Positions 1 through 64,000 of a stretch of DNA of 64,000 nt are shown one piece after another. Source of the stretch: Anaerolinea sp. (lineage in GTDB: Bacteria; Chloroflexota; Anaerolineae; Anaerolineales; Anaerolineaceae); assembly GCA_029975965.1 (NCBI GenBank), contig JARKOV010000114.1, forward strand, positions 1-64,000, in the 5' to 3' direction. The position numbers and the translations under genes were made by a program. The stretch's first letter is position 1; each line of letters begins with the position of its first letter. A model generated the notes under the pieces. The model worked only from the letters and a program-made list of their open reading frames with translations, ran no database searches and was not told where the DNA came from.

Positions 1-20
1 GCGGCGGCCGCGGCCGCCGC
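1..20. repeat. 20-bp perfect GC palindrome
   Basis: The first 20 bases are a perfect self-complementary sequence made only of G and C. It lies 22 bp past the stop codon of the corrinoid protein gene, so it could be the stem of a transcript end or the edge of a longer repeat cut by the window. No T-run is visible. Confidence 0.5.
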
Positions 21-42
21 TTGTGTCTTTAAAATAGGTTAC

Positions 43-678
43 CTAGGCCAAAAGCGATTTAGCCATCGCTACAGCCCGGCTGGCATCCGGGGCGTAGCCG
101 TCTGCTCCGATCTGCTTCGCAAAAGCGTCCGTGACCGGAGCGCCGCCGATCATCACCTTCACCTTGCCGCGCACGCCCGCCTCTTCGAGCGCGGTGATCG
201 TGCCCTTCATGTTGACCATGGTCGTCGTGAGCAGAGCCGACATGGCAACGATGTTGACGTCGTTGTTCTTGGCCGCGTCGACGAACTTCTCTGGGGCAAC
301 ATCCGAGCCGAGGTCAACCACCTGGAACCCCGCGCCCTCGAGCATCAACCCGACCAGGTTTTTGCCGATGTCGTGCAAGTCGCCTTTGACCGTCCCGATG
401 GCCACTTTTCCGGCGAAACCCACCTGCTCGGAGGTCAGGTGTGGCTTGAGGATCGCCATGGCGCTCTTCATCGCCCGGGCCGAGATGAGCATTTCTGGCA
501 CAAAATACTCACCTTCCTCGAACAAGCGACCGACCTCAGCCATTCCCGCGATCAGGCCCTCGTTAAGAATGGTCCCCGCATCCAACCCGGCTTCCAGGGC
601 AGCGGTGACGTGTTCCTGCACGCCCGTGTTGTCCCCTTCGACCACGCACTGAAAAATCGCCTTGATCTTCTCGTCCAT
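43..678 (-). CDS. Corrinoid (B12-binding) methyltransferase protein
   Basis: This is a methyl-carrying corrinoid protein of the MtbC/MtaC/MetH-cobalamin-domain family. The N-terminal helical cap covers about residues 1-85 and the B12-binding Rossmann domain about 90-211. The cobalt-ligand signature D100-L-H102-D-I-G105 is intact, followed by the typical GSD and GGAPV segments. I start at the ATG at 678, which has GAGAGGAG about 11 nt upstream; an upstream in-frame extension has no such site. It is the last gene of a leftward trio with the activase and a homocysteine methyltransferase. By family it would accept a methyl group from a partner MT1 enzyme and hand it on; the substrate cannot be read from this protein. 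The cognate MT1 is not in view. Confidence 0.93.
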   Translation of the reverse strand: MDEKIKAIFQCVVEGDNTGVQEHVTAALEAGLDAGTILNEGLIAGMAEVGRLFEEGEYFVPEMLISARAMKSAMAILKPHLTSEQVGFAGKVAIGTVKGDLHDIGKNLVGLMLEGAGFQVVDLGSDVAPEKFVDAAKNNDVNIVAMSALLTTTMVNMKGTITALEEAGVRGKVKVMIGGAPVTDAFAKQIGADGYAPDASRAVAMAKSLLA

Positions 679-719
679 TGATCTGCATGCTCCTCTCTCA
701 AAGTAACAAAATGATTTTA

Positions 720-2546
720 TCACGTCCCAAAATACATACTATCCACAAACGTGGGGGTAAATTCCATGTAGGTGGTCAATTCGATGTACTCGACCCCGCG
801 CGCAGCAGTCACCGTCTCGCCGCGCAGGCGGCGCGATAGCAGCATGTGGCGCGCGCCAACCCCGGCGGCGTTGCCCACCTGGTGGAATCGCTCGATGGGC
901 AGCATCGGAAACATCCCCACGCGCAGCGCGCTTGGCAGGTCTAAATGCGTGCCAAAGGCTCCGGCGACGATGATATCGTCCACATCCTCCGCCCGGATGC
1001 CGGCCTCTTTTATCAGAATCTCAATCCCGGCGCGAATGGCGCCCTTCGCCAGTTGAATCTCGTTGACATCTTTGCGAGTGACGACGATATCCCGCCCGTG
1101 ACCCGCCTCTGCGCCCGGCACGAGCAAGAACTCGCTCTTGCCGTTCACCGAGCGCACCCGCGCGTTACCCGCCCGGAGCACGCCGCGCGCATCCACCACG
1201 CCGGCGTCGAGCAATTGCGCCACCGCATTGAGGATGCCCGACCCGCAAATGCCCACCGGGGCCTGCCCGCCTACCGTGACCGGCTTCACCAGCTCTGCCG
1301 AGATATGCACGCGCTCGATCGCCCCCGGCGCGGCGCGCATGCCATCGTGAATGTGCGCACCCTCGAACGCCGGGCCGGATGCGCACGAACAGGAGAGCAC
1401 CCGCCCGCCGTGGATGAGGCTGATTTCGGTGTTCGTGCCAATATCCACCACCAACGCGGTGCGCTCGGGCGACGTGTAAGAGCGCGTCGCCACCAGCGCC
1501 GAGACGTGATCGGCGCCAACATACCCGGCGATGTTAGGCGGCAGGTAAACCGTCGCCTGCTCGGCCACTTTGAGGCCAATCTCGCGCGCGTTGAATTGCA
1601 TGGCCTCGCTGACCACCGGCGTGTAAGGCGCATGCCCCAACGGCTCGACCGGCAAACCGGTGAAGAGGTGGTGCATCGCCGTGTTGCCCACCGCCACTAC
1701 GTCCACCACGTGGTCGGCGCAAATCCCCTCGTGCTGGCAGAATTCGCCCAAGGTCTGGTTGATCGCATCCACCAGGCGCGCCTGCAATTGCTGGCGTTGT
1801 TCTTCGCCGCGGTTAGCGTAAGCGATCCGGCTGATCACATCCTCGCCGTAACTGATCTGCGGGTTCATCACCCCGGCCTGACCGAGGATCGCGCCATCCT
1901 GCAGATCGACGAGGAAGAGCGCCAGCTTGGTCGAGCCGAGGTCCATTGCCAGCCCGACCAGCTTTTCCCCCAGCGGCAGCACGGAGACCAGAGTAGAGCC
2001 CTCGTTCTCGATGCGCAGTGCCAGCCGCACGCGCCACCGATTGGCGCGCAGGTGGTTCGAAAGCGCGTTGAGCAGGCGGGGGCCAGAGCGCAGCGGCGGC
2101 AGTCCGGCCTCGGTCAGCGCGTCGTTGACGCGGGTCAGGTCAGAGCGCAGGTCGTCCAGGCTGGGCGGGCCAAGCTCCAGGTCGATGGCCTGCACCGCCG
2201 GCTCGAAAGCGACCTGCCCCTCGCGACCCTCCACCTGCAGCCGCTGCCCTGCCACCAACGATTCGCGCGGGATGTCCACGCGCACGTCTTCCAGCGGCTC
2301 GGTCTGGCAGGCCAGGCGGAATCCCGCCTCCAGTTGTTCCCTGCCCAGCTCTTCGATCTCCGATTCGGTCGGCTCGCTGACTCTGCCCTGGGGGATGCGC
2401 ACTTTGCAGGTTGAGCAGATGCCGAGACCGCCGCAGGATGCCACCAGCTCAATGCCAGCGCGCTGCGCCGCTTCGAGCAGGTTGGTGCCGCACTCCACCT
2501 CGATGCGCCGGCCAGCCGGCTGCAAGGTAACGGTAATTTTCGCCAT
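720..2546 (-). CDS. Corrinoid reductive activase (2Fe-2S ferredoxin plus ASKHA ATPase)
   Basis: This 608-residue protein reduces inactive Co(II) corrinoid proteins, as RamA-like and DUF4445-type activases do. The N-terminal ferredoxin domain has C38, C44, C47 and C80 in plant-type spacing for a [2Fe-2S] cluster. The rest is an ASKHA-fold ATPase with AMDLGSTKLALFLVD as phosphate-binding motif, a second VVDIGTNTEI motif and a C-terminal VAGAFG segment. The start is the ATG at 2546, overlapping the TGA of the upstream gene by one base (TGATG), which implies translational coupling. The gene sits 41 bp before the corrinoid protein it presumably reactivates. The longer open frame to 2639 lies inside the upstream gene and is not credible. 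Confidence 0.92.
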   Translation of the reverse strand: MAKITVTLQPAGRRIEVECGTNLLEAAQRAGIELVASCGGLGICSTCKVRIPQGRVSEPTESEIEELGREQLEAGFRLACQTEPLEDVRVDIPRESLVAGQRLQVEGREGQVAFEPAVQAIDLELGPPSLDDLRSDLTRVNDALTEAGLPPLRSGPRLLNALSNHLRANRWRVRLALRIENEGSTLVSVLPLGEKLVGLAMDLGSTKLALFLVDLQDGAILGQAGVMNPQISYGEDVISRIAYANRGEEQRQQLQARLVDAINQTLGEFCQHEGICADHVVDVVAVGNTAMHHLFTGLPVEPLGHAPYTPVVSEAMQFNAREIGLKVAEQATVYLPPNIAGYVGADHVSALVATRSYTSPERTALVVDIGTNTEISLIHGGRVLSCSCASGPAFEGAHIHDGMRAAPGAIERVHISAELVKPVTVGGQAPVGICGSGILNAVAQLLDAGVVDARGVLRAGNARVRSVNGKSEFLLVPGAEAGHGRDIVVTRKDVNEIQLAKGAIRAGIEILIKEAGIRAEDVDDIIVAGAFGTHLDLPSALRVGMFPMLPIERFHQVGNAAGVGARHMLLSRRLRGETVTAARGVEYIELTTYMEFTPTFVDSMYFGT

Positions 2547-3427
2547 CAGGATGCTCGGACCGCCTGGGCGATGGATTTTAAGTGCGCCGGCGAGGTTCCG
2601 CAGCAGCCACCCACCAGGGCTGCCCCGGCAGCCAGCCATTCGCCTGCCCGCGCGCCCATCGTTTCGGGGGTCACATCGTACACCACGGTCCCGGCATCGT
2701 CATGGCGGGGCAGGCCGGCGTTGGGTTTAAACCAGATGGGCAGGGCAGTCGCGGCGCGCAGCTCCTGCAGCACCACCAGGTTGTCTTCCAGGCTGCGCCC
2801 GCAGTTCACGCCGATCGCCGCCAGCCCCAGCTCACCCAGCGCGTTGGCGGCCTGCACCGGTTTGACACCCATCATCGTGCGTGTGCCGCGATCGTAGCTG
2901 AAAGAGCAGACCAGCGGCAGGCCGGTCACCGATTGCGCCCCGTGCACCGCCGCCAGCGCTTCGTTGAGGTCGAACTGGGTTTCGATCACCAACAGGTCCA
3001 CCCCGGCTTCAGCCAGCAAGCGCGCCTGGGCCGCGTAGGCTGCCCGGGCTGATTCCGCGCTCAGCGTGCCCACCGGCTCGACCATCTCACCCAGGGGACC
3101 GAGCGAGCCTGCCACCAGCGCGCTGCCATTGGCCGCCTGCTTTGCCAGCGCTACCGCCGCGCGGTTGGTCTCTTCAAAACGCGCTTCGAGACCGGCGTGA
3201 CCGAGATTGATCCGGCTGGAGCCAAAGGTGTTGGTCAGGATCAGGTCGGATCCGGCGGCAATGAAATCGCGGTGCAGGCGCAACACCTCGGCCGGGTTAT
3301 CCAGCACCCAGATGTCGGACGGCGTGCCTACGGGCAGCCCGCGCGCTTGCAGGTTGGTGCCGGTGGCTCCATCCAGGATCAGCGGCTTGCCGGCTTTCAG
3401 CCGGTCGAGAAACGTGGGAAGCGACAT
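2546..3427 (-). CDS. Homocysteine S-methyltransferase family protein
   Basis: This is a zinc-dependent homocysteine methyltransferase barrel (Pfam S-methyl_trans, the BHMT/MmuM/MetH-N group). Visible signatures are DGATGTNLQARG near the N-terminus, NTFGSSR, VNCGRS, and the C-terminal GGCCGTSP motif whose two cysteines, with the upstream cysteine, bind zinc. The product is 293 residues, close to a single-domain MetH N-terminal module. The ATG at 3427 is preceded by GGAGGA at 6 nt. As first gene of a set with a corrinoid protein and an activase, it probably acts as the MT2-type partner that moves methyl from the corrinoid to homocysteine, a split MetH-like arrangement. The methyl donor is unknown. 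Confidence 0.88.
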   Translation of the reverse strand: MSLPTFLDRLKAGKPLILDGATGTNLQARGLPVGTPSDIWVLDNPAEVLRLHRDFIAAGSDLILTNTFGSSRINLGHAGLEARFEETNRAAVALAKQAANGSALVAGSLGPLGEMVEPVGTLSAESARAAYAAQARLLAEAGVDLLVIETQFDLNEALAAVHGAQSVTGLPLVCSFSYDRGTRTMMGVKPVQAANALGELGLAAIGVNCGRSLEDNLVVLQELRAATALPIWFKPNAGLPRHDDAGTVVYDVTPETMGARAGEWLAAGAALVGGCCGTSPAHLKSIAQAVRAS

Positions 3428-3457
3428 GCAGTCCTCCAGGGCAAATCCGCCTGACAT

Positions 3458-3469
3458 GACAACGTTGTC
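3458..3469. promoter_or_regulatory. 12-bp perfect palindrome in the leader of the methyltransferase operon
   Basis: GACAACGTTGTC lies 30 bp before the start of the homocysteine methyltransferase gene, just downstream of a possible -10 box (TACAAT on the minus strand near 3490). The central CG and the arms resemble LacI/GalR-type operators, so it may be a repressor site. No regulator gene is adjacent, so this is inference. Confidence 0.4.
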
Positions 3470-3519
3470 TTATTACGCTGCGTTTATTGTACTATAAATC
3501 GACCGCAGGCAAGTCTGCT

Positions 3520-3561
3520 AAAAAGGGGTTAATTGCCGCGAGCCAGGCGGCAATTAACCCC
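3520..3561 (-). terminator. Rho-independent terminator of the Cys-cluster gene
   Basis: A 15-bp perfect stem (3525-3539 with 3547-3561) and a 7-nt loop are followed on the minus strand by TTTTT. It lies 38 bp past the stop codon of the leftward gene at 3600 and before the methyltransferase operon promoter, so it separates the two units. Confidence 0.85.
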
Positions 3562-3599
3562 TCTCCAAAGGGTCACGGTCACCGGTGGTGATCGGTTCG

Positions 3600-4694
3600 T
3601 TACGGCGCTAGCGCCGCGTGCATTTCAGCGTATTCTTTCACCAGGTCTACGGTGTGCTCGTCCCGATCGATGTCTGGATTGATATACCAGCACACCACCA
3701 CCGGCTTGCCATCACGCTTCATGGATGTAGGGCCGAGGTTGGGGTGGGTTTCGCACCAGCCGCATTTTTCTTTTCCTGGGCAATAGTTCGCCCGGGCGAA
3801 GAAATCGTCTTGCAACTGCCGAGATTGCTGCGGGACCAGGGGGGCGATGCGCTGGACGCTGGCGGGTTTGATGAACATCAAAGTCGGGTCGCGGTGGCGC
3901 TCCTGGTATTCCACCTGGAAGAGCGGCGTGGACTTGACTTGCCGTTTGCCCTGGTACTGCACCATCCAGGTAAACATGCTGTTGATCACCACGATCACCT
4001 TGTAGTTTTTTCCGATGAAATACTCGTGCAGCTCGCGCAGTTGGGTGAAATCCTTGGCCGGAAGGGTGCGGTACAGGTCGAGCGCATCGAGCTGATACCC
4101 CGGCTGGAGGGCGCGGAAATCGCAGCGAGCAAAATGCACCGCGCCCAGTTTGGCATCTTCCATCCCGGCACAGGCTTTTGCCAGCGCCTGAAGCGCGGGC
4201 ATCATCGCCGGGAAGCGCGGGTCAGCCAGGCGGACCGATCCAGCGCTTTCTTGCACGGCAAGCCCTGCCGCGCTCAACGCCTGCAGAAAAGCGCGCAAGC
4301 CGCGGATTTTTTTCAAGCTCTGCGCGGCGTCTTCGCCGCCTACGAGATCTGACCCCTCCAGCCGGCCATCGCGCCCCACCAGCATCAAGAACGCCAGCGC
4401 GTTGCCGATCAACTCGCGCGGCCGTTTCAGCTTGCGATTCAGCTCGGCCTTGCGCTCCGTGCCGTTCGGCTCGCCGGGCACGAACGAGTCGTCGGGTAGT
4501 ATGGGCAGCCCGAACTGGTCCGGGCGCTCGTACAAAGCCACATAGAAGGCCTTGAAAAAACCCCACAGGTCGCGCTGCTGTTCACGCACTTCCCCCGCCT
4601 GTTCGAGGGCAAGCGCATCGTAATTGACCAGCAAGCGCAGATACGACGCCGCCGCCCGTTGGGCCAGGCTTGAATACTGCTCCAGGTAATCCAT
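3600..4694 (-). CDS. Hypothetical protein with C-terminal cysteine cluster
   Basis: I do not recognise this 364-residue protein. It is soluble, mostly helical, and has no signal peptide. The clearest feature is near the C-terminus: a CPGKEKCGWCETHPN segment (C-x5-C-x2-C) followed by PVVVCWY with a fourth cysteine, so it could bind zinc or a cluster. The ATG at 4694 has GGAGGG 8 nt upstream. A consensus-like promoter (TTGAAA-N17-TATAAA) lies at 4751-4779 with a palindromic box covering the spacer and the -10. The same box occurs at the head of the phage-like cluster at 15278-15293, which suggests shared control. A terminator follows, so it looks like a single-gene unit. Confidence 0.7.
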   Translation of the reverse strand: MDYLEQYSSLAQRAAASYLRLLVNYDALALEQAGEVREQQRDLWGFFKAFYVALYERPDQFGLPILPDDSFVPGEPNGTERKAELNRKLKRPRELIGNALAFLMLVGRDGRLEGSDLVGGEDAAQSLKKIRGLRAFLQALSAAGLAVQESAGSVRLADPRFPAMMPALQALAKACAGMEDAKLGAVHFARCDFRALQPGYQLDALDLYRTLPAKDFTQLRELHEYFIGKNYKVIVVINSMFTWMVQYQGKRQVKSTPLFQVEYQERHRDPTLMFIKPASVQRIAPLVPQQSRQLQDDFFARANYCPGKEKCGWCETHPNLGPTSMKRDGKPVVVCWYINPDIDRDEHTVDLVKEYAEMHAALAP

Positions 4695-4750
4695 GTCATT
4701 CCCTCCAAATTAATTTCAATCTCTGCGCACCATGCGCACCCCACACTCTA

Positions 4751-4779
4751 TTTATAGTACAAATATTCTAAAATTTCAA
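4751..4779 (-). promoter_or_regulatory. Sigma-70 promoter with overlapping LexA-like box
   Basis: On the minus strand TTGAAA (4774-4779) and TATAAA (4751-4756) are exactly 17 bp apart. The 16-bp near-palindrome read on the plus strand as TAGTACAAATATTCTA (4755-4770) overlaps the spacer and the -10, where a repressor would block RNA polymerase. It matches the box at 15278-15293 in 15 of 16 positions. It resembles the Gram-positive LexA site GAAC-N4-GTTC but differs in both arms, so the protein that binds is unproven. Confidence 0.7.
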
Positions 4780-4793
4780 GAGGAAAATTTTTC

Positions 4794-5819
4794 TCAATAT
4801 TTGCGGCCAGAAACCAGTTGCTCAAACCCGTCCACCAGCGCCGGATCGAAGAGATATCCACCCGCCTGGGCCGCCGCGCGGTTGTAAAGCGGAAGAAAAC
4901 CTGCCAGGGTGTGAACGCAATCCACCAGCCGTTCGGCCGGTTGGTTCCGGCTGATGATCTCGACCATGCGAAAGCCAATATAATGCCCCGCAGGTTCAAT
5001 CCCCTCCAGGTCGATCGCGATCGCGTCGTAAGCTCGCCGGCAGGCTTCCAGGTCTGCGCCGGGCTCCAGGCACTGCGCCAGCACCGCCTCCGCCTGGGCA
5101 AACAAGGCGCGCTCATTGCGGCGAAAGCCTTCGAGCCTGGTCCAATACCGCTCCAGGTATTCGGGCGGCATGCCGGTGACCTCCGCTTTTGTTTTCGGAA
5201 AAGGCGAGCAAAAGAAATTCGCCATGCCTTCCATCAGCAGGTTTTCGACATGCCCGACCGCCACGGCGCGGCCCGTTTGGCTCGACAGGAGCGCCTGGCG
5301 TGAGGAATCGCGCTGGGACCAGTAGCGGAAACCGCTGTGGTGCAATTCGTGGGCGAGCATCGGCATGACCAGCGCGGGGTTCGCCTGGTCGACAAAGATG
5401 CTGAAGCCAATTCCTTCGCGAAATTGGAACCCGCCATTGAAGCTGTCGATGGTCACATGGATCGTCGCGCTCAAGGGGGTGCCCGCTGGCAAATAGGGAA
5501 GAACGCGCCCCGAAAGGTCGGAAAGATCGAAATGTTCGAGCTCCTCCAGGCGGGCGGCGATTGGCTTGTGCTCCTCGATCGCCCGGCGAAAGCCCATGCT
5601 CAAGACGGTTAATACCTGGGAGGGGCTGGTCCAACCCGGTTGCGCGCAGTGGGCGATCGCGTCGGCCAGAGTTTCTCGGGTGACGCCCGACCACTGGCAG
5701 TAAAAATCGACGAAGAATGGGTTCGCCTGCAGGACGCGCTCCAACTCAACGCCGCTTTTTTCAGCGCTGCTCAGATAGGCTAATAAGGTTTTCGCGCCAT
5801 TCACTTCGATGGTCAGCAT
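4794..5819 (-). CDS. Putative zinc metallopeptidase with HELHH motif
   Basis: The product is a 341-residue soluble protein carrying H157-E-L-H-H161, an HExxH zinc-peptidase motif inside a helix (MPMLAHELHHSG). A downstream conserved acidic region (LLMEGMANFF) could supply the third ligand glutamate, as in gluzincins. The architecture resembles the DUF5700/DUF2268-like predicted Zn-dependent protease group; I am not certain which. There is no signal peptide or membrane segment, so it is cytoplasmic. The start is the ATG at 5819 with GGAGG 6 nt upstream, rather than a longer in-frame extension that lacks a ribosome site. It is followed by the Cys-cluster gene, but a promoter lies between them. 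Confidence 0.65.
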   Translation of the reverse strand: MLTIEVNGAKTLLAYLSSAEKSGVELERVLQANPFFVDFYCQWSGVTRETLADAIAHCAQPGWTSPSQVLTVLSMGFRRAIEEHKPIAARLEELEHFDLSDLSGRVLPYLPAGTPLSATIHVTIDSFNGGFQFREGIGFSIFVDQANPALVMPMLAHELHHSGFRYWSQRDSSRQALLSSQTGRAVAVGHVENLLMEGMANFFCSPFPKTKAEVTGMPPEYLERYWTRLEGFRRNERALFAQAEAVLAQCLEPGADLEACRRAYDAIAIDLEGIEPAGHYIGFRMVEIISRNQPAERLVDCVHTLAGFLPLYNRAAAQAGGYLFDPALVDGFEQLVSGRKY

Positions 5820-5861
5820 AGCTCGCCTCCAGGCCCTGTTCTTGATCAACCCAGTGGTGCA

Positions 5862-5900
5862 ACGGCTGATTGTGAGATTTAAACACAATCCCACGGCTGA
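5862..5900. mobile_element. Miniature inverted-repeat remnant with 8-bp direct repeats
   Basis: GATTGTG (5868-5874) and CACAATC (5884-5890) are perfect inverted ends around 9 bp. The unit is bracketed by the direct repeat ACGGCTGA at 5862-5869 and 5893-5900. The ends match those of the longer elements at 20905-20982 and 39774-39861, so this looks like an internally deleted copy. Confidence 0.55.
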
Positions 5901-5997
5901 GAAATTGCCTTCCTATCTATATAACGTAAAAAGGTGGGGGTTGGTTCTGCCAGGGTTACAAGAAGGTAGCTTATTCCCGGCCGGCCTGGTTAAATTT

Positions 5998-6032
5998 GAT
6001 TGCCTGGCATGGGGGGGTCATGCCAGGCAATC
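5998..6032. terminator. 14-bp perfect hairpin, possible terminator
   Basis: The arms 5998-6011 and 6019-6032 pair perfectly with a 7-nt loop. It lies downstream of the leftward YacP gene and upstream of the leftward protease gene. Only AAATTT follows on the minus strand, so intrinsic termination is possible but not clear. Confidence 0.45.
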
Positions 6033-6199
6033 TTCAGGGAGGGAATGCCACCAACTTGCTTCACCAACTCGGGGGGGACGAGCCGGCTTTGCCGTCCGGT
6101 GGAAGACACCGTATTTACCAATAAACGCGGCGTCTTACGGATAATATACACCAAATTAGTGTAAATTTCATTAAAGGTAAATGAGAGTTTCACCCCATT

Positions 6200-6676
6200 T
6201 TACTTGCGGCGGTCGAAAAGATCCAGCCACTCGTCGAGCTCGGCCTGCGATACCTCTGGCGTGGACCGTTCCGCAGGGGGCGCGTTGCGCTGGGTTTGCA
6301 GCATGCGCTGGGCAAACGCGGCGGAAGTCACCACGCCGGCTCCGGCGTTTCGCGCCTCTGCGAGCACCTGGCGATCTGAGCTGACCACGGTGACCTGGCG
6401 AGCTCGCGCGCCGAGGCGGCGCAGGCCAGCGGTGATGGCGGAATCGGCGCTCTGACCGGCAGCAACGAAATGGGCTTTAACTCCCCCGATCGTGCGCCTG
6501 CCGGCCCTGCCGGCGGGGGCGTTGTCGAAGTAGATTTCCACCTGAGCGCGGCTTAAACGGGCAAATTCCTGCAAGAGGGTGACCAGCTTTAACTCGTCAT
6601 CAGGGTCGCGCAGGCTCAGGCCGGGGAGGTGGGGGATCAGGTTATGCCCGTCGATCAGGTAGACCATCCGTCCCAT
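6200..6676 (-). CDS. YacP-like NYN domain ribonuclease
   Basis: This is a single NYN (PIN-like) nuclease domain of the YacP/Rae1 family, known for ribosome-associated mRNA cleavage in Bacillus. Signatures are YLIDGHNLI at the N-terminus with the catalytic Asp, FDNAP in the middle, and TVVSSDRQVLAEA with the further acidic residue. The length of 158 residues fits the family. Two in-frame ATGs, at 6676 and 6667, are both possible. It is divergent from the lamin-tail gene, with a 33-bp gap holding the promoters of both. Confidence 0.85.
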   Translation of the reverse strand: MGRMVYLIDGHNLIPHLPGLSLRDPDDELKLVTLLQEFARLSRAQVEIYFDNAPAGRAGRRTIGGVKAHFVAAGQSADSAITAGLRRLGARARQVTVVSSDRQVLAEARNAGAGVVTSAAFAQRMLQTQRNAPPAERSTPEVSQAELDEWLDLFDRRK

Positions 6677-6709
6677 TGTACCCGAGTTTTATGCTATGAT
6701 AGAGCCACG

Positions 6710-7252
6710 ATGCGACGCCGCGGCCAGAATTCCGTGCTCCCTTACCTGCTGCTCAACGTGATTGTCTCGGCGGCGACCGTGCTGGCAGTGCTGCTGATCT
6801 GGGAGCGGGTGCGTCAGAGCGATGTTCCACCGACGCCGATGGCCTCCTTGCCCGCGCCGATCGCCTCTCCCACAACCGACCCCACCGAAGCCTTCGTCCC
6901 AGAGCCGACCGCCACCCCGGCGCTCCCGGCAGGCACGTTGATCGAGATCACGGCGGTGATCGGCGCGACCGACCCGCAGCAGGAATATGTGCAGCTCAAA
7001 CACCTGGGTGAGGGTGATCTCTCGCTGGCGGGCTGGCAGCTCAAAGATGAAGACGGCAACGTCTTCACCTTCCCTTCCAACCCGGAGCTGATCCTGTACA
7101 AGGATGGGGCGGTGCAGGTGTACACGCGGATTGGCAACGATACGCCGGCCGAGTTGTTCTGGAACCGGAGCGCGGCAGTGTGGCGGCCGGGTGAGCAAGT
7201 CACCCTGGTCGATACCCAGGGAACAGTACAGGCGACAGCCCAGGTGCCCTGA
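6710..7252 (+). CDS. Membrane-anchored lamin-tail-domain protein
   Basis: The 180-residue product has one N-terminal transmembrane segment (about residues 9-31), a Pro/Thr-rich spacer, and a C-terminal lamin tail domain (LTD): LIEITAVIGATDPQQEYVQL followed by LAGWQLKDEDGNVFTFPS, the typical beta-sandwich seen in bacterial surface proteins. The domain would be outside the membrane. TATGAT at 6695-6700 lies 9 nt before the ATG and no Shine-Dalgarno fits between, so the mRNA may be leaderless. Its stop overlaps the next start (TGATG). Confidence 0.8.
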   Translation: MRRRGQNSVLPYLLLNVIVSAATVLAVLLIWERVRQSDVPPTPMASLPAPIASPTTDPTEAFVPEPTATPALPAGTLIEITAVIGATDPQQEYVQLKHLGEGDLSLAGWQLKDEDGNVFTFPSNPELILYKDGAVQVYTRIGNDTPAELFWNRSAAVWRPGEQVTLVDTQGTVQATAQVP

Positions 7253-7644
7253 TGAGTGACGATGTGGAGAGCTCCGTCGAAAAGCAGATCCGCGAGGCGA
7301 TGGCGCGCGGAGACTTTGACAACCTGCCTGGCAAAGGCAAACCACTCAAGCTGGATGATGATGGGCTGGTGCCGGAGGACCTGCGCCTGGCTTACCACAT
7401 GCTGCAGAGCAACGGCTTTGCCCCCGAGTGGATCGAGCTGGGGCAGGAGATCGAAACGGAGCGAGCGCGCCTGGAAGAAGCACTGCTGGAAGGCACCCGC
7501 GAGGAACGGCGCAGGCGTTTCCACGCGCTGCGCGAACCGATTGAAGGGCTGAACCGAAAAATTTTGGATTACAACCTGCGCGTCCCGCTGCCCAACCTGC
7601 AGAAGCGGCGTGTCCGTATTCCACCCGACCTGGCTGCGGAATAG
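7252..7644 (+). CDS. DUF1992 (DnaJ-homologue subfamily C28-like) protein
   Basis: This 130-residue protein matches the DUF1992 family, which is also found as the conserved domain of DNAJC28. It shows the family pattern IREAMARGDFDNLPGKGKPL near residue 10, then LAYHMLQSNGFAPEW and a charged helical C-terminus. The function is unknown. It is translationally coupled to the upstream lamin-tail gene and lies 19 bp before dnaX in the same direction. Confidence 0.85.
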   Translation: MSDDVESSVEKQIREAMARGDFDNLPGKGKPLKLDDDGLVPEDLRLAYHMLQSNGFAPEWIELGQEIETERARLEEALLEGTREERRRRFHALREPIEGLNRKILDYNLRVPLPNLQKRRVRIPPDLAAE

Positions 7645-7663
7645 GCCGGTCAAAGGACGGCGA

Positions 7664-9337
7664 ATGGCTCAAGCGTTATATCGAAAATGGCGCCCCCGCC
7701 TGTGGGAACAGGTCATCGGGCAGGAGCACGTGATCCAGACGCTGCGCAACACGGTGCGCAGCGGTCGTGTGGGGCACGCCTACCTGTTCTCGGGGCCGCG
7801 CGGCACCGGCAAAACCACCACCGCGCGCCTGCTGGCCAAAGCGGTCAACTGCCTGGATGAAGACCTGGCCAGGCGCCCGTGTGACACCTGCCTGCACTGC
7901 ACCGCCGTCAACGAGGGGCGTTTCCTGGACCTGATCGAGATCGATGCGGCGTCCAACACCAGCGTGGACGACGTGCGCGACCTGCGCGAGAAGATCAATT
8001 TTTCTCCCAGCCAGGGGCAGTACAAGGTTTACATCATCGACGAGGTGCACATGCTCTCGACGGCGGCCTTCAACGCGCTGTTGAAGACGCTGGAAGAGCC
8101 CCCGCCGCACGCGATCTTCATCCTGGCTACCACCGAGGTTCACAAAATACCGGCGACGGTGCTTTCGCGTTGCCAGCGCCACGAGTTCCGGCGGGTGCCG
8201 GTGGCGCAGATCATCGCTCACCTCAAGCTAAAAGCCGCTGAAGAGGGGCTGGCGGTGGACGAAGACGCGCTGCAGTTGATCGCGCGACAGGCCACCGGCG
8301 CGGTGCGCGACGCGGTCACCTTGCTCGACCAGCTCTCCTCCACCGGCGAGCGGGTGACGTTGGCCGAGGCGCAGGTGGTGCTGGGCACAGCGACCAGCGA
8401 AAGCGTGCTGCGGCTGGTCGAGGCGATCCTGAAGCGCGACGCGGGCGCGGGGCTGGCGTGCGTCCAGGACACCCTGGATGCGGGCACCGACGCGCGCCAG
8501 TTTGCGCGGCAGGTGGTGGAGTACCTGCGCGGGCTGTTGCTGGTGCGGATGAACAACGCCGGTCTGGTCGATGTGACGGCTGAGATCCGCGCCCAGATGG
8601 CCGACCAGGCGGCGCGCTTCGAGACCGGGCACCTGCTGGCGGTGATCCAGCGCTTCAACGACGCGGCGACCGATACGCGCAGCGCCTGGCAGCCGGGGCT
8701 GGGTTTGGAGCTGGCGCTGGCCGAATCGGTGGAAGAGCCGGCGCAACACCCGGCGGAGTTGGAAACGCCGGCAGCCAAGCCACCTCCTGCCGGCGAAGGC
8801 GGCCGTGCGCTGCAGCAAGCCGTTCGGGACACCGACCGGCCGGCGGCGGAGCCGCCCGCGGCAAAGGTAGAGCGCGAGCGCCCCCGGACGGCGCGGCGGG
8901 AGGAAGAGGCCGGACCTCCTCCGGCGAAATCGGCCGCAGGACCGTCTCCGGCGCAAGGGACGCAGGCGGGTGAGGCGGCGCCGAGTCTGGCGGAGATCCG
9001 CGCCAGTTGGTCGAAAGTGCGCCAGGTGGTCAAGCAGCACAGCGGGCTGGCGGCGGCGGCGCTCAATTCGTGCAAGACCTTCACCATCAAAGACGGCGTG
9101 TTGATCCTGGGCTACCAGAACGAGCTGCTCAAATCCAAAATGGAGACCGAGGAAAACCTCAACCGCCTGCGCCAGGCGCTGCAGGCGGTGGTCGGCGCAG
9201 TCTTGCCGGTGCGCTGCGTGGTGGTGGGCAACCGCCCGACCATCGAGGCGGAAGACCTCCAGGTGGAAGGGGACGGCATGGTGCGCACCGCCCTGGACCT
9301 GGGCGGGGAGATTGTGTATAAGAGCGAGGATGAATGA
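7664..9337 (+). CDS. dnaX: DNA polymerase III subunit gamma/tau
   Basis: This is the clamp-loader ATPase of the replisome. Residues 44-52 form the Walker A loop (GPRGTGKTT), C63, C73, C76 and C79 the zinc module, and YIIDEVHMLS the Walker B motif; the sensor region LATTEVHKIPATVLSRCQ follows. About residues 360-440 are Pro/Ala-rich linker before a conserved C-terminal domain. I start at the ATG at 7664 because MAQALYRKWRP is the usual N-terminus. At 557 residues it is of normal size. I see no A-rich slippery heptamer for producing a short gamma form. The stop codon lies inside the first unit of a 7-bp tandem repeat. Confidence 0.96.
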   Translation: MAQALYRKWRPRLWEQVIGQEHVIQTLRNTVRSGRVGHAYLFSGPRGTGKTTTARLLAKAVNCLDEDLARRPCDTCLHCTAVNEGRFLDLIEIDAASNTSVDDVRDLREKINFSPSQGQYKVYIIDEVHMLSTAAFNALLKTLEEPPPHAIFILATTEVHKIPATVLSRCQRHEFRRVPVAQIIAHLKLKAAEEGLAVDEDALQLIARQATGAVRDAVTLLDQLSSTGERVTLAEAQVVLGTATSESVLRLVEAILKRDAGAGLACVQDTLDAGTDARQFARQVVEYLRGLLLVRMNNAGLVDVTAEIRAQMADQAARFETGHLLAVIQRFNDAATDTRSAWQPGLGLELALAESVEEPAQHPAELETPAAKPPPAGEGGRALQQAVRDTDRPAAEPPAAKVERERPRTARREEEAGPPPAKSAAGPSPAQGTQAGEAAPSLAEIRASWSKVRQVVKQHSGLAAAALNSCKTFTIKDGVLILGYQNELLKSKMETEENLNRLRQALQAVVGAVLPVRCVVVGNRPTIEAEDLQVEGDGMVRTALDLGGEIVYKSEDE

Positions 9338-9393
9338 GGAATGAGGAATGAAGATTGAAGATTGAAGAATGAAGAATGAGGAATGAAGAATGG
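9332..9393. repeat. GAATGAR heptad tandem repeat (9 units)
   Basis: About nine consecutive 7-bp units of the form GAATGAA, GAATGAG or GATTGAA run from the last codons of dnaX into the intergenic region. The same heptad array occurs after the terminase gene at 17399-17461. Confidence 0.8.
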
Positions 9394-9440
9394 GAGTTTG
9401 TCGCTATTCCTGGTCTTTTACCTTGTCACTCAACACTCTC

Positions 9441-9508
9441 CATTCATCAATCATCACTCATCACTCGTCATTCATCACTCGTCACTCTCCATTCATCACT
9501 CATCACTT
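9441..9508. repeat. TCATCAC-type heptad tandem repeat before ybaB
   Basis: Units such as ATCACTC, GTCATTC and ATCACTT repeat with 7-bp period and end 24 bp before the ybaB start, just ahead of its ribosome site. Similar arrays precede the portal gene (17519-17535) and the alcohol dehydrogenase gene (38667-38728). Confidence 0.75.
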
Positions 9509-9531
9509 ATTTAGATTGGAGGTAACTTCAC

Positions 9532-9870
9532 ATGGCAAAAGGATTCAATCGCCCGGCCGGCGGCGGGGGGGCGGGCGGAATGATGGGGCAGTTACGCAAA
9601 CTGCAAGAGCAGATGGAACAGGCCCAGGCGCGCCTGGCGGAAGAGACGGTCACGGGCACGTCGGGGGGCGGCGCGGTCAAGGTGACGATGACCGGGGACC
9701 AGCACTGCAAGGCGGTTGAGATCGACGCCGAGCTGCTCAAGGACGTGGACGCCGAGATGCTGCAGGACATGCTGCTGGCGGCGGTCAACCAGGCCCTGGA
9801 AAACTCGCGCCAGTTGCAGTCCGAGCGGCTGGGTCCGCTGGCGGGTGGATTGGGCGGGTTGGGATTCTAA
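9532..9870 (+). CDS. YbaB/EbfC nucleoid-associated protein
   Basis: The 112-residue protein has the YbaB/EbfC pattern: a Gly-rich N-terminus, a long helix (MMGQLRKLQEQMEQAQARL), then a beta-hairpin with SGGGAVKVTMTGDQHCKAVEI and a second helix. It binds DNA as a dimer in other bacteria. It has GGAGG upstream of the ATG and its TAA overlaps the recR ATG (TAATG), the widespread dnaX-ybaB-recR order. Confidence 0.94.
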   Translation: MAKGFNRPAGGGGAGGMMGQLRKLQEQMEQAQARLAEETVTGTSGGGAVKVTMTGDQHCKAVEIDAELLKDVDAEMLQDMLLAAVNQALENSRQLQSERLGPLAGGLGGLGF

Positions 9871-10475
9871 TGGCCTCCCTGCCTGAGCCGCTGCAGGCTT
9901 TGATCACGGCGCTGGAACGCCTGCCGGGCGTGGGGCCGAAGACGGCTTCGCGCCTGGCGTTTTACCTGCTGCGCCAGCCGGAGGAGCTCTCGCGCACGCT
10001 GGCGGAAGCGCTGCTGGCGGTCAAGGCGGCGACCGCGCTTTGCCCGGTGTGCTTCAACATCACCCTGGCTGGGCGCGAGCGCTGCGAAGTGTGCGACGAC
10101 CCAAAACGGGACGAGAGCGCGCTGTGCGTGGTGGAAGAGCCGCTGGACGTGCTGGTGTTGGAGCGCACCGGCGGTTTTATCGGGCGCTACCATGTGCTGC
10201 ACGGGGTGCTTTCGCCCATCGAGGGAGTCGGGCCGGAGCAGCTCAAGATTCGCCCGCTGATCGAGCGGGTGCGCGAGGGCAAAGTGCGCGAGGTGATCCT
10301 GGCGACCAACCCGAGCATGGAAGGCGACGCGACGGCGCTCTACCTGCGGCAGCAGCTCGCGCCGCTGGGGGTGCGCGTGACGCGCCTGGCGCGCGGTTTG
10401 CCGGTGGGGGGCGACCTGGAATACGCCGACCAGAACACGCTGCTGCGCGCCCTGGCGGGCAGGCAGGAGTTGTGA
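9870..10475 (+). CDS. recR: Recombination mediator protein RecR
   Basis: RecR helps load RecA at gaps together with RecF and RecO. The 201-residue protein has an N-terminal helix-hairpin-helix (LERLPGVGPKTASRLAFYLL), a zinc finger with C58, C61, C72 and C75, and a Toprim domain with CVVEEPLDVLVLERTGGFIGRYHVLHG shown here only in part: VVEEPLDVLVLE, then the DGDATA-like ATNPSMEGDATALYL. The C-terminal Walker-like GLPVGGDLEYAD is present. It starts one base inside the ybaB stop. Confidence 0.96.
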   Translation: MASLPEPLQALITALERLPGVGPKTASRLAFYLLRQPEELSRTLAEALLAVKAATALCPVCFNITLAGRERCEVCDDPKRDESALCVVEEPLDVLVLERTGGFIGRYHVLHGVLSPIEGVGPEQLKIRPLIERVREGKVREVILATNPSMEGDATALYLRQQLAPLGVRVTRLARGLPVGGDLEYADQNTLLRALAGRQEL

Positions 10476-10526
10476 GCGGGGAAATTTCAGCGGGGCGATT
10501 ACTCTGCCGGATGGGGGAGGTTGTCC

Positions 10527-11729
10527 ATGGCAGGTGGGATAGCTCGAAAAGGGTGGGGAAGGGCGGCTCTATTTGCAACGCTGGCGCTTGGACTGCTGCT
10601 GCCCGGCTGGCAGGTTGCGCCGGTGCGGGCGGTCGCTTTAACCCGTTACGTGGCGCCGACCGGCTCCAGCGATCCAGCGAATGACTGCACCGTCATCCCT
10701 TGCAAGACGATCCAGCAGGCGATCGGCATAGCCGGCGAGGGCGACGTGATCCAGATCGCGCCGCACACTTACCCCGAGCACCTGGCGGTGAACAAGTCGA
10801 TCGTGTTGCGCGGCGGCGGGGCGGGCAACACGGTTGTGGACGGCTCGGGCAGCGGGTGGGTGCTGGAGGTGACCAACGCAGCCGGGCAAAACACCTCGGT
10901 GACGGTCGAACAGTTGACCCTGCGCAAGGGGTTCGCGCCGCAGGGTGGGGGCATCCTGGCGCAGGTGTACTCGCTCACCCTGAGCGAGGTGGTGCTCGAA
11001 AACAATGTGGCTGCCGGCGGCGGGGGCGGAATCGCCTGCCTGGCAGGCAACGTCAGCGTGTACGAGAGCACGCTCCGCACCAACGACTCGCCGAACGGTG
11101 CCGCCGTGCAGGTGAGCGGCGGCTGCAGCACCTTCTACCTGCGCGACAGCGCCGTTGTGTTGAACGACCCCGACTGGGCCAGGCCAGCGATCTCTGTTGC
11201 CGGTGCCGCCAGCCTGGCGAACGTGACGGTCGGCTTCAACGCCGGGCCCGGCCTGGAGGTGACCGCCGGCGGCAGCGCGAGCCTCGACCACGTCTCGCTG
11301 GGTAACAATTTCGCGGGTGGAACGCCGGGCGGCGAGCTGCGCGTGGCGCCAGGCGGAAAAGCCTACCTGGTCAACACGCTGCTGGTGGGGACAACCCCGG
11401 CGAATTGCCTGGGCGGCGCCGGCGACCTGGTCTCGCTCGGTTACAACCTGAGCGACGACGGGAGCTGCGCCCTCAACCAGCCCGGCGACCTGCCCAACAC
11501 CGACCCAAAGCTGCTGGCGCTGGCGGATTACGGCGGTTCGACGCTGACCTTTGGCATCCCCGGCGACAGCCCGGCGGTGGATGCGGGAACTGACGGTGGG
11601 ATGCCGTTAAGCTTTGACCAGCGCGGGCTGCCAAGGCGCGACGGCGACCTGGACGGGGTTGTGCGCAGCGATATCGGCGCCTTCGAGTACCAGACGCACG
11701 GGGTATGGCTGCCGCTGATTTGCCGCTAG
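10527..11729 (+). CDS. Secreted parallel beta-helix repeat protein
   Basis: The product, about 400 residues, has a signal peptide (basic start, then ALFATLALGLLLPGW, cleavage near VRA-VAL). The mature part begins with a pectate-lyase-like start (RYVAPTGSSDPANDC, TIQQAIGIAGEGDVIQIAPHTY), followed by repeated beta-helix coils and a C-terminal DAGTDGG/DFDQRGLPR/DIGAFEY motif typical of the choice-of-anchor Q group. It is probably surface-exposed. GGGGGAGG lies 6 nt before the ATG at 10527, so I prefer that to the TTG at 10521. The stop codon touches the left end of a palindromic element. Confidence 0.82.
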   Translation: MAGGIARKGWGRAALFATLALGLLLPGWQVAPVRAVALTRYVAPTGSSDPANDCTVIPCKTIQQAIGIAGEGDVIQIAPHTYPEHLAVNKSIVLRGGGAGNTVVDGSGSGWVLEVTNAAGQNTSVTVEQLTLRKGFAPQGGGILAQVYSLTLSEVVLENNVAAGGGGGIACLAGNVSVYESTLRTNDSPNGAAVQVSGGCSTFYLRDSAVVLNDPDWARPAISVAGAASLANVTVGFNAGPGLEVTAGGSASLDHVSLGNNFAGGTPGGELRVAPGGKAYLVNTLLVGTTPANCLGGAGDLVSLGYNLSDDGSCALNQPGDLPNTDPKLLALADYGGSTLTFGIPGDSPAVDAGTDGGMPLSFDQRGLPRRDGDLDGVVRSDIGAFEYQTHGVWLPLICR

Positions 11730-11978
11730 AATCAAACATGAATCATCCCGAATTTATTGTTCGGGGTGATTCATGTCGAAGAACCCCATCCCCCGTCCCC
11801 TTCCCCGAACGGTGAAGGGGAACAGATGGTGGAAAACAGGCAATGGGACGCGTTCGCGTCCCATTGCCAGTTTTTCACAAAGGTTCCCCCGCCTTGGGGC
11901 GGGGGATTACAGGGGGTGGGGATTATTCGACTCAACGCGCTTATGAAAGATTAAATTCGGGGGGAGTCATGTTTGATT
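11730..11978. mobile_element. Palindromic element family A, copy 1 (249 bp, MITE-like)
   Basis: The ends 11730-11756 and 11952-11978 are inverted repeats matching at 24 of 27 positions. Inside are three further hairpins, the largest a near-perfect 30-bp palindrome at 11839-11868 with a TT centre. A second copy in reverse orientation lies at 40754-41017. No open reading frame of its own is convincing. It fills the gap between two convergent genes (stops at 11729 and 11986), so it may also terminate both. Confidence 0.85.
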
Positions 11979-11985
11979 CCCACGA

Positions 11986-14532
11986 TTAGAAAGCCGGGGC
12001 TTCGAAAGTTTTGCCTTCGGAGGTCACCACGTAATAAGGCAGCCAGACCAGCCCGCCGGCCTCCAGGTAGATATCTTTCTTGAGCGGGGCAACGGTGACC
12101 TCGCTGATCTGTCCGGCGGTGCGCGCCCAGCGCTCCTGGACTGCGGCGATCTCGGCGGCTTTTTCTTTTTCGAGGTCTTTGTGTTGTTGGCTCAGCTCTT
12201 CCAGCAGGCGTTTGGCCGATTGCAGGTCGGCTTTGGCTTCGCGCGCCATGCGGTTTTTGCTTAACGTGCCCGAAACGCTGCGCCGGCGCTTGCCGAACAG
12301 CCCGCCGAGCAACAGCTCCGCGCCAGAGGTGAGCGTTTCCACGTTGCGCTGGCTGACCTCGGTTTCATTTTTGTCGACGATATCCTTCTGGCGCTCGATT
12401 TTACGCTCGAGAGCGTCCAGCTTGGTGCGGTAGGTCTTTTCGACTTTGCCAACCTCCGCTTCCAGGGCGCTGCGGGCGGCGGCGTCGCATTTCTGGCGGA
12501 AGGTTACCTGGCTGTCGTCGGGCGAGCCAAACAACTTGAGCGCCTGGTTGCTGAAGAGGCGCAGCTCGCCCTTGCGGTAGACCCAGTCGATGAAATCTTT
12601 TTGGAACGTGGCCAACTTGCTCCCGGCGGACAGCCAGTCGGGGAGAGGGAAGAAGCGCGTATCCGGCAGAGGCTGGGTGTCGAGCCGTTTTGGATCGACC
12701 GGCTCGTGCGCGGCGGCGTCCCAATCGGGGCGCGGGCCCGACAGGCTCTCCACCAGGGCGGCGAAGCGGCGCGTATCGTTCAAGCCGTAGGTGCGATTGA
12801 TGTAACCGACCTCCGCCTGGCAGAAGAGCGCGGGACGGTACACCATGCCTTCCGGGCGGACCTGCCCGGGGTAATTGCCGCCGAGTTTCGCCAGCGCCTG
12901 GCTGAGGCTGAGGTCGGGCGCGAGGAAGTAGGCGCTTGTCCCCGCCGGCGGCGGGGGTGGGGTGCGCGTCACGCCGCCCGTTACACCTGCGACCGGGGGC
13001 GTGTCGGCGGTTTTCATCGTGGCGGCGGTGCCCGGCGCCGGGTAAGCGCCCTGGACGGGAGCCGTCACCGGCGCGGCGGCGGGCATGGCTGCGGCGGGCG
13101 CCGGCTGGGAGACCCCTTCTGGCGCGGCGCCGAGCGGTTTGAGGCCGCCCAGTTGGGCGCGGCTGAGCGGCCCGGCCAGGTAGTTCATGCACCAGCGCGG
13201 CTGAAAGGTGAACGCGCCGCTGCGGTTGTGCACGTTGTGCAGCAGGAAGACGCGCGGACGCAGGCCGGAGATCATTTTGTCATAGGTGGCGCGGTCCACA
13301 CCGCCTTCGATCGACTCCAGTCCGTCGAGCAGGCGCATCTTGTCGCGGTCGGTCTGCAGGCGGCCGATAAACCAGGTGCCGGCGTTCGACAGGCCTTTGT
13401 AATCCAGGTCGACCGGGTTCTGGGTGGCGAGGAGCAAGCCCAGACCGAAGGCGCGCGCCTGTTTGAGCAGGCGCAGCAGCACCGGTCGTGAGGGCGGGTT
13501 GGCGATGGGGGGAAGGTAGCCGACGATTTCATCGAAGGCGAGCAGGGCGCGCAACCCGGAGCTGCCGCGCTGAGCGCGCATCCACGACTCGACGGAGGCG
13601 AGCAAAAGGGTGACAAAGAACATGCGCTCGTTGTCGTTGAGGTGAGCTAGGTAGAAAATGCTCATCCGCGGCTTACCTTGCGCGGTGTAGAGGAAATCCT
13701 GCACTTCGATGGGCTGGCCTTCGACCCAGCTCTGGAAAGAAGGCGAGGCGAGGAAGTTGTTGAGCAGCAATGCCAGGTCGAAGCGGTCTTTTTCGGGAAA
13801 GAACGAGTCGACCGGGAAAGCGCCCAGGCGCTCGATGGGTGGTTTCTGGGTTTGCAAGATCAACTCGGTCAGGTCGAGCGCGTGGTCTTTGCTCCAGGCG
13901 TTTTCGAGGATATTGCTGAGCAGGATGTGCTCTCGCGAGCGCAGCGGGTCGATGTCTTTCATGCCGACCAGACCGAGCAGGGCGGTGACCGTGGCCGATA
14001 TGCGCTCGCGCAGGATCTCGCGGTGCTCGTCCCAGTTCAAGCCGTGCGGTGGGGCGAACGAAGAGAGCAGGTTGACCGGCGTGCCGGCGGTGGAGCCGGG
14101 GGTGTAGATGACGTAATCCACCGCCTGCTGCAGGGCGACCAGTTCGTCGCGATCGAGATCCCAGTTCTTGAGCCCGTCCCGCCAGCGACCGGCGGTGGTC
14201 TCGGCGAGTTGGGCGACGGTCACATTCTCGCGTCGCGCGGTTTCGGGGTCGATCCACGGCTCGAAATCGCCGGGCAGCAGGTCGGGGAAGTGCAGCAACA
14301 GGTTGGTCAGGTCGCCTTTCGGGTCGATGACGATGGACGGCAGGCCGCGCATGGCCGCCTCTTCGAGCATGCCGATCAGCAGCCCGGTTTTGCCGGAGCC
14401 GGTCATGCCGACGATGATGCCATGCGTGGTGAGATCGTCGGGATCGTACCGCACCGTTTCCATGGTGGCGGGTGATTGCTTGTCGCTTGCCAGGTCGACC
14501 GTTCGACCGATATAGAATGAAGAGTCGCTCAT
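11986..14532 (-). CDS. HerA-like helicase/ATPase (DUF87 family)
   Basis: The 848-residue protein belongs to the HerA/FtsK-type hexameric ATPases. G42-MTGSGKT-49 is the Walker A loop, LLAFDEIVGYLPP is Walker B, and LKQARAFGLGLLLATQNPVDLDYKGL is the characteristic sensor and arginine-finger region. A Pro/Ala linker follows at about 480-545. The C-terminal third has a long coiled coil (KVEKTYRTKLDALERKIERQ onward, about residues 690-820). HerA usually pairs with the NurA nuclease; no nuclease gene is adjacent, so a role in DNA repair, conflict or partitioning is open. It stands before a membrane-anchored gene transcribed in the same direction 58 bp upstream. Confidence 0.82.
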   Translation of the reverse strand: MSDSSFYIGRTVDLASDKQSPATMETVRYDPDDLTTHGIIVGMTGSGKTGLLIGMLEEAAMRGLPSIVIDPKGDLTNLLLHFPDLLPGDFEPWIDPETARRENVTVAQLAETTAGRWRDGLKNWDLDRDELVALQQAVDYVIYTPGSTAGTPVNLLSSFAPPHGLNWDEHREILRERISATVTALLGLVGMKDIDPLRSREHILLSNILENAWSKDHALDLTELILQTQKPPIERLGAFPVDSFFPEKDRFDLALLLNNFLASPSFQSWVEGQPIEVQDFLYTAQGKPRMSIFYLAHLNDNERMFFVTLLLASVESWMRAQRGSSGLRALLAFDEIVGYLPPIANPPSRPVLLRLLKQARAFGLGLLLATQNPVDLDYKGLSNAGTWFIGRLQTDRDKMRLLDGLESIEGGVDRATYDKMISGLRPRVFLLHNVHNRSGAFTFQPRWCMNYLAGPLSRAQLGGLKPLGAAPEGVSQPAPAAAMPAAAPVTAPVQGAYPAPGTAATMKTADTPPVAGVTGGVTRTPPPPPAGTSAYFLAPDLSLSQALAKLGGNYPGQVRPEGMVYRPALFCQAEVGYINRTYGLNDTRRFAALVESLSGPRPDWDAAAHEPVDPKRLDTQPLPDTRFFPLPDWLSAGSKLATFQKDFIDWVYRKGELRLFSNQALKLFGSPDDSQVTFRQKCDAAARSALEAEVGKVEKTYRTKLDALERKIERQKDIVDKNETEVSQRNVETLTSGAELLLGGLFGKRRRSVSGTLSKNRMAREAKADLQSAKRLLEELSQQHKDLEKEKAAEIAAVQERWARTAGQISEVTVAPLKKDIYLEAGGLVWLPYYVVTSEGKTFEAPAF

Positions 14533-14590
14533 CGTTTTCCTTCCCCTTGCGCACAGGCGCTAAAAATGGCGAATAAGAATCGTCTCGAAC

Positions 14591-15112
14591 CTAAGGCTCA
14601 ATCGTAACCTGTACGGATGAATTTTTGGTGCGCCGCCCGCTGAGCACGCCGAGCGTACCGCCATACTGGCCCGGCCAGAGGGCCGAAAGCTGGAACGTGA
14701 TGACCCTGGATTGGCCGGATGGAATCTCGAGGGTGAGGCGGTAGCCGACCTGCCCGGCGTAATCGGTCGTGCCGTTGCTGGCGGGCGAGACGCCGGTCAC
14801 GTCGGCCCCCTCGAGCAAATTCTTCGGCAACTGCACTTCGGTGACGGTGAGGGCACCCTGACCGGTGTTGGTCACCGACACGGTGACGGCGAAGGAATCG
14901 CCCCTGGAGATGGCCGGCGGGGCAGACACCTCCACCGCCACGTCCGGCTCGCCGAAGATGGACGACAGCCCGACCCCCCCGAGCAGGAAGAAACCGCCCA
15001 GGCAGGCAAACACGATCAATGCGGCGCTGCAGGTGATCAGCAGCGTTCGGCGGCGGCTGCCGGGGACGAAAAGGGGCAGGGCCGGGTTGGTTCCAGAGGG
15101 GTCGTTGCTCAT
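14591..15112 (-). CDS. Membrane-anchored protein with CARDB/DUF11-like beta domain
   Basis: The 173-residue product has a short cytoplasmic start, one transmembrane helix (about residues 21-45, LLITCSAALIVFACLGGFFLLGG) and an external domain with the pattern AISRGDSFAVTVSVTNTGQGALTVTEVQLP, typical of CARDB or DUF11-like immunoglobulin-fold modules. No enzyme motif is visible. I start at the ATG at 15112 because upstream residues look unlike a signal-anchor N-terminus, though its ribosome site is weak. Confidence 0.65.
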   Translation of the reverse strand: MSNDPSGTNPALPLFVPGSRRRTLLITCSAALIVFACLGGFFLLGGVGLSSIFGEPDVAVEVSAPPAISRGDSFAVTVSVTNTGQGALTVTEVQLPKNLLEGADVTGVSPASNGTTDYAGQVGYRLTLEIPSGQSRVITFQLSALWPGQYGGTLGVLSGRRTKNSSVQVTIEP

Positions 15113-15240
15113 CGCTATTTCACCGGTGCGGCGCGCCAGGCCGCCGCAACCGTTTAAATCATAAACCACATTGCAGCATTGTGCAACTTACCCTGCCATC
15201 TCAAGCCGGCCTGGCTGGCCAGGCTGCGCTTAATGACAGG

Positions 15241-15293
15241 TTGAAACCCGCTTCGGGGCGTGCTACGCTTCTCTTGCTAGAACAAATATTCTA
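15241..15293 (+). promoter_or_regulatory. Promoter and LexA-like operator of the phage-like cluster
   Basis: TTGAAA (15241-15246) and TACGCT (15264-15269) are 17 bp apart. The 16-bp sequence TAGAACAAATATTCTA (15278-15293) has perfect 5-bp inverted arms around 6 bp and would cover the transcription start. It differs at only one position from the box at 4755-4770. It resembles Gram-positive LexA boxes (GAAC-N4-GTTC) with one base changed. The cluster's first ribosome site follows directly. Confidence 0.7.
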
Positions 15294-15304
15294 ATGGAGG
15301 CAGG

Positions 15305-15631
15305 ATGGCGAACGGCCGCAGAAGAGGCAAGCAGCCGGCGAGCAACGCGGCGGAAGCGGTGGACCTGACGGAAGAAATCGTCCGCTTGCGCGAGCTGATC
15401 CGGCAGATGGAGGAAGCCTTCAACGCGCAGAGCGAGCTTTCGCACCGGTTGCGCATCATGGCGATCATCTGCCAGTCCAGCGCCCGGCTGGCTCAGGTGC
15501 TGAAAGTGCAGAACCAGCTTGGCGGGGGTAGCGCGTTGGTGCAGGAGATCCAGCGGGTGGCAGACCAGGTGCGCCAGGAGCTGGAGAGCCGCGGTTGGAT
15601 CGAGCCAGGCTTGCAAACCGGCGAGAAATGA
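15305..15631 (+). CDS. Small helical protein, first gene of phage-like cluster (possible terminase small subunit)
   Basis: The 108-residue protein is basic at its N-terminus (NGRRRGKQP) and otherwise almost entirely helical, with LTEEIVRLRELIRQMEEAF as a likely coiled coil. GGAGG lies 6 nt before the ATG. It directly precedes the terminase large subunit gene, the usual place for a DNA-recognising small subunit, but I see no clear helix-turn-helix, so the role is positional inference. Confidence 0.6.
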   Translation: MANGRRRGKQPASNAAEAVDLTEEIVRLRELIRQMEEAFNAQSELSHRLRIMAIICQSSARLAQVLKVQNQLGGGSALVQEIQRVADQVRQELESRGWIEPGLQTGEK

Positions 15632-15919
15632 TCGCGCAGGCCGGGGATGGTGAGCGCCTGGCAGGCAGGCGAAGCGCGCGGAGCGGATGAGCCAATGCTG
15701 ACCCGGCTGCACGGTGGAGCAATTCCAGCCCAACGGCGCGATGCCCTCGCGAGGTGCGAAGGCGCCGGGGCACCCTGCGGCGGGCAGTCCCCGCGAGTCG
15801 CCAATCCAACCCCTGAAAGGGCTCACCATCTCCGACAGCTCCAACCGGCCTGCGCGCTCATTTTCATCCGATGGAGGCATTTGACCGGGCAACCTGCATA
15901 CAGACACGCTTTCGAATTC
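15632..15919. other. 288-bp region before the terminase start
   Basis: The terminase frame is open through here from an ATG at 15647, but the predicted residues are Arg/Ala/Gly/His-rich and unlike the conserved protein that follows. An alternative TTG start at 15881 has GGAGG only 3 nt away. I treat the stretch as untranslated or poorly conserved sequence. Confidence 0.4.
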
Positions 15920-17386
15920 ATGACCGGGTTCAGCCTGTTTGGCAACCTGCGCCTGCGCGGCTACCAGGAAGAAGCGGTGTTCAAAGTGCTCGACTCGATC
16001 TTCAATCAGAAGGGTCGCTCGCTGGTGGTGATGTTCCCGCGCCAGAGCGGGAAAAACGAGCTCCAGGCGCAGCTCGAGGCGTACCTGCTTGCGATGTATT
16101 GTCACCTGCCGGCGGAGATTGTCAAAATCTCGCCGACCTGGCGACCGCAAAGCCTGAACGCGATGCGCCGGTTGGAGCGCGTTTTGAAAGCCAACCTGCT
16201 GACCCGCGACCAGTGGCGGCGGGAGAGCGGCTACATTTACCGGGTGGGTGAGGCGCGCATTTTCTTCTTCTCGGCTGCGCCGGAGGCCAACATTGTTGGC
16301 GCGACCGCCTCTTTGCTGTTGGAGGTCGACGAGGCTCAGAGCGTTTCCCTCGAAAAATACGACCGCGAGATCGCCCCTATGGCCGCCTCGACCGACGCGA
16401 CGCGGGTGTTCTGGGGCACCGCCTGGACTCCCGAGACGCTGCTCGGGCGTGAGCTGCGCGCCAGCCAGGCAGAGGAGCAAGCCGATGGGCAGCGGCGCGT
16501 TTTCCGGATCAGCGCGGACGTGGTGGGGCGCGAGATACCGTCTTACCGGCGCCACGTGGATCAGATGGTGGCGCGCCTGGGGCGCAACCATCCCGCTGTC
16601 CGCACGCAATACTTCTCGGAAGAAATCGCAGCCGAAGCCGGGTTGTTCCCGGCGGAGCGCCTGGCGCTCATGGAGGGAGAGCATGCCTGGCAGGATGTGC
16701 CGCAACCCGGAGAGACATATGCTTTCCTGGTCGACGTGGGCGGCGAGGAGCGCCCCGGCGGGCAAGGTGACCGGCGGGAGCACGATGCGACCGCGTTGGT
16801 GATCGTCTCGGTCGATCGCAGCGCGCTGGCAGACCCGGCGGTGCGCGCGCCGGTCTACCGGGTGGTGCACCTGCGCCAGTGGCGCGGCGAGAAGCACCCC
16901 AGGCTGAACAACCAGTTGTGCGCGCTGGCGCGCACCTGGAACGCGCGGCGGGTGGTGATCGATGCGACCGGGGTGGGCGAAGGCCTGACCGCTTTCCTTG
17001 AAAAGGCTTTACCGGGGCGCGTGCTGCGCTACGTGTTCAACGCGCAGACCAAGAGCCGGCTGGGGTTGAACTTCATCGAGGTGGTGGAGAGCGGTCGCTT
17101 CCGCCTGCCGCGCGCCGCAGACTCGCGCGCCGAGGAGCTGGTGGAGCTGCTCAGGGCGCAGCTCCGCGCCTGCCAGTACCAGGTGGGGGCGCGGTCGTCG
17201 CAATCGATGCGCTGGGGCGTGGCGGAGAACGCCCGCCACCCGGCGACCAACGCGCTGCTCCATGACGACTTGCTGCTGGCTGCGGCGCTGTGCGCCCAGC
17301 TCGACAAGGTGGAATGGCCGCTGGTGGGGGGCGGGAGCGGGATTATCCAGGGGAGAGATCCGCTGGAAGGAAAAGAGAAATTTTGA
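15920..17386 (+). CDS. Phage terminase large subunit
   Basis: This is the ATP-driven DNA packaging motor with its nuclease. With the start at 15920 the product is 488 residues. The ATPase part has a terminase-type Walker A (PRQSGKNE, residues 40-47) and Walker B (VDEAQ, 135-139), the SAAPEANIVGATAS region between them. The C-terminal RNase H-like nuclease has D271 (FLVDVGGEE), D347 (VVIDATGVGEG) and D448/D449 (HDDLL), so all key acids are present and the enzyme should be active. The start is uncertain: ATG 15647 and TTG 15881 are in the same frame. A heptad array follows the stop. Confidence 0.88.
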   Translation: MTGFSLFGNLRLRGYQEEAVFKVLDSIFNQKGRSLVVMFPRQSGKNELQAQLEAYLLAMYCHLPAEIVKISPTWRPQSLNAMRRLERVLKANLLTRDQWRRESGYIYRVGEARIFFFSAAPEANIVGATASLLLEVDEAQSVSLEKYDREIAPMAASTDATRVFWGTAWTPETLLGRELRASQAEEQADGQRRVFRISADVVGREIPSYRRHVDQMVARLGRNHPAVRTQYFSEEIAAEAGLFPAERLALMEGEHAWQDVPQPGETYAFLVDVGGEERPGGQGDRREHDATALVIVSVDRSALADPAVRAPVYRVVHLRQWRGEKHPRLNNQLCALARTWNARRVVIDATGVGEGLTAFLEKALPGRVLRYVFNAQTKSRLGLNFIEVVESGRFRLPRAADSRAEELVELLRAQLRACQYQVGARSSQSMRWGVAENARHPATNALLHDDLLLAAALCAQLDKVEWPLVGGGSGIIQGRDPLEGKEKF

Positions 17387-17398
17387 GGGACGGATGTG

Positions 17399-17461
17399 GA
17401 ATGAGGAATGAAGAATGAGGAATGAGGAATGAAGAATGAAGAATGAAGAATGAAGAATGAA
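17399..17461. repeat. GAATGAR heptad tandem repeat (9 units)
   Basis: Nine near-perfect 7-bp units (GAATGAG or GAATGAA) begin 12 bp after the terminase stop. They are the same heptads as after dnaX at 9332-9393. Confidence 0.85.
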
Positions 17462-17518
17462 GAGATTCGATTAAAGATAGTTGAGTGAAAATTGAGCAAT
17501 GAAGATGCATTCGTTATG

Positions 17519-17535
17519 CGTCACTCATCACTCAT
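17519..17535. repeat. Short TCATCAC heptad run before the portal gene
   Basis: Two and a half units of GTCACTC/ATCACTC end just before the GGGAGG ribosome site of the portal gene. This is the short counterpart of the arrays at 9441-9508 and 38667-38728. Confidence 0.6.
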
Positions 17536-17553
17536 CCTTTGTGGGAGGTGACT

Positions 17554-18828
17554 TTGATCAAGCGTCTGTTGGATCGCTGGATTGAGCCGGAGGTTGCGCG
17601 GCGGGTCAGGCTGGCGCTGGCCGAGACGGACCAGACCATCACGGTTGGCTGGCGCAATGGGGCCAACGAGCGGGATCGCTACGATTACGACCGCGAGCAG
17701 GTGTTGGACCTGGCGCTGGAGGCCTGGCGGACCAATCCGCTGGCGCGGCGGATCGTGGAGTTGACCACCCAATACGTGGTGGGCGGCGGGTTGCGCCTGT
17801 CCTGCGCCGATGCGGAGGCAGAAGCATTTCTGCGGGCCTGGTGGGATCACCCGTTGAACCGCCTGTCGATGCGCGCCCCGGAATGGTGCGACGAGTTGAC
17901 CCGGGCGGGCGAGCTTTTCCTGTTGCTTTCGACCGACGCAGGCGGGATGAGCTACGTGCGCGCCGTGCCCGCGGCGCAAATCCGCGATGTCGAGTGCGCG
18001 GAACACGACGTGCAGCAAGAGCTGGCTTACACCGGACCGGGCGGGGAACCGGGCGAGCAAAACCGCTGGCCGGCGCTCGATCCGCAAATCGACCGCCCGG
18101 ACGAATCGGGGCAGTACCCGGCGGCGATGCTGCACTACGCGGTCAATCGCCCGGTGGGAGCGCTGCGTGGTGAGAGCGACCTGGCCCCCCTGCTGCGCTG
18201 GCTCTCGCGCTATTCGGGCTGGCTGGAAGACCGCGCGCGGCTCAACCGCTACCGCAACACCTTCCTGTTCACCGTGCGCTCCAGTTTCGCCAGCGAGGCC
18301 GAGCGGCTGGCGCGCCAGCAGTCGCTGGCAGCCAATCCGCCTGCGCCGGGGAGCATCCTGGTGACCGACTCGAGCGAGGAGTGGGGGGTGATCTCGCCGC
18401 ACCTGGAGAGCCAGGAGGCCAGGGAAGACGGCCTGGCACTGAAAAAGATGATCGCCGCGGGCGCCGGCATCCCGCTGCATTTCCTGGCGGAGCCGGAGAG
18501 CGCCACGCGCACCACCGCCGAAGCGGCCGGAGGTCCGGCTTACCGGCGCCTGGAACAGCGCCAGCGTTTCTTTTGCTGGATGGTTTCGGACGTGGCCGGC
18601 GCGGCGCTCCGCCGCTGGTCAACGCTGCGCGGTATGCGCCCGCAAGCTCCCGTGCGTGTGGAAGGCGCCGACCTTTCGGCGCGCGACAACGCCTCGTTGG
18701 CGGCGGCACTCTCGGCTGTGGCGGGCTCGCTGCTGCCGTTGTGGGAAAACAAGCTACTCGACGCCGACGAGTTGTTGCGCCTGGTGTACCGCTTTGCTGG
18801 AGAGGCGGGGAAGATCAAGGACGGGTAG
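17554..18828 (+). CDS. Phage portal protein
   Basis: The product of about 424 residues has the features of a dsDNA-phage portal: a start reading LIKRLLDRWIEPEVARRV, the core segment NPLARRIVELTTQYVVGGGLRLS, WCDELTRAGELFLLLSTD, and further on GESDLAPLLRWLSRYSGWLEDRARLNRYRNTFLF given here in parts, then ATRTTAEAAGGPAYRRLEQRQ. Portals form the dodecameric ring through which terminase pumps DNA. I start at TTG 17554 because GGAGG lies 5 nt upstream; an in-frame TTG at 17539 precedes that ribosome site. It follows the terminase as in most head modules. Confidence 0.82.
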   Translation: MIKRLLDRWIEPEVARRVRLALAETDQTITVGWRNGANERDRYDYDREQVLDLALEAWRTNPLARRIVELTTQYVVGGGLRLSCADAEAEAFLRAWWDHPLNRLSMRAPEWCDELTRAGELFLLLSTDAGGMSYVRAVPAAQIRDVECAEHDVQQELAYTGPGGEPGEQNRWPALDPQIDRPDESGQYPAAMLHYAVNRPVGALRGESDLAPLLRWLSRYSGWLEDRARLNRYRNTFLFTVRSSFASEAERLARQQSLAANPPAPGSILVTDSSEEWGVISPHLESQEAREDGLALKKMIAAGAGIPLHFLAEPESATRTTAEAAGGPAYRRLEQRQRFFCWMVSDVAGAALRRWSTLRGMRPQAPVRVEGADLSARDNASLAAALSAVAGSLLPLWENKLLDADELLRLVYRFAGEAGKIKDG

Positions 18829-18906
18829 CCGGTCGATGATTGCGGGAATAGAACGAAAGGGGCCGGTTGCTCAAGTGGGTTTACCTGGATGCGAGAAGGA
18901 GGTGTT

Positions 18907-20823
18907 ATGCAGGGAGAGAATGTGGGTGAAAGGGCAGAGAGGGCGCGTTTCGAAGCCCTGGGTGAGGTCACCCCGCAAGGTGAGTTTGAGGTGCTGGCGA
19001 TCACCGCCGGCGCAGGCAACGGTTGGCGCTTCAGCGCGCCCGTGCTGGAGCAGTCGTTGGGCCTGTGGGACGGCGTGGAGGTCTTTATCGACCATGCCAG
19101 AAGCCGGCGCAGCGTGCGCGACCTGGCCGGGGTATGCGCCACACCTGCCTGGGATGGGGAGGCGCAAGGTGTGAGGGTGCGGATCAAGCCGGTGGGCCCT
19201 TCGGCAGAGCTGCTCGCCGACCTGGGTCGCGCATGGCTGGCAAACGGCGCTCCGCATCCGCGGGTGGGTTTCTCGGCCGATGTCGTGTTCACGGCGCACG
19301 GCCGCAACGTGCAGCAGATCGTGCGGGTTCACTCGCTCGACCTGGTGATCAACCCGGCGCGCGGCGGGACGTTCGTCCGCGCGCTCAACGCTACAGGAGT
19401 GGATATGTCTGAAGAATTGGAGACCATGCAAACGATTAGTTCGATCGACGAAAGCCAGCCGCAGGCCGGAGACCGGCTGGAGGCGCAACGCACCCAGTTG
19501 AGCCGTTACCTGCTGGAGGCCGGGCTGCAGACGGCCAAGCTGCCGCCGGCGATGGAAGCCTACGTGCGCGGGCAGTTCGAGGGTCGCGACTTTGAGCCGG
19601 CGCAGCTCACCCGCGCCATCAGCGAAGCCCGCAAGCTGATCTCAGACCTGATGGGGCCGGGCGCGGTGGTGGGACCGGGGCGCATCACGGGCATGTTCGA
19701 TTCACGCGACCAGTTGCAAGCTGCGGTGGATGATCTGTTCGAAGTGCCGCGGGACGAATCGCTCAAGGGGCTCAAAGCGCACCGCCTGCAGGGCATCCGC
19801 GAGCTGTACCTGATGTTGACCGGCGACTACGATTTCCACGGCGGCTATGACCACAGCCGCGCTCAGCTCGCCCTGACCACCGATTTCACCGGACTGGTCA
19901 AGAACGCCTTGAACAAGATTGTGACCAACACCTGGGAGATGCTCGGGCGCGCCGGGTATGACTGGTGGACGAAGGTCTGCCTGGTGGAGCACTTCAACAC
20001 GATCAACCAGATCACCGGCATCCTGGTCGGCACGGTGGGAGACCTGCCGGTGGTAGCAGAGGGCGCGGCTTACACCGAGCTGGTGGTGGGTGACTCGCCG
20101 GAAACGGCCAGTTTCACCAAGTACGGCGGGTACGTGCCGCTCACGCTGGAATTGATCGACCGGGATGAGACGCGCAAGTTGAAAGCTTACGCTCGCGAGC
20201 TGGCCAGCGCCGGCTTGCGCAAAATCTCGAAGCTGGTGGCGGCGATTTTCACCCAGGCGGGAGGGCTGGGGCCCATCCTGGCGGACGGCGGCACGCTGTT
20301 CAACGCGACTGCCGCGACGACCGCCGGCGGCCACCAGAACCTGCGCACGACCGCCCTGTCCGCCGCCGAGTGGGACGCGGTCGGGCAGGCGATCTACAGC
20401 CAGCCGATGCTGATCAAGAACTCGGCCGGGGTGTACGGGACGGGTCCCAAGATGGCGATCTCGCCCCGGTATTTGCTGGTGCCGCGCACGCTGCAACTGG
20501 CTGCCAAGCAAATCCTGTACCCCAGCCTGGAGCGGGCGGCCAACATATTCAGCGACAACCTGCAACGCGGCGAGCCGGGCGACGTGGTCACCGTGCCGGA
20601 TTGGACGGACGCGACCGATTGGGCGGCGGCGTGCGATCCGCGGATTGCGCCGGCCATCTACGTGGGCGAACGATTTGGCATTTTGCCGGAGGTGTTCATC
20701 GCCGGCGACGAGCTGAGTCCGGCGGTCTTCACCAACGACGAGCACCGGCTGAAGGTGCGCCACTTTTTAGCTGTGTGGGTGAACGACTTCCGCCCCCTGC
20801 ACAAGTCGAATGTGGCGGGTTAA
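18907..20823 (+). CDS. Prohead protease-major capsid protein fusion
   Basis: The 638-residue product joins two head proteins. Residues 1-165 resemble an assemblin-fold prohead protease: EVFIDHARSRRSVRDLAG contains H63, HPRVGFSADVVF contains S123, and IVRVHSLDLVINPARGG contains H142, giving a His-Ser-His triad. After a linker at about 165-250, residues 250-638 look like a Mu gpT or HK97-type major head protein (VKNALNKIVTNTWEMLGRAG, RDETRKLKAYARELA, PRYLLVPRTLQLAAKQIL, FFRPL-like end). The ATG at 18907 has AAGGAGG 5 nt upstream. The two functions are normally separate genes, and the fusion would couple capsid and protease one to one. Confidence 0.78.
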   Translation: MQGENVGERAERARFEALGEVTPQGEFEVLAITAGAGNGWRFSAPVLEQSLGLWDGVEVFIDHARSRRSVRDLAGVCATPAWDGEAQGVRVRIKPVGPSAELLADLGRAWLANGAPHPRVGFSADVVFTAHGRNVQQIVRVHSLDLVINPARGGTFVRALNATGVDMSEELETMQTISSIDESQPQAGDRLEAQRTQLSRYLLEAGLQTAKLPPAMEAYVRGQFEGRDFEPAQLTRAISEARKLISDLMGPGAVVGPGRITGMFDSRDQLQAAVDDLFEVPRDESLKGLKAHRLQGIRELYLMLTGDYDFHGGYDHSRAQLALTTDFTGLVKNALNKIVTNTWEMLGRAGYDWWTKVCLVEHFNTINQITGILVGTVGDLPVVAEGAAYTELVVGDSPETASFTKYGGYVPLTLELIDRDETRKLKAYARELASAGLRKISKLVAAIFTQAGGLGPILADGGTLFNATAATTAGGHQNLRTTALSAAEWDAVGQAIYSQPMLIKNSAGVYGTGPKMAISPRYLLVPRTLQLAAKQILYPSLERAANIFSDNLQRGEPGDVVTVPDWTDATDWAAACDPRIAPAIYVGERFGILPEVFIAGDELSPAVFTNDEHRLKVRHFLAVWVNDFRPLHKSNVAG

Positions 20824-20897
20824 GGCGCGGGGAGCCGGTGGTCAGGAGCAGTGTCCAGACCGGCGTTGAAAATGCCCTGGCTTGACGAGAGACAGAG

Positions 20898-20982
20898 CCG
20901 CAAGAGATTGTGTTGTTTATCTTTTGTAAAATGTGGGATTTGCCCCACATTTTACAGAAAAATCGAAACACAATCCCGCAAG
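20898..20982. mobile_element. Miniature inverted-repeat element, family B copy 1 (about 70 bp)
   Basis: GATTGTGTT (20906-20914) and AACACAATC (20967-20975) are perfect inverted ends. Inside is a 12-bp hairpin whose arms read GTAAAATGTGGG and its complement. CCGCAAG occurs directly on both sides (20898-20904 and 20976-20982), as a target-site duplication would. It lies between the capsid gene and the next cluster gene. Confidence 0.65.
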
Positions 20983-21001
20983 TGAAGAAAGGGAGATTGC
21001 G

Positions 21002-21505
21002 ATGGGGTATACGCACGACACGGAGTTTGCGCAGTTCATTGCGCCGAACCAGATCATCCGCACGGCGGGCGCCTGGACGGACCTGCTGGCGGCGAACGTG
21101 GTGCGCTCCGACCGGGCGACGGGCGTGGGCAGCTTTACCCTGTTCGTGCCGGTATTGGTGCCTTCGAACGCCGGCCCGCTCAAGGGCGCGCGCCTGAAGA
21201 GCATCGAGCTGCATTACAAGATCGCCACCGCAGCCGGGACGGCGTTCTCGGTCGAGCTGGAGAAGGTCAGCATCAATGCTGCCGGGGTGGTGAGCGGCGT
21301 GGCGGTGCCGGTGACGCTGGATGCCGGGCACGTCACCGACGGGCAGCGCCGCGCAGCCGGCGACCACCGCATGGTGGCGAGTCTCAACGAGCCTGCCTGG
21401 GTCGACAACGATGAGGTGTACTGGCTGAGCGCGGCCGTGTCGGCGGCGGCCACGACGGCTTTCAGCCTGTTTGGCGCGCTGGCGAACTACGATTGGCGGG
21501 TATGA
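21002..21505 (+). CDS. Phage-like structural protein, unknown
   Basis: The 167-residue protein directly follows the capsid gene, where phages often encode a head decoration protein or head fibre. It is rich in beta-strand pattern (SFTLFVPVLVPSNAGPLKGA, SIELHYKIATAAGTAFSVEL) and has no enzymatic motif. GGGAG lies about 8 nt before the ATG at 21002; a longer upstream frame overlaps the small inserted element and is not used. The role is inferred only from position. Confidence 0.6.
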   Translation: MGYTHDTEFAQFIAPNQIIRTAGAWTDLLAANVVRSDRATGVGSFTLFVPVLVPSNAGPLKGARLKSIELHYKIATAAGTAFSVELEKVSINAAGVVSGVAVPVTLDAGHVTDGQRRAAGDHRMVASLNEPAWVDNDEVYWLSAAVSAAATTAFSLFGALANYDWRV

Positions 21506-21667
21506 ACGAGAAATTTACCACCAAGGAGCAAAAAAGCAGGTAAGACGGTCAGCCGGTGAGAAAAGGGCTCAATGGATCTAAAAGTCAACGTGGTGAGAAG
21601 TCGATGATATGGAGGGTGGAGCGTTTGGCTGATCGCTGACCGTTAATCGCTATAAAAAGGAGGAAGG

Positions 21668-21871
21668 ATGCCTGAAAAGGTGAAGGAGTTACTGCGGAGC
21701 CGCAAATTTTGGGCGGCGCTGGTGGGACTGGTGATGGTGGTGGTGCGCGGCTTCGACGCGGACTTCCCGCTCTCGGAGGAGCAGGTCACCTCGCTGGTCG
21801 CGCTGTTGGCGGCTTATATTCTGGGCACGGCGTTGGAGGGCAGCCGGTCGCCCACACCGCCGGCGCGCTAA
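21668..21871 (+). CDS. Small membrane protein, holin-like
   Basis: The 67-residue product has two hydrophobic segments, FWAALVGLVMVVV and VTSLVALLAAYILGTAL, separated by a short acidic turn (DADFPLSEEQ), the layout of small phage holins. AAGGAGG lies 4 nt before the ATG. No endolysin gene is nearby, so a lysis role cannot be assumed; it could be an ordinary small membrane protein of the particle system. Confidence 0.6.
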   Translation: MPEKVKELLRSRKFWAALVGLVMVVVRGFDADFPLSEEQVTSLVALLAAYILGTALEGSRSPTPPAR

Positions 21872-21882
21872 AACTGTTGGCA

Positions 21883-21912
21883 CTCAGCCCCGCATACAAG
21901 TGCGGGGCTGAG
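21883..21912. terminator. 12-bp perfect hairpin within the phage-like cluster
   Basis: The arms 21883-21894 and 21901-21912 pair perfectly around the loop TACAAG, and a few outer bases pair too. There is no T-run, so it may be an attenuator or RNA-processing site between the holin-like gene and the adaptor gene. Confidence 0.5.
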
Positions 21913-21949
21913 CTGCCGGGAACGCCCCTTTGGTTGAAAGGAAGCGGAG

Positions 21950-22399
21950 ATGGCATTTGATTTGACGGCTGCGCTCGAGCGGGTGGAAGAGCTGTTGCTC
22001 GATACGGCAAACGTTCGTTTCAGCGAGGAGGAGATCACCGCCGCGGTCCGCCTGGCCCTGGCTGAGCTCTCGCTGGCTGCAGGTGAGGGCGTTGCGCTGG
22101 AGGGGCTGGACGGCGCGCTGGAGACGACCTTTGCGGAGCACCTGGCGCACCTGGTGGCGCTGGGAGGGGCGGGTTTTGCCGCCCTGGCGCGGGCTGGCTC
22201 GCGGGCCGATTGGGAGCTGCAGGACGCGGGCGAGTTCGCCAACCTGAACCGTTGGGCAGAGCAGCGCCTCCTGGAGTTCCGCGCGCTGCTCAACCGGGCC
22301 TACCCCGATGCGAACGCCCGGATGCGCGACCAGCGCCGCAGCCTGGCGCCGTGGGCAGGCTGGGCGGACGACTTTGGCGAGCGAGAGGAGGGTGGATGA
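21950..22399 (+). CDS. Phage-like head-tail adaptor, putative
   Basis: The 149-residue protein is almost wholly helical (AALERVEELLLDTANVRF, EEEITAAVRLALAELSLA), like the small connector proteins that sit under the portal. It has a Gly/Glu-rich end. A weak AGGAAG site precedes the ATG, and its stop overlaps the next start (ATGA). No specific family is recognised. Confidence 0.6.
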   Translation: MAFDLTAALERVEELLLDTANVRFSEEEITAAVRLALAELSLAAGEGVALEGLDGALETTFAEHLAHLVALGGAGFAALARAGSRADWELQDAGEFANLNRWAEQRLLEFRALLNRAYPDANARMRDQRRSLAPWAGWADDFGEREEGG

Positions 22400-23706
22400 T
22401 GGAGATTGCCCTGGTGCATGGCGCCGCGACGCTGGCGTTGAACGGAAACGGGGTGAGCGGGGCGGTCGCGGCGGCGCGTTTTGCCGATGCGGAGATGCAC
22501 ATGTTGGACGTTGCCTTGCAGGGCGCGCCGGAAGACATCTCAGATGCGGTGACGGGCATCGCCCTGCTCCTGTTCGAAGCGATCCGCACCAACCGGCAAA
22601 CGGCAGAGACCTGGGTTTACCTGCAGGTCACGCTGGCTGATGGCACGACCTGGCGCAGCCCGGTCCACGGCGGCTGGCTCACGCTGGCGCGTGGGGCTGC
22701 CGGGCGGCGGCTGAATGCGCAGGGGGTGCGGCTCAAGCTGGAGCGCGCGGACTGGTGGGAAACGGTCGAGCCGCGCTACGCGACGATCGGCAACCGGCAC
22801 GGCACGTCGAGTGGGCCGGGAGGGGTGACGGTGTACAACCACAAAGACGCGCTGCACGATAATTTCATCGATATCGATGGGGTGAACGGCGACCTGCCCG
22901 CGCCGGTGCGGCTGCTGATGGACGGGGCGGGGATGAGCAACATCGAGGCTTTTTGCGGGTTGGGCTGCTACCTGGAGCGCAGCCAATTCCAGGTGCGCTA
23001 CGAGGGCGAGAGCGGCAGCTCAGGCGCGGGGGTGACCGCGTCCATCCTGGCGGATGCAGCTTGCGCGGGCGGCAGTTACGCCGGCCTGTCCTGGTCGGGC
23101 GCCGCGGAGGTCAACGCGCGGCACTGGCTGGTCTCGCGCCAGGAGGCAGGAGGGCTGGCAGGGCGCATCTTTCGCCCGTTGCTGCGCCTTCAATCGGCAG
23201 TCGGCACCGACGAGGCGCTGTGGCTGGCGCTGATGGCCGGGTACAACGATGCGGGGACAGTCGAGCCGGTCTATCGCGGCGAGGCGGTGAGGGTGCACGC
23301 GGCGCGCCAGATGGTCGTGCTCCCGCCGCTGCCCTTGCCGCCCTGGCCGGCGCCTGCGGGCGGCTCAGAGAACATGCAGCTCTGCTTGCTGGCCCAGGCC
23401 GAAACCGCCGGCGCCCACACGCTGAACATCGACCAGCTTTTGCTGCTACCCTGCGATTCCTTCCTGCACCTGATGCCGGTGTTAACCACATTCCCGGCCT
23501 TCACCGTCGAGCATGACAGCCAGAGCGGCCTGTTGACCAGCGCCGGATATGCTTTTGGCTCGCACGTTGCGGAGGGGCCGGGCATCTGGCTGGCACCTGG
23601 ACGGGCGCAGCGCCTGGTGTTCGCCTTTTCCCAGGGCACCGGCTGGGTGATCGACCACGCGCCGGTGGTCAATTTGCAGTATCGACCGCGCAGGCGGGTG
23701 CTATGA
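22396..23706 (+). CDS. Phage-like tail or baseplate protein, unknown
   Basis: The product of about 436 residues begins MMEIALVHGAATLALNG and has mixed beta-sheet character without membrane segments. ADWWETVEPRYATIGN and the later RLLMDGAGMSNIEAFCGLGCYLE recall distal-tail-type proteins that begin with a beta-sandwich, but this is a loose impression. Either ATG at 22396 or 22399 may be used; the first overlaps the upstream stop. It is coupled to the following gene by an ATGA overlap. Confidence 0.6.
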   Translation: MMEIALVHGAATLALNGNGVSGAVAAARFADAEMHMLDVALQGAPEDISDAVTGIALLLFEAIRTNRQTAETWVYLQVTLADGTTWRSPVHGGWLTLARGAAGRRLNAQGVRLKLERADWWETVEPRYATIGNRHGTSSGPGGVTVYNHKDALHDNFIDIDGVNGDLPAPVRLLMDGAGMSNIEAFCGLGCYLERSQFQVRYEGESGSSGAGVTASILADAACAGGSYAGLSWSGAAEVNARHWLVSRQEAGGLAGRIFRPLLRLQSAVGTDEALWLALMAGYNDAGTVEPVYRGEAVRVHAARQMVVLPPLPLPPWPAPAGGSENMQLCLLAQAETAGAHTLNIDQLLLLPCDSFLHLMPVLTTFPAFTVEHDSQSGLLTSAGYAFGSHVAEGPGIWLAPGRAQRLVFAFSQGTGWVIDHAPVVNLQYRPRRRVL

Positions 23707-25232
23707 GCGCGTCGACCAGCGCCTGGAGTGTTCGTTTCGAAGAGCGCGATTTCAGCCGGCCCATCCCCGCCGGAGATATCCCATGGCGTGTCGAAAGGTT
23801 GACCTGGGAAGCCGAAGGGGGTCCGGCCGAGGGTGAACTGCGCGCCGAGGCCGGGCTGCCGGCGCTTCACGACCTGACCAACCGGCTGCGCTGTGGGGTG
23901 GCGATCGCCGATGAGAGCGGCGCGCCGTGCTGGTGGGGTTACGTTCATGCGGTCGAGCTGCACCTGGACGGGGTGATCTACCGGGTCACGCTGGACGGGC
24001 TGGCGAACCGGGTGGCGGTGCGCTGGGCAGATGAGGACCCTTACGTGGAAGAGGGTCCGCAGGCATTTCAATACCAGACTGCCTGGGAAGATGACCTGCC
24101 TTCGCAGCGCCGGTACGGAGTCAAAGAGATGGTCCTTTCGATCGGCGAGGGCACGCAAGCCGGGGCAGAGGCGGCGCGCCGGACTCATCTGACCAACCGG
24201 CGGCGACCTGCATCGAGCGCGATCCCAGGAGAACGGCTGGAGCGCCCCTTTGCCCTGGTTCATTTGCGCGGATGGTACGCCACGCTGAGCTGGCGCCTGT
24301 GGAGCGAGCCGCGCGGCTTCGCCGGAAACGTCCGCCTGGGGGGCTTTGACACAGACTTTGGGCACAGCCCCACGTACCAGCGGGTGGCGCAATCCTTCGT
24401 CACCGCAGCCGCCGGCGGCTGGGAAGCGGGCGAGATATGGCTGCGGCTTTGGAAAGTGGGCAGCCCGACCGACAGCCTGGCGGTGGAGCTGTGCGCCGAC
24501 AATGCCGGCAGCCCGGGGAGCGCCCTGGCGAACCTGTCACTCGACGCCGGGCAGATTCCGGCCGAGCCGGCCTGGGTGCGGGTGGCGCTACCGGGAACGA
24601 CTGTGCTTGGGCCTGCCACGACCTATTGGGTGCAGCTACGCCGCAGCGGGGCGGTCTCGGCGACACAGTTCCACCGCGTCAAGCGCGAGGCAGACGGCCT
24701 GATTGCGCCGGGGGTGTTCAGGGTTTACGACGGGGCGGCCTGGCAGACGGACGCGGTGGCAGCCGACCTGCTGGTGGGAGTTTTCGGGCGGGAGGAGAGC
24801 ACCGCGCAGATCGCCAACATCTGCTCGCCGGATGCGGCGGGACAGTTCTTGAGCGGGGTGCGGGTTTTGGCTGCCAGCGGGGTGAAAACGCGCCTGTTCC
24901 GCGCCGGGAAGGCGAGCGCCCTGGCAGAGGTCCATCGCCTGCTGGAAATGGGGGATGCGGATGGCAACCGGCTGTCGGCGCGGGTGACCGAGGGGCGGTG
25001 GCTGCTGGTGGAGAAGCGTCCGCCGGCAGAAAGCCCGCGGCTGCGCATCTTGCCGGGCGGGGAGCTGGCGCAGCGCAACGGGCGGCGGCTGATCGCTGCG
25101 GAAAACCCGGTGGGGCAGTGGGCGCAGCTCGATCCGCTCCTGGAGTCCGGCGCGACCGGCGGTGAAACCGGGGCCGTGTACATCCGGCGCGCCGAGTGGC
25201 GCGCGGGGAGGCTGTCGGTGGGGTGGGAGTGA
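23703..25232 (+). CDS. Phage-like tail protein with carbohydrate-binding-like insert, putative
   Basis: The 509-residue protein is the last gene of the rightward cluster. The first 140 residues have the feel of a tail hub or baseplate protein (WGYVHAVELHLDGVIYRVTL). In the middle (about 200-360) is a beta-sandwich segment, including SLAVELCADNAGSPGSALANL and ATTYWVQLRRSG, a pattern found in choice-of-anchor and discoidin-like modules of surface proteins, which might bind a cell envelope. The rest (LAEVHRLLEMGDADGNRL) resembles a tail-protein tail. The role is inferred from position and weak pattern similarity. Its end is 3 bp from the convergent small gene. Confidence 0.6.
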   Translation: MSASTSAWSVRFEERDFSRPIPAGDIPWRVERLTWEAEGGPAEGELRAEAGLPALHDLTNRLRCGVAIADESGAPCWWGYVHAVELHLDGVIYRVTLDGLANRVAVRWADEDPYVEEGPQAFQYQTAWEDDLPSQRRYGVKEMVLSIGEGTQAGAEAARRTHLTNRRRPASSAIPGERLERPFALVHLRGWYATLSWRLWSEPRGFAGNVRLGGFDTDFGHSPTYQRVAQSFVTAAAGGWEAGEIWLRLWKVGSPTDSLAVELCADNAGSPGSALANLSLDAGQIPAEPAWVRVALPGTTVLGPATTYWVQLRRSGAVSATQFHRVKREADGLIAPGVFRVYDGAAWQTDAVAADLLVGVFGREESTAQIANICSPDAAGQFLSGVRVLAASGVKTRLFRAGKASALAEVHRLLEMGDADGNRLSARVTEGRWLLVEKRPPAESPRLRILPGGELAQRNGRRLIAAENPVGQWAQLDPLLESGATGGETGAVYIRRAEWRAGRLSVGWE

Positions 25233-25234
25233 GA

Positions 25235-25507
25235 TCAGGCGGGCGGCTTGCCGCGCAGCAGCTCACGCTCGGTTTCGTCGGCTTCTTTGAAGATGGATTG
25301 CACTTCCTGTTTGATCTCGGGGGTGGCGCTGGGCGTGTAGGAGATGAACTTGATCAGGTCGCGCGCCTGCTGGATGAGCTCCTTGACCTGGGCGAGGTAG
25401 TGGATGTCGAGGCGGCCAAGCTCGGCGGGCAGGGGCACCTCGCGCGCTTTCTGGATCAGCGCACGCGCGCGCTTGATGCGTTCGGCCATGGGGATGAGTC
25501 GAGCCAT
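25235..25507 (-). CDS. Small helical protein, unknown
   Basis: The 90-residue protein is almost all helix and strongly charged (MAERIKRARALIQKARE, YLAQVKELIQQARDLIKFIS). AAAGGA lies before the ATG at 25507. It is convergent with the phage-like cluster, with stops only 3 bp apart, and no known family is evident. Confidence 0.65.
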   Translation of the reverse strand: MARLIPMAERIKRARALIQKAREVPLPAELGRLDIHYLAQVKELIQQARDLIKFISYTPSATPEIKQEVQSIFKEADETERELLRGKPPA

Positions 25508-25582
25508 GGGCAAATCCTTTGAAATGGGGATAGAGCAATTGTAATCGATCCTGTGAGCCTCAACCGGCGCGGCGTGCCATCC

Positions 25583-25657
25583 AATTCGGGCGGTAGGGCG
25601 CCGTCTCCCTGAGTCCCGATGGTGGTTTTCTTTAGGGGCACGACCTGTCGCGCCCCT
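25583..25657. repeat. Palindromic intergenic repeat, left of the MFS gene
   Basis: AATTCGGGCGGT (25583-25594) followed about 40 bp later by the imperfect palindrome AGGGGCACGAC...GCGCCCCT (25634-25657). The same two parts occur, in the same order, at 26896-26954, so the pair brackets the MFS gene. Confidence 0.6.
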
Positions 25658-25671
25658 ACTATAATATCTCT

Positions 25672-26886
25672 ATGCTCCAACGCGCGGCCGACGCTTTGCA
25701 CCGTAACCCATTCCCGCGCCAGTTCTGGCTGATGTTCTGGGGAATGCTGGTGAGCGCGATCGGCGCGCACATGATCTGGCCGTTCTTGCTGATCTACGCC
25801 AGCCAGAAACTCGACCTGCCCTTGGCGGCGATCGCCAGCCTGATGACGGTCAGCTCTGGAATGGGCCTGATCTCTTCTTTCGCCAGCGGGGCGATCGTCG
25901 ACCGGCTGGGGCGCAAGTGGGCGATGGCGATCAGCCTGGTGATGAACGGGCTCGGGTACCTGGTCTTCAGCCAGGCGACCACGCTGCCGGGTTTTGCTCT
26001 GGCGATGGCGATCACCGGCACCTTCAATCCCATCTACCGGGTGGGCGCCGATGCGATGCTGGCCGACCTGGTCGGACCGGAAAAGCGCGCGGATGCTTAC
26101 GCCTGGATGCGCATGGGCAACAACGTTGGGGTGGCGCTGGGTCCGGCGATCGGCGGTTTTGTTGCCACAACCTCGTACGCGCTGGCGTTTTACGCGGCGA
26201 CCGCCGGGCTGGCCTTTTACGGCCTGCTGGTGGCCTTTTTTGCCCGCGAGACGCTGCCCGCCGGTAACCGGGCGGCGGGTGCGCTCGAACGCGAGCGTTT
26301 TGGGGGCTACGAGCGGGTCTTGCGCGACCGGGGCTACATGCGCTTCATCCTCAATTACATCCTGGTTTCGATGGTCATGGCGTTGATCTGGGTTCTGCTG
26401 TCGGTCTACACCAAAGAACAGTTCGGCATCCCCGAAAATCGCTACGGTTTCATCCTCTCCACCAACGCCTTGATGGTGATCCTCTTCCAACTGGGCGTGA
26501 CGCAGGTGACCAAACGCTACGCCCCGCAACGGATGATGGCCTTGGGCTCATTTTTCTACGCTTCGGCGGCGCTGATCATCGCTTATGCGAGCGGGTTCTG
26601 GGGTTTTTGGGCCAGCATCGTGGTGATGACGGTGGGTGAGCTGGCGCTGGTGCCCACCTCCAGCAGCTACGCGGCCAACCATGCCCCGCCAGAGATGCGC
26701 GGGCGCTACATGAGCCTGTACGGCCTGACCTGGGGCGCGGCATCCGGGATCAGCCCGGTGGTGGGCGGGTTGTTGAGCGACACGCTCGGTCCGCGAGCCC
26801 CGTGGTTTGCGGGGGTGTTGATCGGGTTGGTGGCGGTGGCAGGATTCTTGCTACTGGAAAGGGGGAGTGATCTCACCCGGCGCTGA
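25672..26886 (+). CDS. MFS transporter
   Basis: The 404-residue protein has 12 predicted transmembrane helices and the loop motif DRLGRKWAMAISLV between helices 2 and 3, typical of MFS drug or sugar exporters (DHA1-like). The substrate is not deducible. TATAAT (25660-25665) lies 6 nt before the ATG with no ribosome site between, which fits a leaderless transcript. The gene is bracketed by the short palindromic repeat at 25583-25657 and 26896-26954. Confidence 0.88.
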   Translation: MLQRAADALHRNPFPRQFWLMFWGMLVSAIGAHMIWPFLLIYASQKLDLPLAAIASLMTVSSGMGLISSFASGAIVDRLGRKWAMAISLVMNGLGYLVFSQATTLPGFALAMAITGTFNPIYRVGADAMLADLVGPEKRADAYAWMRMGNNVGVALGPAIGGFVATTSYALAFYAATAGLAFYGLLVAFFARETLPAGNRAAGALERERFGGYERVLRDRGYMRFILNYILVSMVMALIWVLLSVYTKEQFGIPENRYGFILSTNALMVILFQLGVTQVTKRYAPQRMMALGSFFYASAALIIAYASGFWGFWASIVVMTVGELALVPTSSSYAANHAPPEMRGRYMSLYGLTWGAASGISPVVGGLLSDTLGPRAPWFAGVLIGLVAVAGFLLLERGSDLTRR

Positions 26887-26895
26887 GCGCTAACG

Positions 26896-26954
26896 AATTC
26901 GGGCGGTGGGCGAATGGGGAGTTTATCTTCACGGGCACGGCACGTCGTGCCCCT
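26896..26954. repeat. Palindromic intergenic repeat, right of the MFS gene
   Basis: AATTCGGGCGGTGGGCG starts at 26896 and is followed by the palindrome CGGGCACGGCACGTCGTGCCC (26932-26952, given here as arms CGGGCACG and CGTGCCC). It is the second copy of the repeat at 25583-25657, in direct orientation. Confidence 0.6.
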
Positions 26955-27094
26955 GCTTGCCTGGTGGTGGGTTTGTCTCACCAACGGTGGCATGCTGTCT
27001 CGCTGACAACTGAGCTTCGTCTGCGGTCTGCTCCCTCCGGACGACCTTGCATTTTTGAATTTTTACGGCGGTTGATTTATGATACACTTTTAAC

Positions 27095-29047
27095 ATGACC
27101 GTGTCCGTTCTGGTCGCAACCCCGCATCAGGCCTTTGGGGAGTTACTGCGCCTGAGCCTGGAAGAAGAGGGGCGTTTCCGCGCCCGGTTGGTCCATTCTG
27201 CTCATGAAGCGGCAGGCACCCTCTCAGCCCCCGACTACCAGATCGCCATACTGGATGGAGACCTGCCCGATATGTCTCTGTCCGAGCTGGTCAGCCAGTT
27301 GAAGAGCGGTCTGCCCTCGCTTAAGCTGATCCTGATCCCCCCCGAAAACGATCCCAAGCACCCGGCGCTGGCCGGCGTGGCCTACCACGGTTACCTGTTG
27401 CGCCCGTTTTACCAGCCAGACCTGATGGCATTAATGGAGAACCTGGTCAACGGCAATCACAAATCGTCGGCGGCGGGCCTGCCCGACTGGCTCAACGCCA
27501 GGCTTTTCGATGCCGAGCTGGCGCTGACCAACGCGCGCGGCGGTTTGCTGGTGACCCAGACCGGCGCCAGCCTGCCGAGCGGTGACCTGCCCGAGACCAC
27601 CGCGCTGGAGCTGCAGGCTGCGGCTGAGCGCGCGCTGACCGGCAGCGAGCGCACCGACCTGGTGCGCTTTGTGCGCCTGCCCGGCCAGAGCAAAGATCAT
27701 CTCTTTTATATCACGCTGGTGGCTGATGACCTGGCGCTGGCGCTCACCTATACGGTCGGCACCCCTTTAAGCAAGGTGCGCCTGCAGGCGGCGCAGATCG
27801 TGGCAGCGTTGGGCGCCCAGGCGCAGGATGCTCGACCGTCCCGGTCGAGCCGGCCGATCGTTTCATCGCCCGAAAGCGCCAAAAAGATCGCCACCCAGCC
27901 GGCCAGCGTGCCCGCGGACGAAGCCGGTGACGCCAAAGCGGGCGAGACCGACCTGATGGGCATCGAAGAAGAAGAAGAGCCCGAGGTGGCAGAGATCGAC
28001 CTGGCAGCGCTGCTGGGACCGGTGCCCCCACCCGACCCCGGAAAGTCGGAGCCGGCCGGATGGGTGCCGGAGGTGTCGATGTCGCTGCCGCGCACCCCAG
28101 ATGAGTCGCTCGAGTCGTGGGACGTGGCCAATGCGCCGTCAGCCGGCACCGACACCAGCCAGGAGGAGGCGCTCTTCCCGTGGGATCTGCCGGAGGAGGA
28201 AGAATCCGGGCAGGCCGGCGGCGGGCGTGCCCAACCGGCGCCGGCCCGGGACCAGAAAGACGCCGCCCGCGCCTGGGCAGATGTGTTAGGCGCGCTCCCA
28301 CCCGCCGACGAAGACGCTACCCGCCCGGTGACCTATACCGCTGGCTCCTGGCCGGCCGCGACCAGCGCCGCAGATGAAACCGTCCCCGTGCAGGTTGCCC
28401 CCCCGGGGGAGGGTCCGGCGCGCGCGCAGGCAACGGTTGACCAGGTGGAAAGCGTGGATGGCGTGTTACAGAAGCGCTTCTTGCGGCTGGACGAGCCGCC
28501 CGTCGACGACCAGGAAGACACGCGCCCTCACGTGCTGACCAACCTGACCTCTATCCAACAGATCGAGCCGGCTTCACCGGCTTTCTCGCAGCTCAGTTAC
28601 ACCTGTGTGCTCATTCCACGCCTGCCACAGCACCATCTCACCGGCCTGTTGAGCGACCAGCTCAGCCAGTGGGTGCAGCAGTTGTGCCTGGCGTTCGGCT
28701 GGCGCCTGGAGGGAATCGCCATCCGTCCCGATTACCTGCAATGGACGGTCCAGGTGACACCGCAGATTGCGCCGTCCAACCTGGTGCGCATCATCCGCCA
28801 GCGCGCCTCCGAATCGATCTTCCAGGCCTTCCCAGCGCTGGCGATCGCCAATCCTTCCGGAGACTTCTGGGCGACCGGCTACCTGATTGTCGGCGGTCCC
28901 CAGCCGCCTTCCCCCCGTTTGTTGCGCGATTACATCGCCGAGACCCGGCGCCGGCAGGGCGTCACCCCGACCGGCGAGTCGGTCGCGCTGGTGACCGGCA
29001 ACCGCTCGACGCTTTCCCCGGGTGGGGAAAATCGCCCCTCCCGCTGA
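27095..29047 (+). CDS. Pseudo-receiver protein fused to a Y1-transposase-like domain
   Basis: The 650-residue protein has three parts. Residues 1-120 look like a response-regulator receiver: ILDGDLPD with D54 at the phosphorylation position, but the usual N-terminal Asp pair is missing (VLVATPHQ) and the conserved KPF is RPF. Residues 120-490 include a roadblock-like stretch and an acidic, Pro-rich low-complexity linker. Residues 497-625 align in pattern with IS200/IS605 TnpA (Y1 HUH) transposases: SYTCVLIP, a long helix, GIAIRPDYLQW, LVRIIRQRASESIFQAFP, FWATGYLIVGG and RDYIAETRRRQ. Y613 is kept, but the HUH metal site is D-Y-L-Q-W, so nicking should be lost. Promoter-like TACACT is 6 nt before the ATG. 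It precedes polA by 24 bp. Confidence 0.78.
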   Translation: MTVSVLVATPHQAFGELLRLSLEEEGRFRARLVHSAHEAAGTLSAPDYQIAILDGDLPDMSLSELVSQLKSGLPSLKLILIPPENDPKHPALAGVAYHGYLLRPFYQPDLMALMENLVNGNHKSSAAGLPDWLNARLFDAELALTNARGGLLVTQTGASLPSGDLPETTALELQAAAERALTGSERTDLVRFVRLPGQSKDHLFYITLVADDLALALTYTVGTPLSKVRLQAAQIVAALGAQAQDARPSRSSRPIVSSPESAKKIATQPASVPADEAGDAKAGETDLMGIEEEEEPEVAEIDLAALLGPVPPPDPGKSEPAGWVPEVSMSLPRTPDESLESWDVANAPSAGTDTSQEEALFPWDLPEEEESGQAGGGRAQPAPARDQKDAARAWADVLGALPPADEDATRPVTYTAGSWPAATSAADETVPVQVAPPGEGPARAQATVDQVESVDGVLQKRFLRLDEPPVDDQEDTRPHVLTNLTSIQQIEPASPAFSQLSYTCVLIPRLPQHHLTGLLSDQLSQWVQQLCLAFGWRLEGIAIRPDYLQWTVQVTPQIAPSNLVRIIRQRASESIFQAFPALAIANPSGDFWATGYLIVGGPQPPSPRLLRDYIAETRRRQGVTPTGESVALVTGNRSTLSPGGENRPSR

Positions 29048-29071
29048 GTTCCCTTTCAACGGATAAACCGT

Positions 29072-31912
29072 ATGCCTCCAACGCTTTACTTAATCGATGG
29101 GCACGCGCTGGCTTACCGGACTTTCTTCGCGCTCACCGCCGGCGGCAGCACCCGCCTGACCACCTCTTCCGGGGAGCCGACTGCCGGGGTCTTCGGATTC
29201 GCCAGCGTGTTGCTGCGCCTCTACGAGCAGGAAAAGCCCGAATACCTGGCGGTGACCTTTGACGGGGGGCATTCGTTCCGCGATCAGGAATACGCCGGCT
29301 ACAAAGCCACGCGAGCCAAGATGCCGGATGACCTGCGCGTGCAGATGAGCCGCATCCGCGACCTGGTGGACGCTTTCGGCATCCCGCGCCTGGAGATGGA
29401 CGGCTACGAAGCCGACGACATCCTGGGTTCCATCGCGCGCCAGGCGGTCAAGGAGGGCTTTGGGGTCAAAATAGTCACCGGCGACCGAGACCTGTTGCAA
29501 CTGGTGGACGAGCGGGTGATCGTCAACCTGGCGGGCAGCAAGTTGAGCGAAGCCAAAGATTACACCCCCAAAGATGTGCAGGATTTCCTCGGCGTGCGCC
29601 CCGATCAGGTGGTGGATTACAAAGCCCTGGTGGGTGACACCTCCGACAACATCCCCGGGGTGAGCGGGGTGGGCGAGAAGACGGCCGTCTCGCTGTTGCA
29701 AACCTACCCTACCCTGGACGACATCTACGCTCACCTGAACGAGCTGCCCGCGCGGGTGAAGACGCGCCTGGAGGCGGACCGCGACAAGGCCTACCTCAGC
29801 CAGCGGCTGGCGCAGATCAAGACCGACCTGCAGATCACCCTTGACCTCAAAGCGGCGCGCACCGACGACGTGAACGTGGAACAGGTCGAAGCGTTGTTTG
29901 CCCAGCTCGAGTTCAAAGCGTTGAGCGATCGCCTGCGCAAGCTTTTCGGGAAAGCCACCCCAGAAATGGAGAGCGGTAGACCGGAAAAAGAAGCGGCTCC
30001 GGCACAGGCACAGCGCAAGGCGGCGCAAAAAGGGCAGCTCTCGCTGTTCGATGAGCCGGTCGTCCGTGTCGGCGAGCCGCCGGCTTACCAGCTCGAAACG
30101 GTCGTGGTGGATACGCCCGAGCGCCTGGCGGCGCTGCGCGAGAAGCTCGAGCGCGCCGATTGGATCGCCTTCGACAGCGAGTCGACCTCTACCGACCCGC
30201 TGCGCGGCGATCTGGTGGGAATCTCGCTGGCGGTGGAGGAAGGCACGGGCTATTACATTCCGGTTGGTCACCGCACCGGCGAGCAACAACTGGCGTTGGA
30301 GCAGGTCGCGTCGGCTTTGAGACCCGTGATGGGCGATGCGCGCAAACCCAAGCTGGGGCAAAACCTCAAGTACGATATGCTCATGCTGCGCGTGCACGGC
30401 ATCGACTGCGCCGGAATCGCTTTCGACACGATGCTGGCCGAGTGGCTGATCGACCCGGCGTCGCGCAGCCTGGGCTTGAAAGAGATGGCCGACCGCTACC
30501 TCGGCGCGCAGATGACCCACATCCAGGAGCTGATCGGCAGCGGCAAGGGACAGATCAGCATGGCAGAGGTGCCGGTCGCGCAAGCCGCGCCCTATGCGGC
30601 GGCGGACGCTGAGGTGACCCTGCGCCTGCGCCCCATTCTCAGCGAGGGGATGCGCCGCACCAACGTGGAGCATTTGTTCAACGAGATTGAGATGCCTCTG
30701 GTGCCGGTGCTGGCTCAGATGGAATGGAACGGCATTGCGCTGGATACGCCTTTCCTCGAGCGCATGAATGATACCCTCAGCCGGCGGCTGGCAGAGATTG
30801 AGAGCGAGATTTACGCCAAGGTGGGGCATCCCTTCAACATCAATTCCACCCAGCAGCTCTCCAGGGTGCTGTTCGAAACGCTGCGCCTCGAACCGCCCGA
30901 CCGGCGGAAAAAGACTTCCAGCGGGCATTTTTCCACATCCGCCGACGTGCTCGAAGAGCTGCGCGGCAAGCACCCGGTGGTCGACCTGGTGCTGGAAAAT
31001 CGCGAATTGGCCAAGTTGAAATCCACCTACGTGGATGCGCTGCCGCTGCAGGTCAACCCGCGCACAGGCCGCGTGCACACCAGCTTCAACCAGACCGGCT
31101 CGGTCACCGGGCGGCTGGCCTCTTCGGAGCCGAACCTGCAGAACATCCCCACCCGCACCGACCTTGGGCGGCAGGTGCGCAACGCCTTCGTGGCCCAACC
31201 CGGCTGGCTGTTGCTCTCGGTGGATTACTCGCAGATTGAGCTGCGCATCGTGGCGCACGCCGCGCAAGATGAGGCCATGTTGTCAGCGTTCCGCGCCGGG
31301 CAGGATATTCACGCCACCACGGCGGCGGCGGTCTACGGCGTCCCCCTCGGTCAGGTCGATAAGTCGATGCGCCGCCACGCCAAGGCGATCAATTTTGGCC
31401 TGATCTATGGGATGAGCCCGTTTGGGTTGAGCCGCTCCACCGGCCTGACCCTGGCGGAGGCGGAAAACTTCGTCAAGGCTTATTTCGAGCAATTCCCAGG
31501 GGTCAAGCGCTACCTGGACGAAACCCGCTCGCTGGCCTCTCGCCAGGGGTTCGTCGAGACGCTTATCGGTCGGCGGCGCTACTTCCCCAACCTGGCGGAG
31601 GGTGGCAACGCTGCGCTGCGTGGGCGGGAAGAGCGTGAGGCGATCAACGCACCCATCCAGGGCACCGCAGCCGATATCATCAAGCTGGCGATGATCCACC
31701 TGCCGGGCGCGCTGGAGAATGCCGGCAGCCAGGCGCGCCTGCTGCTGCAGGTGCACGATGAGTTGTTGCTGGAAGTGGCGCGCGAGGAATTGACCTCCAC
31801 GGCACGGATCGTGCAGGAGGTGATGGAAAACGCTTACCAACTGTCGATCCCGTTGAGCACCGAGGCGCGTTACGGGCTGAACTGGGGCGAGATGGAGGTG
31901 TTGGAAGGCTGA
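29072..31912 (+). CDS. polA: DNA polymerase I
   Basis: The 946-residue enzyme has all three domains. The N-terminal 5' nuclease (FEN) has LYLIDGHALAYR, YEADDILG, and GDRDLLQLV. The 3'-5' exonuclease site is complete: FDSES, NLKYDML and YAAADAE, so proofreading should work, unlike in some thermophile Pol I enzymes. The polymerase has LLSVDYSQIELR, KAINFGLIYGMSPFGL and LLQVHDELLLE. It fills gaps in replication and repair. It is in the same direction as the receiver-transposase fusion gene and is followed 99 bp later by the TPR gene. Confidence 0.97.
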   Translation: MPPTLYLIDGHALAYRTFFALTAGGSTRLTTSSGEPTAGVFGFASVLLRLYEQEKPEYLAVTFDGGHSFRDQEYAGYKATRAKMPDDLRVQMSRIRDLVDAFGIPRLEMDGYEADDILGSIARQAVKEGFGVKIVTGDRDLLQLVDERVIVNLAGSKLSEAKDYTPKDVQDFLGVRPDQVVDYKALVGDTSDNIPGVSGVGEKTAVSLLQTYPTLDDIYAHLNELPARVKTRLEADRDKAYLSQRLAQIKTDLQITLDLKAARTDDVNVEQVEALFAQLEFKALSDRLRKLFGKATPEMESGRPEKEAAPAQAQRKAAQKGQLSLFDEPVVRVGEPPAYQLETVVVDTPERLAALREKLERADWIAFDSESTSTDPLRGDLVGISLAVEEGTGYYIPVGHRTGEQQLALEQVASALRPVMGDARKPKLGQNLKYDMLMLRVHGIDCAGIAFDTMLAEWLIDPASRSLGLKEMADRYLGAQMTHIQELIGSGKGQISMAEVPVAQAAPYAAADAEVTLRLRPILSEGMRRTNVEHLFNEIEMPLVPVLAQMEWNGIALDTPFLERMNDTLSRRLAEIESEIYAKVGHPFNINSTQQLSRVLFETLRLEPPDRRKKTSSGHFSTSADVLEELRGKHPVVDLVLENRELAKLKSTYVDALPLQVNPRTGRVHTSFNQTGSVTGRLASSEPNLQNIPTRTDLGRQVRNAFVAQPGWLLLSVDYSQIELRIVAHAAQDEAMLSAFRAGQDIHATTAAAVYGVPLGQVDKSMRRHAKAINFGLIYGMSPFGLSRSTGLTLAEAENFVKAYFEQFPGVKRYLDETRSLASRQGFVETLIGRRRYFPNLAEGGNAALRGREEREAINAPIQGTAADIIKLAMIHLPGALENAGSQARLLLQVHDELLLEVAREELTSTARIVQEVMENAYQLSIPLSTEARYGLNWGEMEVLEG

Positions 31913-32011
31913 CGAAATGCTTCGAGGCGAAGATCAGCGGGCACATTGCAATTGCCATACATTCTTTGCCGGTTCACTGTCGATTTCAGGAAATGTGATA
32001 TTCTTAAAATT

Positions 32012-34345
32012 ATGGCGGGTAACCAGGCTGTCTTCCAAAAATCGTTGAACCAGGGGCATTCAGCCGCCTGGGACCAGGACTGGCTTAAGGCGGCGGAATA
32101 TTACAACGCCGCTGTCGAGGAATTTCCCGAAAACGCCCTGGCGCTCTCCAGCCTGGGGTTGGCCTTCTTTGAGCTGGCCAATTACGACCGCGCGCTGGAC
32201 TGCTACCAGCGCGCCGCGCGGGTCGCCCCGGCGGATCCGGCGCCCCAAGAAAAGCTGGCTTACATCTACGAGCGCATGGGTCGCTTGAAAGAGGCCGCCG
32301 AGGCTTCGTTGAACGCAGCCGAGCTGCACCTGCGCGGTCGCGATGCGGAACGCGCGATTGACAACTGGAAGCACGTGCTCAGCCTTTACCCGGAGCACCT
32401 CTCGACCCGCCAGCGCCTCGCCGCAGTGTATGAGCGCCTCGGCCGGCGTGAAGAAGCCGTGCACGAGTACATCGCGGTCGCCAGCATCTCGCAGCACGCC
32501 GGTGACCTCACCCGCGCGATGAAATCGACCGAGTACGCGCTGCGTCTGGCGCCCGATAGCCAGGAAGCCCGTTTCGCGCTGCACACCCTGCGCAGCAACC
32601 AGATTTTACCGCGCCCGGCGCGCCCGAAAGGCGGCGCAGGGCCGGTGGCGATGGCCAGCGTGAAAGAGATGGAAGGCGGCATAGGGCAGGGTGACCAGGA
32701 AATCGAGCTCGACCCGGTGGACGAGACGCGCCAGAAAGCCCTGGTGCAGCTCGCTGCGCTGTTGTTCGAGCAGGCCGAAGATGCTGAGGTTGAGACCACT
32801 GCCCGGCGGGGGCTGAATGCCCTGACGCGCGGTTCGATCGGTCCGTTCAGCAGCGGCAGCGATAAAGCGCGGATCATTTTGCATCTTGGGCAGGCGATCG
32901 ATTCACAAACCCAGGGCGACCAGGGACAGGCAGCGACCGAGCTGGAACGCGCCCTCGAATTGGGTTTGCGCAGCCCGGCGGCCTACTTTGACCTGGGCCT
33001 GCTCTACCGCAACCGGGATGAAGAAAAAGCCTTGCGCAACCTGCGCGAAGCGGTCAAGCACCCCGAATATGCGCTGGCTGCCAGCCTGCTGCTGGCGCAG
33101 ATCAATCGCTCGCGCGGCAACCTCAACGAGGCGGCTGCCGATTATATGCGCGCGTTGGGCATGGCGGACGCCGAGATGGTCAGCGAGGAACAGGCCGACG
33201 AGCTGCGCCAGATCTACGAGCCGCTCATCGATGCGTTGAGCGAGGAAACCGACCCCGAAGCGTTGAAAGGCATCTGCACGACCATCTCGTCACAACTGCA
33301 GCGTTCCGACTGGCGCTCGTTCTTGCGCATGGCGCGGCAGAACCTGCCGCCCCAATCGCCGGAGAGTCCGCCCACCCCGGTGGCCGAAATGCTGCTCGAA
33401 TCGCGCAGTAGCACCGTGGTGGAAACGATCAGCCATGTCCGCGAGCTGGCCGCGAAAGATCGACCGCACTCGGCCATGGAAGAGGCCTTTTTCGCCGTGC
33501 AGCTTGCGCCAACCTACCTGCCGGTGCATATCGAGATCGGCGAGCTGTTGCTAAAAGAAGGCCGCACCGAAGAAGCGGTAAAGAAGTTCATGACGGTCGC
33601 CGACCTGTACAACACGCGCGGCGAATCGGCGCGCGCGGTGCGCATCATGCGCCGGGTGCTGGAGATATCGCCGATGGACGTGCGGGTGCGCGAGCGCCTG
33701 ATCAACCTCCTGGAGGCGCAGGAGAAGGTCGACGAAGCGCTGAAAGAATATGTGGAGCTGGCTGAAAATTATTATCGCCTGGCCGAGTTGGACAAGACGC
33801 GCCAGACGTATCTGGATGCGTTGAAGATCGCTCAAAAATCGAAGAATAACCGCGCCTGGGGGGTGGAAATTCTGAGCAAAGTTGCCGATATTGACATGCA
33901 ACGGCTCAATTTCCGCCAGGCGTTGCGCATCTTTGAACAGATCCGCACCATCCAGCCCGACAACCAGGCCACGCGCATCCAGATCATCCAGTTGCAGATG
34001 CGCCTGGGACAGACGGCGGCGGTGATGACCGAAGTGGATTCGTACATCAACCTCGTAGAGAGCTCCGGTCGCCGCGCCAAAGCCGTGGAATTTCTCAACA
34101 ACCTGATCCAAGAAGGCGACGCGCTCCCCGATTTCCGTCGGCGGCTGGCGGACCTGTACGCTCGCGAGGGGCGGGTAGAGGAAGCCGTCGCCCAACTGGA
34201 TGCGGTGGCGGACGCCTACGCCGGACAGGGAAAGATGCTCGAGGCGATCAACATTCTCGAGACGATTGTGGCGCTCAAGCCCAAAAACGCAGAGGATTAT
34301 CGCCAGGCGCTGGCGGAGCTGCGCAAGCAGAGCCTGCGAAAATGA
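32012..34345 (+). CDS. Large tetratricopeptide-repeat protein
   Basis: The 777-residue soluble protein contains TPR units through most of its length: AAEYYNAAVEEFPENALALSSLG and the next FFELANYDRALDCYQRAARV show the 34-residue pattern, and more occur at about 120-190, 330-400 and 490-770. It has no enzyme motif or signal peptide. It would serve as a binding scaffold. TATTCT (31999-32004) lies 7 nt before the ATG, so the mRNA may be leaderless; earlier in-frame starts read through the promoter. It ends 5 bp before a shared terminator hairpin. Confidence 0.85.
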   Translation: MAGNQAVFQKSLNQGHSAAWDQDWLKAAEYYNAAVEEFPENALALSSLGLAFFELANYDRALDCYQRAARVAPADPAPQEKLAYIYERMGRLKEAAEASLNAAELHLRGRDAERAIDNWKHVLSLYPEHLSTRQRLAAVYERLGRREEAVHEYIAVASISQHAGDLTRAMKSTEYALRLAPDSQEARFALHTLRSNQILPRPARPKGGAGPVAMASVKEMEGGIGQGDQEIELDPVDETRQKALVQLAALLFEQAEDAEVETTARRGLNALTRGSIGPFSSGSDKARIILHLGQAIDSQTQGDQGQAATELERALELGLRSPAAYFDLGLLYRNRDEEKALRNLREAVKHPEYALAASLLLAQINRSRGNLNEAAADYMRALGMADAEMVSEEQADELRQIYEPLIDALSEETDPEALKGICTTISSQLQRSDWRSFLRMARQNLPPQSPESPPTPVAEMLLESRSSTVVETISHVRELAAKDRPHSAMEEAFFAVQLAPTYLPVHIEIGELLLKEGRTEEAVKKFMTVADLYNTRGESARAVRIMRRVLEISPMDVRVRERLINLLEAQEKVDEALKEYVELAENYYRLAELDKTRQTYLDALKIAQKSKNNRAWGVEILSKVADIDMQRLNFRQALRIFEQIRTIQPDNQATRIQIIQLQMRLGQTAAVMTEVDSYINLVESSGRRAKAVEFLNNLIQEGDALPDFRRRLADLYAREGRVEEAVAQLDAVADAYAGQGKMLEAINILETIVALKPKNAEDYRQALAELRKQSLRK

Positions 34346-34349
34346 GTTG

Positions 34350-34390
34350 CTTAACGAATGAGACCGGCTTCGCCGGTCTCATTCGTTAAG
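34350..34390. terminator. Bidirectional hairpin between TPR and NUDIX genes
   Basis: An 18-bp perfect stem (34350-34367 with 34373-34390) has a CTTCG-type stable loop. It follows the TPR stop at 34345 and contains the last codons and stop of the convergent NUDIX gene, so the coding end itself forms the stem. There is no T-run in either direction. Confidence 0.75.
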
Positions 34391-34891
34391 GAAAAATTCC
34401 TCCCCTTCCAGTCCCAGCACCACGCGCGTGGCGCGGAAAGCCAGCGGAGGCAGGGCGTTGCGCGGAAAAAATGCTGCCGCTCCGGCGTCGTCGCCGGGCC
34501 GCAGGCTCCCTCCGCTGATCCGCGCCTGGTAGGCGATGACCATGTCTGCGCCGTTGGGATGCTCTCGCCCGGGGACCACGCCCAACAGGCGGACGATCTC
34601 AACCTCCAGCCCGGTTTCTTCGAGGCATTCGCGCCTGGCAGCGCGGGCGGGATCTTCGCGGGCGTCGATGAACCCGGCTGGGACAGTCCATAACCCCACC
34701 CCCGGCTCGTTGATGCGCTGAACGAGCAAGACCTGCCCGTCCTGTTCAACCAGCACGGCCGCGGCCACTTTGGGATCTTCGAAGTGAATCCAGCCGCAAC
34801 TGGGGCAGGCAGCCCGTTGCTTGCCAAAAAGCATGCGGGACACCAGCGGTGTCCCGCAGTTGGGGCAAAAGTTGACCTGAAAGGGACTCAC
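34379..34891 (-). CDS. NUDIX hydrolase with N-terminal zinc ribbon
   Basis: The 170-residue protein begins with a zinc ribbon (FCPNCGTPL and ACPSCGWIHF), as in NADH pyrophosphatase NudC. The Nudix box is complete: G-F-I-D-A-R-E, then seven residues, R-E-C-L-E-E-T-G-L. It should hydrolyse a nucleoside diphosphate derivative; the substrate is uncertain because the NudC SQPWPFPxS motif is absent. The gene is 1 bp before the anti-sigma gene stop in the same direction. Its 3' end lies in the hairpin shared with the convergent TPR gene. Confidence 0.88.
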   Translation of the reverse strand: MSPFQVNFCPNCGTPLVSRMLFGKQRAACPSCGWIHFEDPKVAAAVLVEQDGQVLLVQRINEPGVGLWTVPAGFIDAREDPARAARRECLEETGLEVEIVRLLGVVPGREHPNGADMVIAYQARISGGSLRPGDDAGAAAFFPRNALPPLAFRATRVVLGLEGEEFFLNE

Positions 34892-34892
34892 C

Positions 34893-35966
34893 TCAGCTCC
34901 GCCGGCGCAGGAACAACGCCGCGATGCCTGCCAGCAGCGCCAGCCCGATCAGCGCCGCCTGGGCGACGCGCGTGGGGCTCCAGAAGGCGCGGGCTGCGCC
35001 GAATGTCTCAGCCTGTCCGGCTTCACGGCCGGATGGCGCCGAAGTGATGGGAGCCTGCCCGATGATTTTGCCGGCCTGTTCTTCCGCCGGAAGACCGAGC
35101 ACCGGATTCACCGCATCGGAGGGGGAGGCTGCCACGCGCTCGGGTTCTTCAGCGGGTTGCTCAGGGAGCGCTTCGGCGGCCTGCGGGGGCAGGCTGTAGG
35201 GAGGCGTGTAATTGCCCGTGCCGGGGTTGGTGTTGGGGGCGGTTTGCCCGTCATAGGTGACGATGCCGCCGCCCTGCGGTTGGTAGTATTCCGCGCCGCC
35301 GCCAAGCCCGGTGCCGTCACCGCCGCCCATGGGCGAACCGATGGTATCTTCGCTGTAGGTGACGATGCCCCCCGACGTGTCGACGTTGCCGTCGCCGCCA
35401 CCACCTCCTTTACCGTACGCCAGGCCGCTGTCGAGACCCATCGCGCTGTTGCTGCTGCCCCAGTTGATCACCGGGGGCGACGTGGCCTCTGAGGCGGCGG
35501 CTGCGGCCATCGCCGTGGGCTGGGGAGCCATTTGGGCGGAGGGCGCTTCGGCTGGCGCGCTTTCTTCCATCGCTTTCAACGCCTGGTCGGCGGTGGTGAC
35601 CTCGGGTGCCGGCGCCATGGCAACCTGCGTGGCCAGGCGCGCGCCAGGCAACAGTTGCAGGACGAGCGCCGCGATCACCGACAGGGTGGCGACCGCCGCG
35701 GAAAAGCGGACGGTTAAAAACTGCGGGAACCAGGATTTGCGCGCGTATTGCCGCGCGACTTCCGGCGAAAGGGTGAAGTTGCGGGGGGCGCGATACCTGG
35801 GCGCGCTGCGCAGCAAGGTGCGCGTGGCCGATAATTCATCCAGCGCCAGCCGCCATTCTGGGTTCGCTTTCAACTGCGCTTCCAGTTTTTGGGTCTCGGC
35901 TGGGGAGAGCTGTCCATCCAGGTAAGCGGAAAATTTCTCGTAATCTCTAAACGATAAGTGGTTCAT
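34893..35966 (-). CDS. Anti-sigma factor with Gly-rich external region
   Basis: The 357-residue protein overlaps the ECF sigma gene by 4 bp and begins MNHLSFRDYEKFSAYLDGQL, the pattern of anti-sigma N-termini; the usual zinc HxxxCxxC is not seen. There are two hydrophobic helices, near residues 90-110 (ATLSVIAALVLQLLPG) and at the C-terminus (ALIGLALLAGIAALFL) before RRRS. Between them is a long Gly/Pro-rich stretch containing the repeated GGIVTYS and GGIVTYDG. If both helices cross the membrane, this stretch would be outside and could sense a signal. Confidence 0.8.
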   Translation of the reverse strand: MNHLSFRDYEKFSAYLDGQLSPAETQKLEAQLKANPEWRLALDELSATRTLLRSAPRYRAPRNFTLSPEVARQYARKSWFPQFLTVRFSAAVATLSVIAALVLQLLPGARLATQVAMAPAPEVTTADQALKAMEESAPAEAPSAQMAPQPTAMAAAAASEATSPPVINWGSSNSAMGLDSGLAYGKGGGGGDGNVDTSGGIVTYSEDTIGSPMGGGDGTGLGGGAEYYQPQGGGIVTYDGQTAPNTNPGTGNYTPPYSLPPQAAEALPEQPAEEPERVAASPSDAVNPVLGLPAEEQAGKIIGQAPITSAPSGREAGQAETFGAARAFWSPTRVAQAALIGLALLAGIAALFLRRRS

Positions 35967-36571
35967 GCGTCCCTCTCACTTTCAAGACGGAAAGCAGGGG
36001 GCAAAAGTTCCCAGAATCGGTGGAGGCAGTCGCGCAGCTTCAGGCGCGCCCGCGCCAGGCGGCTTTTGACCGTTCCCAGCGGGCGATTCAACGAGGCAGA
36101 TACTTCCAGGTAGTCCATGCCCTGGATATCAACCATGATCACCACAGCGCGAAATTCGCCGTCCAGCCCTTTCAGGCAATCTTGCAGGGCGCGGTTCAGC
36201 TCCTCCTTTTCGAGCGCCTCTTCCGGAGAGGGGCCGTCGTCGGCCATCCAGCCCGGCGATTCGATCTCCTCGTCGTCTTCGTCAACCGGCACCAGGGGCA
36301 CGGTCGGGCGGCGCTGCTGGCGGCGCAACTCGTCGTAGCAGGCATTGGTGACCATGCGCATCACCCAGGCGCGGAATGATCCGCCGCGAAAGCTATCCAT
36401 GGCGCGGTAAGCGGAGAGGAAGGCGGTTTGGGTGACATCTTCAGCCAGGTCCGAATCGCCCAGCATGCGCATGGCCAGGTTGAAGGCCATATCCTGATAG
36501 GCCAGCACGAGGCGGTTGAAGGCATCCAGGTCGCCCTGGCGAGCCCCTTGAACCAGCGCCGCTTCATCCAT
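35963..36571 (-). CDS. ECF-type RNA polymerase sigma factor
   Basis: The 202-residue protein has sigma region 2 (AFNRLVLAYQDMAFNLAMRM, DSDLAEDVTQTAFLSAYRAM) and region 4 (YLEVSASLNRPLGTVKSRLARARLKLRDCL) with a short acidic linker (VDEDDEEIES). It directs transcription of a stress-type regulon and is probably held by the coupled anti-sigma protein. Its start overlaps the DUF3054 gene by 8 bp. Confidence 0.93.
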   Translation of the reverse strand: MDEAALVQGARQGDLDAFNRLVLAYQDMAFNLAMRMLGDSDLAEDVTQTAFLSAYRAMDSFRGGSFRAWVMRMVTNACYDELRRQQRRPTVPLVPVDEDDEEIESPGWMADDGPSPEEALEKEELNRALQDCLKGLDGEFRAVVIMVDIQGMDYLEVSASLNRPLGTVKSRLARARLKLRDCLHRFWELLPPAFRLESERDA

Positions 36572-36956
36572 GTGTGGCTCCCCTCTGCGCCAGCCAGCCC
36601 CAAATGAGCCGCCACAACCCCATGCCGAAGGCCGTGGTCAGGGCGAGCACCAGGATGAAGATGGGTGGGATGGCGGCGTTGAGCCAAAGCCCGCGCAGCC
36701 AGGCCACCAGCGGGGCGGAGAAAAAGCCGGCGAGCGCGGCCCGCCAGGCATCCAGGGGGTGGGAGGCAGTTTCGGCGCGGTAAACGCCGAGCCAAGGGGC
36801 AAGCGCCGCCCAACCTGCCAGGGAGGGGAGAAGTGTTGCCCAGAGCCGTGTGTTGAACTCGTGGTTGTGAAAATAAAAACCAGCCACGCTTAACGTGAGG
36901 ATCGCGACGAAATCACCTCCCAGCAGAGCGGCTGGAATGCGGCGAGTTGCGGGCAT
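36564..36956 (-). CDS. DUF3054 family membrane protein
   Basis: The 130-residue protein has four hydrophobic segments and the DUF3054 look: RRIPAALLGGDFVAILTLSVAG at the start, WAALAPWLGVY in the middle, LRGLWLNAAIPPIFILVLAL near the end. The function is unknown. It overlaps the ECF sigma gene start and heads the DUF3054-sigma-anti-sigma-NUDIX leftward run. Confidence 0.85.
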   Translation of the reverse strand: MPATRRIPAALLGGDFVAILTLSVAGFYFHNHEFNTRLWATLLPSLAGWAALAPWLGVYRAETASHPLDAWRAALAGFFSAPLVAWLRGLWLNAAIPPIFILVLALTTAFGMGLWRLIWGWLAQRGATHG

Positions 36957-37022
36957 GAGGATATTGTACCAAATTTATCTTCGGTTGGCGGCGGAGACCG
37001 CAAGACCCCGGTGATCGATCGA

Positions 37023-38462
37023 TCAGCTTTCGGATGCCGAGACCGCCCTCTTGCGGCGGTCGAACTGCCAGGCGAACACGGCCAGGGAGAGCGCGGCAAG
37101 GATGAAAAACACCGCGGTGAGGTAGGTGTTGGTGATTCCGGCGATCAAGGCTAGCGGCTCGGCGCTGGTGACCGCATGCCCGGTCTGTAACCCGCTGAAC
37201 GCCAGCACCTGGGCGGTGAAGATCGAACCCATCAGCGGCAGACCGGTGGTGTTGCCCAGGGTGCGCGACAGGCTGACCAACCCAGACACCACCCCCAACC
37301 GTTCGCGCGGCGCAGCGCCCATGATCGCGCTGTTGTTGGGCGACTGGAAAATCCCAAACCCGAGGCCAAGCGGGATCAGGCGCAGGACGATACCGAGTGG
37401 ACCGATCCCCTGGTGGAGGGTAGCCATGCCCAGGCAGGCGAAGATCATAATGACCAGCCCAACCAGGCTGATCACGCGTGAGCCAAAGCGGTCGGAAAGC
37501 GACCCGGCCAGCGGGGCGACCAGCCCCATGGCAATCGGGTTGGCCATCATCAACAGGCCGACCATCTGGGTGGAATAGCCCAGCACGTTCTGCAGGAAGA
37601 AGGGCAAAATGAACCCGCCGGCCAGGACGATGAACACCAGGAAGCCCATCAACAGGTTGGCGCTGATCAATGGGTTGCGAAACATGCTCAGGTCAACCAT
37701 GGGCTGGCTGGCGCGCCGCTCGACCACCAGGAAGGTGACCAGCCCGGCGATCGCCACGCCGAGCAAAAGCAGCACCGGGAGCGTGCGAAAGCCTTCGTTT
37801 TGGCCCATCGTCATGCCCAGGGCGTAGGCGCCCATGGTCGAAAACAGGATCAACGCGCCGACGGCATCGAAGCGCTGTCCCTTGCGAACGGCTTTGCTGG
37901 CGGGGACGAAGCGGCGGATGATGAACCAGGTGAGAATGCCGATGGGGATGTTAACCCAGAAGATCGAGGCCCAACCGAACAGGCCGATCAGCAAGCCCCC
38001 TAACGGCGGACCGACAGCGATGCCCACCGATACGGTGCTGCCCATCACGCCCAGCGCGCGCCCGCGCTCGTTGGAGGGGAATATCTCGGTGACGATGGCG
38101 CTGCCAAGGGCTTGCATAAAAGTGGCGCCCAGCCCCTGGAGCGCGCGCGCGGCAATCAGCCACCCGACCGTGGGGGAAAGCCCGCACAACAACGAGCCGA
38201 GGGTGAAAACCGTCAGCCCGCCCATGTAGAGCTTTTTTTTATCGAACATGTCGCCCAGGCGCGCCGCGCCGAGCATTAACGAGGTCAGCACCAGGGTGTA
38301 ACTGAGGATGACCCATTCGATGGTCGCCAGGCTGGTTTGGAACGAGTCGACCAGGGTTGGCAGCGAGATGTTGACGATGCTGGCATCGAGGGTGGCCATG
38401 AATACCCCCATGCCAATTCCGGCGATGGCCACCCATTTATTTTGCGGTTGTGCTTCAGCCAT
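37023..38462 (-). CDS. MFS efflux transporter, DHA2 (14-TM) family
   Basis: The 479-residue protein is an EmrB/QacA-like drug-proton antiporter with about 14 transmembrane helices. Visible family motifs are FMATLDASIVNISLPTL in helix 1, GAARLGDMFDKKKLYMGGL for motif A, and GPPLGGLLIGLFGWASIFWVN for motif C. The ATG at 38462 is chosen because MAEAQPQNKWVAIAGIG is a natural start; the frame runs further upstream without support. The substrate is unknown. Confidence 0.9.
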   Translation of the reverse strand: MAEAQPQNKWVAIAGIGMGVFMATLDASIVNISLPTLVDSFQTSLATIEWVILSYTLVLTSLMLGAARLGDMFDKKKLYMGGLTVFTLGSLLCGLSPTVGWLIAARALQGLGATFMQALGSAIVTEIFPSNERGRALGVMGSTVSVGIAVGPPLGGLLIGLFGWASIFWVNIPIGILTWFIIRRFVPASKAVRKGQRFDAVGALILFSTMGAYALGMTMGQNEGFRTLPVLLLLGVAIAGLVTFLVVERRASQPMVDLSMFRNPLISANLLMGFLVFIVLAGGFILPFFLQNVLGYSTQMVGLLMMANPIAMGLVAPLAGSLSDRFGSRVISLVGLVIMIFACLGMATLHQGIGPLGIVLRLIPLGLGFGIFQSPNNSAIMGAAPRERLGVVSGLVSLSRTLGNTTGLPLMGSIFTAQVLAFSGLQTGHAVTSAEPLALIAGITNTYLTAVFFILAALSLAVFAWQFDRRKRAVSASES

Positions 38463-38666
38463 GCGGATGATTTTACCACCCTTGGGTGACCCTCTCCAAC
38501 CGGGGAAGGTGATATTCTGAGCCGGTCCATGCCGGGCCGGCCCATCGCCGTTGTGCCGGTTTGCAGTGGGATGCAAGCCTGCCCTGAATCCTCTACTTGT
38601 TATACAATACGGTTAACAATCGCAATGTCATAATCGACCATCGCCCACTCTTTTCTCTCTTCGCTC

Positions 38667-38728
38667 TTCACTCATCACTCATCACTCATCACTCATCATT
38701 CATCATTCATCATTCATCACTCATCACT
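38667..38728. repeat. TCATCAC-type heptad tandem repeat before the alcohol dehydrogenase gene
   Basis: About nine units such as ATCACTC and ATCATTC repeat with 7-bp period and end 15 bp before the start codon. It is the third site of this array type in the window. Confidence 0.85.
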
Positions 38729-38743
38729 GATAGACTCTCCTCC

Positions 38744-39751
38744 ATGAACTGCATTCGCATTCTTGAACCCAATCGTGTTGAACTGGCCCAGATCCCCACG
38801 CCGCAGCCGCGCGAGGATGAAGTGCTCATCCGTGTCGCCGCATCGGGCATCTGCGGCACCGACATCCACATCCTGCGTGGAGAATACATGGGCGGCTACC
38901 CGGTGATCCCCGGCCACGAGTTCAGCGGCACGGTGGTCGAAGCCGGCCGGGCGGTGACCCGCTTTCGCCCCGGTGACCGGGTGGCCGTAGAGCCGAACAT
39001 TCCCTGCGATAACTGCTTTGAATGCCTGCACAACCGCCAGAATTTTTGCCTCAACTGGCAGGCGGTGGGCGTCACGCTGCCGGGCGGGATGGCCGAGTTT
39101 GTGGCCGTGCCGGAAAAGCAGGTTTTCCTCACCGGCGAGTTGCCCTTTGAGCAGGCAGCTTTCGTCGAGCCGCTTTCGTGCGTGCTGCATGGGCTGGAAA
39201 AGCTGGCCTTGAAGCCCGGCGAGACGCTGGCGCTGCTCGGCGCGGGTCCCATTGGCATCCAGTTGCTGCGGGCGGCGCGCCTGCAAGGGCTAACCGCGAT
39301 CAGCGTGGCCGAGCGCAACCCGGCTCGCTTGGCTTTCGCCAGGCAGTCCGGCGCGGACCAGGCTTTTTCCAGCCTCGACGAGCTGCGCCCGGACGGGTAC
39401 GATGCGGTGATCGACGCCACCGGCGCGCCGGCAGTCATGCGCCGCAGTATCGACCTGGCTCGCCCCGGAGGGCGAGTCTTGTGGTTCGGCGTGCCGCCGG
39501 CAGGCCAGGAGATGACCTTCGAGCCGTTCAAGGTTTTCCGCAAAGGGCTGGCAATCTATGGGTCGTTCACCTCGCTGCGCAATTCTTACCAGGCGGTCGA
39601 CTTGCTGCGCAGCGGGCGGCTTCAGGTGGGCGACATCGTCTCGCACCGCCTGCCGCTGGACGAGTTCCTGCGCGGCTGCCAGTTGATCGAACAGGGCGCG
39701 GACGATGTGCGCAAGGTGATTATCCTGCCGAACGGACCTGGGGAGGTGTGA
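38744..39751 (+). CDS. Zinc-dependent alcohol dehydrogenase family protein (MDR)
   Basis: This 335-residue medium-chain dehydrogenase has the catalytic zinc motif GICGTDIHIL, GHEFSGTVVE and the structural-zinc set PCDNCFECLHNRQNFC. The NAD-binding fold has LALLGAGPIGIQLLRAARL. It resembles sorbitol/threonine/L-iditol dehydrogenases; the substrate cannot be named. The start is the ATG at 38744; TAGACT lies 7 nt upstream and no ribosome site is visible, so it may be leaderless. A longer open frame includes only the heptad repeats. Confidence 0.88.
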   Translation: MNCIRILEPNRVELAQIPTPQPREDEVLIRVAASGICGTDIHILRGEYMGGYPVIPGHEFSGTVVEAGRAVTRFRPGDRVAVEPNIPCDNCFECLHNRQNFCLNWQAVGVTLPGGMAEFVAVPEKQVFLTGELPFEQAAFVEPLSCVLHGLEKLALKPGETLALLGAGPIGIQLLRAARLQGLTAISVAERNPARLAFARQSGADQAFSSLDELRPDGYDAVIDATGAPAVMRRSIDLARPGGRVLWFGVPPAGQEMTFEPFKVFRKGLAIYGSFTSLRNSYQAVDLLRSGRLQVGDIVSHRLPLDEFLRGCQLIEQGADDVRKVIILPNGPGEV

Positions 39752-39773
39752 GGTTTCAAGCAGCCAGGGTTGT

Positions 39774-39861
39774 TTCGTTTGATCGATTGTGTTTCAATTT
39801 TTCGATAAAAGGTGGGGAAAGCCCACATTTACAGAAAATAAATTACACATTCGTTTGATCG
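39774..39861. mobile_element. Miniature inverted-repeat element, family B copy 2 (about 65 bp)
   Basis: Similar in sequence to the reverse complement of the element at 20905-20975: GATTGTGTTTC at one end, then a GGTGGGG/CCCACATTT hairpin, then a degenerate end (ACACAT). The 12-bp sequence TTCGTTTGATCG is directly repeated on both sides (39774-39785 and 39850-39861), as expected for a target-site duplication. It lies between the dehydrogenase and esterase genes. Confidence 0.6.
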
Positions 39862-39878
39862 TGAGGCTGGGAGGGGAC

Positions 39879-40637
39879 ATGGCGGTTGAATCCATTTTGC
39901 ACAACCCGCACCTGAATGGTGAGCCGTTCTACTGGCCGGCCGGGCCGGTCGGAATCCTCTTGCTGCATGGGTTCACCGCCACACCGGTGGAGGTGCGCTC
40001 TGCCGCGGAGCGCCTGTGCGCGTTGGGCTACACCACCGCCGGGCCTTTGCTGCCGGGGCACGCCACCCATCCTGCCGATTTGAACAAAACCCGCTGGCAG
40101 GCGTGGGTCGATGCTGGCGAAGCGAGCTATCAGCAGTTGAAAGCGCAATGCGAGCGGGTGGTGTTGGCCGGCGAGTCGATGGGCGCGGTGACCGCGCTTT
40201 ACCTGGCCACGCTGCATCCGGAAGCCGGGGCGGTTCTGGCCTTTGCTCCCGCGGTTCGCTTGCGCGTCTCCGCGGCCCAGCGTCTCCAGCTTCGGCTTCT
40301 CTCGCCTTTCGTTGAAGGCGTCCCAAAAGGTGGGTTGGACGCTTCGGACAACTGGCAGGGATACAAGGTCAACCCGCTCAAAGGGGTGTTGCAACTGCTG
40401 GCGATGCAGCGCGCCTTGTTTGCAAGGCTGCACCTGATCCGCCAGCCGCTTTTCGTGGCGCAAGGGCGTTTTGACACGACCATCGACCCGCACGCGGGCG
40501 AGCTGGTGATGGCCGGCGTGTCCTCAACCGTCAAGGAGCTGCACTGGTATGAGCACTCCAGCCACGTGATCTTGATTGACCGGCAACTGGACGAAGTCAT
40601 CCGCGACGTGGATGGGTTCCTGACCCGGGTGCTGTGA
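39879..40637 (+). CDS. Alpha/beta hydrolase, carboxylesterase (Est30-like)
   Basis: The 252-residue protein is an alpha/beta hydrolase of the monoglyceride lipase/Est30 type: LLLHGFTATPVEVR gives the oxyanion region, LAGESMGA has the nucleophile serine, RFDTTIDPHAG the acid and EHSSHVI the histidine. It would hydrolyse short-chain esters or lysophospholipids. GGGAGG lies 6 nt before the ATG at 39879. It ends before a palindromic element. Confidence 0.88.
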   Translation: MAVESILHNPHLNGEPFYWPAGPVGILLLHGFTATPVEVRSAAERLCALGYTTAGPLLPGHATHPADLNKTRWQAWVDAGEASYQQLKAQCERVVLAGESMGAVTALYLATLHPEAGAVLAFAPAVRLRVSAAQRLQLRLLSPFVEGVPKGGLDASDNWQGYKVNPLKGVLQLLAMQRALFARLHLIRQPLFVAQGRFDTTIDPHAGELVMAGVSSTVKELHWYEHSSHVILIDRQLDEVIRDVDGFLTRVL

Positions 40638-40753
40638 GACCGGGGGAGGCGGATGGGTCGGACGGGTGATGTTCCGAATGGCGCGCGCGGCCTGGGCCGG
40701 GCGGCTGGCCGGATGGGTATTCGCCAGGATGTGCTTTCTTGGGTGTGCTTCTC

Positions 40754-41017
40754 CTTTTCAGTAAAACATGACTCGCCCCGAATTTAATCTTTCATAAGCG
40801 CGTTGAATCGAATAATCCCCACCCCCTGTAATCCCCCGCCCCAAGGCGGGGGAAACCTGGTGAAAAACAGGCAACTGGGGTGCGTTCGCGCCCCAGTTGC
40901 CTGTTTTTCACGATCTTCTCCCCTTCACCGTTTCGGGGAAGGGGACGGGGGATGGGGTTCTTCGATATGAAATACCCCGAATATTAAATTCGGGATGATT
41001 CATGTTTCACTGAAAAA
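40754..41017. mobile_element. Palindromic element family A, copy 2 (inverted)
   Basis: This copy runs opposite to that at 11730-11978 and shares end sequence and internal hairpins. The ends, starting about 40754 and ending about 41017, read TTTTCAGT then AAACATG, matched in reverse at the other end. The central hairpin has a perfect 20-bp stem (40861-40880 with 40891-40910). It lies between convergent genes (stops at 40637 and 41090), which makes up most of this 452-bp gap; nothing else is seen except a GC-rich 116-bp lead-in. Confidence 0.85.
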
Positions 41018-41089
41018 TATTCACACAACCGCTCCCTGTTGCCGGGATCGGCGCTTGCGCGAGACAGAGCGCAAGGTCGCTATGTTGCC

Positions 41090-42247
41090 TTACACTTTGT
41101 ATTTGCGCAGCAGGTCGTCCAACCCTTCGCGCAGCAGGTAAGCCTCGGTCTTGCCGGTTTTTTGCGCCAGACCGGCCAGTTTTTCGAGCTGTGTCTGGGT
41201 GTAATAGCTGGTCTTGGTGATCATTTGCGAGCTGGTCGGCAGGCAGACCCGGTTGCGTCCGAGGCGCTTGGCGCGAAACAGCGCCTCGTCGGAGCGCCGG
41301 AACAGGCTTTCCCAGTTGTTGCCATCGGATGGGTACTCCGCCACGCCGGCGGAGACCTGGATGTTAATCCGGCTCTTTTTCTCGCCGATTTGCACTTCCA
41401 CCGGTGAGCTCTCGATTGCCCGGCGCACCTCTTCGGCCAGCACGAAAGCCGTTTCGGCGCGGCTGTCGGGCAAGATGACGACGAACTCGTCCCCGGCATA
41501 CCGCCCGACATAGCCGACCTCCTTGAGGTTATTCGTCAGCACCAGCGCCACCCGGCGCAGCACCTCGTCGCCGGCGTAGTGACCAAACTGCTTGTTGATC
41601 GCGTCGAACTCGTCGATGTCGAGGTTGATGATCGCGATGCTGGTGTGCTCGTTGCCGGCTGCCTCGCGCACCTGCTCGAAGCGCGCCACCAGCCCGGCTC
41701 GTTTGAGCAGGTTGGTCAGGGGATCGCGCTCTTCGATCTCGGAGTACAGCACGATGGCGTTTCCACCGGGTTGCTTGGCCCTGAGCAGCGCGTCGTACGC
41801 CTGGCGCACCAGCTCATCGACGGTGATCGACGCGCTTCCGGCGGCGAAAAAAGAGACCCCAATCGTCACGCCCACCGGCAGCTGAAGCGGGGTCCCCTGG
41901 TGGTCGATTTCGAGGGGGCGGCCTTCGACGCCGCTGCGCACCGCTTCGGCCAGTTCCAGCGCTTGATCGAGCGGCTGACCGCTGAGCACGAGGAGGAATT
42001 CGTCGCCGCCGATGCGCCCGGCAACTCCGCGGTCGCGGGCGACTTCCGCCAGCACGCCCGCCACGAGGCGAATGAAGGCGTCGCCGGCCAGGTGCCCATA
42101 GGTGTTGTTGATGCGCAGCAACTGGTTGCAGTCGATGTACAGCGTGGTGATGGGTTGGTTCTTCTGGCTGGCCAGGGCGAGCTCGCTCTGCAGCCGGTCG
42201 AGCACCTCGGCTCGGGACAGCAGTCCGGTCAATTCGTCGGGGGACAT
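41090..42247 (-). CDS. Double-GGDEF diguanylate cyclase with C-terminal ribbon-helix-helix domain
   Basis: The 385-residue soluble protein has two GGDEF domains in tandem: residues 1-165 with GGDEF at 80-84, and about 175-335 with AGDEF at 251-255 and the better conserved NLDIDEFDAINKQFGHYAGD ahead of it. The C-terminus (344-385, TSYYTQTQLEKLAGLAQKTG then KTEAYLLREGLDDLLRKY) is a ribbon-helix-helix DNA-binding domain of the CopG/Arc type. So a c-di-GMP enzyme or sensor is joined to a DNA-binding dimer. CAAGGAG lies 7 nt before the ATG. The intergenic region just upstream holds three copies of TATATGTA, which may be its operator. Confidence 0.82.
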   Translation of the reverse strand: MSPDELTGLLSRAEVLDRLQSELALASQKNQPITTLYIDCNQLLRINNTYGHLAGDAFIRLVAGVLAEVARDRGVAGRIGGDEFLLVLSGQPLDQALELAEAVRSGVEGRPLEIDHQGTPLQLPVGVTIGVSFFAAGSASITVDELVRQAYDALLRAKQPGGNAIVLYSEIEERDPLTNLLKRAGLVARFEQVREAAGNEHTSIAIINLDIDEFDAINKQFGHYAGDEVLRRVALVLTNNLKEVGYVGRYAGDEFVVILPDSRAETAFVLAEEVRRAIESSPVEVQIGEKKSRINIQVSAGVAEYPSDGNNWESLFRRSDEALFRAKRLGRNRVCLPTSSQMITKTSYYTQTQLEKLAGLAQKTGKTEAYLLREGLDDLLRKYKV

Positions 42248-42265
42248 GTTCGGCTCCTTGTAACA

Positions 42266-42299
42266 TACATATATCAGTATATGTATAAGTATATATGTA
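42266..42299. promoter_or_regulatory. TATATGTA repeat array, likely RHH operator
   Basis: The octamer occurs three times: inverted as TACATATA at 42266-42273, and direct at 42278-42285 and 42292-42299, that is, with 12- and 14-bp steps. It lies between the divergent GGDEF-RHH and uridine kinase genes, 19 bp upstream of the RHH gene start, and would suit cooperative binding by ribbon-helix-helix dimers. Confidence 0.6.
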
Positions 42300-42359
42300 T
42301 ATTTATGAATGTCAATGGGGGCGAGTTATCAGTTATGCAAACTGGGCTATAATCATGCC

Positions 42360-43004
42360 ATGCCACCTCACCCTGTCCCCCTGGTCATCGGAATTGCCGG
42401 AGGAACCGGTTCGGGCAAGACCACCGTGGTTGCGAACATTCTCGCCCGCGTGGGGCGCGACCGGATCGCCTGCCTGCCGCACGACTCCTACTACCGCGAC
42501 CTGACCCACCTGCCGCTGGACGAGCGCATGAAGGTCAACTTCGACCACCCCGATTCCCTCGAAACGGATTTCCTCGTCGAACACATCCAGTGCCTCAAGC
42601 GCTGGGAGCCGGTCGACGTGCCGGTGTACGATTTTGCCAACCACAACCGCACCAACCGCTCGGTGCGCGTCGAGCCGCGCCGGATCATTCTGGTGGATGG
42701 CATTCTCATCTTCTACGAGCCCGCCCTGCGCAAGATGTTCGATGTCAAGATCTTCGTCGACACCGACGCCGATATCCGCTTTATTCGCCGGCTGCAGCGT
42801 GACCTGTACGAGCGCGGACGCACCACCGAGTCGGTCATCCGCCAGTACCTGGAGACGGTGCGCCCCATGCACCTGGAGTTTGTCGAGCCGACCAAGCGCT
42901 ACGCCGACGTGATCATCCCGGAAGGCGGGCTCAACGCCGTCGCCATGGACATGGTCGTGGCGCGCATCGAGGCGTTGTTGGGCGAGGAGCGCCCGCCGGA
43001 ATGA
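42360..43004 (+). CDS. udk: Uridine kinase
   Basis: The 214-residue enzyme phosphorylates uridine and cytidine with ATP in pyrimidine salvage. It has the P-loop GIAGGTGSGKTT, the segment HDSYYRDLTHLPLDER, FDHPDSLETDF, the YDFANHNR site and RRLQRDLYERGR. TATAAT (42348-42353) lies 6 nt before the ATG and no ribosome site is between them, so the transcript is likely leaderless. The stop overlaps the next start by 4 bp (ATGA). Confidence 0.94.
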   Translation: MPPHPVPLVIGIAGGTGSGKTTVVANILARVGRDRIACLPHDSYYRDLTHLPLDERMKVNFDHPDSLETDFLVEHIQCLKRWEPVDVPVYDFANHNRTNRSVRVEPRRIILVDGILIFYEPALRKMFDVKIFVDTDADIRFIRRLQRDLYERGRTTESVIRQYLETVRPMHLEFVEPTKRYADVIIPEGGLNAVAMDMVVARIEALLGEERPPE

Positions 43005-43543
43005 AGCCCGAAACGCGCACGACCCTCCTGCGCATCCTGGCGCTTGTTTTCGTGGTGGGTCTTTCGGTGGTGCTGTACATCTTCCGCGACCGCGTCCAGG
43101 AGCTGGAAGGTCTGGGGTACACCGGGATTTTCCTCGTCTCATTGTTTTCCAGCGCGACGATCATCCTGCCGGTGCCGGGGGTTTTGTTCACCTCGATGAT
43201 GGGTGCGGTGTTCAACCCCTTGTGGGTGGCGCTCGCCGCGGCTACCGGAGCGGCCCTGGGCGAGCTTTCGGGCTACCTGGCTGGTTTCAGCGGGAGCGGG
43301 GTGGCCGAAAAAACTCCGCTCTACGAGAAGATGGAGCGCTGGATGCGCCGCTTCGGCGGGGTCACGGTGCTGGTCTTCGCGTTTATACCCAACCCGCTGT
43401 TCGATATGGCCGGGATGATCGCCGGTGCGCTTAAAATGAAACTCTGGAAGTTCCTGCTGTTTTGCTGGCTGGGAAAGTTGGGCAAGATGCTCTTGTTCGC
43501 TTACGGCGGGGACCAGATCATGGGAATTTTCGCCGGTCCCTGA
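43001..43543 (+). CDS. VTT (DedA/SNARE-associated) domain membrane protein
   Basis: The 180-residue protein has about five hydrophobic segments and the VTT/SNARE-associated pattern: PGVLFTSMMGAVFNPLWVAL, ALGELSGYLAGFSG, VLVFAFIPNPLFDMAG. DedA-type proteins are linked to lipid scrambling or flipping and proton-coupled transport. It is translationally coupled to udk. Confidence 0.88.
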   Translation: MKPETRTTLLRILALVFVVGLSVVLYIFRDRVQELEGLGYTGIFLVSLFSSATIILPVPGVLFTSMMGAVFNPLWVALAAATGAALGELSGYLAGFSGSGVAEKTPLYEKMERWMRRFGGVTVLVFAFIPNPLFDMAGMIAGALKMKLWKFLLFCWLGKLGKMLLFAYGGDQIMGIFAGP

Positions 43544-43653
43544 GGTGGGGCCGGCTTGCCTCTAAAGATCAACTCGACCCCTCCTGCGCGTTCTCCAATG
43601 CGCCGGTCGGGTCGAGAATATTCGACCGATGTGCAACGATACAGGAGTCAAAC

Positions 43654-45015
43654 ATGTCACGTTATCGAAAGATGGACGATTATCTCCAGATGCACCTGGA
43701 TGACTCGATTGCCGAGCTGTCGCGGCTGTGCGCGCAACCCAGCGTCTCGGCGCAAAACTGGGGCCTGACCGAGACCGCCGAGCTGGTCGGCGCGATGCTG
43801 CGCAGGCGAGGGTTCACCGTCGAGATCTTTCCCACCGGCGGCGCGCCGGTGGTGTACGCCGAACGGAAAGGTCGCAGCGATAAAACGCTGCTCTTCTACA
43901 ACCATTACGACGTGCAGCCGCCTGAGCCGATCGAGCTGTGGGAGTCGCCGCCTTTCGAGCCGACCATTCGCGACGGTATCATCTACGCGCGCGGGGTGAG
44001 CGACGATAAAGGCCCGATCGTCAGCCGCTTGTTCGCCATCGACGCGCTGCTGGACGAGGACGGCGAGCTGCCCTGCAACGTGAAATTCGTCATCGAAGGC
44101 GAGGAAGAGACCTCCAGCGTCCACCTGGCGCCCTTCGTCAGGGAGCACGCCGATCTGCTCAAGGCGGACGCCTGCGTGTGGGAGTTCGGCTCGGTGGATT
44201 TTCGCGACGTGCCCATCCAATACCTGGGGTTGCGCGGGATCTGCTATGTGGAATTGAGCGTGGAGACCGCCAACCAGGACGTCCACTCCGGGCTGGGCGG
44301 GTCGATTTTCCCCAACGCCGCCTGGCGCCTGACCTGGGCGTTGAGCACCCTCAAGGGGCCGGACGAGCGCATCCGCATTCCGCACTATTATGACTCGGTG
44401 CGACCGCCGACGCAGCGCGAGCGTGAGTTGATGGCGAAATTGCCCGACCCGGCAAACGAGTACAAGACCCGCTACGGGTTGAAAGGCTTCCTCAAGGGCA
44501 TCCAGGGCGGGCAGGAGCTGCGCCTCGCCGAAGTGTACGAGCCAACCTGCACGATCTGCGGCCTGACCTCGGGCTACCAGGGGCCTGGCTCGAAAACGGT
44601 GCTTCCGGCGAAGGCCAGCGCCAAGGTGGATTTCCGCCTGGTGCCCAACCAGACCCCCGAAGAGACGCTGCGCCTGCTGCGCGCGCACCTCGACGAGCAG
44701 GGTTTCAGCGACGTCCAGATCCAATTCCTGGGCGGTGAAGCCCCCGCGACGACCGACCCGGACGATCTTTTCGTCCAACTGGTGGTGGACGCCGCCGAGG
44801 AGCCTTACGGGGTAAAAATGGACGTGGTGCCGATGATCGGCGGTTCCGGGCCGAACCACGTTTTCAAAGAGACGTTGAACGTGCCCATCGTCACCGCCGG
44901 GCCGGGGCATCCGGGCGGTCAGGTGCATGCCCCGAACGAGAACATCCGCATCGACCTGTACTTGAAAGCCGCCAGGCACATCGGTCGCGTCCTCAAGGAG
45001 TTCGGCAACCGCTAA
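43654..45015 (+). CDS. M20 family dipeptidase/metallopeptidase
   Basis: The 453-residue enzyme has the M20 di-zinc motifs: FYNHYDVQP (HxD), GVSDDKGP, FVIEGEEETSS (EE catalytic base), and a C-terminal GGSGPNHVF and HPGGQVHAPNE. It belongs with dipeptidases (DapE/CNDP-like). AGGAG lies 8 nt before the ATG at 43654. Upstream (43573-43627) two inverted repeats, CTCGACCC with GGGTCGAG and GGTCGA-N6-TCGACC, overlap and may regulate. It ends convergently; its TAA overlaps the stop of the next gene by 4 bp. Confidence 0.92.
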   Translation: MSRYRKMDDYLQMHLDDSIAELSRLCAQPSVSAQNWGLTETAELVGAMLRRRGFTVEIFPTGGAPVVYAERKGRSDKTLLFYNHYDVQPPEPIELWESPPFEPTIRDGIIYARGVSDDKGPIVSRLFAIDALLDEDGELPCNVKFVIEGEEETSSVHLAPFVREHADLLKADACVWEFGSVDFRDVPIQYLGLRGICYVELSVETANQDVHSGLGGSIFPNAAWRLTWALSTLKGPDERIRIPHYYDSVRPPTQRERELMAKLPDPANEYKTRYGLKGFLKGIQGGQELRLAEVYEPTCTICGLTSGYQGPGSKTVLPAKASAKVDFRLVPNQTPEETLRLLRAHLDEQGFSDVQIQFLGGEAPATTDPDDLFVQLVVDAAEEPYGVKMDVVPMIGGSGPNHVFKETLNVPIVTAGPGHPGGQVHAPNENIRIDLYLKAARHIGRVLKEFGNR

Positions 45016-46475
45016 AGCGGCCTTTTTCTCATCTGACTCAGTTTGCGCCTGCCGGAAGATTGGACCGCTTTCCAGGCCGCCTGCACTTGCTCCACCTCGG
45101 CGCGCGACTCGGGGTATTCGCCGTAGCGCACCTTGAGATAGGCGCGGGTGATCTGTTCCAGCGCCACCTCGTCGCCGGGGAAAAGCGCGCCTGCCTGCGG
45201 CAGAAACTCGCTGGGGGTGAGGGATGCTTTGCGCGGTGCGCCCAGTCGGGCGCATAACGCCATCAAGCTGGCGTAAATGCGGCGCACGCGGGCAGCGGCG
45301 AGGATGCCCGCCGGGCGGAAAGCCCGCGAGGCGCGCCTCGGGCGGCGGGCAAGGCGACCCAGGAAACCCAGCAAGCCTTTGATCGAAAGCGGGGCGGCGT
45401 CTTCTTCGGCGCGGGCATGAAAATCCAACTCCTGCAGGCGCAGCCAGACCAGCACCGCCAGGATGATCGCGCCAAGGGCGATCAACGGCACCACGACACG
45501 CACCACGTTGATGGTGGGGTAGATCCGATCGACGATCTGTTGGGCCAGCGCCTGCAGCCCGCTGAGGCTTTTCTTCAGGTTTTCCAGAAATTGCAGGTCG
45601 AGGAGGCCCGCCATTTGCTGCATGACCAGCGCGATCAGGTAGGCGATCAGGTTGAAGAGCGGAAAGAGCACCGCGACGACCAGCAGACCGAGTAATCCCA
45701 AGATGGCCAGCGCCACGCTGGCGATGATCTCGGCGGCATACGCCGCGCTCAGCGCGCCAAGCAGAAGGGCTGCGGCGACCACGGCCAGCGCGCCGGTCAG
45801 CAGGCCGCCGCCCCAGGTGACGTTGAGCCGGGCCAGCCTCCCCCCGCGAAAATTGGTCACCCCCGCAATGCGCGTGGCGCTCATCGTCAACAATCCCAGA
45901 AAGAGATATACGAACAACCCGCCGGCTGATAAGCGCGGGTGACTGGGGAGGAAAACCAGTCCGTGCAGCAAAAAGGCGACCAGCCCGGTTTGGAAACCGA
46001 CCAGCATGCTGCGCACGTCTGGCAGGGCAGAGGCAAGCAAGACGCCGCGCAGGATGACCAGGGGGAGGATGAGAACGTGTAGAAAGGGCAGGTAGCTGGC
46101 GTTGGCCCCGGTCAGCGAGCGCACCGGCGCCTCGAGCAGGTAGCGCAGGTCGGTGCGCACGTCGAGGAAGACGACCAGCTTGAGGGTAACCAGGGCGGCC
46201 AGGGCAATCCATCCCAAGAAGAGGATGCGGCGCCAGCGGATGCGCACGTGGGCGGTTTCCATCCCGCGCGCCATGGCGAAGGTGACGGCGACCGTCCCCC
46301 ACAGCAGCAGCCAGACCCCCCACCAGGGAAGGCGCATCTGGTCCTCGAAAATCGCCGCGTACCACAGGCCTGCCCAGGCGGTCTCCATGCCAGCCTGACC
46401 GATCAGGGCGAGCTCATTCCACAGGCGCAGGCGCGCATCGGCCTGCGGGAGCGGGGCGGCGGTCGGCTCATCCAT
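45012..46475 (-). CDS. Multi-pass membrane protein with DUF4129 C-terminus
   Basis: The 487-residue protein has about nine transmembrane helices, then a cytoplasmic or external domain from residue 345 and the DUF4129 end: QITRAYLKVRYGEYPESRAEVEQ. It is the third gene of a MoxR-DUF58-DUF4129 unit, an arrangement linked to envelope or cofactor assembly by co-occurrence. The ATG at 46475 overlaps the DUF58 gene by 8 bp; an open frame continues upstream but only inside that gene. The function is unknown. Confidence 0.82.
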   Translation of the reverse strand: MDEPTAAPLPQADARLRLWNELALIGQAGMETAWAGLWYAAIFEDQMRLPWWGVWLLLWGTVAVTFAMARGMETAHVRIRWRRILFLGWIALAALVTLKLVVFLDVRTDLRYLLEAPVRSLTGANASYLPFLHVLILPLVILRGVLLASALPDVRSMLVGFQTGLVAFLLHGLVFLPSHPRLSAGGLFVYLFLGLLTMSATRIAGVTNFRGGRLARLNVTWGGGLLTGALAVVAAALLLGALSAAYAAEIIASVALAILGLLGLLVVAVLFPLFNLIAYLIALVMQQMAGLLDLQFLENLKKSLSGLQALAQQIVDRIYPTINVVRVVVPLIALGAIILAVLVWLRLQELDFHARAEEDAAPLSIKGLLGFLGRLARRPRRASRAFRPAGILAAARVRRIYASLMALCARLGAPRKASLTPSEFLPQAGALFPGDEVALEQITRAYLKVRYGEYPESRAEVEQVQAAWKAVQSSGRRKLSQMRKRPL

Positions 46476-47670
46476 GCAGCACCGCCGGCTCGAAAGGCAG
46501 GTGAAGCATCTGTACGCCGGGCAGACCGGCGGGCGGGCCGCCGCCGGCTTTGTACAGGACGATGTTGCGCCGGTACTGGCGCAGGCGCAGCAGGGTCTCG
46601 CGCAGCGGATCGCCGAGCAGCGCGGTGACCAGCAACAGGGTCGAGCCGAATGGCAGGTTGCCCATCGATTGGAGCAGAAAATCCTCAAAAGGCTGGGCGA
46701 CATAGGGGGTGACCCCTGCCAGCGCCTGGAGCAGCGCGGCCAGGTGATGCTGGGTGCGCCCCGGTTGGATGCGGAAGGGCTGGTCGGCGTGGGCCAGGCA
46801 GCCGTTGGCGTACAGACCGACGGCGTAACCGTCCTGGATGCCCTGGTAGCACAGCGTGGCAGCGGCGCTGACCATGTATTCCAGCAGGGCAGGCGAATAA
46901 CCCATCCAGCTGCGCTCTTCGGTCGCCACGTTGAGGCACACCGCCAGGGTGCGCGCGGTGACCGGCTGGTAAACCTTGGTCTGCAGCTCGCCGGTGCGCG
47001 CGCTGGCCGTCCAATGAATGCGCCGGAAGCCGTCTTCGGGGTGGTAGGCGCGAACACCCATGGGTCGGTTGGGGTCCTCGAACAGCGGCCGGCGCGCGGC
47101 GCGCTCGCCGAATGGGTCGTCGGCGGGCAGGCGCAGGCGCTCGACGGGCAGCAGGTCTGGGAAGACGGTCAGGAATTCTGGATTGGCAAGCTCGGCATCG
47201 CGGCTGGACACGCCGAACAGGTCGCCCGATTCGAGGCGGGTTGGGCCGACCGGGTAAATGCCTCGCTCGCCGAAGCGGAGGGTGAATTTTCGCCGGACGC
47301 GCTCGAACCAGCGCAGGTTGTAGACGTTGACCAGCCGGCCCTCACCTTGAATGTGCGAGGGGGCGAGCAAGGCGACGTCCTCGGGGGCGGTTGCCAGCGG
47401 CCAGGGGTCCTCGGCGCGCAGCCAGGAGAGCGGGAGAGCCTTGCGATTGTCGACCTCGATACCCACTTCGGTCGTTTCGCCGGGGAATCCGCGCCGGTAG
47501 CGGAAGCGTCGGTGGTAGCTAACCTTGTCGAGGGAGTGCCGCGCCCAAAGGTGCGTGGCGCCGAGCACGGCGCCCACCGCGACCGAAAAGTACACCAGCC
47601 AGGGAGCGCGCAGCGCGGCTCCGGCCAGGAAAAGGAAAACGAGCAGCGGCAGCCAGCCTGGCGCAGCCAT
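46468..47670 (-). CDS. DUF58 domain protein
   Basis: The 400-residue protein begins with two hydrophobic segments (LPLLVFLFLAGAALRAPWLVYF) and has the DUF58 signature YHPEDGFRRIHWTASARTGELQTKVYQP, part of a von Willebrand A-like fold. It works with MoxR ATPases in other bacteria. It starts at the ATG at 47670, overlapping the MoxR stop (TGATG). Confidence 0.88.
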   Translation of the reverse strand: MAAPGWLPLLVFLFLAGAALRAPWLVYFSVAVGAVLGATHLWARHSLDKVSYHRRFRYRRGFPGETTEVGIEVDNRKALPLSWLRAEDPWPLATAPEDVALLAPSHIQGEGRLVNVYNLRWFERVRRKFTLRFGERGIYPVGPTRLESGDLFGVSSRDAELANPEFLTVFPDLLPVERLRLPADDPFGERAARRPLFEDPNRPMGVRAYHPEDGFRRIHWTASARTGELQTKVYQPVTARTLAVCLNVATEERSWMGYSPALLEYMVSAAATLCYQGIQDGYAVGLYANGCLAHADQPFRIQPGRTQHHLAALLQALAGVTPYVAQPFEDFLLQSMGNLPFGSTLLLVTALLGDPLRETLLRLRQYRRNIVLYKAGGGPPAGLPGVQMLHLPFEPAVLHG

Positions 47671-48605
47671 CAGCTTTCGACGGGAACCGGCACCGCGGCG
47701 ACGATGTCTGCGACGAGCTCCGAGGCGTTGCGCCCGCGCAGTTGTGCCTGGGGCGCGATCATCAAGCGGTGGCACAACACCGGTGGGGCGACCGCTTTCA
47801 CGTCGTCCGGAAGAACGTAGTCGCGCCCCTGGATGGCAGCCAGCGCCTGGGCGGCCTGGTAGAGCGCCAGCGTGGCGCGCGGGCTCGCGCCCAACTGGAT
47901 GTCGGCGTTGTGGCGGGTGGCGCGCGCGATGCGCACCACGTAATCGCGCAGCGAGTCCTCCACGCGCACCTGCCGCCGCGCCTGGATCAGCTCCAGCACC
48001 TCGGCCGGTGAGGTGACCGGCTGCAGCCCGGTCAGCGGGTCATCGCTGCGAAACCGCTGCAAGATGGCGTTCTCTTCCGCCTGGTCAGGGTAACCGAGAC
48101 CGACGCGCAGCAAAAAGCGGTCGATCTGCGCTTCCGGTAAAGGGAAGGTGCCTTCCAGCTCGACCGGGTTCTGCGTGGCGAGAACGAGGAAGGGGCGCTC
48201 AAGTGGGCGGGTGACCCCGTCGGCGGTGACCTGGCGCTCCTGCATCGCCTCGAGCAAGGCAGACTGGGTGCGCGGGGTGGCACGGTTGATCTCGTCGGCC
48301 AGCACGATTTGCGCCATCACCGGGCCGGGGCGGAACTCGAAAGCCTGTTCCTTCTGGTTGAACCAGGATAGACCGGTGATATCCGTGGGCAGCAGGTCGG
48401 GGGTGAACTGGATGCGCCGGAAAGAGCAGCCCAGCGAAACCGCCAGCGCGCGGGCGAGGGTGGTTTTGCCGGTGCCAGGCACATCTTCGAGCAGGATGTG
48501 ACCCTCGCACAGCACCGCCACCAGCAGCAAGCGGATGGTTTCCTGTTTCCCGATGATAACTTGCTGGATATTCTCGGTCACCCGGCGCGTGACGGCTTCG
48601 ATCAT
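47670..48605 (-). CDS. MoxR family AAA+ ATPase
   Basis: The 311-residue AAA+ protein has Walker A in LLEDVPGTGKTTLARAL, Walker B in VLADEINRATPRTQSALLEAM, and sensor 1 in LATQNPVELEGTFPLPEAQ, the standard MoxR set. It is a chaperone-like ATPase thought to act on VWA-type partners such as the DUF58 protein encoded next. GAGGTG precedes the ATG at 48605. Confidence 0.94.
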   Translation of the reverse strand: MIEAVTRRVTENIQQVIIGKQETIRLLLVAVLCEGHILLEDVPGTGKTTLARALAVSLGCSFRRIQFTPDLLPTDITGLSWFNQKEQAFEFRPGPVMAQIVLADEINRATPRTQSALLEAMQERQVTADGVTRPLERPFLVLATQNPVELEGTFPLPEAQIDRFLLRVGLGYPDQAEENAILQRFRSDDPLTGLQPVTSPAEVLELIQARRQVRVEDSLRDYVVRIARATRHNADIQLGASPRATLALYQAAQALAAIQGRDYVLPDDVKAVAPPVLCHRLMIAPQAQLRGRNASELVADIVAAVPVPVES

Positions 48606-48676
48606 GGCACACCTCAACGAATGGGTTGGATATTCATTATACGGTATCCAGATGCGCCGGTCACGGATGGGGACTG

Positions 48677-49402
48677 TTATCTTTCCATGATCCAATCCAG
48701 GCTGCGGCCGCGGCGGAGCATCTCGGCGAACTCGCCCGGCAGGCCGGCGGCGAGGATGTCGCGCGCTGTGCGCTCGACATCGTAGGTGACGCGGCGGTGC
48801 TCAACGGTCAGCTCGCCGGGTGCCAGGTCGAGCAAGGCGTAGCAGGCGCGCGGGTCCCCGTCGTCTGGGCGCCCCACGCTGCCGGTGTTGATGAACCACG
48901 TCCCGGCAACTCTGCGCGCGAACGGCAGGTGCGAGTGCCCGCACACCACCACCTGCGCGGCGGCGGTTTCGGCCAGCTCGGCCAGGCGCGCGTCGGGCGT
49001 CTCAGGGGTGAGATGCTCCTTGATCGACTGCGGGCTGCCGTGGCAGAGCAGCACCCTCCACCCTTCGGCCTGCAAGCGGCGCTGCTCGGGGAGCGTCGCC
49101 AGGTAAGCGCGGCTCTCTGCGCTCAACTGGCGGGCGGCCCATTCGAAGGCCAGGCGCTTGAGCGGGTGGCGTGTCTTCACGCCTTTGTCAAAATAGCGCA
49201 GCACCTTGCGGTCGTAGTTGCCGATGATGCTGGGGTAACCGTCGCGGATCGCCAGCTGCACCACCTCATCCGGGTGCGGCCCGTAGCCGGTGAAGTCGCC
49301 GATGTTCCAGGCGACCGCCATTCCCGCCTTGCGCGCATCAGCCAGGACGGCTTCGAGGGCGGGCAGGTTGGCGTGAAGATCGCCGATCAATGCGATGCGC
49401 AT
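48677..49402 (-). CDS. Metallophosphoesterase (YfcE-type)
   Basis: The 241-residue enzyme has calcineurin-like phosphoesterase motifs: IALIGDLHANLPALEAVL (DxH), NIGDFTGYGPHP (GD), IIGNYDRKV (GNHD variant with Y), LLCHGSPQS and VVCGHSHLPF (GHxH). It hydrolyses phosphodiesters or nucleotides; the exact substrate is open. Only 19 bp separate it from the upstream CHAD gene, so both are likely in one operon. Confidence 0.9.
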   Translation of the reverse strand: MRIALIGDLHANLPALEAVLADARKAGMAVAWNIGDFTGYGPHPDEVVQLAIRDGYPSIIGNYDRKVLRYFDKGVKTRHPLKRLAFEWAARQLSAESRAYLATLPEQRRLQAEGWRVLLCHGSPQSIKEHLTPETPDARLAELAETAAAQVVVCGHSHLPFARRVAGTWFINTGSVGRPDDGDPRACYALLDLAPGELTVEHRRVTYDVERTARDILAAGLPGEFAEMLRRGRSLDWIMER

Positions 49403-49421
49403 AGCCGATGCGAGGTAAGGT

Positions 49422-50450
49422 CTAGCCTTCTGGTTCCGGCAGGTCGCCGGCGTCGGGCGCCGACTCGGGTGGAGGTGGGTAGAGCGTGTGCGCGCTGAGC
49501 ACCGGCGCCTGGATGGTCTCACCCAGCGACTGCCAGAAACGCTTGCGCTGCCACTTTTGCCACTGGTTGACGAAATCCAGGTGCAACCGCACGCGCTCCG
49601 CCCTGCGCAGCTCCAGGTAGGTTTGGATGCCGGGCAGCAGGCGGGTATAGGGCCGGGCGTAGCCGTAGAAGTCGAGCACTCGCCCGCGCTCCTCCTCCAG
49701 GAACGTCGGCAGATATTGCCCCCACACGTCGCAATCATGGATGGTGCCGAGCGTTTCTTGCGCGTCTCGGATGGCGGTGAGCCAGCTTTTGAGACCGCTG
49801 GCGTACAGCGGCCCGAACGTTTCCAGGGTGTAGCGAAGGCGCTTGGCGGCGATGCGCATGGCGTGCAGCTCGGTGACGCATTCCGGGCGGGCGACGATGG
49901 CATCGAAGGCGAGGAATTCATCCAGGCGAGGGCGGATCGAATCGCTCGCATGGCGGTAGAGCGCTTCGGCATATGGCAAATCGCCCGGCGATGCGAGCAG
50001 GCTTTCCAGCACGGCGCGCATCTCGCTCACCGCTCCGCTGCGCTCGAACCGGTCCAGCGCCTTGACGACCGCCGGTTGCAATGCCAGGCGGTGCTGGCGC
50101 AGGCGCAGCAGCAGGCGCGCGATGCCGGGTTTCAGCCGCGGATCGCTGAGTTGATCAAAATAACCCTGGAGGTGCTCGATCTGCACATCGGCGTCGCGCG
50201 CCGCGCCGAGGGCACGGGTGATCTTGCGGATCTCGCCAAACCAGGCGGCGCTCTTTTTACCCGGCAGGCAGCTTTCGAAGAGCGGCAACGCCGCGCGCAG
50301 CCGGCGGGTGGCGACGCGCATGCGGTGGATGTGCTCGATATCCGCGCCGCCCGAACGCACGCCGTCCATTTCGATTTCCAGCGCGAGCAGGTGTTTGAGC
50401 AGCACATCCGCGCCGAAGGCGCACAGGCTGATGTCGGCGGGCAGGCTCAT
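49422..50450 (-). CDS. CHAD domain protein
   Basis: The 342-residue protein consists of a CHAD domain, a helical fold with conserved basic residues that binds polyphosphate. The two signature segments are HIHRMRVATRRLRAALPLFE and ELHAMRIAAKRLRYTLETFG, repeated as expected for the pseudo-symmetric fold. A CYTH partner is absent. It overlaps the thymidylate-kinase-like gene by ATGA and is near phoU/pst. Confidence 0.92.
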   Translation of the reverse strand: MSLPADISLCAFGADVLLKHLLALEIEMDGVRSGGADIEHIHRMRVATRRLRAALPLFESCLPGKKSAAWFGEIRKITRALGAARDADVQIEHLQGYFDQLSDPRLKPGIARLLLRLRQHRLALQPAVVKALDRFERSGAVSEMRAVLESLLASPGDLPYAEALYRHASDSIRPRLDEFLAFDAIVARPECVTELHAMRIAAKRLRYTLETFGPLYASGLKSWLTAIRDAQETLGTIHDCDVWGQYLPTFLEEERGRVLDFYGYARPYTRLLPGIQTYLELRRAERVRLHLDFVNQWQKWQRKRFWQSLGETIQAPVLSAHTLYPPPPESAPDAGDLPEPEG

Positions 50451-51136
50451 GCAGGCTTGACCATGCCGCGGATGTGGTCGACCAGGTCGCGGAAAACGTC
50501 CTGGACCGGCCGGTTGGCGTCGATGGTGATGAATCCATATTCGCCGGCCATGCGGTCGAATTCCTCGATCAGGCGCGACTGGTAGATGCGGAAGCTGTCG
50601 TACAGGTTGTCGGCGATGCCGGCGTCCATCCCGGACTCCCAATAATTGAAGCCGCGCCCGTTGGCCATGCGGGTGACCAGTGTGTCGAGGTCGGCGCGCA
50701 GGTAGAACACCACGTCCGGTTTGAGGGCAAAGCCGTACACTTTGCGGCCCCACTCGCGGTCGCCGCCGCGCACCGCGTCGCGCGCAATGATCGAATAAAA
50801 ATAGCGGTCAGAGAGCACGTAAAAACCGGCTTTGAGCGCCGGGAGGATGTTATTTTCCAGGCGGTCGGCGAAGTCGGTGGCGTAAAACAGGCTCATGGTT
50901 AACCGGCTGAGGGTGTGACCGCTCTTGGCGGCATCCAGGCCGGGCTGGGTGAGCGGTGAGCGGCGCAAACCGGTATCGGATACGGCAAAGCCTTCATCTT
51001 CCAGCCAGCGGCGCAGAAGGGTCATCTGGGTCGAGCGACCGACGCCGTCGGTGCCTTCGAGGACGATCAGCCGACCGGGGAGCGCCTCCGCCGGGCGGTA
51101 AGGGAACCCCGCGCCGTAATAAGGTGACTCGCTCAT
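50447..51136 (-). CDS. Thymidylate-kinase-like protein with GRST P-loop
   Basis: The 229-residue protein is in the thymidylate kinase family: VLEGTDGVGRSTQM, VLSDRYFYSIIARD, and YLRADLDTLVTRM. The lysine of the P-loop is arginine (R34), which normally cripples ATP binding or catalysis. It shares the motif WESGMDAGIADNLYDSFRIY with its neighbour at 51136, so they are paralogues. Coupled to both neighbours by 1-4 bp overlaps. It could be an inactive partner or a kinase with a changed donor. Confidence 0.82.
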   Translation of the reverse strand: MSESPYYGAGFPYRPAEALPGRLIVLEGTDGVGRSTQMTLLRRWLEDEGFAVSDTGLRRSPLTQPGLDAAKSGHTLSRLTMSLFYATDFADRLENNILPALKAGFYVLSDRYFYSIIARDAVRGGDREWGRKVYGFALKPDVVFYLRADLDTLVTRMANGRGFNYWESGMDAGIADNLYDSFRIYQSRLIEEFDRMAGEYGFITIDANRPVQDVFRDLVDHIRGMVKPA

Positions 51137-51906
51137 CAGGCCACCTTCTCTTTCTGCGCCACACCGCTCCCGTCGCCGGATTTGCGCCTGGATTTCTTCG
51201 CCAGGTCTTTTTTGTTCTTTCCAGCCGCCGTGACCGGGTTGGGCAGCCCTTCCCAGCCGTACAGGATGCGGCGAACGAGAATGCGGATTTGCTTTTGCTG
51301 TTCCTGGATCGGCAGCGTGCCGTTGATCACGGTGAAGTTAAATTCCTCGCACATGCGGTCATATTCTTCCATGATGCGCTTTTGGAAGATGCGGAAGCTG
51401 TCGACCTTGTTATCCGACAGGCCAATATCCATCCCGGCCTCGTAGAATTTGATCTTGGCCCGCGCCGAGAGGATGCGCCCGATGGCCACATCCAGCGGGA
51501 CGCGGAAATACAACGCCAGGTCGGGCTGCGGCGCGAAGGCGTACAGGTTGCGCACCCACTGCCGGTCCACGCCGCGCGCAACGTCGCGCGCGAAGGCGGT
51601 GAAGGCGTACCGGTCGGCCAGGACGACCGCGCCTGCCTTGAGCATCGGCAGCATGAAATTTTCCCAACGGTCGGCAAAATCGGTGGCCTGCAACAGGCTG
51701 AAGGTGGTGGGGGTGAAGAGTTTTTCTTTTTTAGCCAATCGCGTGGTCGATTTGACCAGTTCCGACGAGTTCCACTCGCTGAAGTAGACCGTCCGTCCCT
51801 GGCTGTTGAGCCACTTCACCAGCAGGTCGATCTGGGTGGATTTTCCGCTGCCGTCGATGCCCTCCACGATGATTAACTTGCCACGATACGTGTGCGGATG
51901 CAGCAC
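51136..51906 (-). CDS. Thymidylate-kinase-like protein, canonical P-loop
   Basis: The 256-residue protein has IIVEGIDGSGKSTQIDLLVKW with the standard lysine (K22), DRYAFTAFARD and FRVPLDVAIGRI. The inserted YEAGMDIGLSDNKVDSFRIF region, shared with the next gene, is unusual for true dTMP kinases, and there is a basic C-terminal tail. The start is GTG at 51906 with AAAGAGG upstream. It heads an operon with the GRST paralogue, CHAD protein and phosphoesterase. I do not call it tmk because the substrate is uncertain. Confidence 0.82.
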   Translation of the reverse strand: MLHPHTYRGKLIIVEGIDGSGKSTQIDLLVKWLNSQGRTVYFSEWNSSELVKSTTRLAKKEKLFTPTTFSLLQATDFADRWENFMLPMLKAGAVVLADRYAFTAFARDVARGVDRQWVRNLYAFAPQPDLALYFRVPLDVAIGRILSARAKIKFYEAGMDIGLSDNKVDSFRIFQKRIMEEYDRMCEEFNFTVINGTLPIQEQQKQIRILVRRILYGWEGLPNPVTAAGKNKKDLAKKSRRKSGDGSGVAQKEKVA

Positions 51907-51973
51907 AGGGCGCCTCTTTCTGCGATCAGACAGGTATTATGTACCCATATTATAGCATTCCGGTCAATGTCAG

Positions 51974-52028
51974 GGTATTTTAGAGAAAAAGAGGGCAGCC
52001 GCGCTGCCCTCTTTTTCTCTAAAATACC
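51974..52028. terminator. 55-bp palindromic terminator after phoU
   Basis: Two 26-bp arms with a 3-bp centre form a perfect hairpin with CTTTTTCTC tails. The phoU stop codon lies inside the right arm. Read leftwards it ends the pst-phoU transcript before the kinase-like operon. Confidence 0.88.
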
Positions 52029-52699
52029 GTTTCTTCGCTGTCATCGGTGTCCATTTCGAACAATTCACCGGTGGCAATGTAGACCGTGCGCTCGCAGATG
52101 TTAGTCACCCGGTCTGCGGCGCGCTCCAGGTTGTGCGCCACCCACACCAGCAGGTTGGCGTCATCGATGATCTCCGGGTTGGCGATCATCGAGGCGACGA
52201 TGGCGCGGTAGGCCTTGTTGTACAGCTCGTCGACCTTGTCGTCTTCGACGACGATCTCGCGAGCGAGATTGGCGTTCTCTTCGATAAAGGCGCCCAGCGC
52301 GCGGTGGAGCATGCCTGCGGCCAACTCAGCCATCTGGCTGAACTCCCGGATCGGGATGGGGATGTCCGTCTCGCCGAGGCGGACCACCACCTGCGCGATA
52401 CCCTTGGCGTAATCGCCCATGCGTTCCAGCTCGGTGATCACCTCCTGGATGGAGGCCAGCACCCGCAGGTCGCGCGCCATGGGCTGCTGCGTGGCGATGA
52501 TGATGATGGAAGCGTTCTCCAGCGCATAACGCTTCTCGTTGATGAGTACGTCGTTGCGGTAAATCTTCTTCGCGGCAGGGACATCCCGGCGTTTCAATGT
52601 ATCCACCGCGTTGAGCAAAGCCTGCTCCACCATGCTGCCGAGAAGCAGCACTTCGTCTTGGAGGTGGTGAATCTGGCGGTCGAGTGTTTCGCGTGGCAT
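52019..52699 (-). CDS. phoU: Phosphate signalling protein PhoU
   Basis: The 226-residue protein is the negative regulator of the Pho system, linking the Pst transporter to the kinase. It has the two-bundle structure with metal-binding motifs ELERMGDYAKGIAQV and NLERAADRVTNICE. It follows pstB by 27 bp, the usual place, and ends inside a strong terminator. Confidence 0.95.
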   Translation of the reverse strand: MPRETLDRQIHHLQDEVLLLGSMVEQALLNAVDTLKRRDVPAAKKIYRNDVLINEKRYALENASIIIIATQQPMARDLRVLASIQEVITELERMGDYAKGIAQVVVRLGETDIPIPIREFSQMAELAAGMLHRALGAFIEENANLAREIVVEDDKVDELYNKAYRAIVASMIANPEIIDDANLLVWVAHNLERAADRVTNICERTVYIATGELFEMDTDDSEETVF

Positions 52700-52726
52700 T
52701 AGGTCTCTCTTTCGCTTGGAGCCGGT

Positions 52727-53500
52727 CTAGCCGAACCTGCCAGTAATATAATCTTCTGTGCGCCGGTCATGCGGGGTGGTGAAAATCTGGTTCGTTTCCC
52801 CGTATTCTACCATGAGCCCGGCGCGGTCGTCATCCATGGTGAAGAAGGCGGTGAAATCGGAAGCGCGCGCCGCCTGCTGCATGTTGTGGGTGACGATGAT
52901 GATGGTGTACTGGTGAGAGAGCTCGCGCATCAGCTCCTCGATCTTCAAGGTGGCAATCGGGTCGAGGGCTGAGCAGGGCTCATCCATCAGGATGATCTCG
53001 GGCTTGACCGCCAGGGCGCGCGCGATGCACAGGCGCTGTTGTTGCCCTCCGGAGAGGGAGAGACCGCTCTTCTTAAGATCGTCCTTGACTTCGTCCCACA
53101 GTGCGGCATCGCGCAGGGTTTGCTCGACCAGGTCGTCCAGGTTGCCTTTGTAACCGTTGACCCGCGCCCCCCAGGCGACATTGTCGTAAATCGACTTGGG
53201 GAAGGGGTTGGGTTTCTGAAAGACCATGCCGATGCGCTGGCGCACCATGACCGGGTCGATCTCGGCGGCGTAAATGTTCTGCCCATGAAAGAGAATCTCG
53301 CCCTCCATCCGGAATGAAGGCACAAAGTCGTTCATGCGATTAAACGAACGCAGCACGGTGCTTTTGCCACAACCGGAAGGGCCGATGATGGCGGTGATTT
53401 TTTGCGGCACGACCTGCAAATTGACATCTTTCACGGCGCGGAAATTGCCGTAATACAGGTGCATGTCGTGCGTTTCGATTGCGTAGTGGTTGTCGTTCAT
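52727..53500 (-). CDS. pstB: Phosphate ABC transporter ATP-binding protein
   Basis: The 257-residue ATPase has Walker [10 protein letters not shown], signature [15 protein letters not shown], and Walker [13 protein letters not shown]; the size and the [17 protein letters not shown] start fit PstB. It powers phosphate import with PstA, PstC and PstS. The start at 53500 overlaps pstA by ATGA. Confidence 0.96.
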
Positions 53501-54726
53501 GTACCTCGCCTGCTCAAGCGGTTGCGTAATAGAATTGCGACGGAGTTGAGAGCCAGCAACGCAACCAGCAGCACCAGGATGGCGGCGCCGGCGATGTTGC
53601 GAAATTCGGCTTGCGGCCGCGTAGTCCAATTATAAATCTGGATTGGCAACGCGGTGAAAAATGAGAACACGCTGGTGGGATCTTTATTGATCAGGCTGGA
53701 GGCGCCCACCAGAATCAATGGCGCCGTTTCGCCGATGGCGCGCGAGACGGCCAGAATGGTGCCGGTAAGGATGCCGGGAAAAGCGTACGGCAGGACATGA
53801 TTCCAGATGGTTTGCCAGCGGGTGGCGCCCAAGCCGTAAGAAGCCTGCCGCAGCGAGTTGGGCACAGCGCGGATGGCTTCCTGCGCGTTGATGATCAGGA
53901 TCGGCAGGATGAGCAGGCTCATCGTCAGGCCGGCGGAAAGGATGGTGCGACCGGTGCCGCCTTCCACCCCGAAGATTGCGCCGCTGGTGAGTTGTGACAG
54001 CGTGCGCACGAAGATCGCCAGGCCCAGAATGCCGTACACGATGGAAGGCACGCCGGCCAGGTTATCGATGTTGGTCTGGATAATGCGGTTGATGCGGTTG
54101 GCCGAGGCGTATTCTTCCAGGTATATGGCGGCCCCGACTCCGATCGGGAATGCGACCAGGATGGTGATGGCGATGATCCACAACGAGCCGAGCAGCGCCG
54201 TGCGCACCCCGGCCAATTGCGGGGTCGAGGACATGGTGTTCTGTAAGAACTGCGGGTTCAGCCAGGCCCTGAATTCCACTTCCGCGGTAGGGTACCTGGC
54301 TTGTATCTCGTTCAGGATGCGCTGGCGCTGGAAAAGGGACTCGAAAAGCGAATAGCTCTTTTCCACGGTCGGTTTGACGATCTCGGCCAGGACGACCTCG
54401 TACAGGTCGATCCGGCTCATTTCGGCCAGCGGGCCGGCATCGCGCTCGATGGTGCGGATGCGCGCCGGGCGCACCTTCTCCTGGATCAGTTGGATCAATT
54501 CTGCCTCACCCAGCTCTTCAATCGGCATGGCGGACAGGCTATCGCGGTCGACCTCGTCGATCACGGCCACCAACCCAAAGGAGCGGTCGATGATGCTGAC
54601 CAGCAAAGCGGCCAGCGCGACCAGCCCGATGATGGTAGAAAAGAAAAAGAGCGCCTGCCAGATCGAGCCGTTGCGATGCCGTTTTGCCAGCGAGTCGGAT
54701 TGGGGAGCGAACAGGTCGCGGTTCAT
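53497..54726 (-). CDS. pstA: Phosphate ABC transporter permease PstA
   Basis: The 409-residue permease has six or more membrane segments and the EAA-type segment [21 protein letters not shown]. There is an extra domain of about 100 residues after the first helix (residues 65-160), which is longer than in many short PstA proteins. Coupled by ATGA overlaps to pstC and pstB. Confidence 0.93.
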
Positions 54727-55685
54727 TCATACACCTCGCGGAAGCGGGCGACCAGCCGGCGGCTGAGGATGTTGAGCACCAGGGTGGAGGCGAAAAGCAG
54801 CAGCCCAATGGCAAAGATGCTGTTGTAATCGGGCGTGTCGTACGATACGTCGCCGCCGGAGATGCGCGCAATGTACCCGGTCATCGTTTCGGCGGCTTCA
54901 AAAGGATTGAGGGTGAGGTTAGGGCCGGACCCCGCGGCGATGGCGACGATCATCGTCTCCCCTACGGCGCGCGAGATGCCGATAATGAACGCGGCAATGA
55001 TGCCGGAGAGCGCAGCGGGGACCACGATTTGCAGGGCGGTCTCGAGGCGCGTGCCACCCAAGCCGTAGGCGGCTTCGCGCAAGGAGCGCGGCACGGCGTT
55101 CAGGGCGTCTTCGCTCATCGAGCAGACCGTCGGCAAAATCATGATGCCCATGACGATTCCGGCGGAGAGGGTGTTGTAAATTTGGACGGTGTTCTCTCCA
55201 AACAATGCCTTCAGAGCGGGCGTCATGGTGGTGAGCGCAAAGTAACCGTAGACGACTGTCGGCACGCCCGCCAGAACCTCCAAAATGGGCTTTAAAATTC
55301 CCCGCGCCCGCGGCGAGGCGTACTCGCTGAGGTAGATGGCGGCGAACAGCCCGAGCGGCAGCGAAACCAGCATGGCGATCACCGTGGTCACCATGGTAGC
55401 GCTGACCAGCGGGAGCACGCCGAATTTTCCGATTGTTGGCTGCCATTCGGTGCCGGTTAAAAAGCCTTTGAGCGTGACGCCGGGCATCTGGAAAAACAGC
55501 AGCGATTCCTTGCCCAGCTCGAAGACAATCCCCAGGGTGGTCAAAATGGAGACCGCCCCGCAAAAAAACAAAAATCCCTGGATCAACCCTTCGGCGATCC
55601 GAGGACGTTTCTTAAGTTTGAGGAGTACTTCGGTTTGCGGTGTGCTCATACCCGTTGTGCGCGTTTTGATCATCTCGTTTTGCAT
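54723..55685 (-). CDS. pstC: Phosphate ABC transporter permease PstC
   Basis: The 320-residue permease has about six membrane helices and the EAA loop [20 protein letters not shown]. It forms the channel with PstA. Several in-frame starts are possible (55685, 55673, 55649); none has a strong ribosome site. The gap of 88 bp to pstS contains a hairpin. Confidence 0.93.
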
Positions 55686-55712
55686 CGATCACCGTTACTT
55701 TTTTGGACGTTT

Positions 55713-55746
55713 CCCCCTTCTGACCGGCTGGCCGGTCAGAAGGGGG
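55713..55746. terminator. 16-bp hairpin between pstS and pstC
   Basis: The arms 55713-55728 and 55731-55746 pair perfectly around TG. It lies right after pstS and before pstC, where partial termination or mRNA protection commonly makes the binding protein more abundant than the permeases. Confidence 0.65.
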
Positions 55747-55773
55747 GCGAGTTGTTCAGTGCGCGACCTCTGC

Positions 55774-56844
55774 TTACTTTAAGGCTTCTTCGAGGGCCGC
55801 TTTGGATTCGGCCAGGTTTTCGGCGCTGGCGGGGAAGTAACCCACCTTGCCAATCACGTCGTTGACGTATTCGAGGTAGTACCGCACGAAGGCAGCCACC
55901 TGCGGCTTGGCTTTGAGAATGCCGGCGTCGGAGTAAATGAACAGCGGGCGAGCCAGCAGGTAGGAGCCGTCTTCTGCGGTCTTCTCAGACGGGGTCACAC
56001 CATTCACCGAGAGAAGGCCCAACCGCTCGGCTTCTTCCTGGTAATAAGCATAGCCGAAGTAACCGATGGCGTATTTGTTGCCTTCGATGCCCTGGACGAG
56101 GACGTTGTCATCTTCCGACTGGTTGAGGTTCTTGGCGTCGAGCACCAATTTCTTGGCATCATCCAACTTCTCTATTTTGTTGGGCTTTTGGATCGCGACC
56201 TCGACGAAGAAATCGAAGGTGCCGGAGTCGGTGCCGGGGGTGTAGCGCAGGATTGGCTCAGCCGGCCAGGAAGGATCCACGTCAGACCAGCGCTCGGCCG
56301 AGGTCATCAATTTGAACAACTGGTCGCCGGTCACATCTTTGACCCAGTCGTTCTGCTTGTTGACCACCACGGCAATTGCGTCCAGGCCGACCAGGAAGCC
56401 GATCGGTTCGCGCGGCGGGGTGAGGGCGCGGCAGCTCTCGACCTCTGAGTCCTTGATGGCGCGCGAGGCGTTGGCGATATCGGTCTCGCCGGTCACGCAG
56501 AAGCGCTCGAAGCCTGCGCCGCTGCCGATGATGTCGTTTTTAATTTGACCGGTGAAGCCGTCGGCGATGAATTGCTCCTGGATGGCTTCCGAGAGCGGCC
56601 CAACCGTGGATGAGCCAGCGGTGTAAATATCGCCGGTCAGGTTGGCCGGGTCGTACGGGTCGAGGGTGGGCTCAGCCATCGCTTCAGTGGCGGTTGGCTC
56701 AGCCATGGCCTGGGTAGCAGTGGGATCGGCCATGGCCTGGGTGGCTGCAGGGGCAGTGGTCGGGGCGGCTGCCGGCGCGCAGGCCGCGAGGGCCAGGCTC
56801 AAGATGACCAGAACCGCTAAAAGGCTAAATACATGGTGACGCAT
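55774..56844 (-). CDS. pstS: Phosphate-binding lipoprotein PstS
   Basis: The 356-residue protein has a lipoprotein signal peptide ending LALAAC with C22 as the lipid-bearing cysteine, a spacer with three repeats of ATQAMADPT or similar, and the PstS fold: AGSSTVGPLSEAIQEQF, GSGAGFERF, TDIANASRAI, and TPGTDSGTFDFFV. It delivers phosphate to the PstCA channel. AAGGAG lies 10 nt before the ATG at 56844. A Pho box lies 73-90 bp upstream. Confidence 0.95.
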   Translation of the reverse strand: MRHHVFSLLAVLVILSLALAACAPAAAPTTAPAATQAMADPTATQAMAEPTATEAMAEPTLDPYDPANLTGDIYTAGSSTVGPLSEAIQEQFIADGFTGQIKNDIIGSGAGFERFCVTGETDIANASRAIKDSEVESCRALTPPREPIGFLVGLDAIAVVVNKQNDWVKDVTGDQLFKLMTSAERWSDVDPSWPAEPILRYTPGTDSGTFDFFVEVAIQKPNKIEKLDDAKKLVLDAKNLNQSEDDNVLVQGIEGNKYAIGYFGYAYYQEEAERLGLLSVNGVTPSEKTAEDGSYLLARPLFIYSDAGILKAKPQVAAFVRYYLEYVNDVIGKVGYFPASAENLAESKAALEEALK

Positions 56845-56916
56845 TGGTTTCTTCTCCTTAAAATGCTTGGTTGTCATTCGAATAGAGTGTAACCGGGCAA
56901 GTTTAAGGGGTGAAGA

Positions 56917-56934
56917 AAGGCAGGTTAATGACAG
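56917..56934 (-). promoter_or_regulatory. Pho box upstream of pstS
   Basis: CTGTCATTAACCTGCCTT on the minus strand has two 7-bp half sites separated by 4 bp, an 11-bp repeat period, and matches the enteric PhoB box (CTGTCAT-N4-CTGTCAY) at most positions. An extra CTGTTTA lies 8 bp upstream. A possible -10 (TACACT) is at 56886-56891, about 25 bp downstream, somewhat farther than usual. Confidence 0.7.
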
Positions 56935-56972
56935 GTAAACAGAGGAATAAGGGCGGGTAAAGGAATCACGCC

Positions 56973-57003
56973 GGGCTGTCCAAAACGAACGCCTGGACAG
57001 CCC
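56973..57003. terminator. 10-bp hairpin between phoR and pstS
   Basis: The arms 56973-56982 and 56994-57003 pair with an 11-nt loop, next to a T-run on the plus strand. It lies beyond the stop of phoR and could end the phoB-phoR transcript before the pst promoter, but the T-run is on the wrong side for that. Confidence 0.45.
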
Positions 57004-57026
57004 TTTTTGGGTCAGTCGTTACACGC

Positions 57027-58781
57027 TTACGCCAGCGGCAAGGTAAACGAAAACGTGCTCCCCTGGTTGGGCTCGCTTTGCGCCCAAATGCGCCCGCCGT
57101 GAGCTTCGACCAGATGGCGGGCGATGGATAACCCCAGGCCGGTGCCTCCGCCAGAGCGGGAGCGGTCGGCCTTGTAGAACCGCTCGAAAATGCGCGGCAG
57201 GTCGTCTGGATCGATGCCCACGCCGGTGTCGCTGATCGAGACGACCAGCTCCTTTTCGCGCGGCTCAGCCTGAACGGTGATTTGCCCACCCGGGGGGGTG
57301 AATTTGATCGCGTTGTGGATCAGGTTGACCAGCACCTGCTGGATGCGCTCGGCGTCGGCGCGCACGGCCGGCAAATGCTCGTCACACCGCATCTGGAGCG
57401 TCAACCCGGCGCGCTCAGCCTGCAGGCGCATGCGCTCGATGGCCCGATTGAGAAAATCGCACGGGTCGATCTCGGTCATCTCCAGCGGCACCCGGCCCGA
57501 TTCGATGCGGGTGAGCTCGAGCAGCTCCTGCACCAGTTGGGTGAGGTTGTCGATCTCGGTGTCCATTTGCTTGAGGAAGCGCCGCGCGGCGGGGGGGTCT
57601 TCCAGGGCGCCCTCGTTGAGCGTCTCGGCCAGCGCTTTCACCGAGGCCAGCGGGGTGCGCAGCTCGTGGGAGACGTTGCTGATGAAGTCTCGCCGCACGT
57701 TTTCCAGCTTGCGCAGGCGGGTGAGGTCCTGGAAGACCATCAGCACAGAGCCTTCCATTTTTTGCCCGAGCGGCGTGGCGAAGGCCTGGACGAACATGCG
57801 CTCGGTGGCGATCTCGAAGGAGAGCGACTGCTGCGCCTCGCTTTGGCGGCAGCGCTGCCACAGCTCGACGAGCTGGTGGTGGCGCACCACCTCGATCAAC
57901 GAACGCCCGAGCGCCGTCTTGATTTGGGTGTTGAAGATGCGCGCTGCGGCAGGATTCAGGCGTCCTACCTGGCCCTGCGCGTCGACGATCAGGATCGCGT
58001 CGGTCATGTTCTCCAGAACGGCTTCGAGCTTTTCGCGCTCGGCGGCCAGCTCGTCGATGCGGCGGCGCAGCTCGTCGGACATGCCGCGGAAGGCGATCTG
58101 CAGTTGGCTGAGCTCGTCTTTGTTGCGCGGCTCACCGATATCGGGAAGCGTGCCGGAGCTGATCTGGGCAACCGCATGCGAGAGCGCGCCAAGCGGTCGC
58201 AAGGTGGAACGGGTGATGAGCACCGCGATCAGCATGGCGAGTAAGCCGGATACGGCTGCGACGACCAGCACCGAGCGGTAGAGGTGAGTGAGGTTTTCCT
58301 GGATGTAGGTCAACGGGGTGGCCAGGCGGATGATGGCAATCACGATCCCGTTCTTTGAGAGTGGAACGGCGGCGTAGAGCATATCGGTTTCCAGCGTGTC
58401 GCTGAAACGGATCTGGGTGGCCTCTTTGTTGAGCAGGGCCTGCTGCACCTCCGGCCGGTCGAAATGATTTTCCATCTGCTCGAGGGGCTTTTCGGATTCG
58501 GCCACCACGCTGCCATCCGCCAGGATGATCGTGGCGCGGCCTTCCAGCAACCCTGCGGAACGGTTAGCGAGCGCGTTGATCTGCGGGTCGGTGGGGTTGG
58601 TCAAGATGAGCTGCTCGACTTCGCTGCGCAACAGGCGCGCCTCGGCGAGCAGGCTCGTTTCAGTCCGCTCGAGGTAGGTTTTGCGCAGAAAGCCGGTCAG
58701 GTAAAGCGAAAATACGGTCAGGGTGCCGAGGAGAAGCAGGATAAAGGGGAGGAGGATGCGCCAGAGGATGCTGTGTCTCAT
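57027..58781 (-). CDS. phoR: Sensor histidine kinase PhoR
   Basis: The 584-residue kinase has two membrane helices (about 8-30 and 168-190) enclosing a periplasmic or outer domain, HAMP (about 190-245), a PAS domain (about 250-350), HisKA with H372 in [19 protein letters not shown], and the ATPase domain with N, G1 and G2 boxes ending [19 protein letters not shown]. It senses phosphate status through the Pst/PhoU complex and phosphorylates PhoB. Five bp separate it from phoB. Confidence 0.9.
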
Positions 58782-58786
58782 CGGTT

Positions 58787-59509
58787 TCAGCCTTCGAAGC
58801 GGTAACCGGCGCCGCGCACGGTGACAATGCGGATGGGGTGCGAGGGATCGGGCTCGATCTTCTCGCGCAGCCAGCGGATGTGCACGTCAACCGTGCGGCT
58901 GTCGCCGAAGAAATTCCAATCCCAAACCTGTTGCAGGATTTGCTCGCGAGAGAGCACCTGGCCTTTGTGGCGGGCGATGAAATAGAGCAGCTCGAACTCT
59001 TTGGGCTTCAACGCCAGGACGCGGTGATCGATGCGCGCTTCGCGCCGACCGGTATCGATGGTCAGGTTGCCGTAGACCAGGATCGCGGGTTGCGTGTCGC
59101 CGGCGGCCTGGGCCTGGACGCTGGAGGTGATCTCCTCACGGATCAGGCGCACCCTTCGCAGCATGGCTTTGACCCGCGCCATCAGCTCGCGCATGGAGAA
59201 CGGCTTGGTCATATAATCATCGGCGCCGACCTCCAGCCCGACCACGCGGTCGATCTCATCGTCGCGGGCGGTCAGCATCAAGACGGGTGTGTTCAGATCT
59301 TGTCGCAAAATGCGGCACAGCTCGAAGCCGTCGATTCCGGGCAGCATCACGTCCAGCAAAATCAGGTCGGGGGCGAAGCTGTGCGCGTAATTCAACGCGG
59401 TCGGGCCATCGCCGGCCGTTTCGACCTCGTAACCCTGTCGCCTCAGGTTGTAAGCCAGCGTTTCTTGCAAGGCGATTTCGTCTTCTACGACCAGGATTTT
59501 CTCAGCCAT
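58787..59509 (-). CDS. phoB: Response regulator PhoB
   Basis: This OmpR-type regulator has a receiver domain (D9/E10, D53 and K103-like [11 protein letters not shown]) and a winged helix ([39 protein letters not shown]). As the partner of the adjacent PhoR it would bind the Pho box before pstS. I start at the ATG at 59509, with GAGGTG 5 nt upstream. It overlaps the glycosyltransferase gene by 8 bp. Confidence 0.9.
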
Positions 59510-60722
59510 GCGCACCTCGCATTTCTTGGATGATTTGATGGAGTTGCTCCGCCAGGCGCTCGCGGTCGAAATGAGCTTCTACATAAGCTCGCCCGCAATC
59601 TCCCATGCGGCGGGCTGCCTGGCGGTCGGCGGCGAGCCGGCGCACCGCCTGGGCCAGCGCCTGCGCGTCACCCGGGGCGACCGCCAGGCCGGCCTGTGCG
59701 TTTTCGACGACCTGGCGAACCACGCCATCGATGGCGAGGATCACCGGTCGTCCGGCCGCCATGTAATCGAACACTTTGTTCGGGTAGGTGGTTTTATACA
59801 GCTCGAGGGGTTTGAGGATGGCCACGCAGGCATCCGCGGCGGCCATCACCTCGCGCATCCCGTTCTTCGCCACCGGGGGGATAAACAGCAGGTTTGATAG
59901 CCCCAACTCGGCGGCGCGCGCCTGCAGGCGGGGTTTTTCTTTCCCGTCGCCGACCATCACAAAGCGGATCTCGGGTTGGTCGCGCAGGCTGTCGGCCGCG
60001 GCAAGAATCACGTCGAGATCGTTCGACAGGCCGTGCGCCCCGGCATACAGGACAAGAAAACGCCCGTCCAGTTGCTGTGCCTGGCGAAAGGACTCGCCCC
60101 GCCCGGCGGGGTCGAACATCTGGGGGTCGGCGCCGTTTGGCACCAGCTCCACCCAGCGAGCGCCGCGCTGGGTGACGTGGTCGATGAACCCGGGCGAGTT
60201 GACCATCACCCGGTCGGCGCGCCGGTACAGGAAACGCTCCAGCCAGAGCGAGGCGCGGATGAGCAGCGGGTTGCGCAGCACGCCGATGGCGATGGCGAAC
60301 GCCGGCCACAGGTCGCGCACCTCGAAAAGGAAGGGCACGCCCTTCAGGCGCGCCAGCAGCCAGGCGGTGACGCCCTGGAAGATCGGCGGCGAGGTGCCCC
60401 ACACCAGGTCCACCTGACGCACGCCCAGGCCGACCCAAAAGGAGGAGATCATGAAGCTGAGGAAGCTGAACACGCGGTGGACGAAGCTGCGGTGCAGCGC
60501 CGCGTAGGTGTAGGTGCGCAGGATGGTAACGCCGGGAGGATCTTCTCGTCGCTCGACCCAGGCCGGCCGCGCGCCGGCTTTTCCGCTAAGGTAGCTGACC
60601 GGGCTGGCGATGATCGTCACGCGGTGCCCGCGGTTAACCAGGTAACGCGCCAGCTCGTGGTGGCGCGTTCCGCCGGCCTCGTCCATCGATGCAAAGGCCT
60701 GGTGAATCAACAGGACATGCAT
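59502..60722 (-). CDS. Glycosyltransferase family 4 (WbuB-like)
   Basis: The 406-residue protein is a GT-B retaining glycosyltransferase. The N-terminal domain begins [20 protein letters not shown], followed by [18 protein letters not shown]; the C-terminal domain has [33 protein letters not shown] and [24 protein letters not shown] with the E-x7-E-like region. This fits cell-surface glycan or exopolysaccharide assembly. It overlaps phoB by 8 bp. Confidence 0.9.
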
Positions 60723-60834
60723 GTTAACATTTTACCAGAGCCGGTTGAAATGTTAACAAAATTGTGAAGCCTCGGGCAAACCCGGCTCTGGCTGCCTTCA
60801 GGGTGCAGAAACCACTCGGCCGCCTGAGGTGCGC

Positions 60835-62799
60835 TCAGAGGATCTCGAAACGGGTGACAAAGCGCAAGGGGGGCGCGGCGTGCGCGGTCAGGCGAAGCGC
60901 GAGGGCGGGCAGGCGCAGGTTGTAAGCCGGGGATTGCCAACCGAAAAGGGGGCCGGGCGGTGGAGGCCCCAGCAACCCTTCGCCGGCGCGAATGACCTGC
61001 AAGGTGCCATGTTCGCCCGCTGGAACGCTGGAAACGGACGTGCCTGGTTGCGCCTGGAGGTGAATGCGAAAGGCCAGCGACGGCCCTGCCAGGCGCAGCG
61101 TGGCGGGGCGCTCCAGCGTGAACGGCCAATCGGGGAGCAGCCAGTGCAGGGTGAATTCATGCCCAGAGGCAACTTCCCCGGGCGCGGGAAGCAGGTCGTC
61201 GGTGACTCGCCAGCCGGTTGGCTCGCGGCCCAGCTCGCGGCGGTGGAGCACGCCCAGGCTCAGGTACCCCTCGTGTTCGCCGCGGATTCGCTCGGCGCCG
61301 CATTCGAGCAGGCGCGCCTGGGTCCAATCCACCCACAGGAATTTCCCGGCGCGGGTCATCTGGTCGCGCCCGTCCACGCAGACGGTGTTGTGCACCTGCG
61401 CGGTCGCCAGGGCGTTTTCCCAGGGGGGCGGGGCGTTGTAACGGTAGGTGCCGGCGTCGAGGGCGAGGTTCTCGCTGGCGTGCCAGATTTCGACGTGGAG
61501 CTGGTCGGCGTGGGCCGGGCGAGAGGTGAAGCGGGCAGCGCGCAGCGAAGCCCAACCCCGCCCGTCAGGGGTGGTCAGGCGGAGCGGGGCGGCCTCGAAC
61601 CGACCAGTCGGTCGGTCAGGCGCGGCCCAACTCTCGGTCAGCCCCAGCCAGGCCGACAGCTCATCCCAGGCGCCGGGCTCCAGGGCGAGCCGCGGCTCGA
61701 ATGCGCGCGCGGCGGCCTGCAGGGTGGGGCGGTGATCGCTGAAGCCGCCCGCGGCGAGGGGCAGGATGTGCGCGCCGTCGTTGTGTCCCAGGTTAGGGAC
61801 GCGCCCGCTGGAAAGATCGAGGTGATTGTACAGCCAGCGGGTGGCGTTGCTGAGCCTCTCCAGGCTTTCCGCGGGCCAGGCGCGCCCCTCTGCGCGCCGG
61901 ATGGCGTCTGCCAGCAGGGCGGCCTGCAGCATCAGCCGGTGGTAATTGGTGGAGTGCTGGCAGTATGCGCCGTCTGGGGCGATCTGGCTTTGCAGCGCGC
62001 GGTTGAGCTCGCGCCAGCCTTGCTCGCGCCAGCGCGCGGACTGCGGGTGGTGGGGCAGGGCTGCGCCGGCTGCGTACAGACCCAGGCCTTCACTGACCAG
62101 GTGGTTGTTGTGCTGGGCGAGCGCGTAGGGCAGCGTGGGCGGGATGCGCGCGGCATGCTCGGCGACCGACTGCGCCAGGCGCGCCAGGCGGGCGGGGGTG
62201 CTGTGGGGCGAAGCCGCGAGCGAGCAACCCGCGAAGAGGAACGCCACCAGCCGCAGTGCCACTTCCTGTGCGGAGGCCCAGTTCGGGCCGAGATTGGGCG
62301 GGTTGGCGCGGTCGAAGACTTCAAAGGCGTTCCAGAAAGCTTGCGGGCAGCCTTCATCGCCGGCGAGCGTGTAGGCGCGCCCGAGGGTGAACGCCCAGCC
62401 AAAGCGCGCCGGTTCCCAGGCGAACTTCACGTCTTCCATTCCCCAGGCAACGCGGCCGAGCTCGTACTCGCTCCAATGCACCGGCGGAGCGGGCGGCTCG
62501 AGCTGGATTGGGACCGCGGGACCGCCGAACAGGCGCGCTTTGCCCTGCAGGATTTCCTCGACTTCGCTCAGCAGTTCCTCTCGGGCGGACTCGCGGACCA
62601 GCGCGACGAGTTCTTCGCGCGCGGGCAGCCGCCACGGCGGTTCGAGGCGCAGGGCGGCGGTTTCGTGCCGGGTGGGCGTGGCGCGGCGGTAGTGCCCACT
62701 GCGCAGCCCGAGCTGGTACAAGGCGTACCAGCCGACCTGGGCCGGCCCGAGGGTGCGGGCGACCTTGAGGCGAAGGGTCAGCGCGCGGAAAGATAGCAC
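60835..62799 (-). CDS. Heparinase II/III-family polysaccharide lyase
   Basis: The 654-residue protein has an N-terminal alpha-helical toroid with LAQHNNHLVSEGLGLYAAG and QHSTNYHRLML, and a C-terminal beta-sandwich (from FTLHWLLPDWPFTLERPATL). It cuts uronate-containing glycans by beta-elimination. There is no signal peptide, which is common for the versions found inside polysaccharide biosynthesis clusters. The start is a GTG at 62799, 4 bp after the stop of the oxidoreductase gene. Confidence 0.88.
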   Translation of the reverse strand: MLSFRALTLRLKVARTLGPAQVGWYALYQLGLRSGHYRRATPTRHETAALRLEPPWRLPAREELVALVRESAREELLSEVEEILQGKARLFGGPAVPIQLEPPAPPVHWSEYELGRVAWGMEDVKFAWEPARFGWAFTLGRAYTLAGDEGCPQAFWNAFEVFDRANPPNLGPNWASAQEVALRLVAFLFAGCSLAASPHSTPARLARLAQSVAEHAARIPPTLPYALAQHNNHLVSEGLGLYAAGAALPHHPQSARWREQGWRELNRALQSQIAPDGAYCQHSTNYHRLMLQAALLADAIRRAEGRAWPAESLERLSNATRWLYNHLDLSSGRVPNLGHNDGAHILPLAAGGFSDHRPTLQAAARAFEPRLALEPGAWDELSAWLGLTESWAAPDRPTGRFEAAPLRLTTPDGRGWASLRAARFTSRPAHADQLHVEIWHASENLALDAGTYRYNAPPPWENALATAQVHNTVCVDGRDQMTRAGKFLWVDWTQARLLECGAERIRGEHEGYLSLGVLHRRELGREPTGWRVTDDLLPAPGEVASGHEFTLHWLLPDWPFTLERPATLRLAGPSLAFRIHLQAQPGTSVSSVPAGEHGTLQVIRAGEGLLGPPPPGPLFGWQSPAYNLRLPALALRLTAHAAPPLRFVTRFEIL

Positions 62800-62803
62800 A
62801 GGG

Positions 62804-64000
62804 TTAGATTCCGGCGGTTGTGTCGCCGGGCGCGTTCAACTGCGCGGCAGCCAGGATGGCAACCCGGCTGACGGCGATCAGCTCGGCGTAGGGGATTGGC
62901 GGCGGACCGCCCGCGCGGACGCAGTCCAGGAAATGAGCCCACGCAGCCCGGTGGCCTTTGTCCTGGCCAAGTGGAGATGAAGTTGCCCGGCGGCGACCGC
63001 CCGTGGTGACCTCCAGGCGGCGAAAATCGTCCAGCACGGCCACCATCCCGCCGCAGAAGACCTCCAGGCGCTCCTTGGCGACGCTCTTGTCGCCGTTGGC
63101 CAGGTAAGCCAGGGTGCCGATCGAGCCGTCGGGGAAGGTGAGGGTGATCACGGCGTTGTCGCGGCGGTACACCCCCAGGTCGGGCAGGGCTTGCGCCTCC
63201 ACGCGGACCGGTGGGGCGCCGGCGAGGAAGGTGAGGAAGTCGATGAAATGGCAGGCTTCGCCGATGATCCGCCCGCCGCCGACCGCCGGATCTTGCGTCC
63301 AATGGGTGAGCGGCAGCGCCCCGGCGTTGACGCGGTAATGGGCGACCAGCGGCTCGCTGCGCCGCGCGAGAGCTGCCTTGAGCGCTTTGGCCAGCGGGGC
63401 AAAACGGCGGTTGAAGCCCACTGCGAGGAGCGGCGCGCCGCTTTCTTGCAGGGCGGCCTCGATCTCGTCTAGCTCTGCGGCGGTGATGGCGAGGGGCTTC
63501 TCGCAGTAGACGTGCTTACCGCTGCGCAGCGCGCGCAGCGCCTGGCGCGCGTGCTGGTTGTGGCGGGTGAGCAGCGCGACCACATTGACCTGCGGGTCGT
63601 CGAGGATTTCGTTTTCGTCGGCGGTGGCAAAACGGAAGCCGTACTTTTGGGCGGCGTGGCGCGCGCTCAACCCGGAGGCCGAAGCCACCCCGGCCAGCTC
63701 CACGCCGCCGGTCTGCTGCACCGCCGGCAGGAAGACCGCGCTGGCATAGTTGCCCGCGCCGAGCACGCCCACCACCGGGCGGCCGGAGAGAGGTGATGGC
63801 GCAGATGCGGCCAGCTCAACGCGCTGGGGGGCCAGCGCTTCGCCCGCGCCGGGGTAGGTGAGCAGCACGCCCAGGAAAGGCTCGCCGCGCTTGCCGGTGA
63901 TCAGCTCGTACGCCCCGGCGCCTTGCTCGATTGGGAAGCGATGGCTGATCAACGGGCGCACGTCCAGCCGGCCTGAAGCGAGCAGGTCAACGATCGCTTC
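62804..64000 (-). CDS. Bi-domain oxidoreductase (MDR plus Gfo/Idh/MocA), partial
   Basis: This gene is cut by the window's right edge and stays open to 64000. The visible C-terminal part is a Gfo/Idh/MocA oxidoreductase with the Rossmann motif VVGVLGAGNYASAVFLPAVQ and the EKPLA motif (CEKPLAITAAELDE). The sequence before it (EAIVDLLASGRLDVRPLISH and beyond) is the end of a medium-chain dehydrogenase domain, so the whole is a bi-domain dehydrogenase as seen in polysaccharide loci. The internal GTG near 63961 is not the start. Confidence 0.85.
   Translation of the reverse strand, partial: EAIVDLLASGRLDVRPLISHRFPIEQGAGAYELITGKRGEPFLGVLLTYPGAGEALAPQRVELAASAPSPLSGRPVVGVLGAGNYASAVFLPAVQQTGGVELAGVASASGLSARHAAQKYGFRFATADENEILDDPQVNVVALLTRHNQHARQALRALRSGKHVYCEKPLAITAAELDEIEAALQESGAPLLAVGFNRRFAPLAKALKAALARRSEPLVAHYRVNAGALPLTHWTQDPAVGGGRIIGEACHFIDFLTFLAGAPPVRVEAQALPDLGVYRRDNAVITLTFPDGSIGTLAYLANGDKSVAKERLEVFCGGMVAVLDDFRRLEVTTGGRRRATSSPLGQDKGHRAAWAHFLDCVRAGGPPPIPYAELIAVSRVAILAAAQLNAPGDTTAGI

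Follow-up and report, generated by a model that had tools for sequence, protein, structure and literature searches.

What is a run of phage-like packaging, head and tail genes, standing between chromosomal genes of Anaerolinea sp., kept for? The window, that is the whole stretch of 64,000 nucleotides analysed here (contig JARKOV010000114.1), holds a phage-derived cluster of nine genes (15305-25232, about 10 kb, all on the forward strand and all open frames), flanked by genes of the host: dnaX, ybaB and recR on its left side, polA on its right (Table 1). An earlier note, made from the sequence alone, had described this cluster, which proved to be real and to which we add a ninth gene, the TerS-like one, and had proposed either a domesticated particle system, perhaps gene-transfer-agent-like, or a degraded prophage. 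From sequence comparison we regard it as a domesticated, mostly vertically inherited head and tail-tip module whose most likely role is that of a gene transfer agent (GTA).

Table 1. Genes of the phage-derived cluster in the window (loci are those of the conservation map described in the text).
Feature	Position	Strand	Evidence
TerS-like, small terminase subunit candidate, 108 aa	15305..15631	+	role inferred from position only
Large terminase TerL	15647..17386	+	PF17289 1.8e-12; phrog_5909 7.4e-12; motifs invariant 38/38
Portal protein	17539..18828	+	phrog_10963 5.9e-30; PF05136 below cut-off; present in 40/43 loci
Fused head-maturation protease and major capsid protein	18889..20823	+	PF25209 7.6e-30; phrog_133, phrog_4523
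Decoration-like protein, 167 aa	21002..21505	+	family 3' of capsid gene in 6/43 loci; function inferred
Small membrane protein, holin-like, 67 aa	21668..21871	+	family F8 in 40/43 loci
Head-tail adaptor-like protein, 149 aa	21950..22399	+	families F9/F10 in 42/43 loci; role inferred
Dit with CBM6/35-like insert (residues ~195-351), 435 aa	22399..23706	+	predicted fold
Baseplate hub (Mu gp44 fold) with lectin-like insert (residues ~205-365), 509 aa	23703..25232	+	predicted fold

The conserved, syntenic cluster that the earlier note had proposed to look for in related genomes was found. In the Anaerolineaceae, the family to which Anaerolinea thermolimosa belongs, 147 genomes were compared: the capsid gene was detected in 101 and TerL in 104 (both in 93, either in 112 and neither in 35, genome completeness not being given). 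Three separate protein searches covered no more than 7,995 candidates each. A single TerL match was obtained in 91 of the 104 TerL-bearing genomes, while three genomes (G043, G048, G049) gave 9-10 TerL matches each and three others (G143, G144, G148) two capsid and two TerL matches each, so that some lineages may carry mobile relatives. Gene order was mapped in 40 loci chosen from the 101 capsid-bearing genomes for long contigs and a spread of identity; together with the window, the A. thermolimosa locus L001 and locus L003 they form a conservation map of 43 loci, over which gene families were counted with HMMs built from the same loci. The order and strand of TerL, portal and capsid are kept in all 38 mapped loci that have the three genes, within a span of 8.2-11.9 kb save for one locus at a contig end. 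Only the capsid was confirmed at the Flexilinea flocculi locus, and in one genome (G039) TerL lies far from the capsid gene. A herA-like gene and polA enclose the cluster in the window, in A. thermolimosa and in L046; L049 has only the left flank and an MFS gene in common with them, L047 neither, and in different genera the cluster lies at different chromosomal places. Homologues are also present in more distant Chloroflexota, where they are sometimes scattered, several of these relatives having TerL at a distance from the capsid gene.

Pfam and PHROGs profiles uphold the earlier assignments of terminase, portal and protease-capsid fusion; in the same collections the decoration-like, holin-like, adaptor and first tail genes are without a family match, and the second tail gene has only a weak match to a family of unknown function. 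The motifs of TerL which we take to be Walker A/B and the nuclease aspartates are intact in the window, as had been noted, and invariant in all 38 aligned TerLs; the true start of this protein may perhaps be further inside the frame, near 15881. TerS-like homologues lie directly upstream of TerL in 37 of the 43 loci, the window among them; the only Pfam match of the TerS-like protein in the window, to YicC, is below the cut-off. In the protease fused to the capsid, the presumably catalytic histidine is kept in 42 of 42 aligned sequences and the serine in 41 of 42. In a few relatives the capsid frame is interrupted by a stop codon. The decoration-, holin- and adaptor-like genes and both tail genes keep their positions across relatives, and the decoration-like family is also encoded by several viral-contig relatives. 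The two adaptor families, F9 and F10, are homologous (hhalign 99.5 percent); 2 of 17 members match phrog_399 ("structural protein") weakly, and the best hit of the adaptor in a sequence search of solved structures had an E-value of only 0.24.

The hydrophobic segment of the small membrane protein and its place in the cluster suggest a holin, and a relative's protein of this family is without a Pfam match. A GH25 lysozyme belongs to the cluster in 25 of the 43 loci and is present in six of 12 genomes, five of which have a copy inside the cluster; none was found in the cluster of the window's own clade. The statement that an endolysin is missing thus holds for the window and its clade and fails for many relatives.

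Both tail-like genes were borne out, and their predicted folds make them recognisable. The first is a distal tail protein (Dit) by a predicted fold that spans the whole protein, and the second is a gp27/gp44 baseplate hub by a predicted fold over its N- and C-terminal parts, each with a predicted sugar-binding-type insert. The best 50 Foldseek hits of the Dit model are carbohydrate-binding and unrelated chains, its structural matches having been obtained by a VIA-align second pass, and the hub model, predicted from an alignment without P0001, P0013 and P0014, gave partial matches to a viral structure library. By fold, the tips of siphophages are alike, namely the Dit of SPP1 and the baseplate of lactococcal phage p2, and the hub fold is also that of Mu (gp44) and of contractile injection systems. 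The A. thermolimosa hub is split over two overlapping frames.

Long-tailed phages usually carry tube and tape measure genes before Dit and hub. In the window the adaptor and Dit genes overlap at 22399, and no gene stands between them in 18 of the 19 loci with Dit, the exception being L055, where the adaptor is placed after the hub; there is hence no tail tube or tape measure at this position, in agreement with the earlier note, and the layout is not that of the GTA of Rhodobacter capsulatus (RcGTA). The tape measure profile PF10145 had six matches in 42 genomes, none in the cluster: four below the cut-off (G130, G009, G137, G140) and two above it (G001, G067), both of the latter sitting away from the cluster and, among the matches listed, near an integrase. 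TIGR01760 had one match in 12 genomes, below the cut-off (E 2.4e-6), in a separate prophage of G001, and no tape measure was recognised among the 30 larger flank ORFs of the window. Tube genes could lie undetected elsewhere in the genome. Among the relative loci the tail module has been exchanged at least six times; profile comparison of the alternative module B (families F6 and F3) with Dit and hub gave hhalign probabilities of just 0.1-0.4 percent, so no link is seen, and against solved structures there was no match beyond a regulator at E 0.014. Nor was F6 linked to PHROGs, where a single member reached 0.089.

The branching of the cluster was compared with that of polA, the single host gene used, in 38 genomes (L003 and L079-L082 were left out, having given no TerL). 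The combined TerL, portal and capsid tree has 20 of 35 splits in common with the polA tree, and the distances correlate at 0.60, a value that stayed at or below 0.22 in each of 300 shuffles; within the clade of five members that holds the window, both trees show the same branching. With TerL taken by itself the correlation with polA is weak (0.36, against 0.32 in the best shuffle), that of the cluster genes with each other is no stronger (0.20-0.40; the observed value was reached by 1 of 300 shuffles for capsid-portal and by 2 of 300 for portal-TerL), and the deep branches of the two trees conflict. These comparisons suggest that the cluster was mostly passed down vertically with the host chromosome, deep branches and tail modules deviating. 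The dN/dS measurement proposed in the earlier note was also carried out, and the genes that could be measured are under purifying selection: over ten pairs every ratio that could be computed was below 0.54, and TerL, portal and capsid gave 0.06-0.31.

We are led to the GTA-like reading by a cluster that is colinear and widely conserved in the family, by its rough agreement with the polA tree, by purifying selection and by the absence of integrase hits beside it. In the available text of PMC9953437, vertical inheritance with the host, packaging and transfer of mostly random host DNA, and genes distributed over several host-genome loci are given as criteria for GTAs; the window has one single cluster. 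We propose that host signals would turn on the cluster, upon which the TerS-like protein and TerL would cut host DNA and pump it through the portal into a shell that matures by means of its capsid-fused protease. With the portal closed by the adaptor, a ring of Dit and a trimer of the hub would sit directly on the adaptor, so that the tail would be no more than a very short tip. Producer cells would be opened by the holin-like protein, in many relatives together with the GH25 lysozyme, and the particles would bind to kin cells through the sugar-binding inserts of Dit and hub. Of these steps we infer that Dit docks on the adaptor, that host DNA is packaged, and that cells are lysed and DNA is transferred.

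The same conservation evidence would suit a domesticated particle with another job, such as killing or binding, anti-phage interference or an extracellular part, that packages DNA or nothing and transfers no genes. Sugar-binding-type inserts in both tail proteins and a cluster without a tube or tape measure to carry DNA through the envelope speak for such a particle, which we nevertheless consider rather unlikely, since the invariant ATPase and nuclease motifs of TerL and the constraint on TerL and portal are what DNA packaging would preserve.

Slightly less probable still is a small phage or satellite that remains mobile in the family, with integration or replication genes elsewhere or unrecognised. 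The extra TerL copies of a few genomes, the exchanged tail modules, the varying chromosomal place between genera and the imperfect agreement of the gene trees would be explained by it, as would 23 IMG/VR contigs that encode relatives, several in the same compact order, although these may be true viruses or mis-called host loci. Set against it are the single TerL match in most TerL-bearing genomes and, in the clade of Anaerolinea sp., the polA-like branching and the common place in three of five members. Furthermore, a tyrosine integrase profile matched none of 43 relative loci (L001, L002, L003 and the 40 chosen, 14.5-21.9 kb each); it likewise matched neither of two phage-like viral stretches (L106, L107), which tempers this argument, and it did match the prophages L176 and L177, both picked because an integrase had already been seen there. 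Neither integrase, phage replication nor tape measure families were found among the 30 larger flank ORFs of the window, replication genes being sought only by Pfam of those ORFs, and no direct repeat of at least 18 bases brackets the cluster within 13500-27500. These results for the window agree with the earlier note, which had seen no integrase, replication genes or attachment sites, and neither flanks completing a prophage nor a lack of conservation, which it had named as refuting, was found. Against 50,697 phage records, neither Dit nor hub gave a match; the best TerL match reached 31.5 percent, and the capsid stayed below 60 percent.

A decaying prophage remnant, the second half of the earlier proposal, might account for the small gene set and for the split hub and interrupted capsid genes mentioned above, but we reject it as highly improbable given open genes, invariant catalytic motifs, dN/dS below 0.54 and a cluster kept in most of the family, whereas the domesticated, perhaps GTA-like half of that proposal is supported by conservation and selection.

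Returning to a gene transfer agent, the closest published analogue is FpGTA of Faecalibacterium, likened here by its published description. As the available text of PMC12946183 has it, FpGTA I/II of F. prausnitzii is also compact, a 10.5-kb operon with a possible TerS, TerL, portal, scaffold and capsid; it was found in all 12 Faecalibacterium genomes its authors examined, and its particles of ~40 nm are without identifiable tails and hold ~9 kb of DNA. However, FpGTA I has short-tailed-phage-like proteins, and its baseplate, fibre and lysis genes lie in a second 5.5-kb operon (PMC12946183), whereas the Anaerolineaceae cluster belongs to another phylum and has Dit and hub within the same gene run. 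RcGTA, as described in the available part of PMC7296036, is likewise a phage-derived cluster without replication genes whose Dit and hub bear oligosaccharide-binding inserts, but its host is an alphaproteobacterium and it has a stopper, terminator, tube, tape measure, peptidase and megatron, none of which was recognised in the Anaerolineaceae cluster.

The same portion of PMC12946183 states that GTA-like elements from bacteria other than Alphaproteobacteria are still very few. Among the matches listed in a search of open-licence literature, judged by titles and abstract starts, none dealt with a gene transfer agent of Chloroflexota, and the accessible sections of PMC8597652 and PMC8346489 hold no description of the Anaerolineaceae cluster. 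Since the conserved cluster lies in a family with named strains (Anaerolinea thermolimosa, Flexilinea flocculi), the GTA question becomes testable in a new phylum, and a tube-less tail tip would ask what is the minimum of a phage tail for cell binding and DNA delivery. More tentatively, the cluster might be an ancient GTA spread through the Chloroflexota and of a new build, in its capsid, its Dit-hub tip and its lack of tube and tape measure, which forms one cluster in much of the Anaerolineaceae and is scattered elsewhere, where the portal gene may also serve as a landing site or switch for serine-recombinase elements.

The cluster in the window is a run of nine genes, all directed rightward, set between chromosomal genes on either side. 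To its left stand dnaX, ybaB, recR and a herA-like gene; to its right there is an MFS transporter, followed by a response-regulator/IS200-like fusion and polA. The identities proposed for TerL, portal and the fused protease-capsid in the earlier note were each confirmed with Pfam and PHROGs; the six remaining genes have no useful family match in either, yet their position is conserved in relatives. GC content over the cluster is 0.63-0.69 (2-kb windows), inside the 0.59-0.71 range of the whole window. No direct repeats bracketing the cluster were found in the window, and a Pfam scan of 30 of the larger ORFs of its flanks found no integrase. An integrase HMM, built from six integrases of relative genomes, likewise had no match in 43 relative loci (L001-L003, L046-L085), nor in the 22-kb pieces taken from two phage-like contigs, L106 and L107. 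The same HMM detects prophages L176 and L177; since both were chosen because an integrase was already listed there, and L106 and L107 gave no match, the result is limited to the statement that no recognisable integrase lies inside the fetched stretch. Relatives are encoded on 23 IMG/VR contigs, several of which keep the gene order, and these are either viruses or mis-called host loci.

A scan of GTDB species genomes returned seven capsid relatives, the closest (79 percent) from Anaerolinea thermolimosa, where the cluster has the same gene order as in the window and is placed between the recR side and polA. In the family of this species, which we take to be Anaerolineaceae of the phylum Chloroflexota, the capsid occurs in 101 and TerL in 104 of 147 genomes, both together in 93 and at least one in 112. 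A single TerL match is present in 91 of the 104 TerL-bearing genomes; the other 13 have more than one, several being fragments at contig ends, with 9-10 TerL matches each in G043, G048 and G049, and two capsid plus two TerL matches each in G143, G144 and G148. When 400 genomes were drawn at the order level, 105 matched, many from the same family. In G002 (Anaerolineales; L002, L010-L015, L153-L155) six TerL matches, of which two are short pieces, are spread over six contigs, so some relatives are multi-copy.

We fetched 40 family loci of at most 20 kb each and mapped them with HMMs, and together with the window, L001 (the A. thermolimosa locus) and L003 they form the set of 43 counted in the table. 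TerL, portal and capsid are colinear on one strand in all 38 loci having the three, and these loci span 8.2-11.9 kb apart from one of 5.7 kb, which lies at the end of its contig. Two alternative tail modules were observed, Dit plus hub in 19 of the 43 loci including the window and F6 plus F3 in 21, with neither in three. In several lineages of the family TadE/TadG-type pilus genes adjoin the cluster, namely in L052, L053, L054, L056, L058, L060, L067 and L070, and on the other side in L068 and L085; the site beside them is perhaps the ancestral position of the cluster.

Features of the cluster, with coordinates in the window unless a locus is named and HMM matches among 43 loci
Feature	Coordinates	Loci	Remark
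Nine-gene cluster	15305-25232 (+)		
Repeat between TerL and portal	17372-17455		imperfect 14-base tandem repeat
Gene beside polA	27095-29047		response-regulator-like domain (below Pfam cut-off) in-frame with IS200-like transposase domain (Y1_Tnp)
A. thermolimosa hub	L001:14520-16815		two overlapping frames; frameshift or sequencing error
Capsid		43/43	
Adaptor		42/43	
Small membrane protein		40/43	
Portal		40/43	
TerL		38/43	
TerS-like		37/43	
GH25 lysozyme		26/43	count includes a fragment in L051 that lies outside the cluster
Decoration-like		6/43	

AlphaFold2 models built on family alignments reached pLDDT 88.2 for the first tail gene and 90.0 for the second. SPP1 Dit and further baseplate chains of phages match the full length of the first, which a CBM6/35-like domain interrupts at about 195-351; chains matching this insert alone score equally high. 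Both ends of the second match Mu gp44 and other hubs around a lectin-like insert at about 205-365, whose top scores are other phage baseplate proteins. A search of 50,697 phage records at E 0.01 matched neither Dit nor hub. Their relatives in the protein database at E 0.001 number 9 and 14, counts that include the window's own protein or a copy at 98 percent; the capsid has 1,856 at E 1e-10.

The adaptor frame abuts or overlaps the Dit frame in 18 of the 19 Dit-bearing loci, so no tube or tape measure gene lies between them; the exception is L055, where the adaptor match is located after the hub. Tape measure model TIGR01760 was above cut-off in none of 12 genomes and PF10145 in two of 42 (G001, G067), on a contig other than that of the cluster or 1.9 Mb off, with an integrase 4-8 kb away; these sites are ordinary prophages. 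A clear tape measure of 1531 aa is present in the gene run of L106, a distant viral contig whose capsid is related. The cluster thus looks like a head, an adaptor and a tail tip, in which Dit would dock on the adaptor. As for lysis, GH25 (in one relative confirmed as PF01183, 2.7e-27) was found in six of 12 genomes searched, a copy being located in the cluster in five of these six, and in none of the four among the 12 that belong to the window's clade, where a different lysis enzyme would therefore be required.

The catalytic residues of TerL, described earlier as intact, proved invariant in all 38 TerLs (Walker and nuclease), and the capsid protease motif keeps its histidine in 42 of 42 and its serine in 41 of 42. 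Over ten pairs (Nei-Gojobori, cluster genes only), dN/dS ranged over 0.06-0.31 in TerL, portal and capsid and stayed below 0.54 in every gene computed, distant pairs being near synonymous saturation and one TerS pair not computable. For 38 genomes, the combined TerL, portal and capsid tree has 20 of 35 splits in common with the polA tree, with a distance correlation of 0.60 (top of 300 shuffles 0.22); single genes compared with polA gave 0.51 (capsid), 0.49 (portal) and 0.36 (TerL; best shuffle 0.32). The branching of the window, G001, G007, G008 and G006 is identical in both trees, which conflict at deep branches. Among the cluster genes, capsid and portal have 22 of 35 splits in common and capsid and TerL 17, and the lower distance correlations (0.20-0.40) indicate that their evolution was not strictly joint. 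Mapped on the polA tree, the tail module switches at least six times, and at least seven switches are required in 500 shuffles of the labels. Within the window's clade, the location from the herA-like gene to polA is common to the window, L001 and L046; L049 agrees with them in the MFS gene and in the left flank, and L047 in neither, although its polA is on the same contig less than 50 kb away.

The cluster would work like a gene transfer agent and may provisionally be placed in that functional class; FpGTA (PMC12946183) is the nearest in size. The Dit and hub of RcGTA also bear oligosaccharide-binding domains (PMC7296036). The cluster does not belong to the RcGTA type, since Dit is not preceded by genes for a tube and a tape measure. 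No earlier description of a Chloroflexota gene transfer agent was found in the open-licence literature.

Distant lineages of the phylum may carry versions of the cluster that are scattered, partly broken or switchable. In a phylum draw of 400 genomes, 60 have a capsid homologue, nine of them family members; 18 of the 51 others were searched, and all of them proved to have a TerL homologue, confined to a single place and once split over two frames. In G747, G758, G764, G476, G566 and G492, TerL and capsid share a contig but are separated by 0.4-0.8 Mb, at distances similar within two genome groups, which points to scattered genes of a related system; in others TerL is within about 10 kb of the capsid or on a different contig; in the family member G039 the two are about 1.7 Mb apart on one contig. 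The portal is split into two same-strand pieces 42 kb apart in G492 (L186/L187) and 224 kb apart in G687 (L188/L189), with break points that differ by no more than about eight codons. A serine recombinase adjoins the break (PF00239, 2.4e-26 and 5.8e-11, respectively) and the two junctions have a word in common (10 and 9 bases); the portal gene of these genomes may thus hold a mobile element or a switch. In G747 and G764 the portal pieces are 19 and 68 kb apart, with a less exact break.
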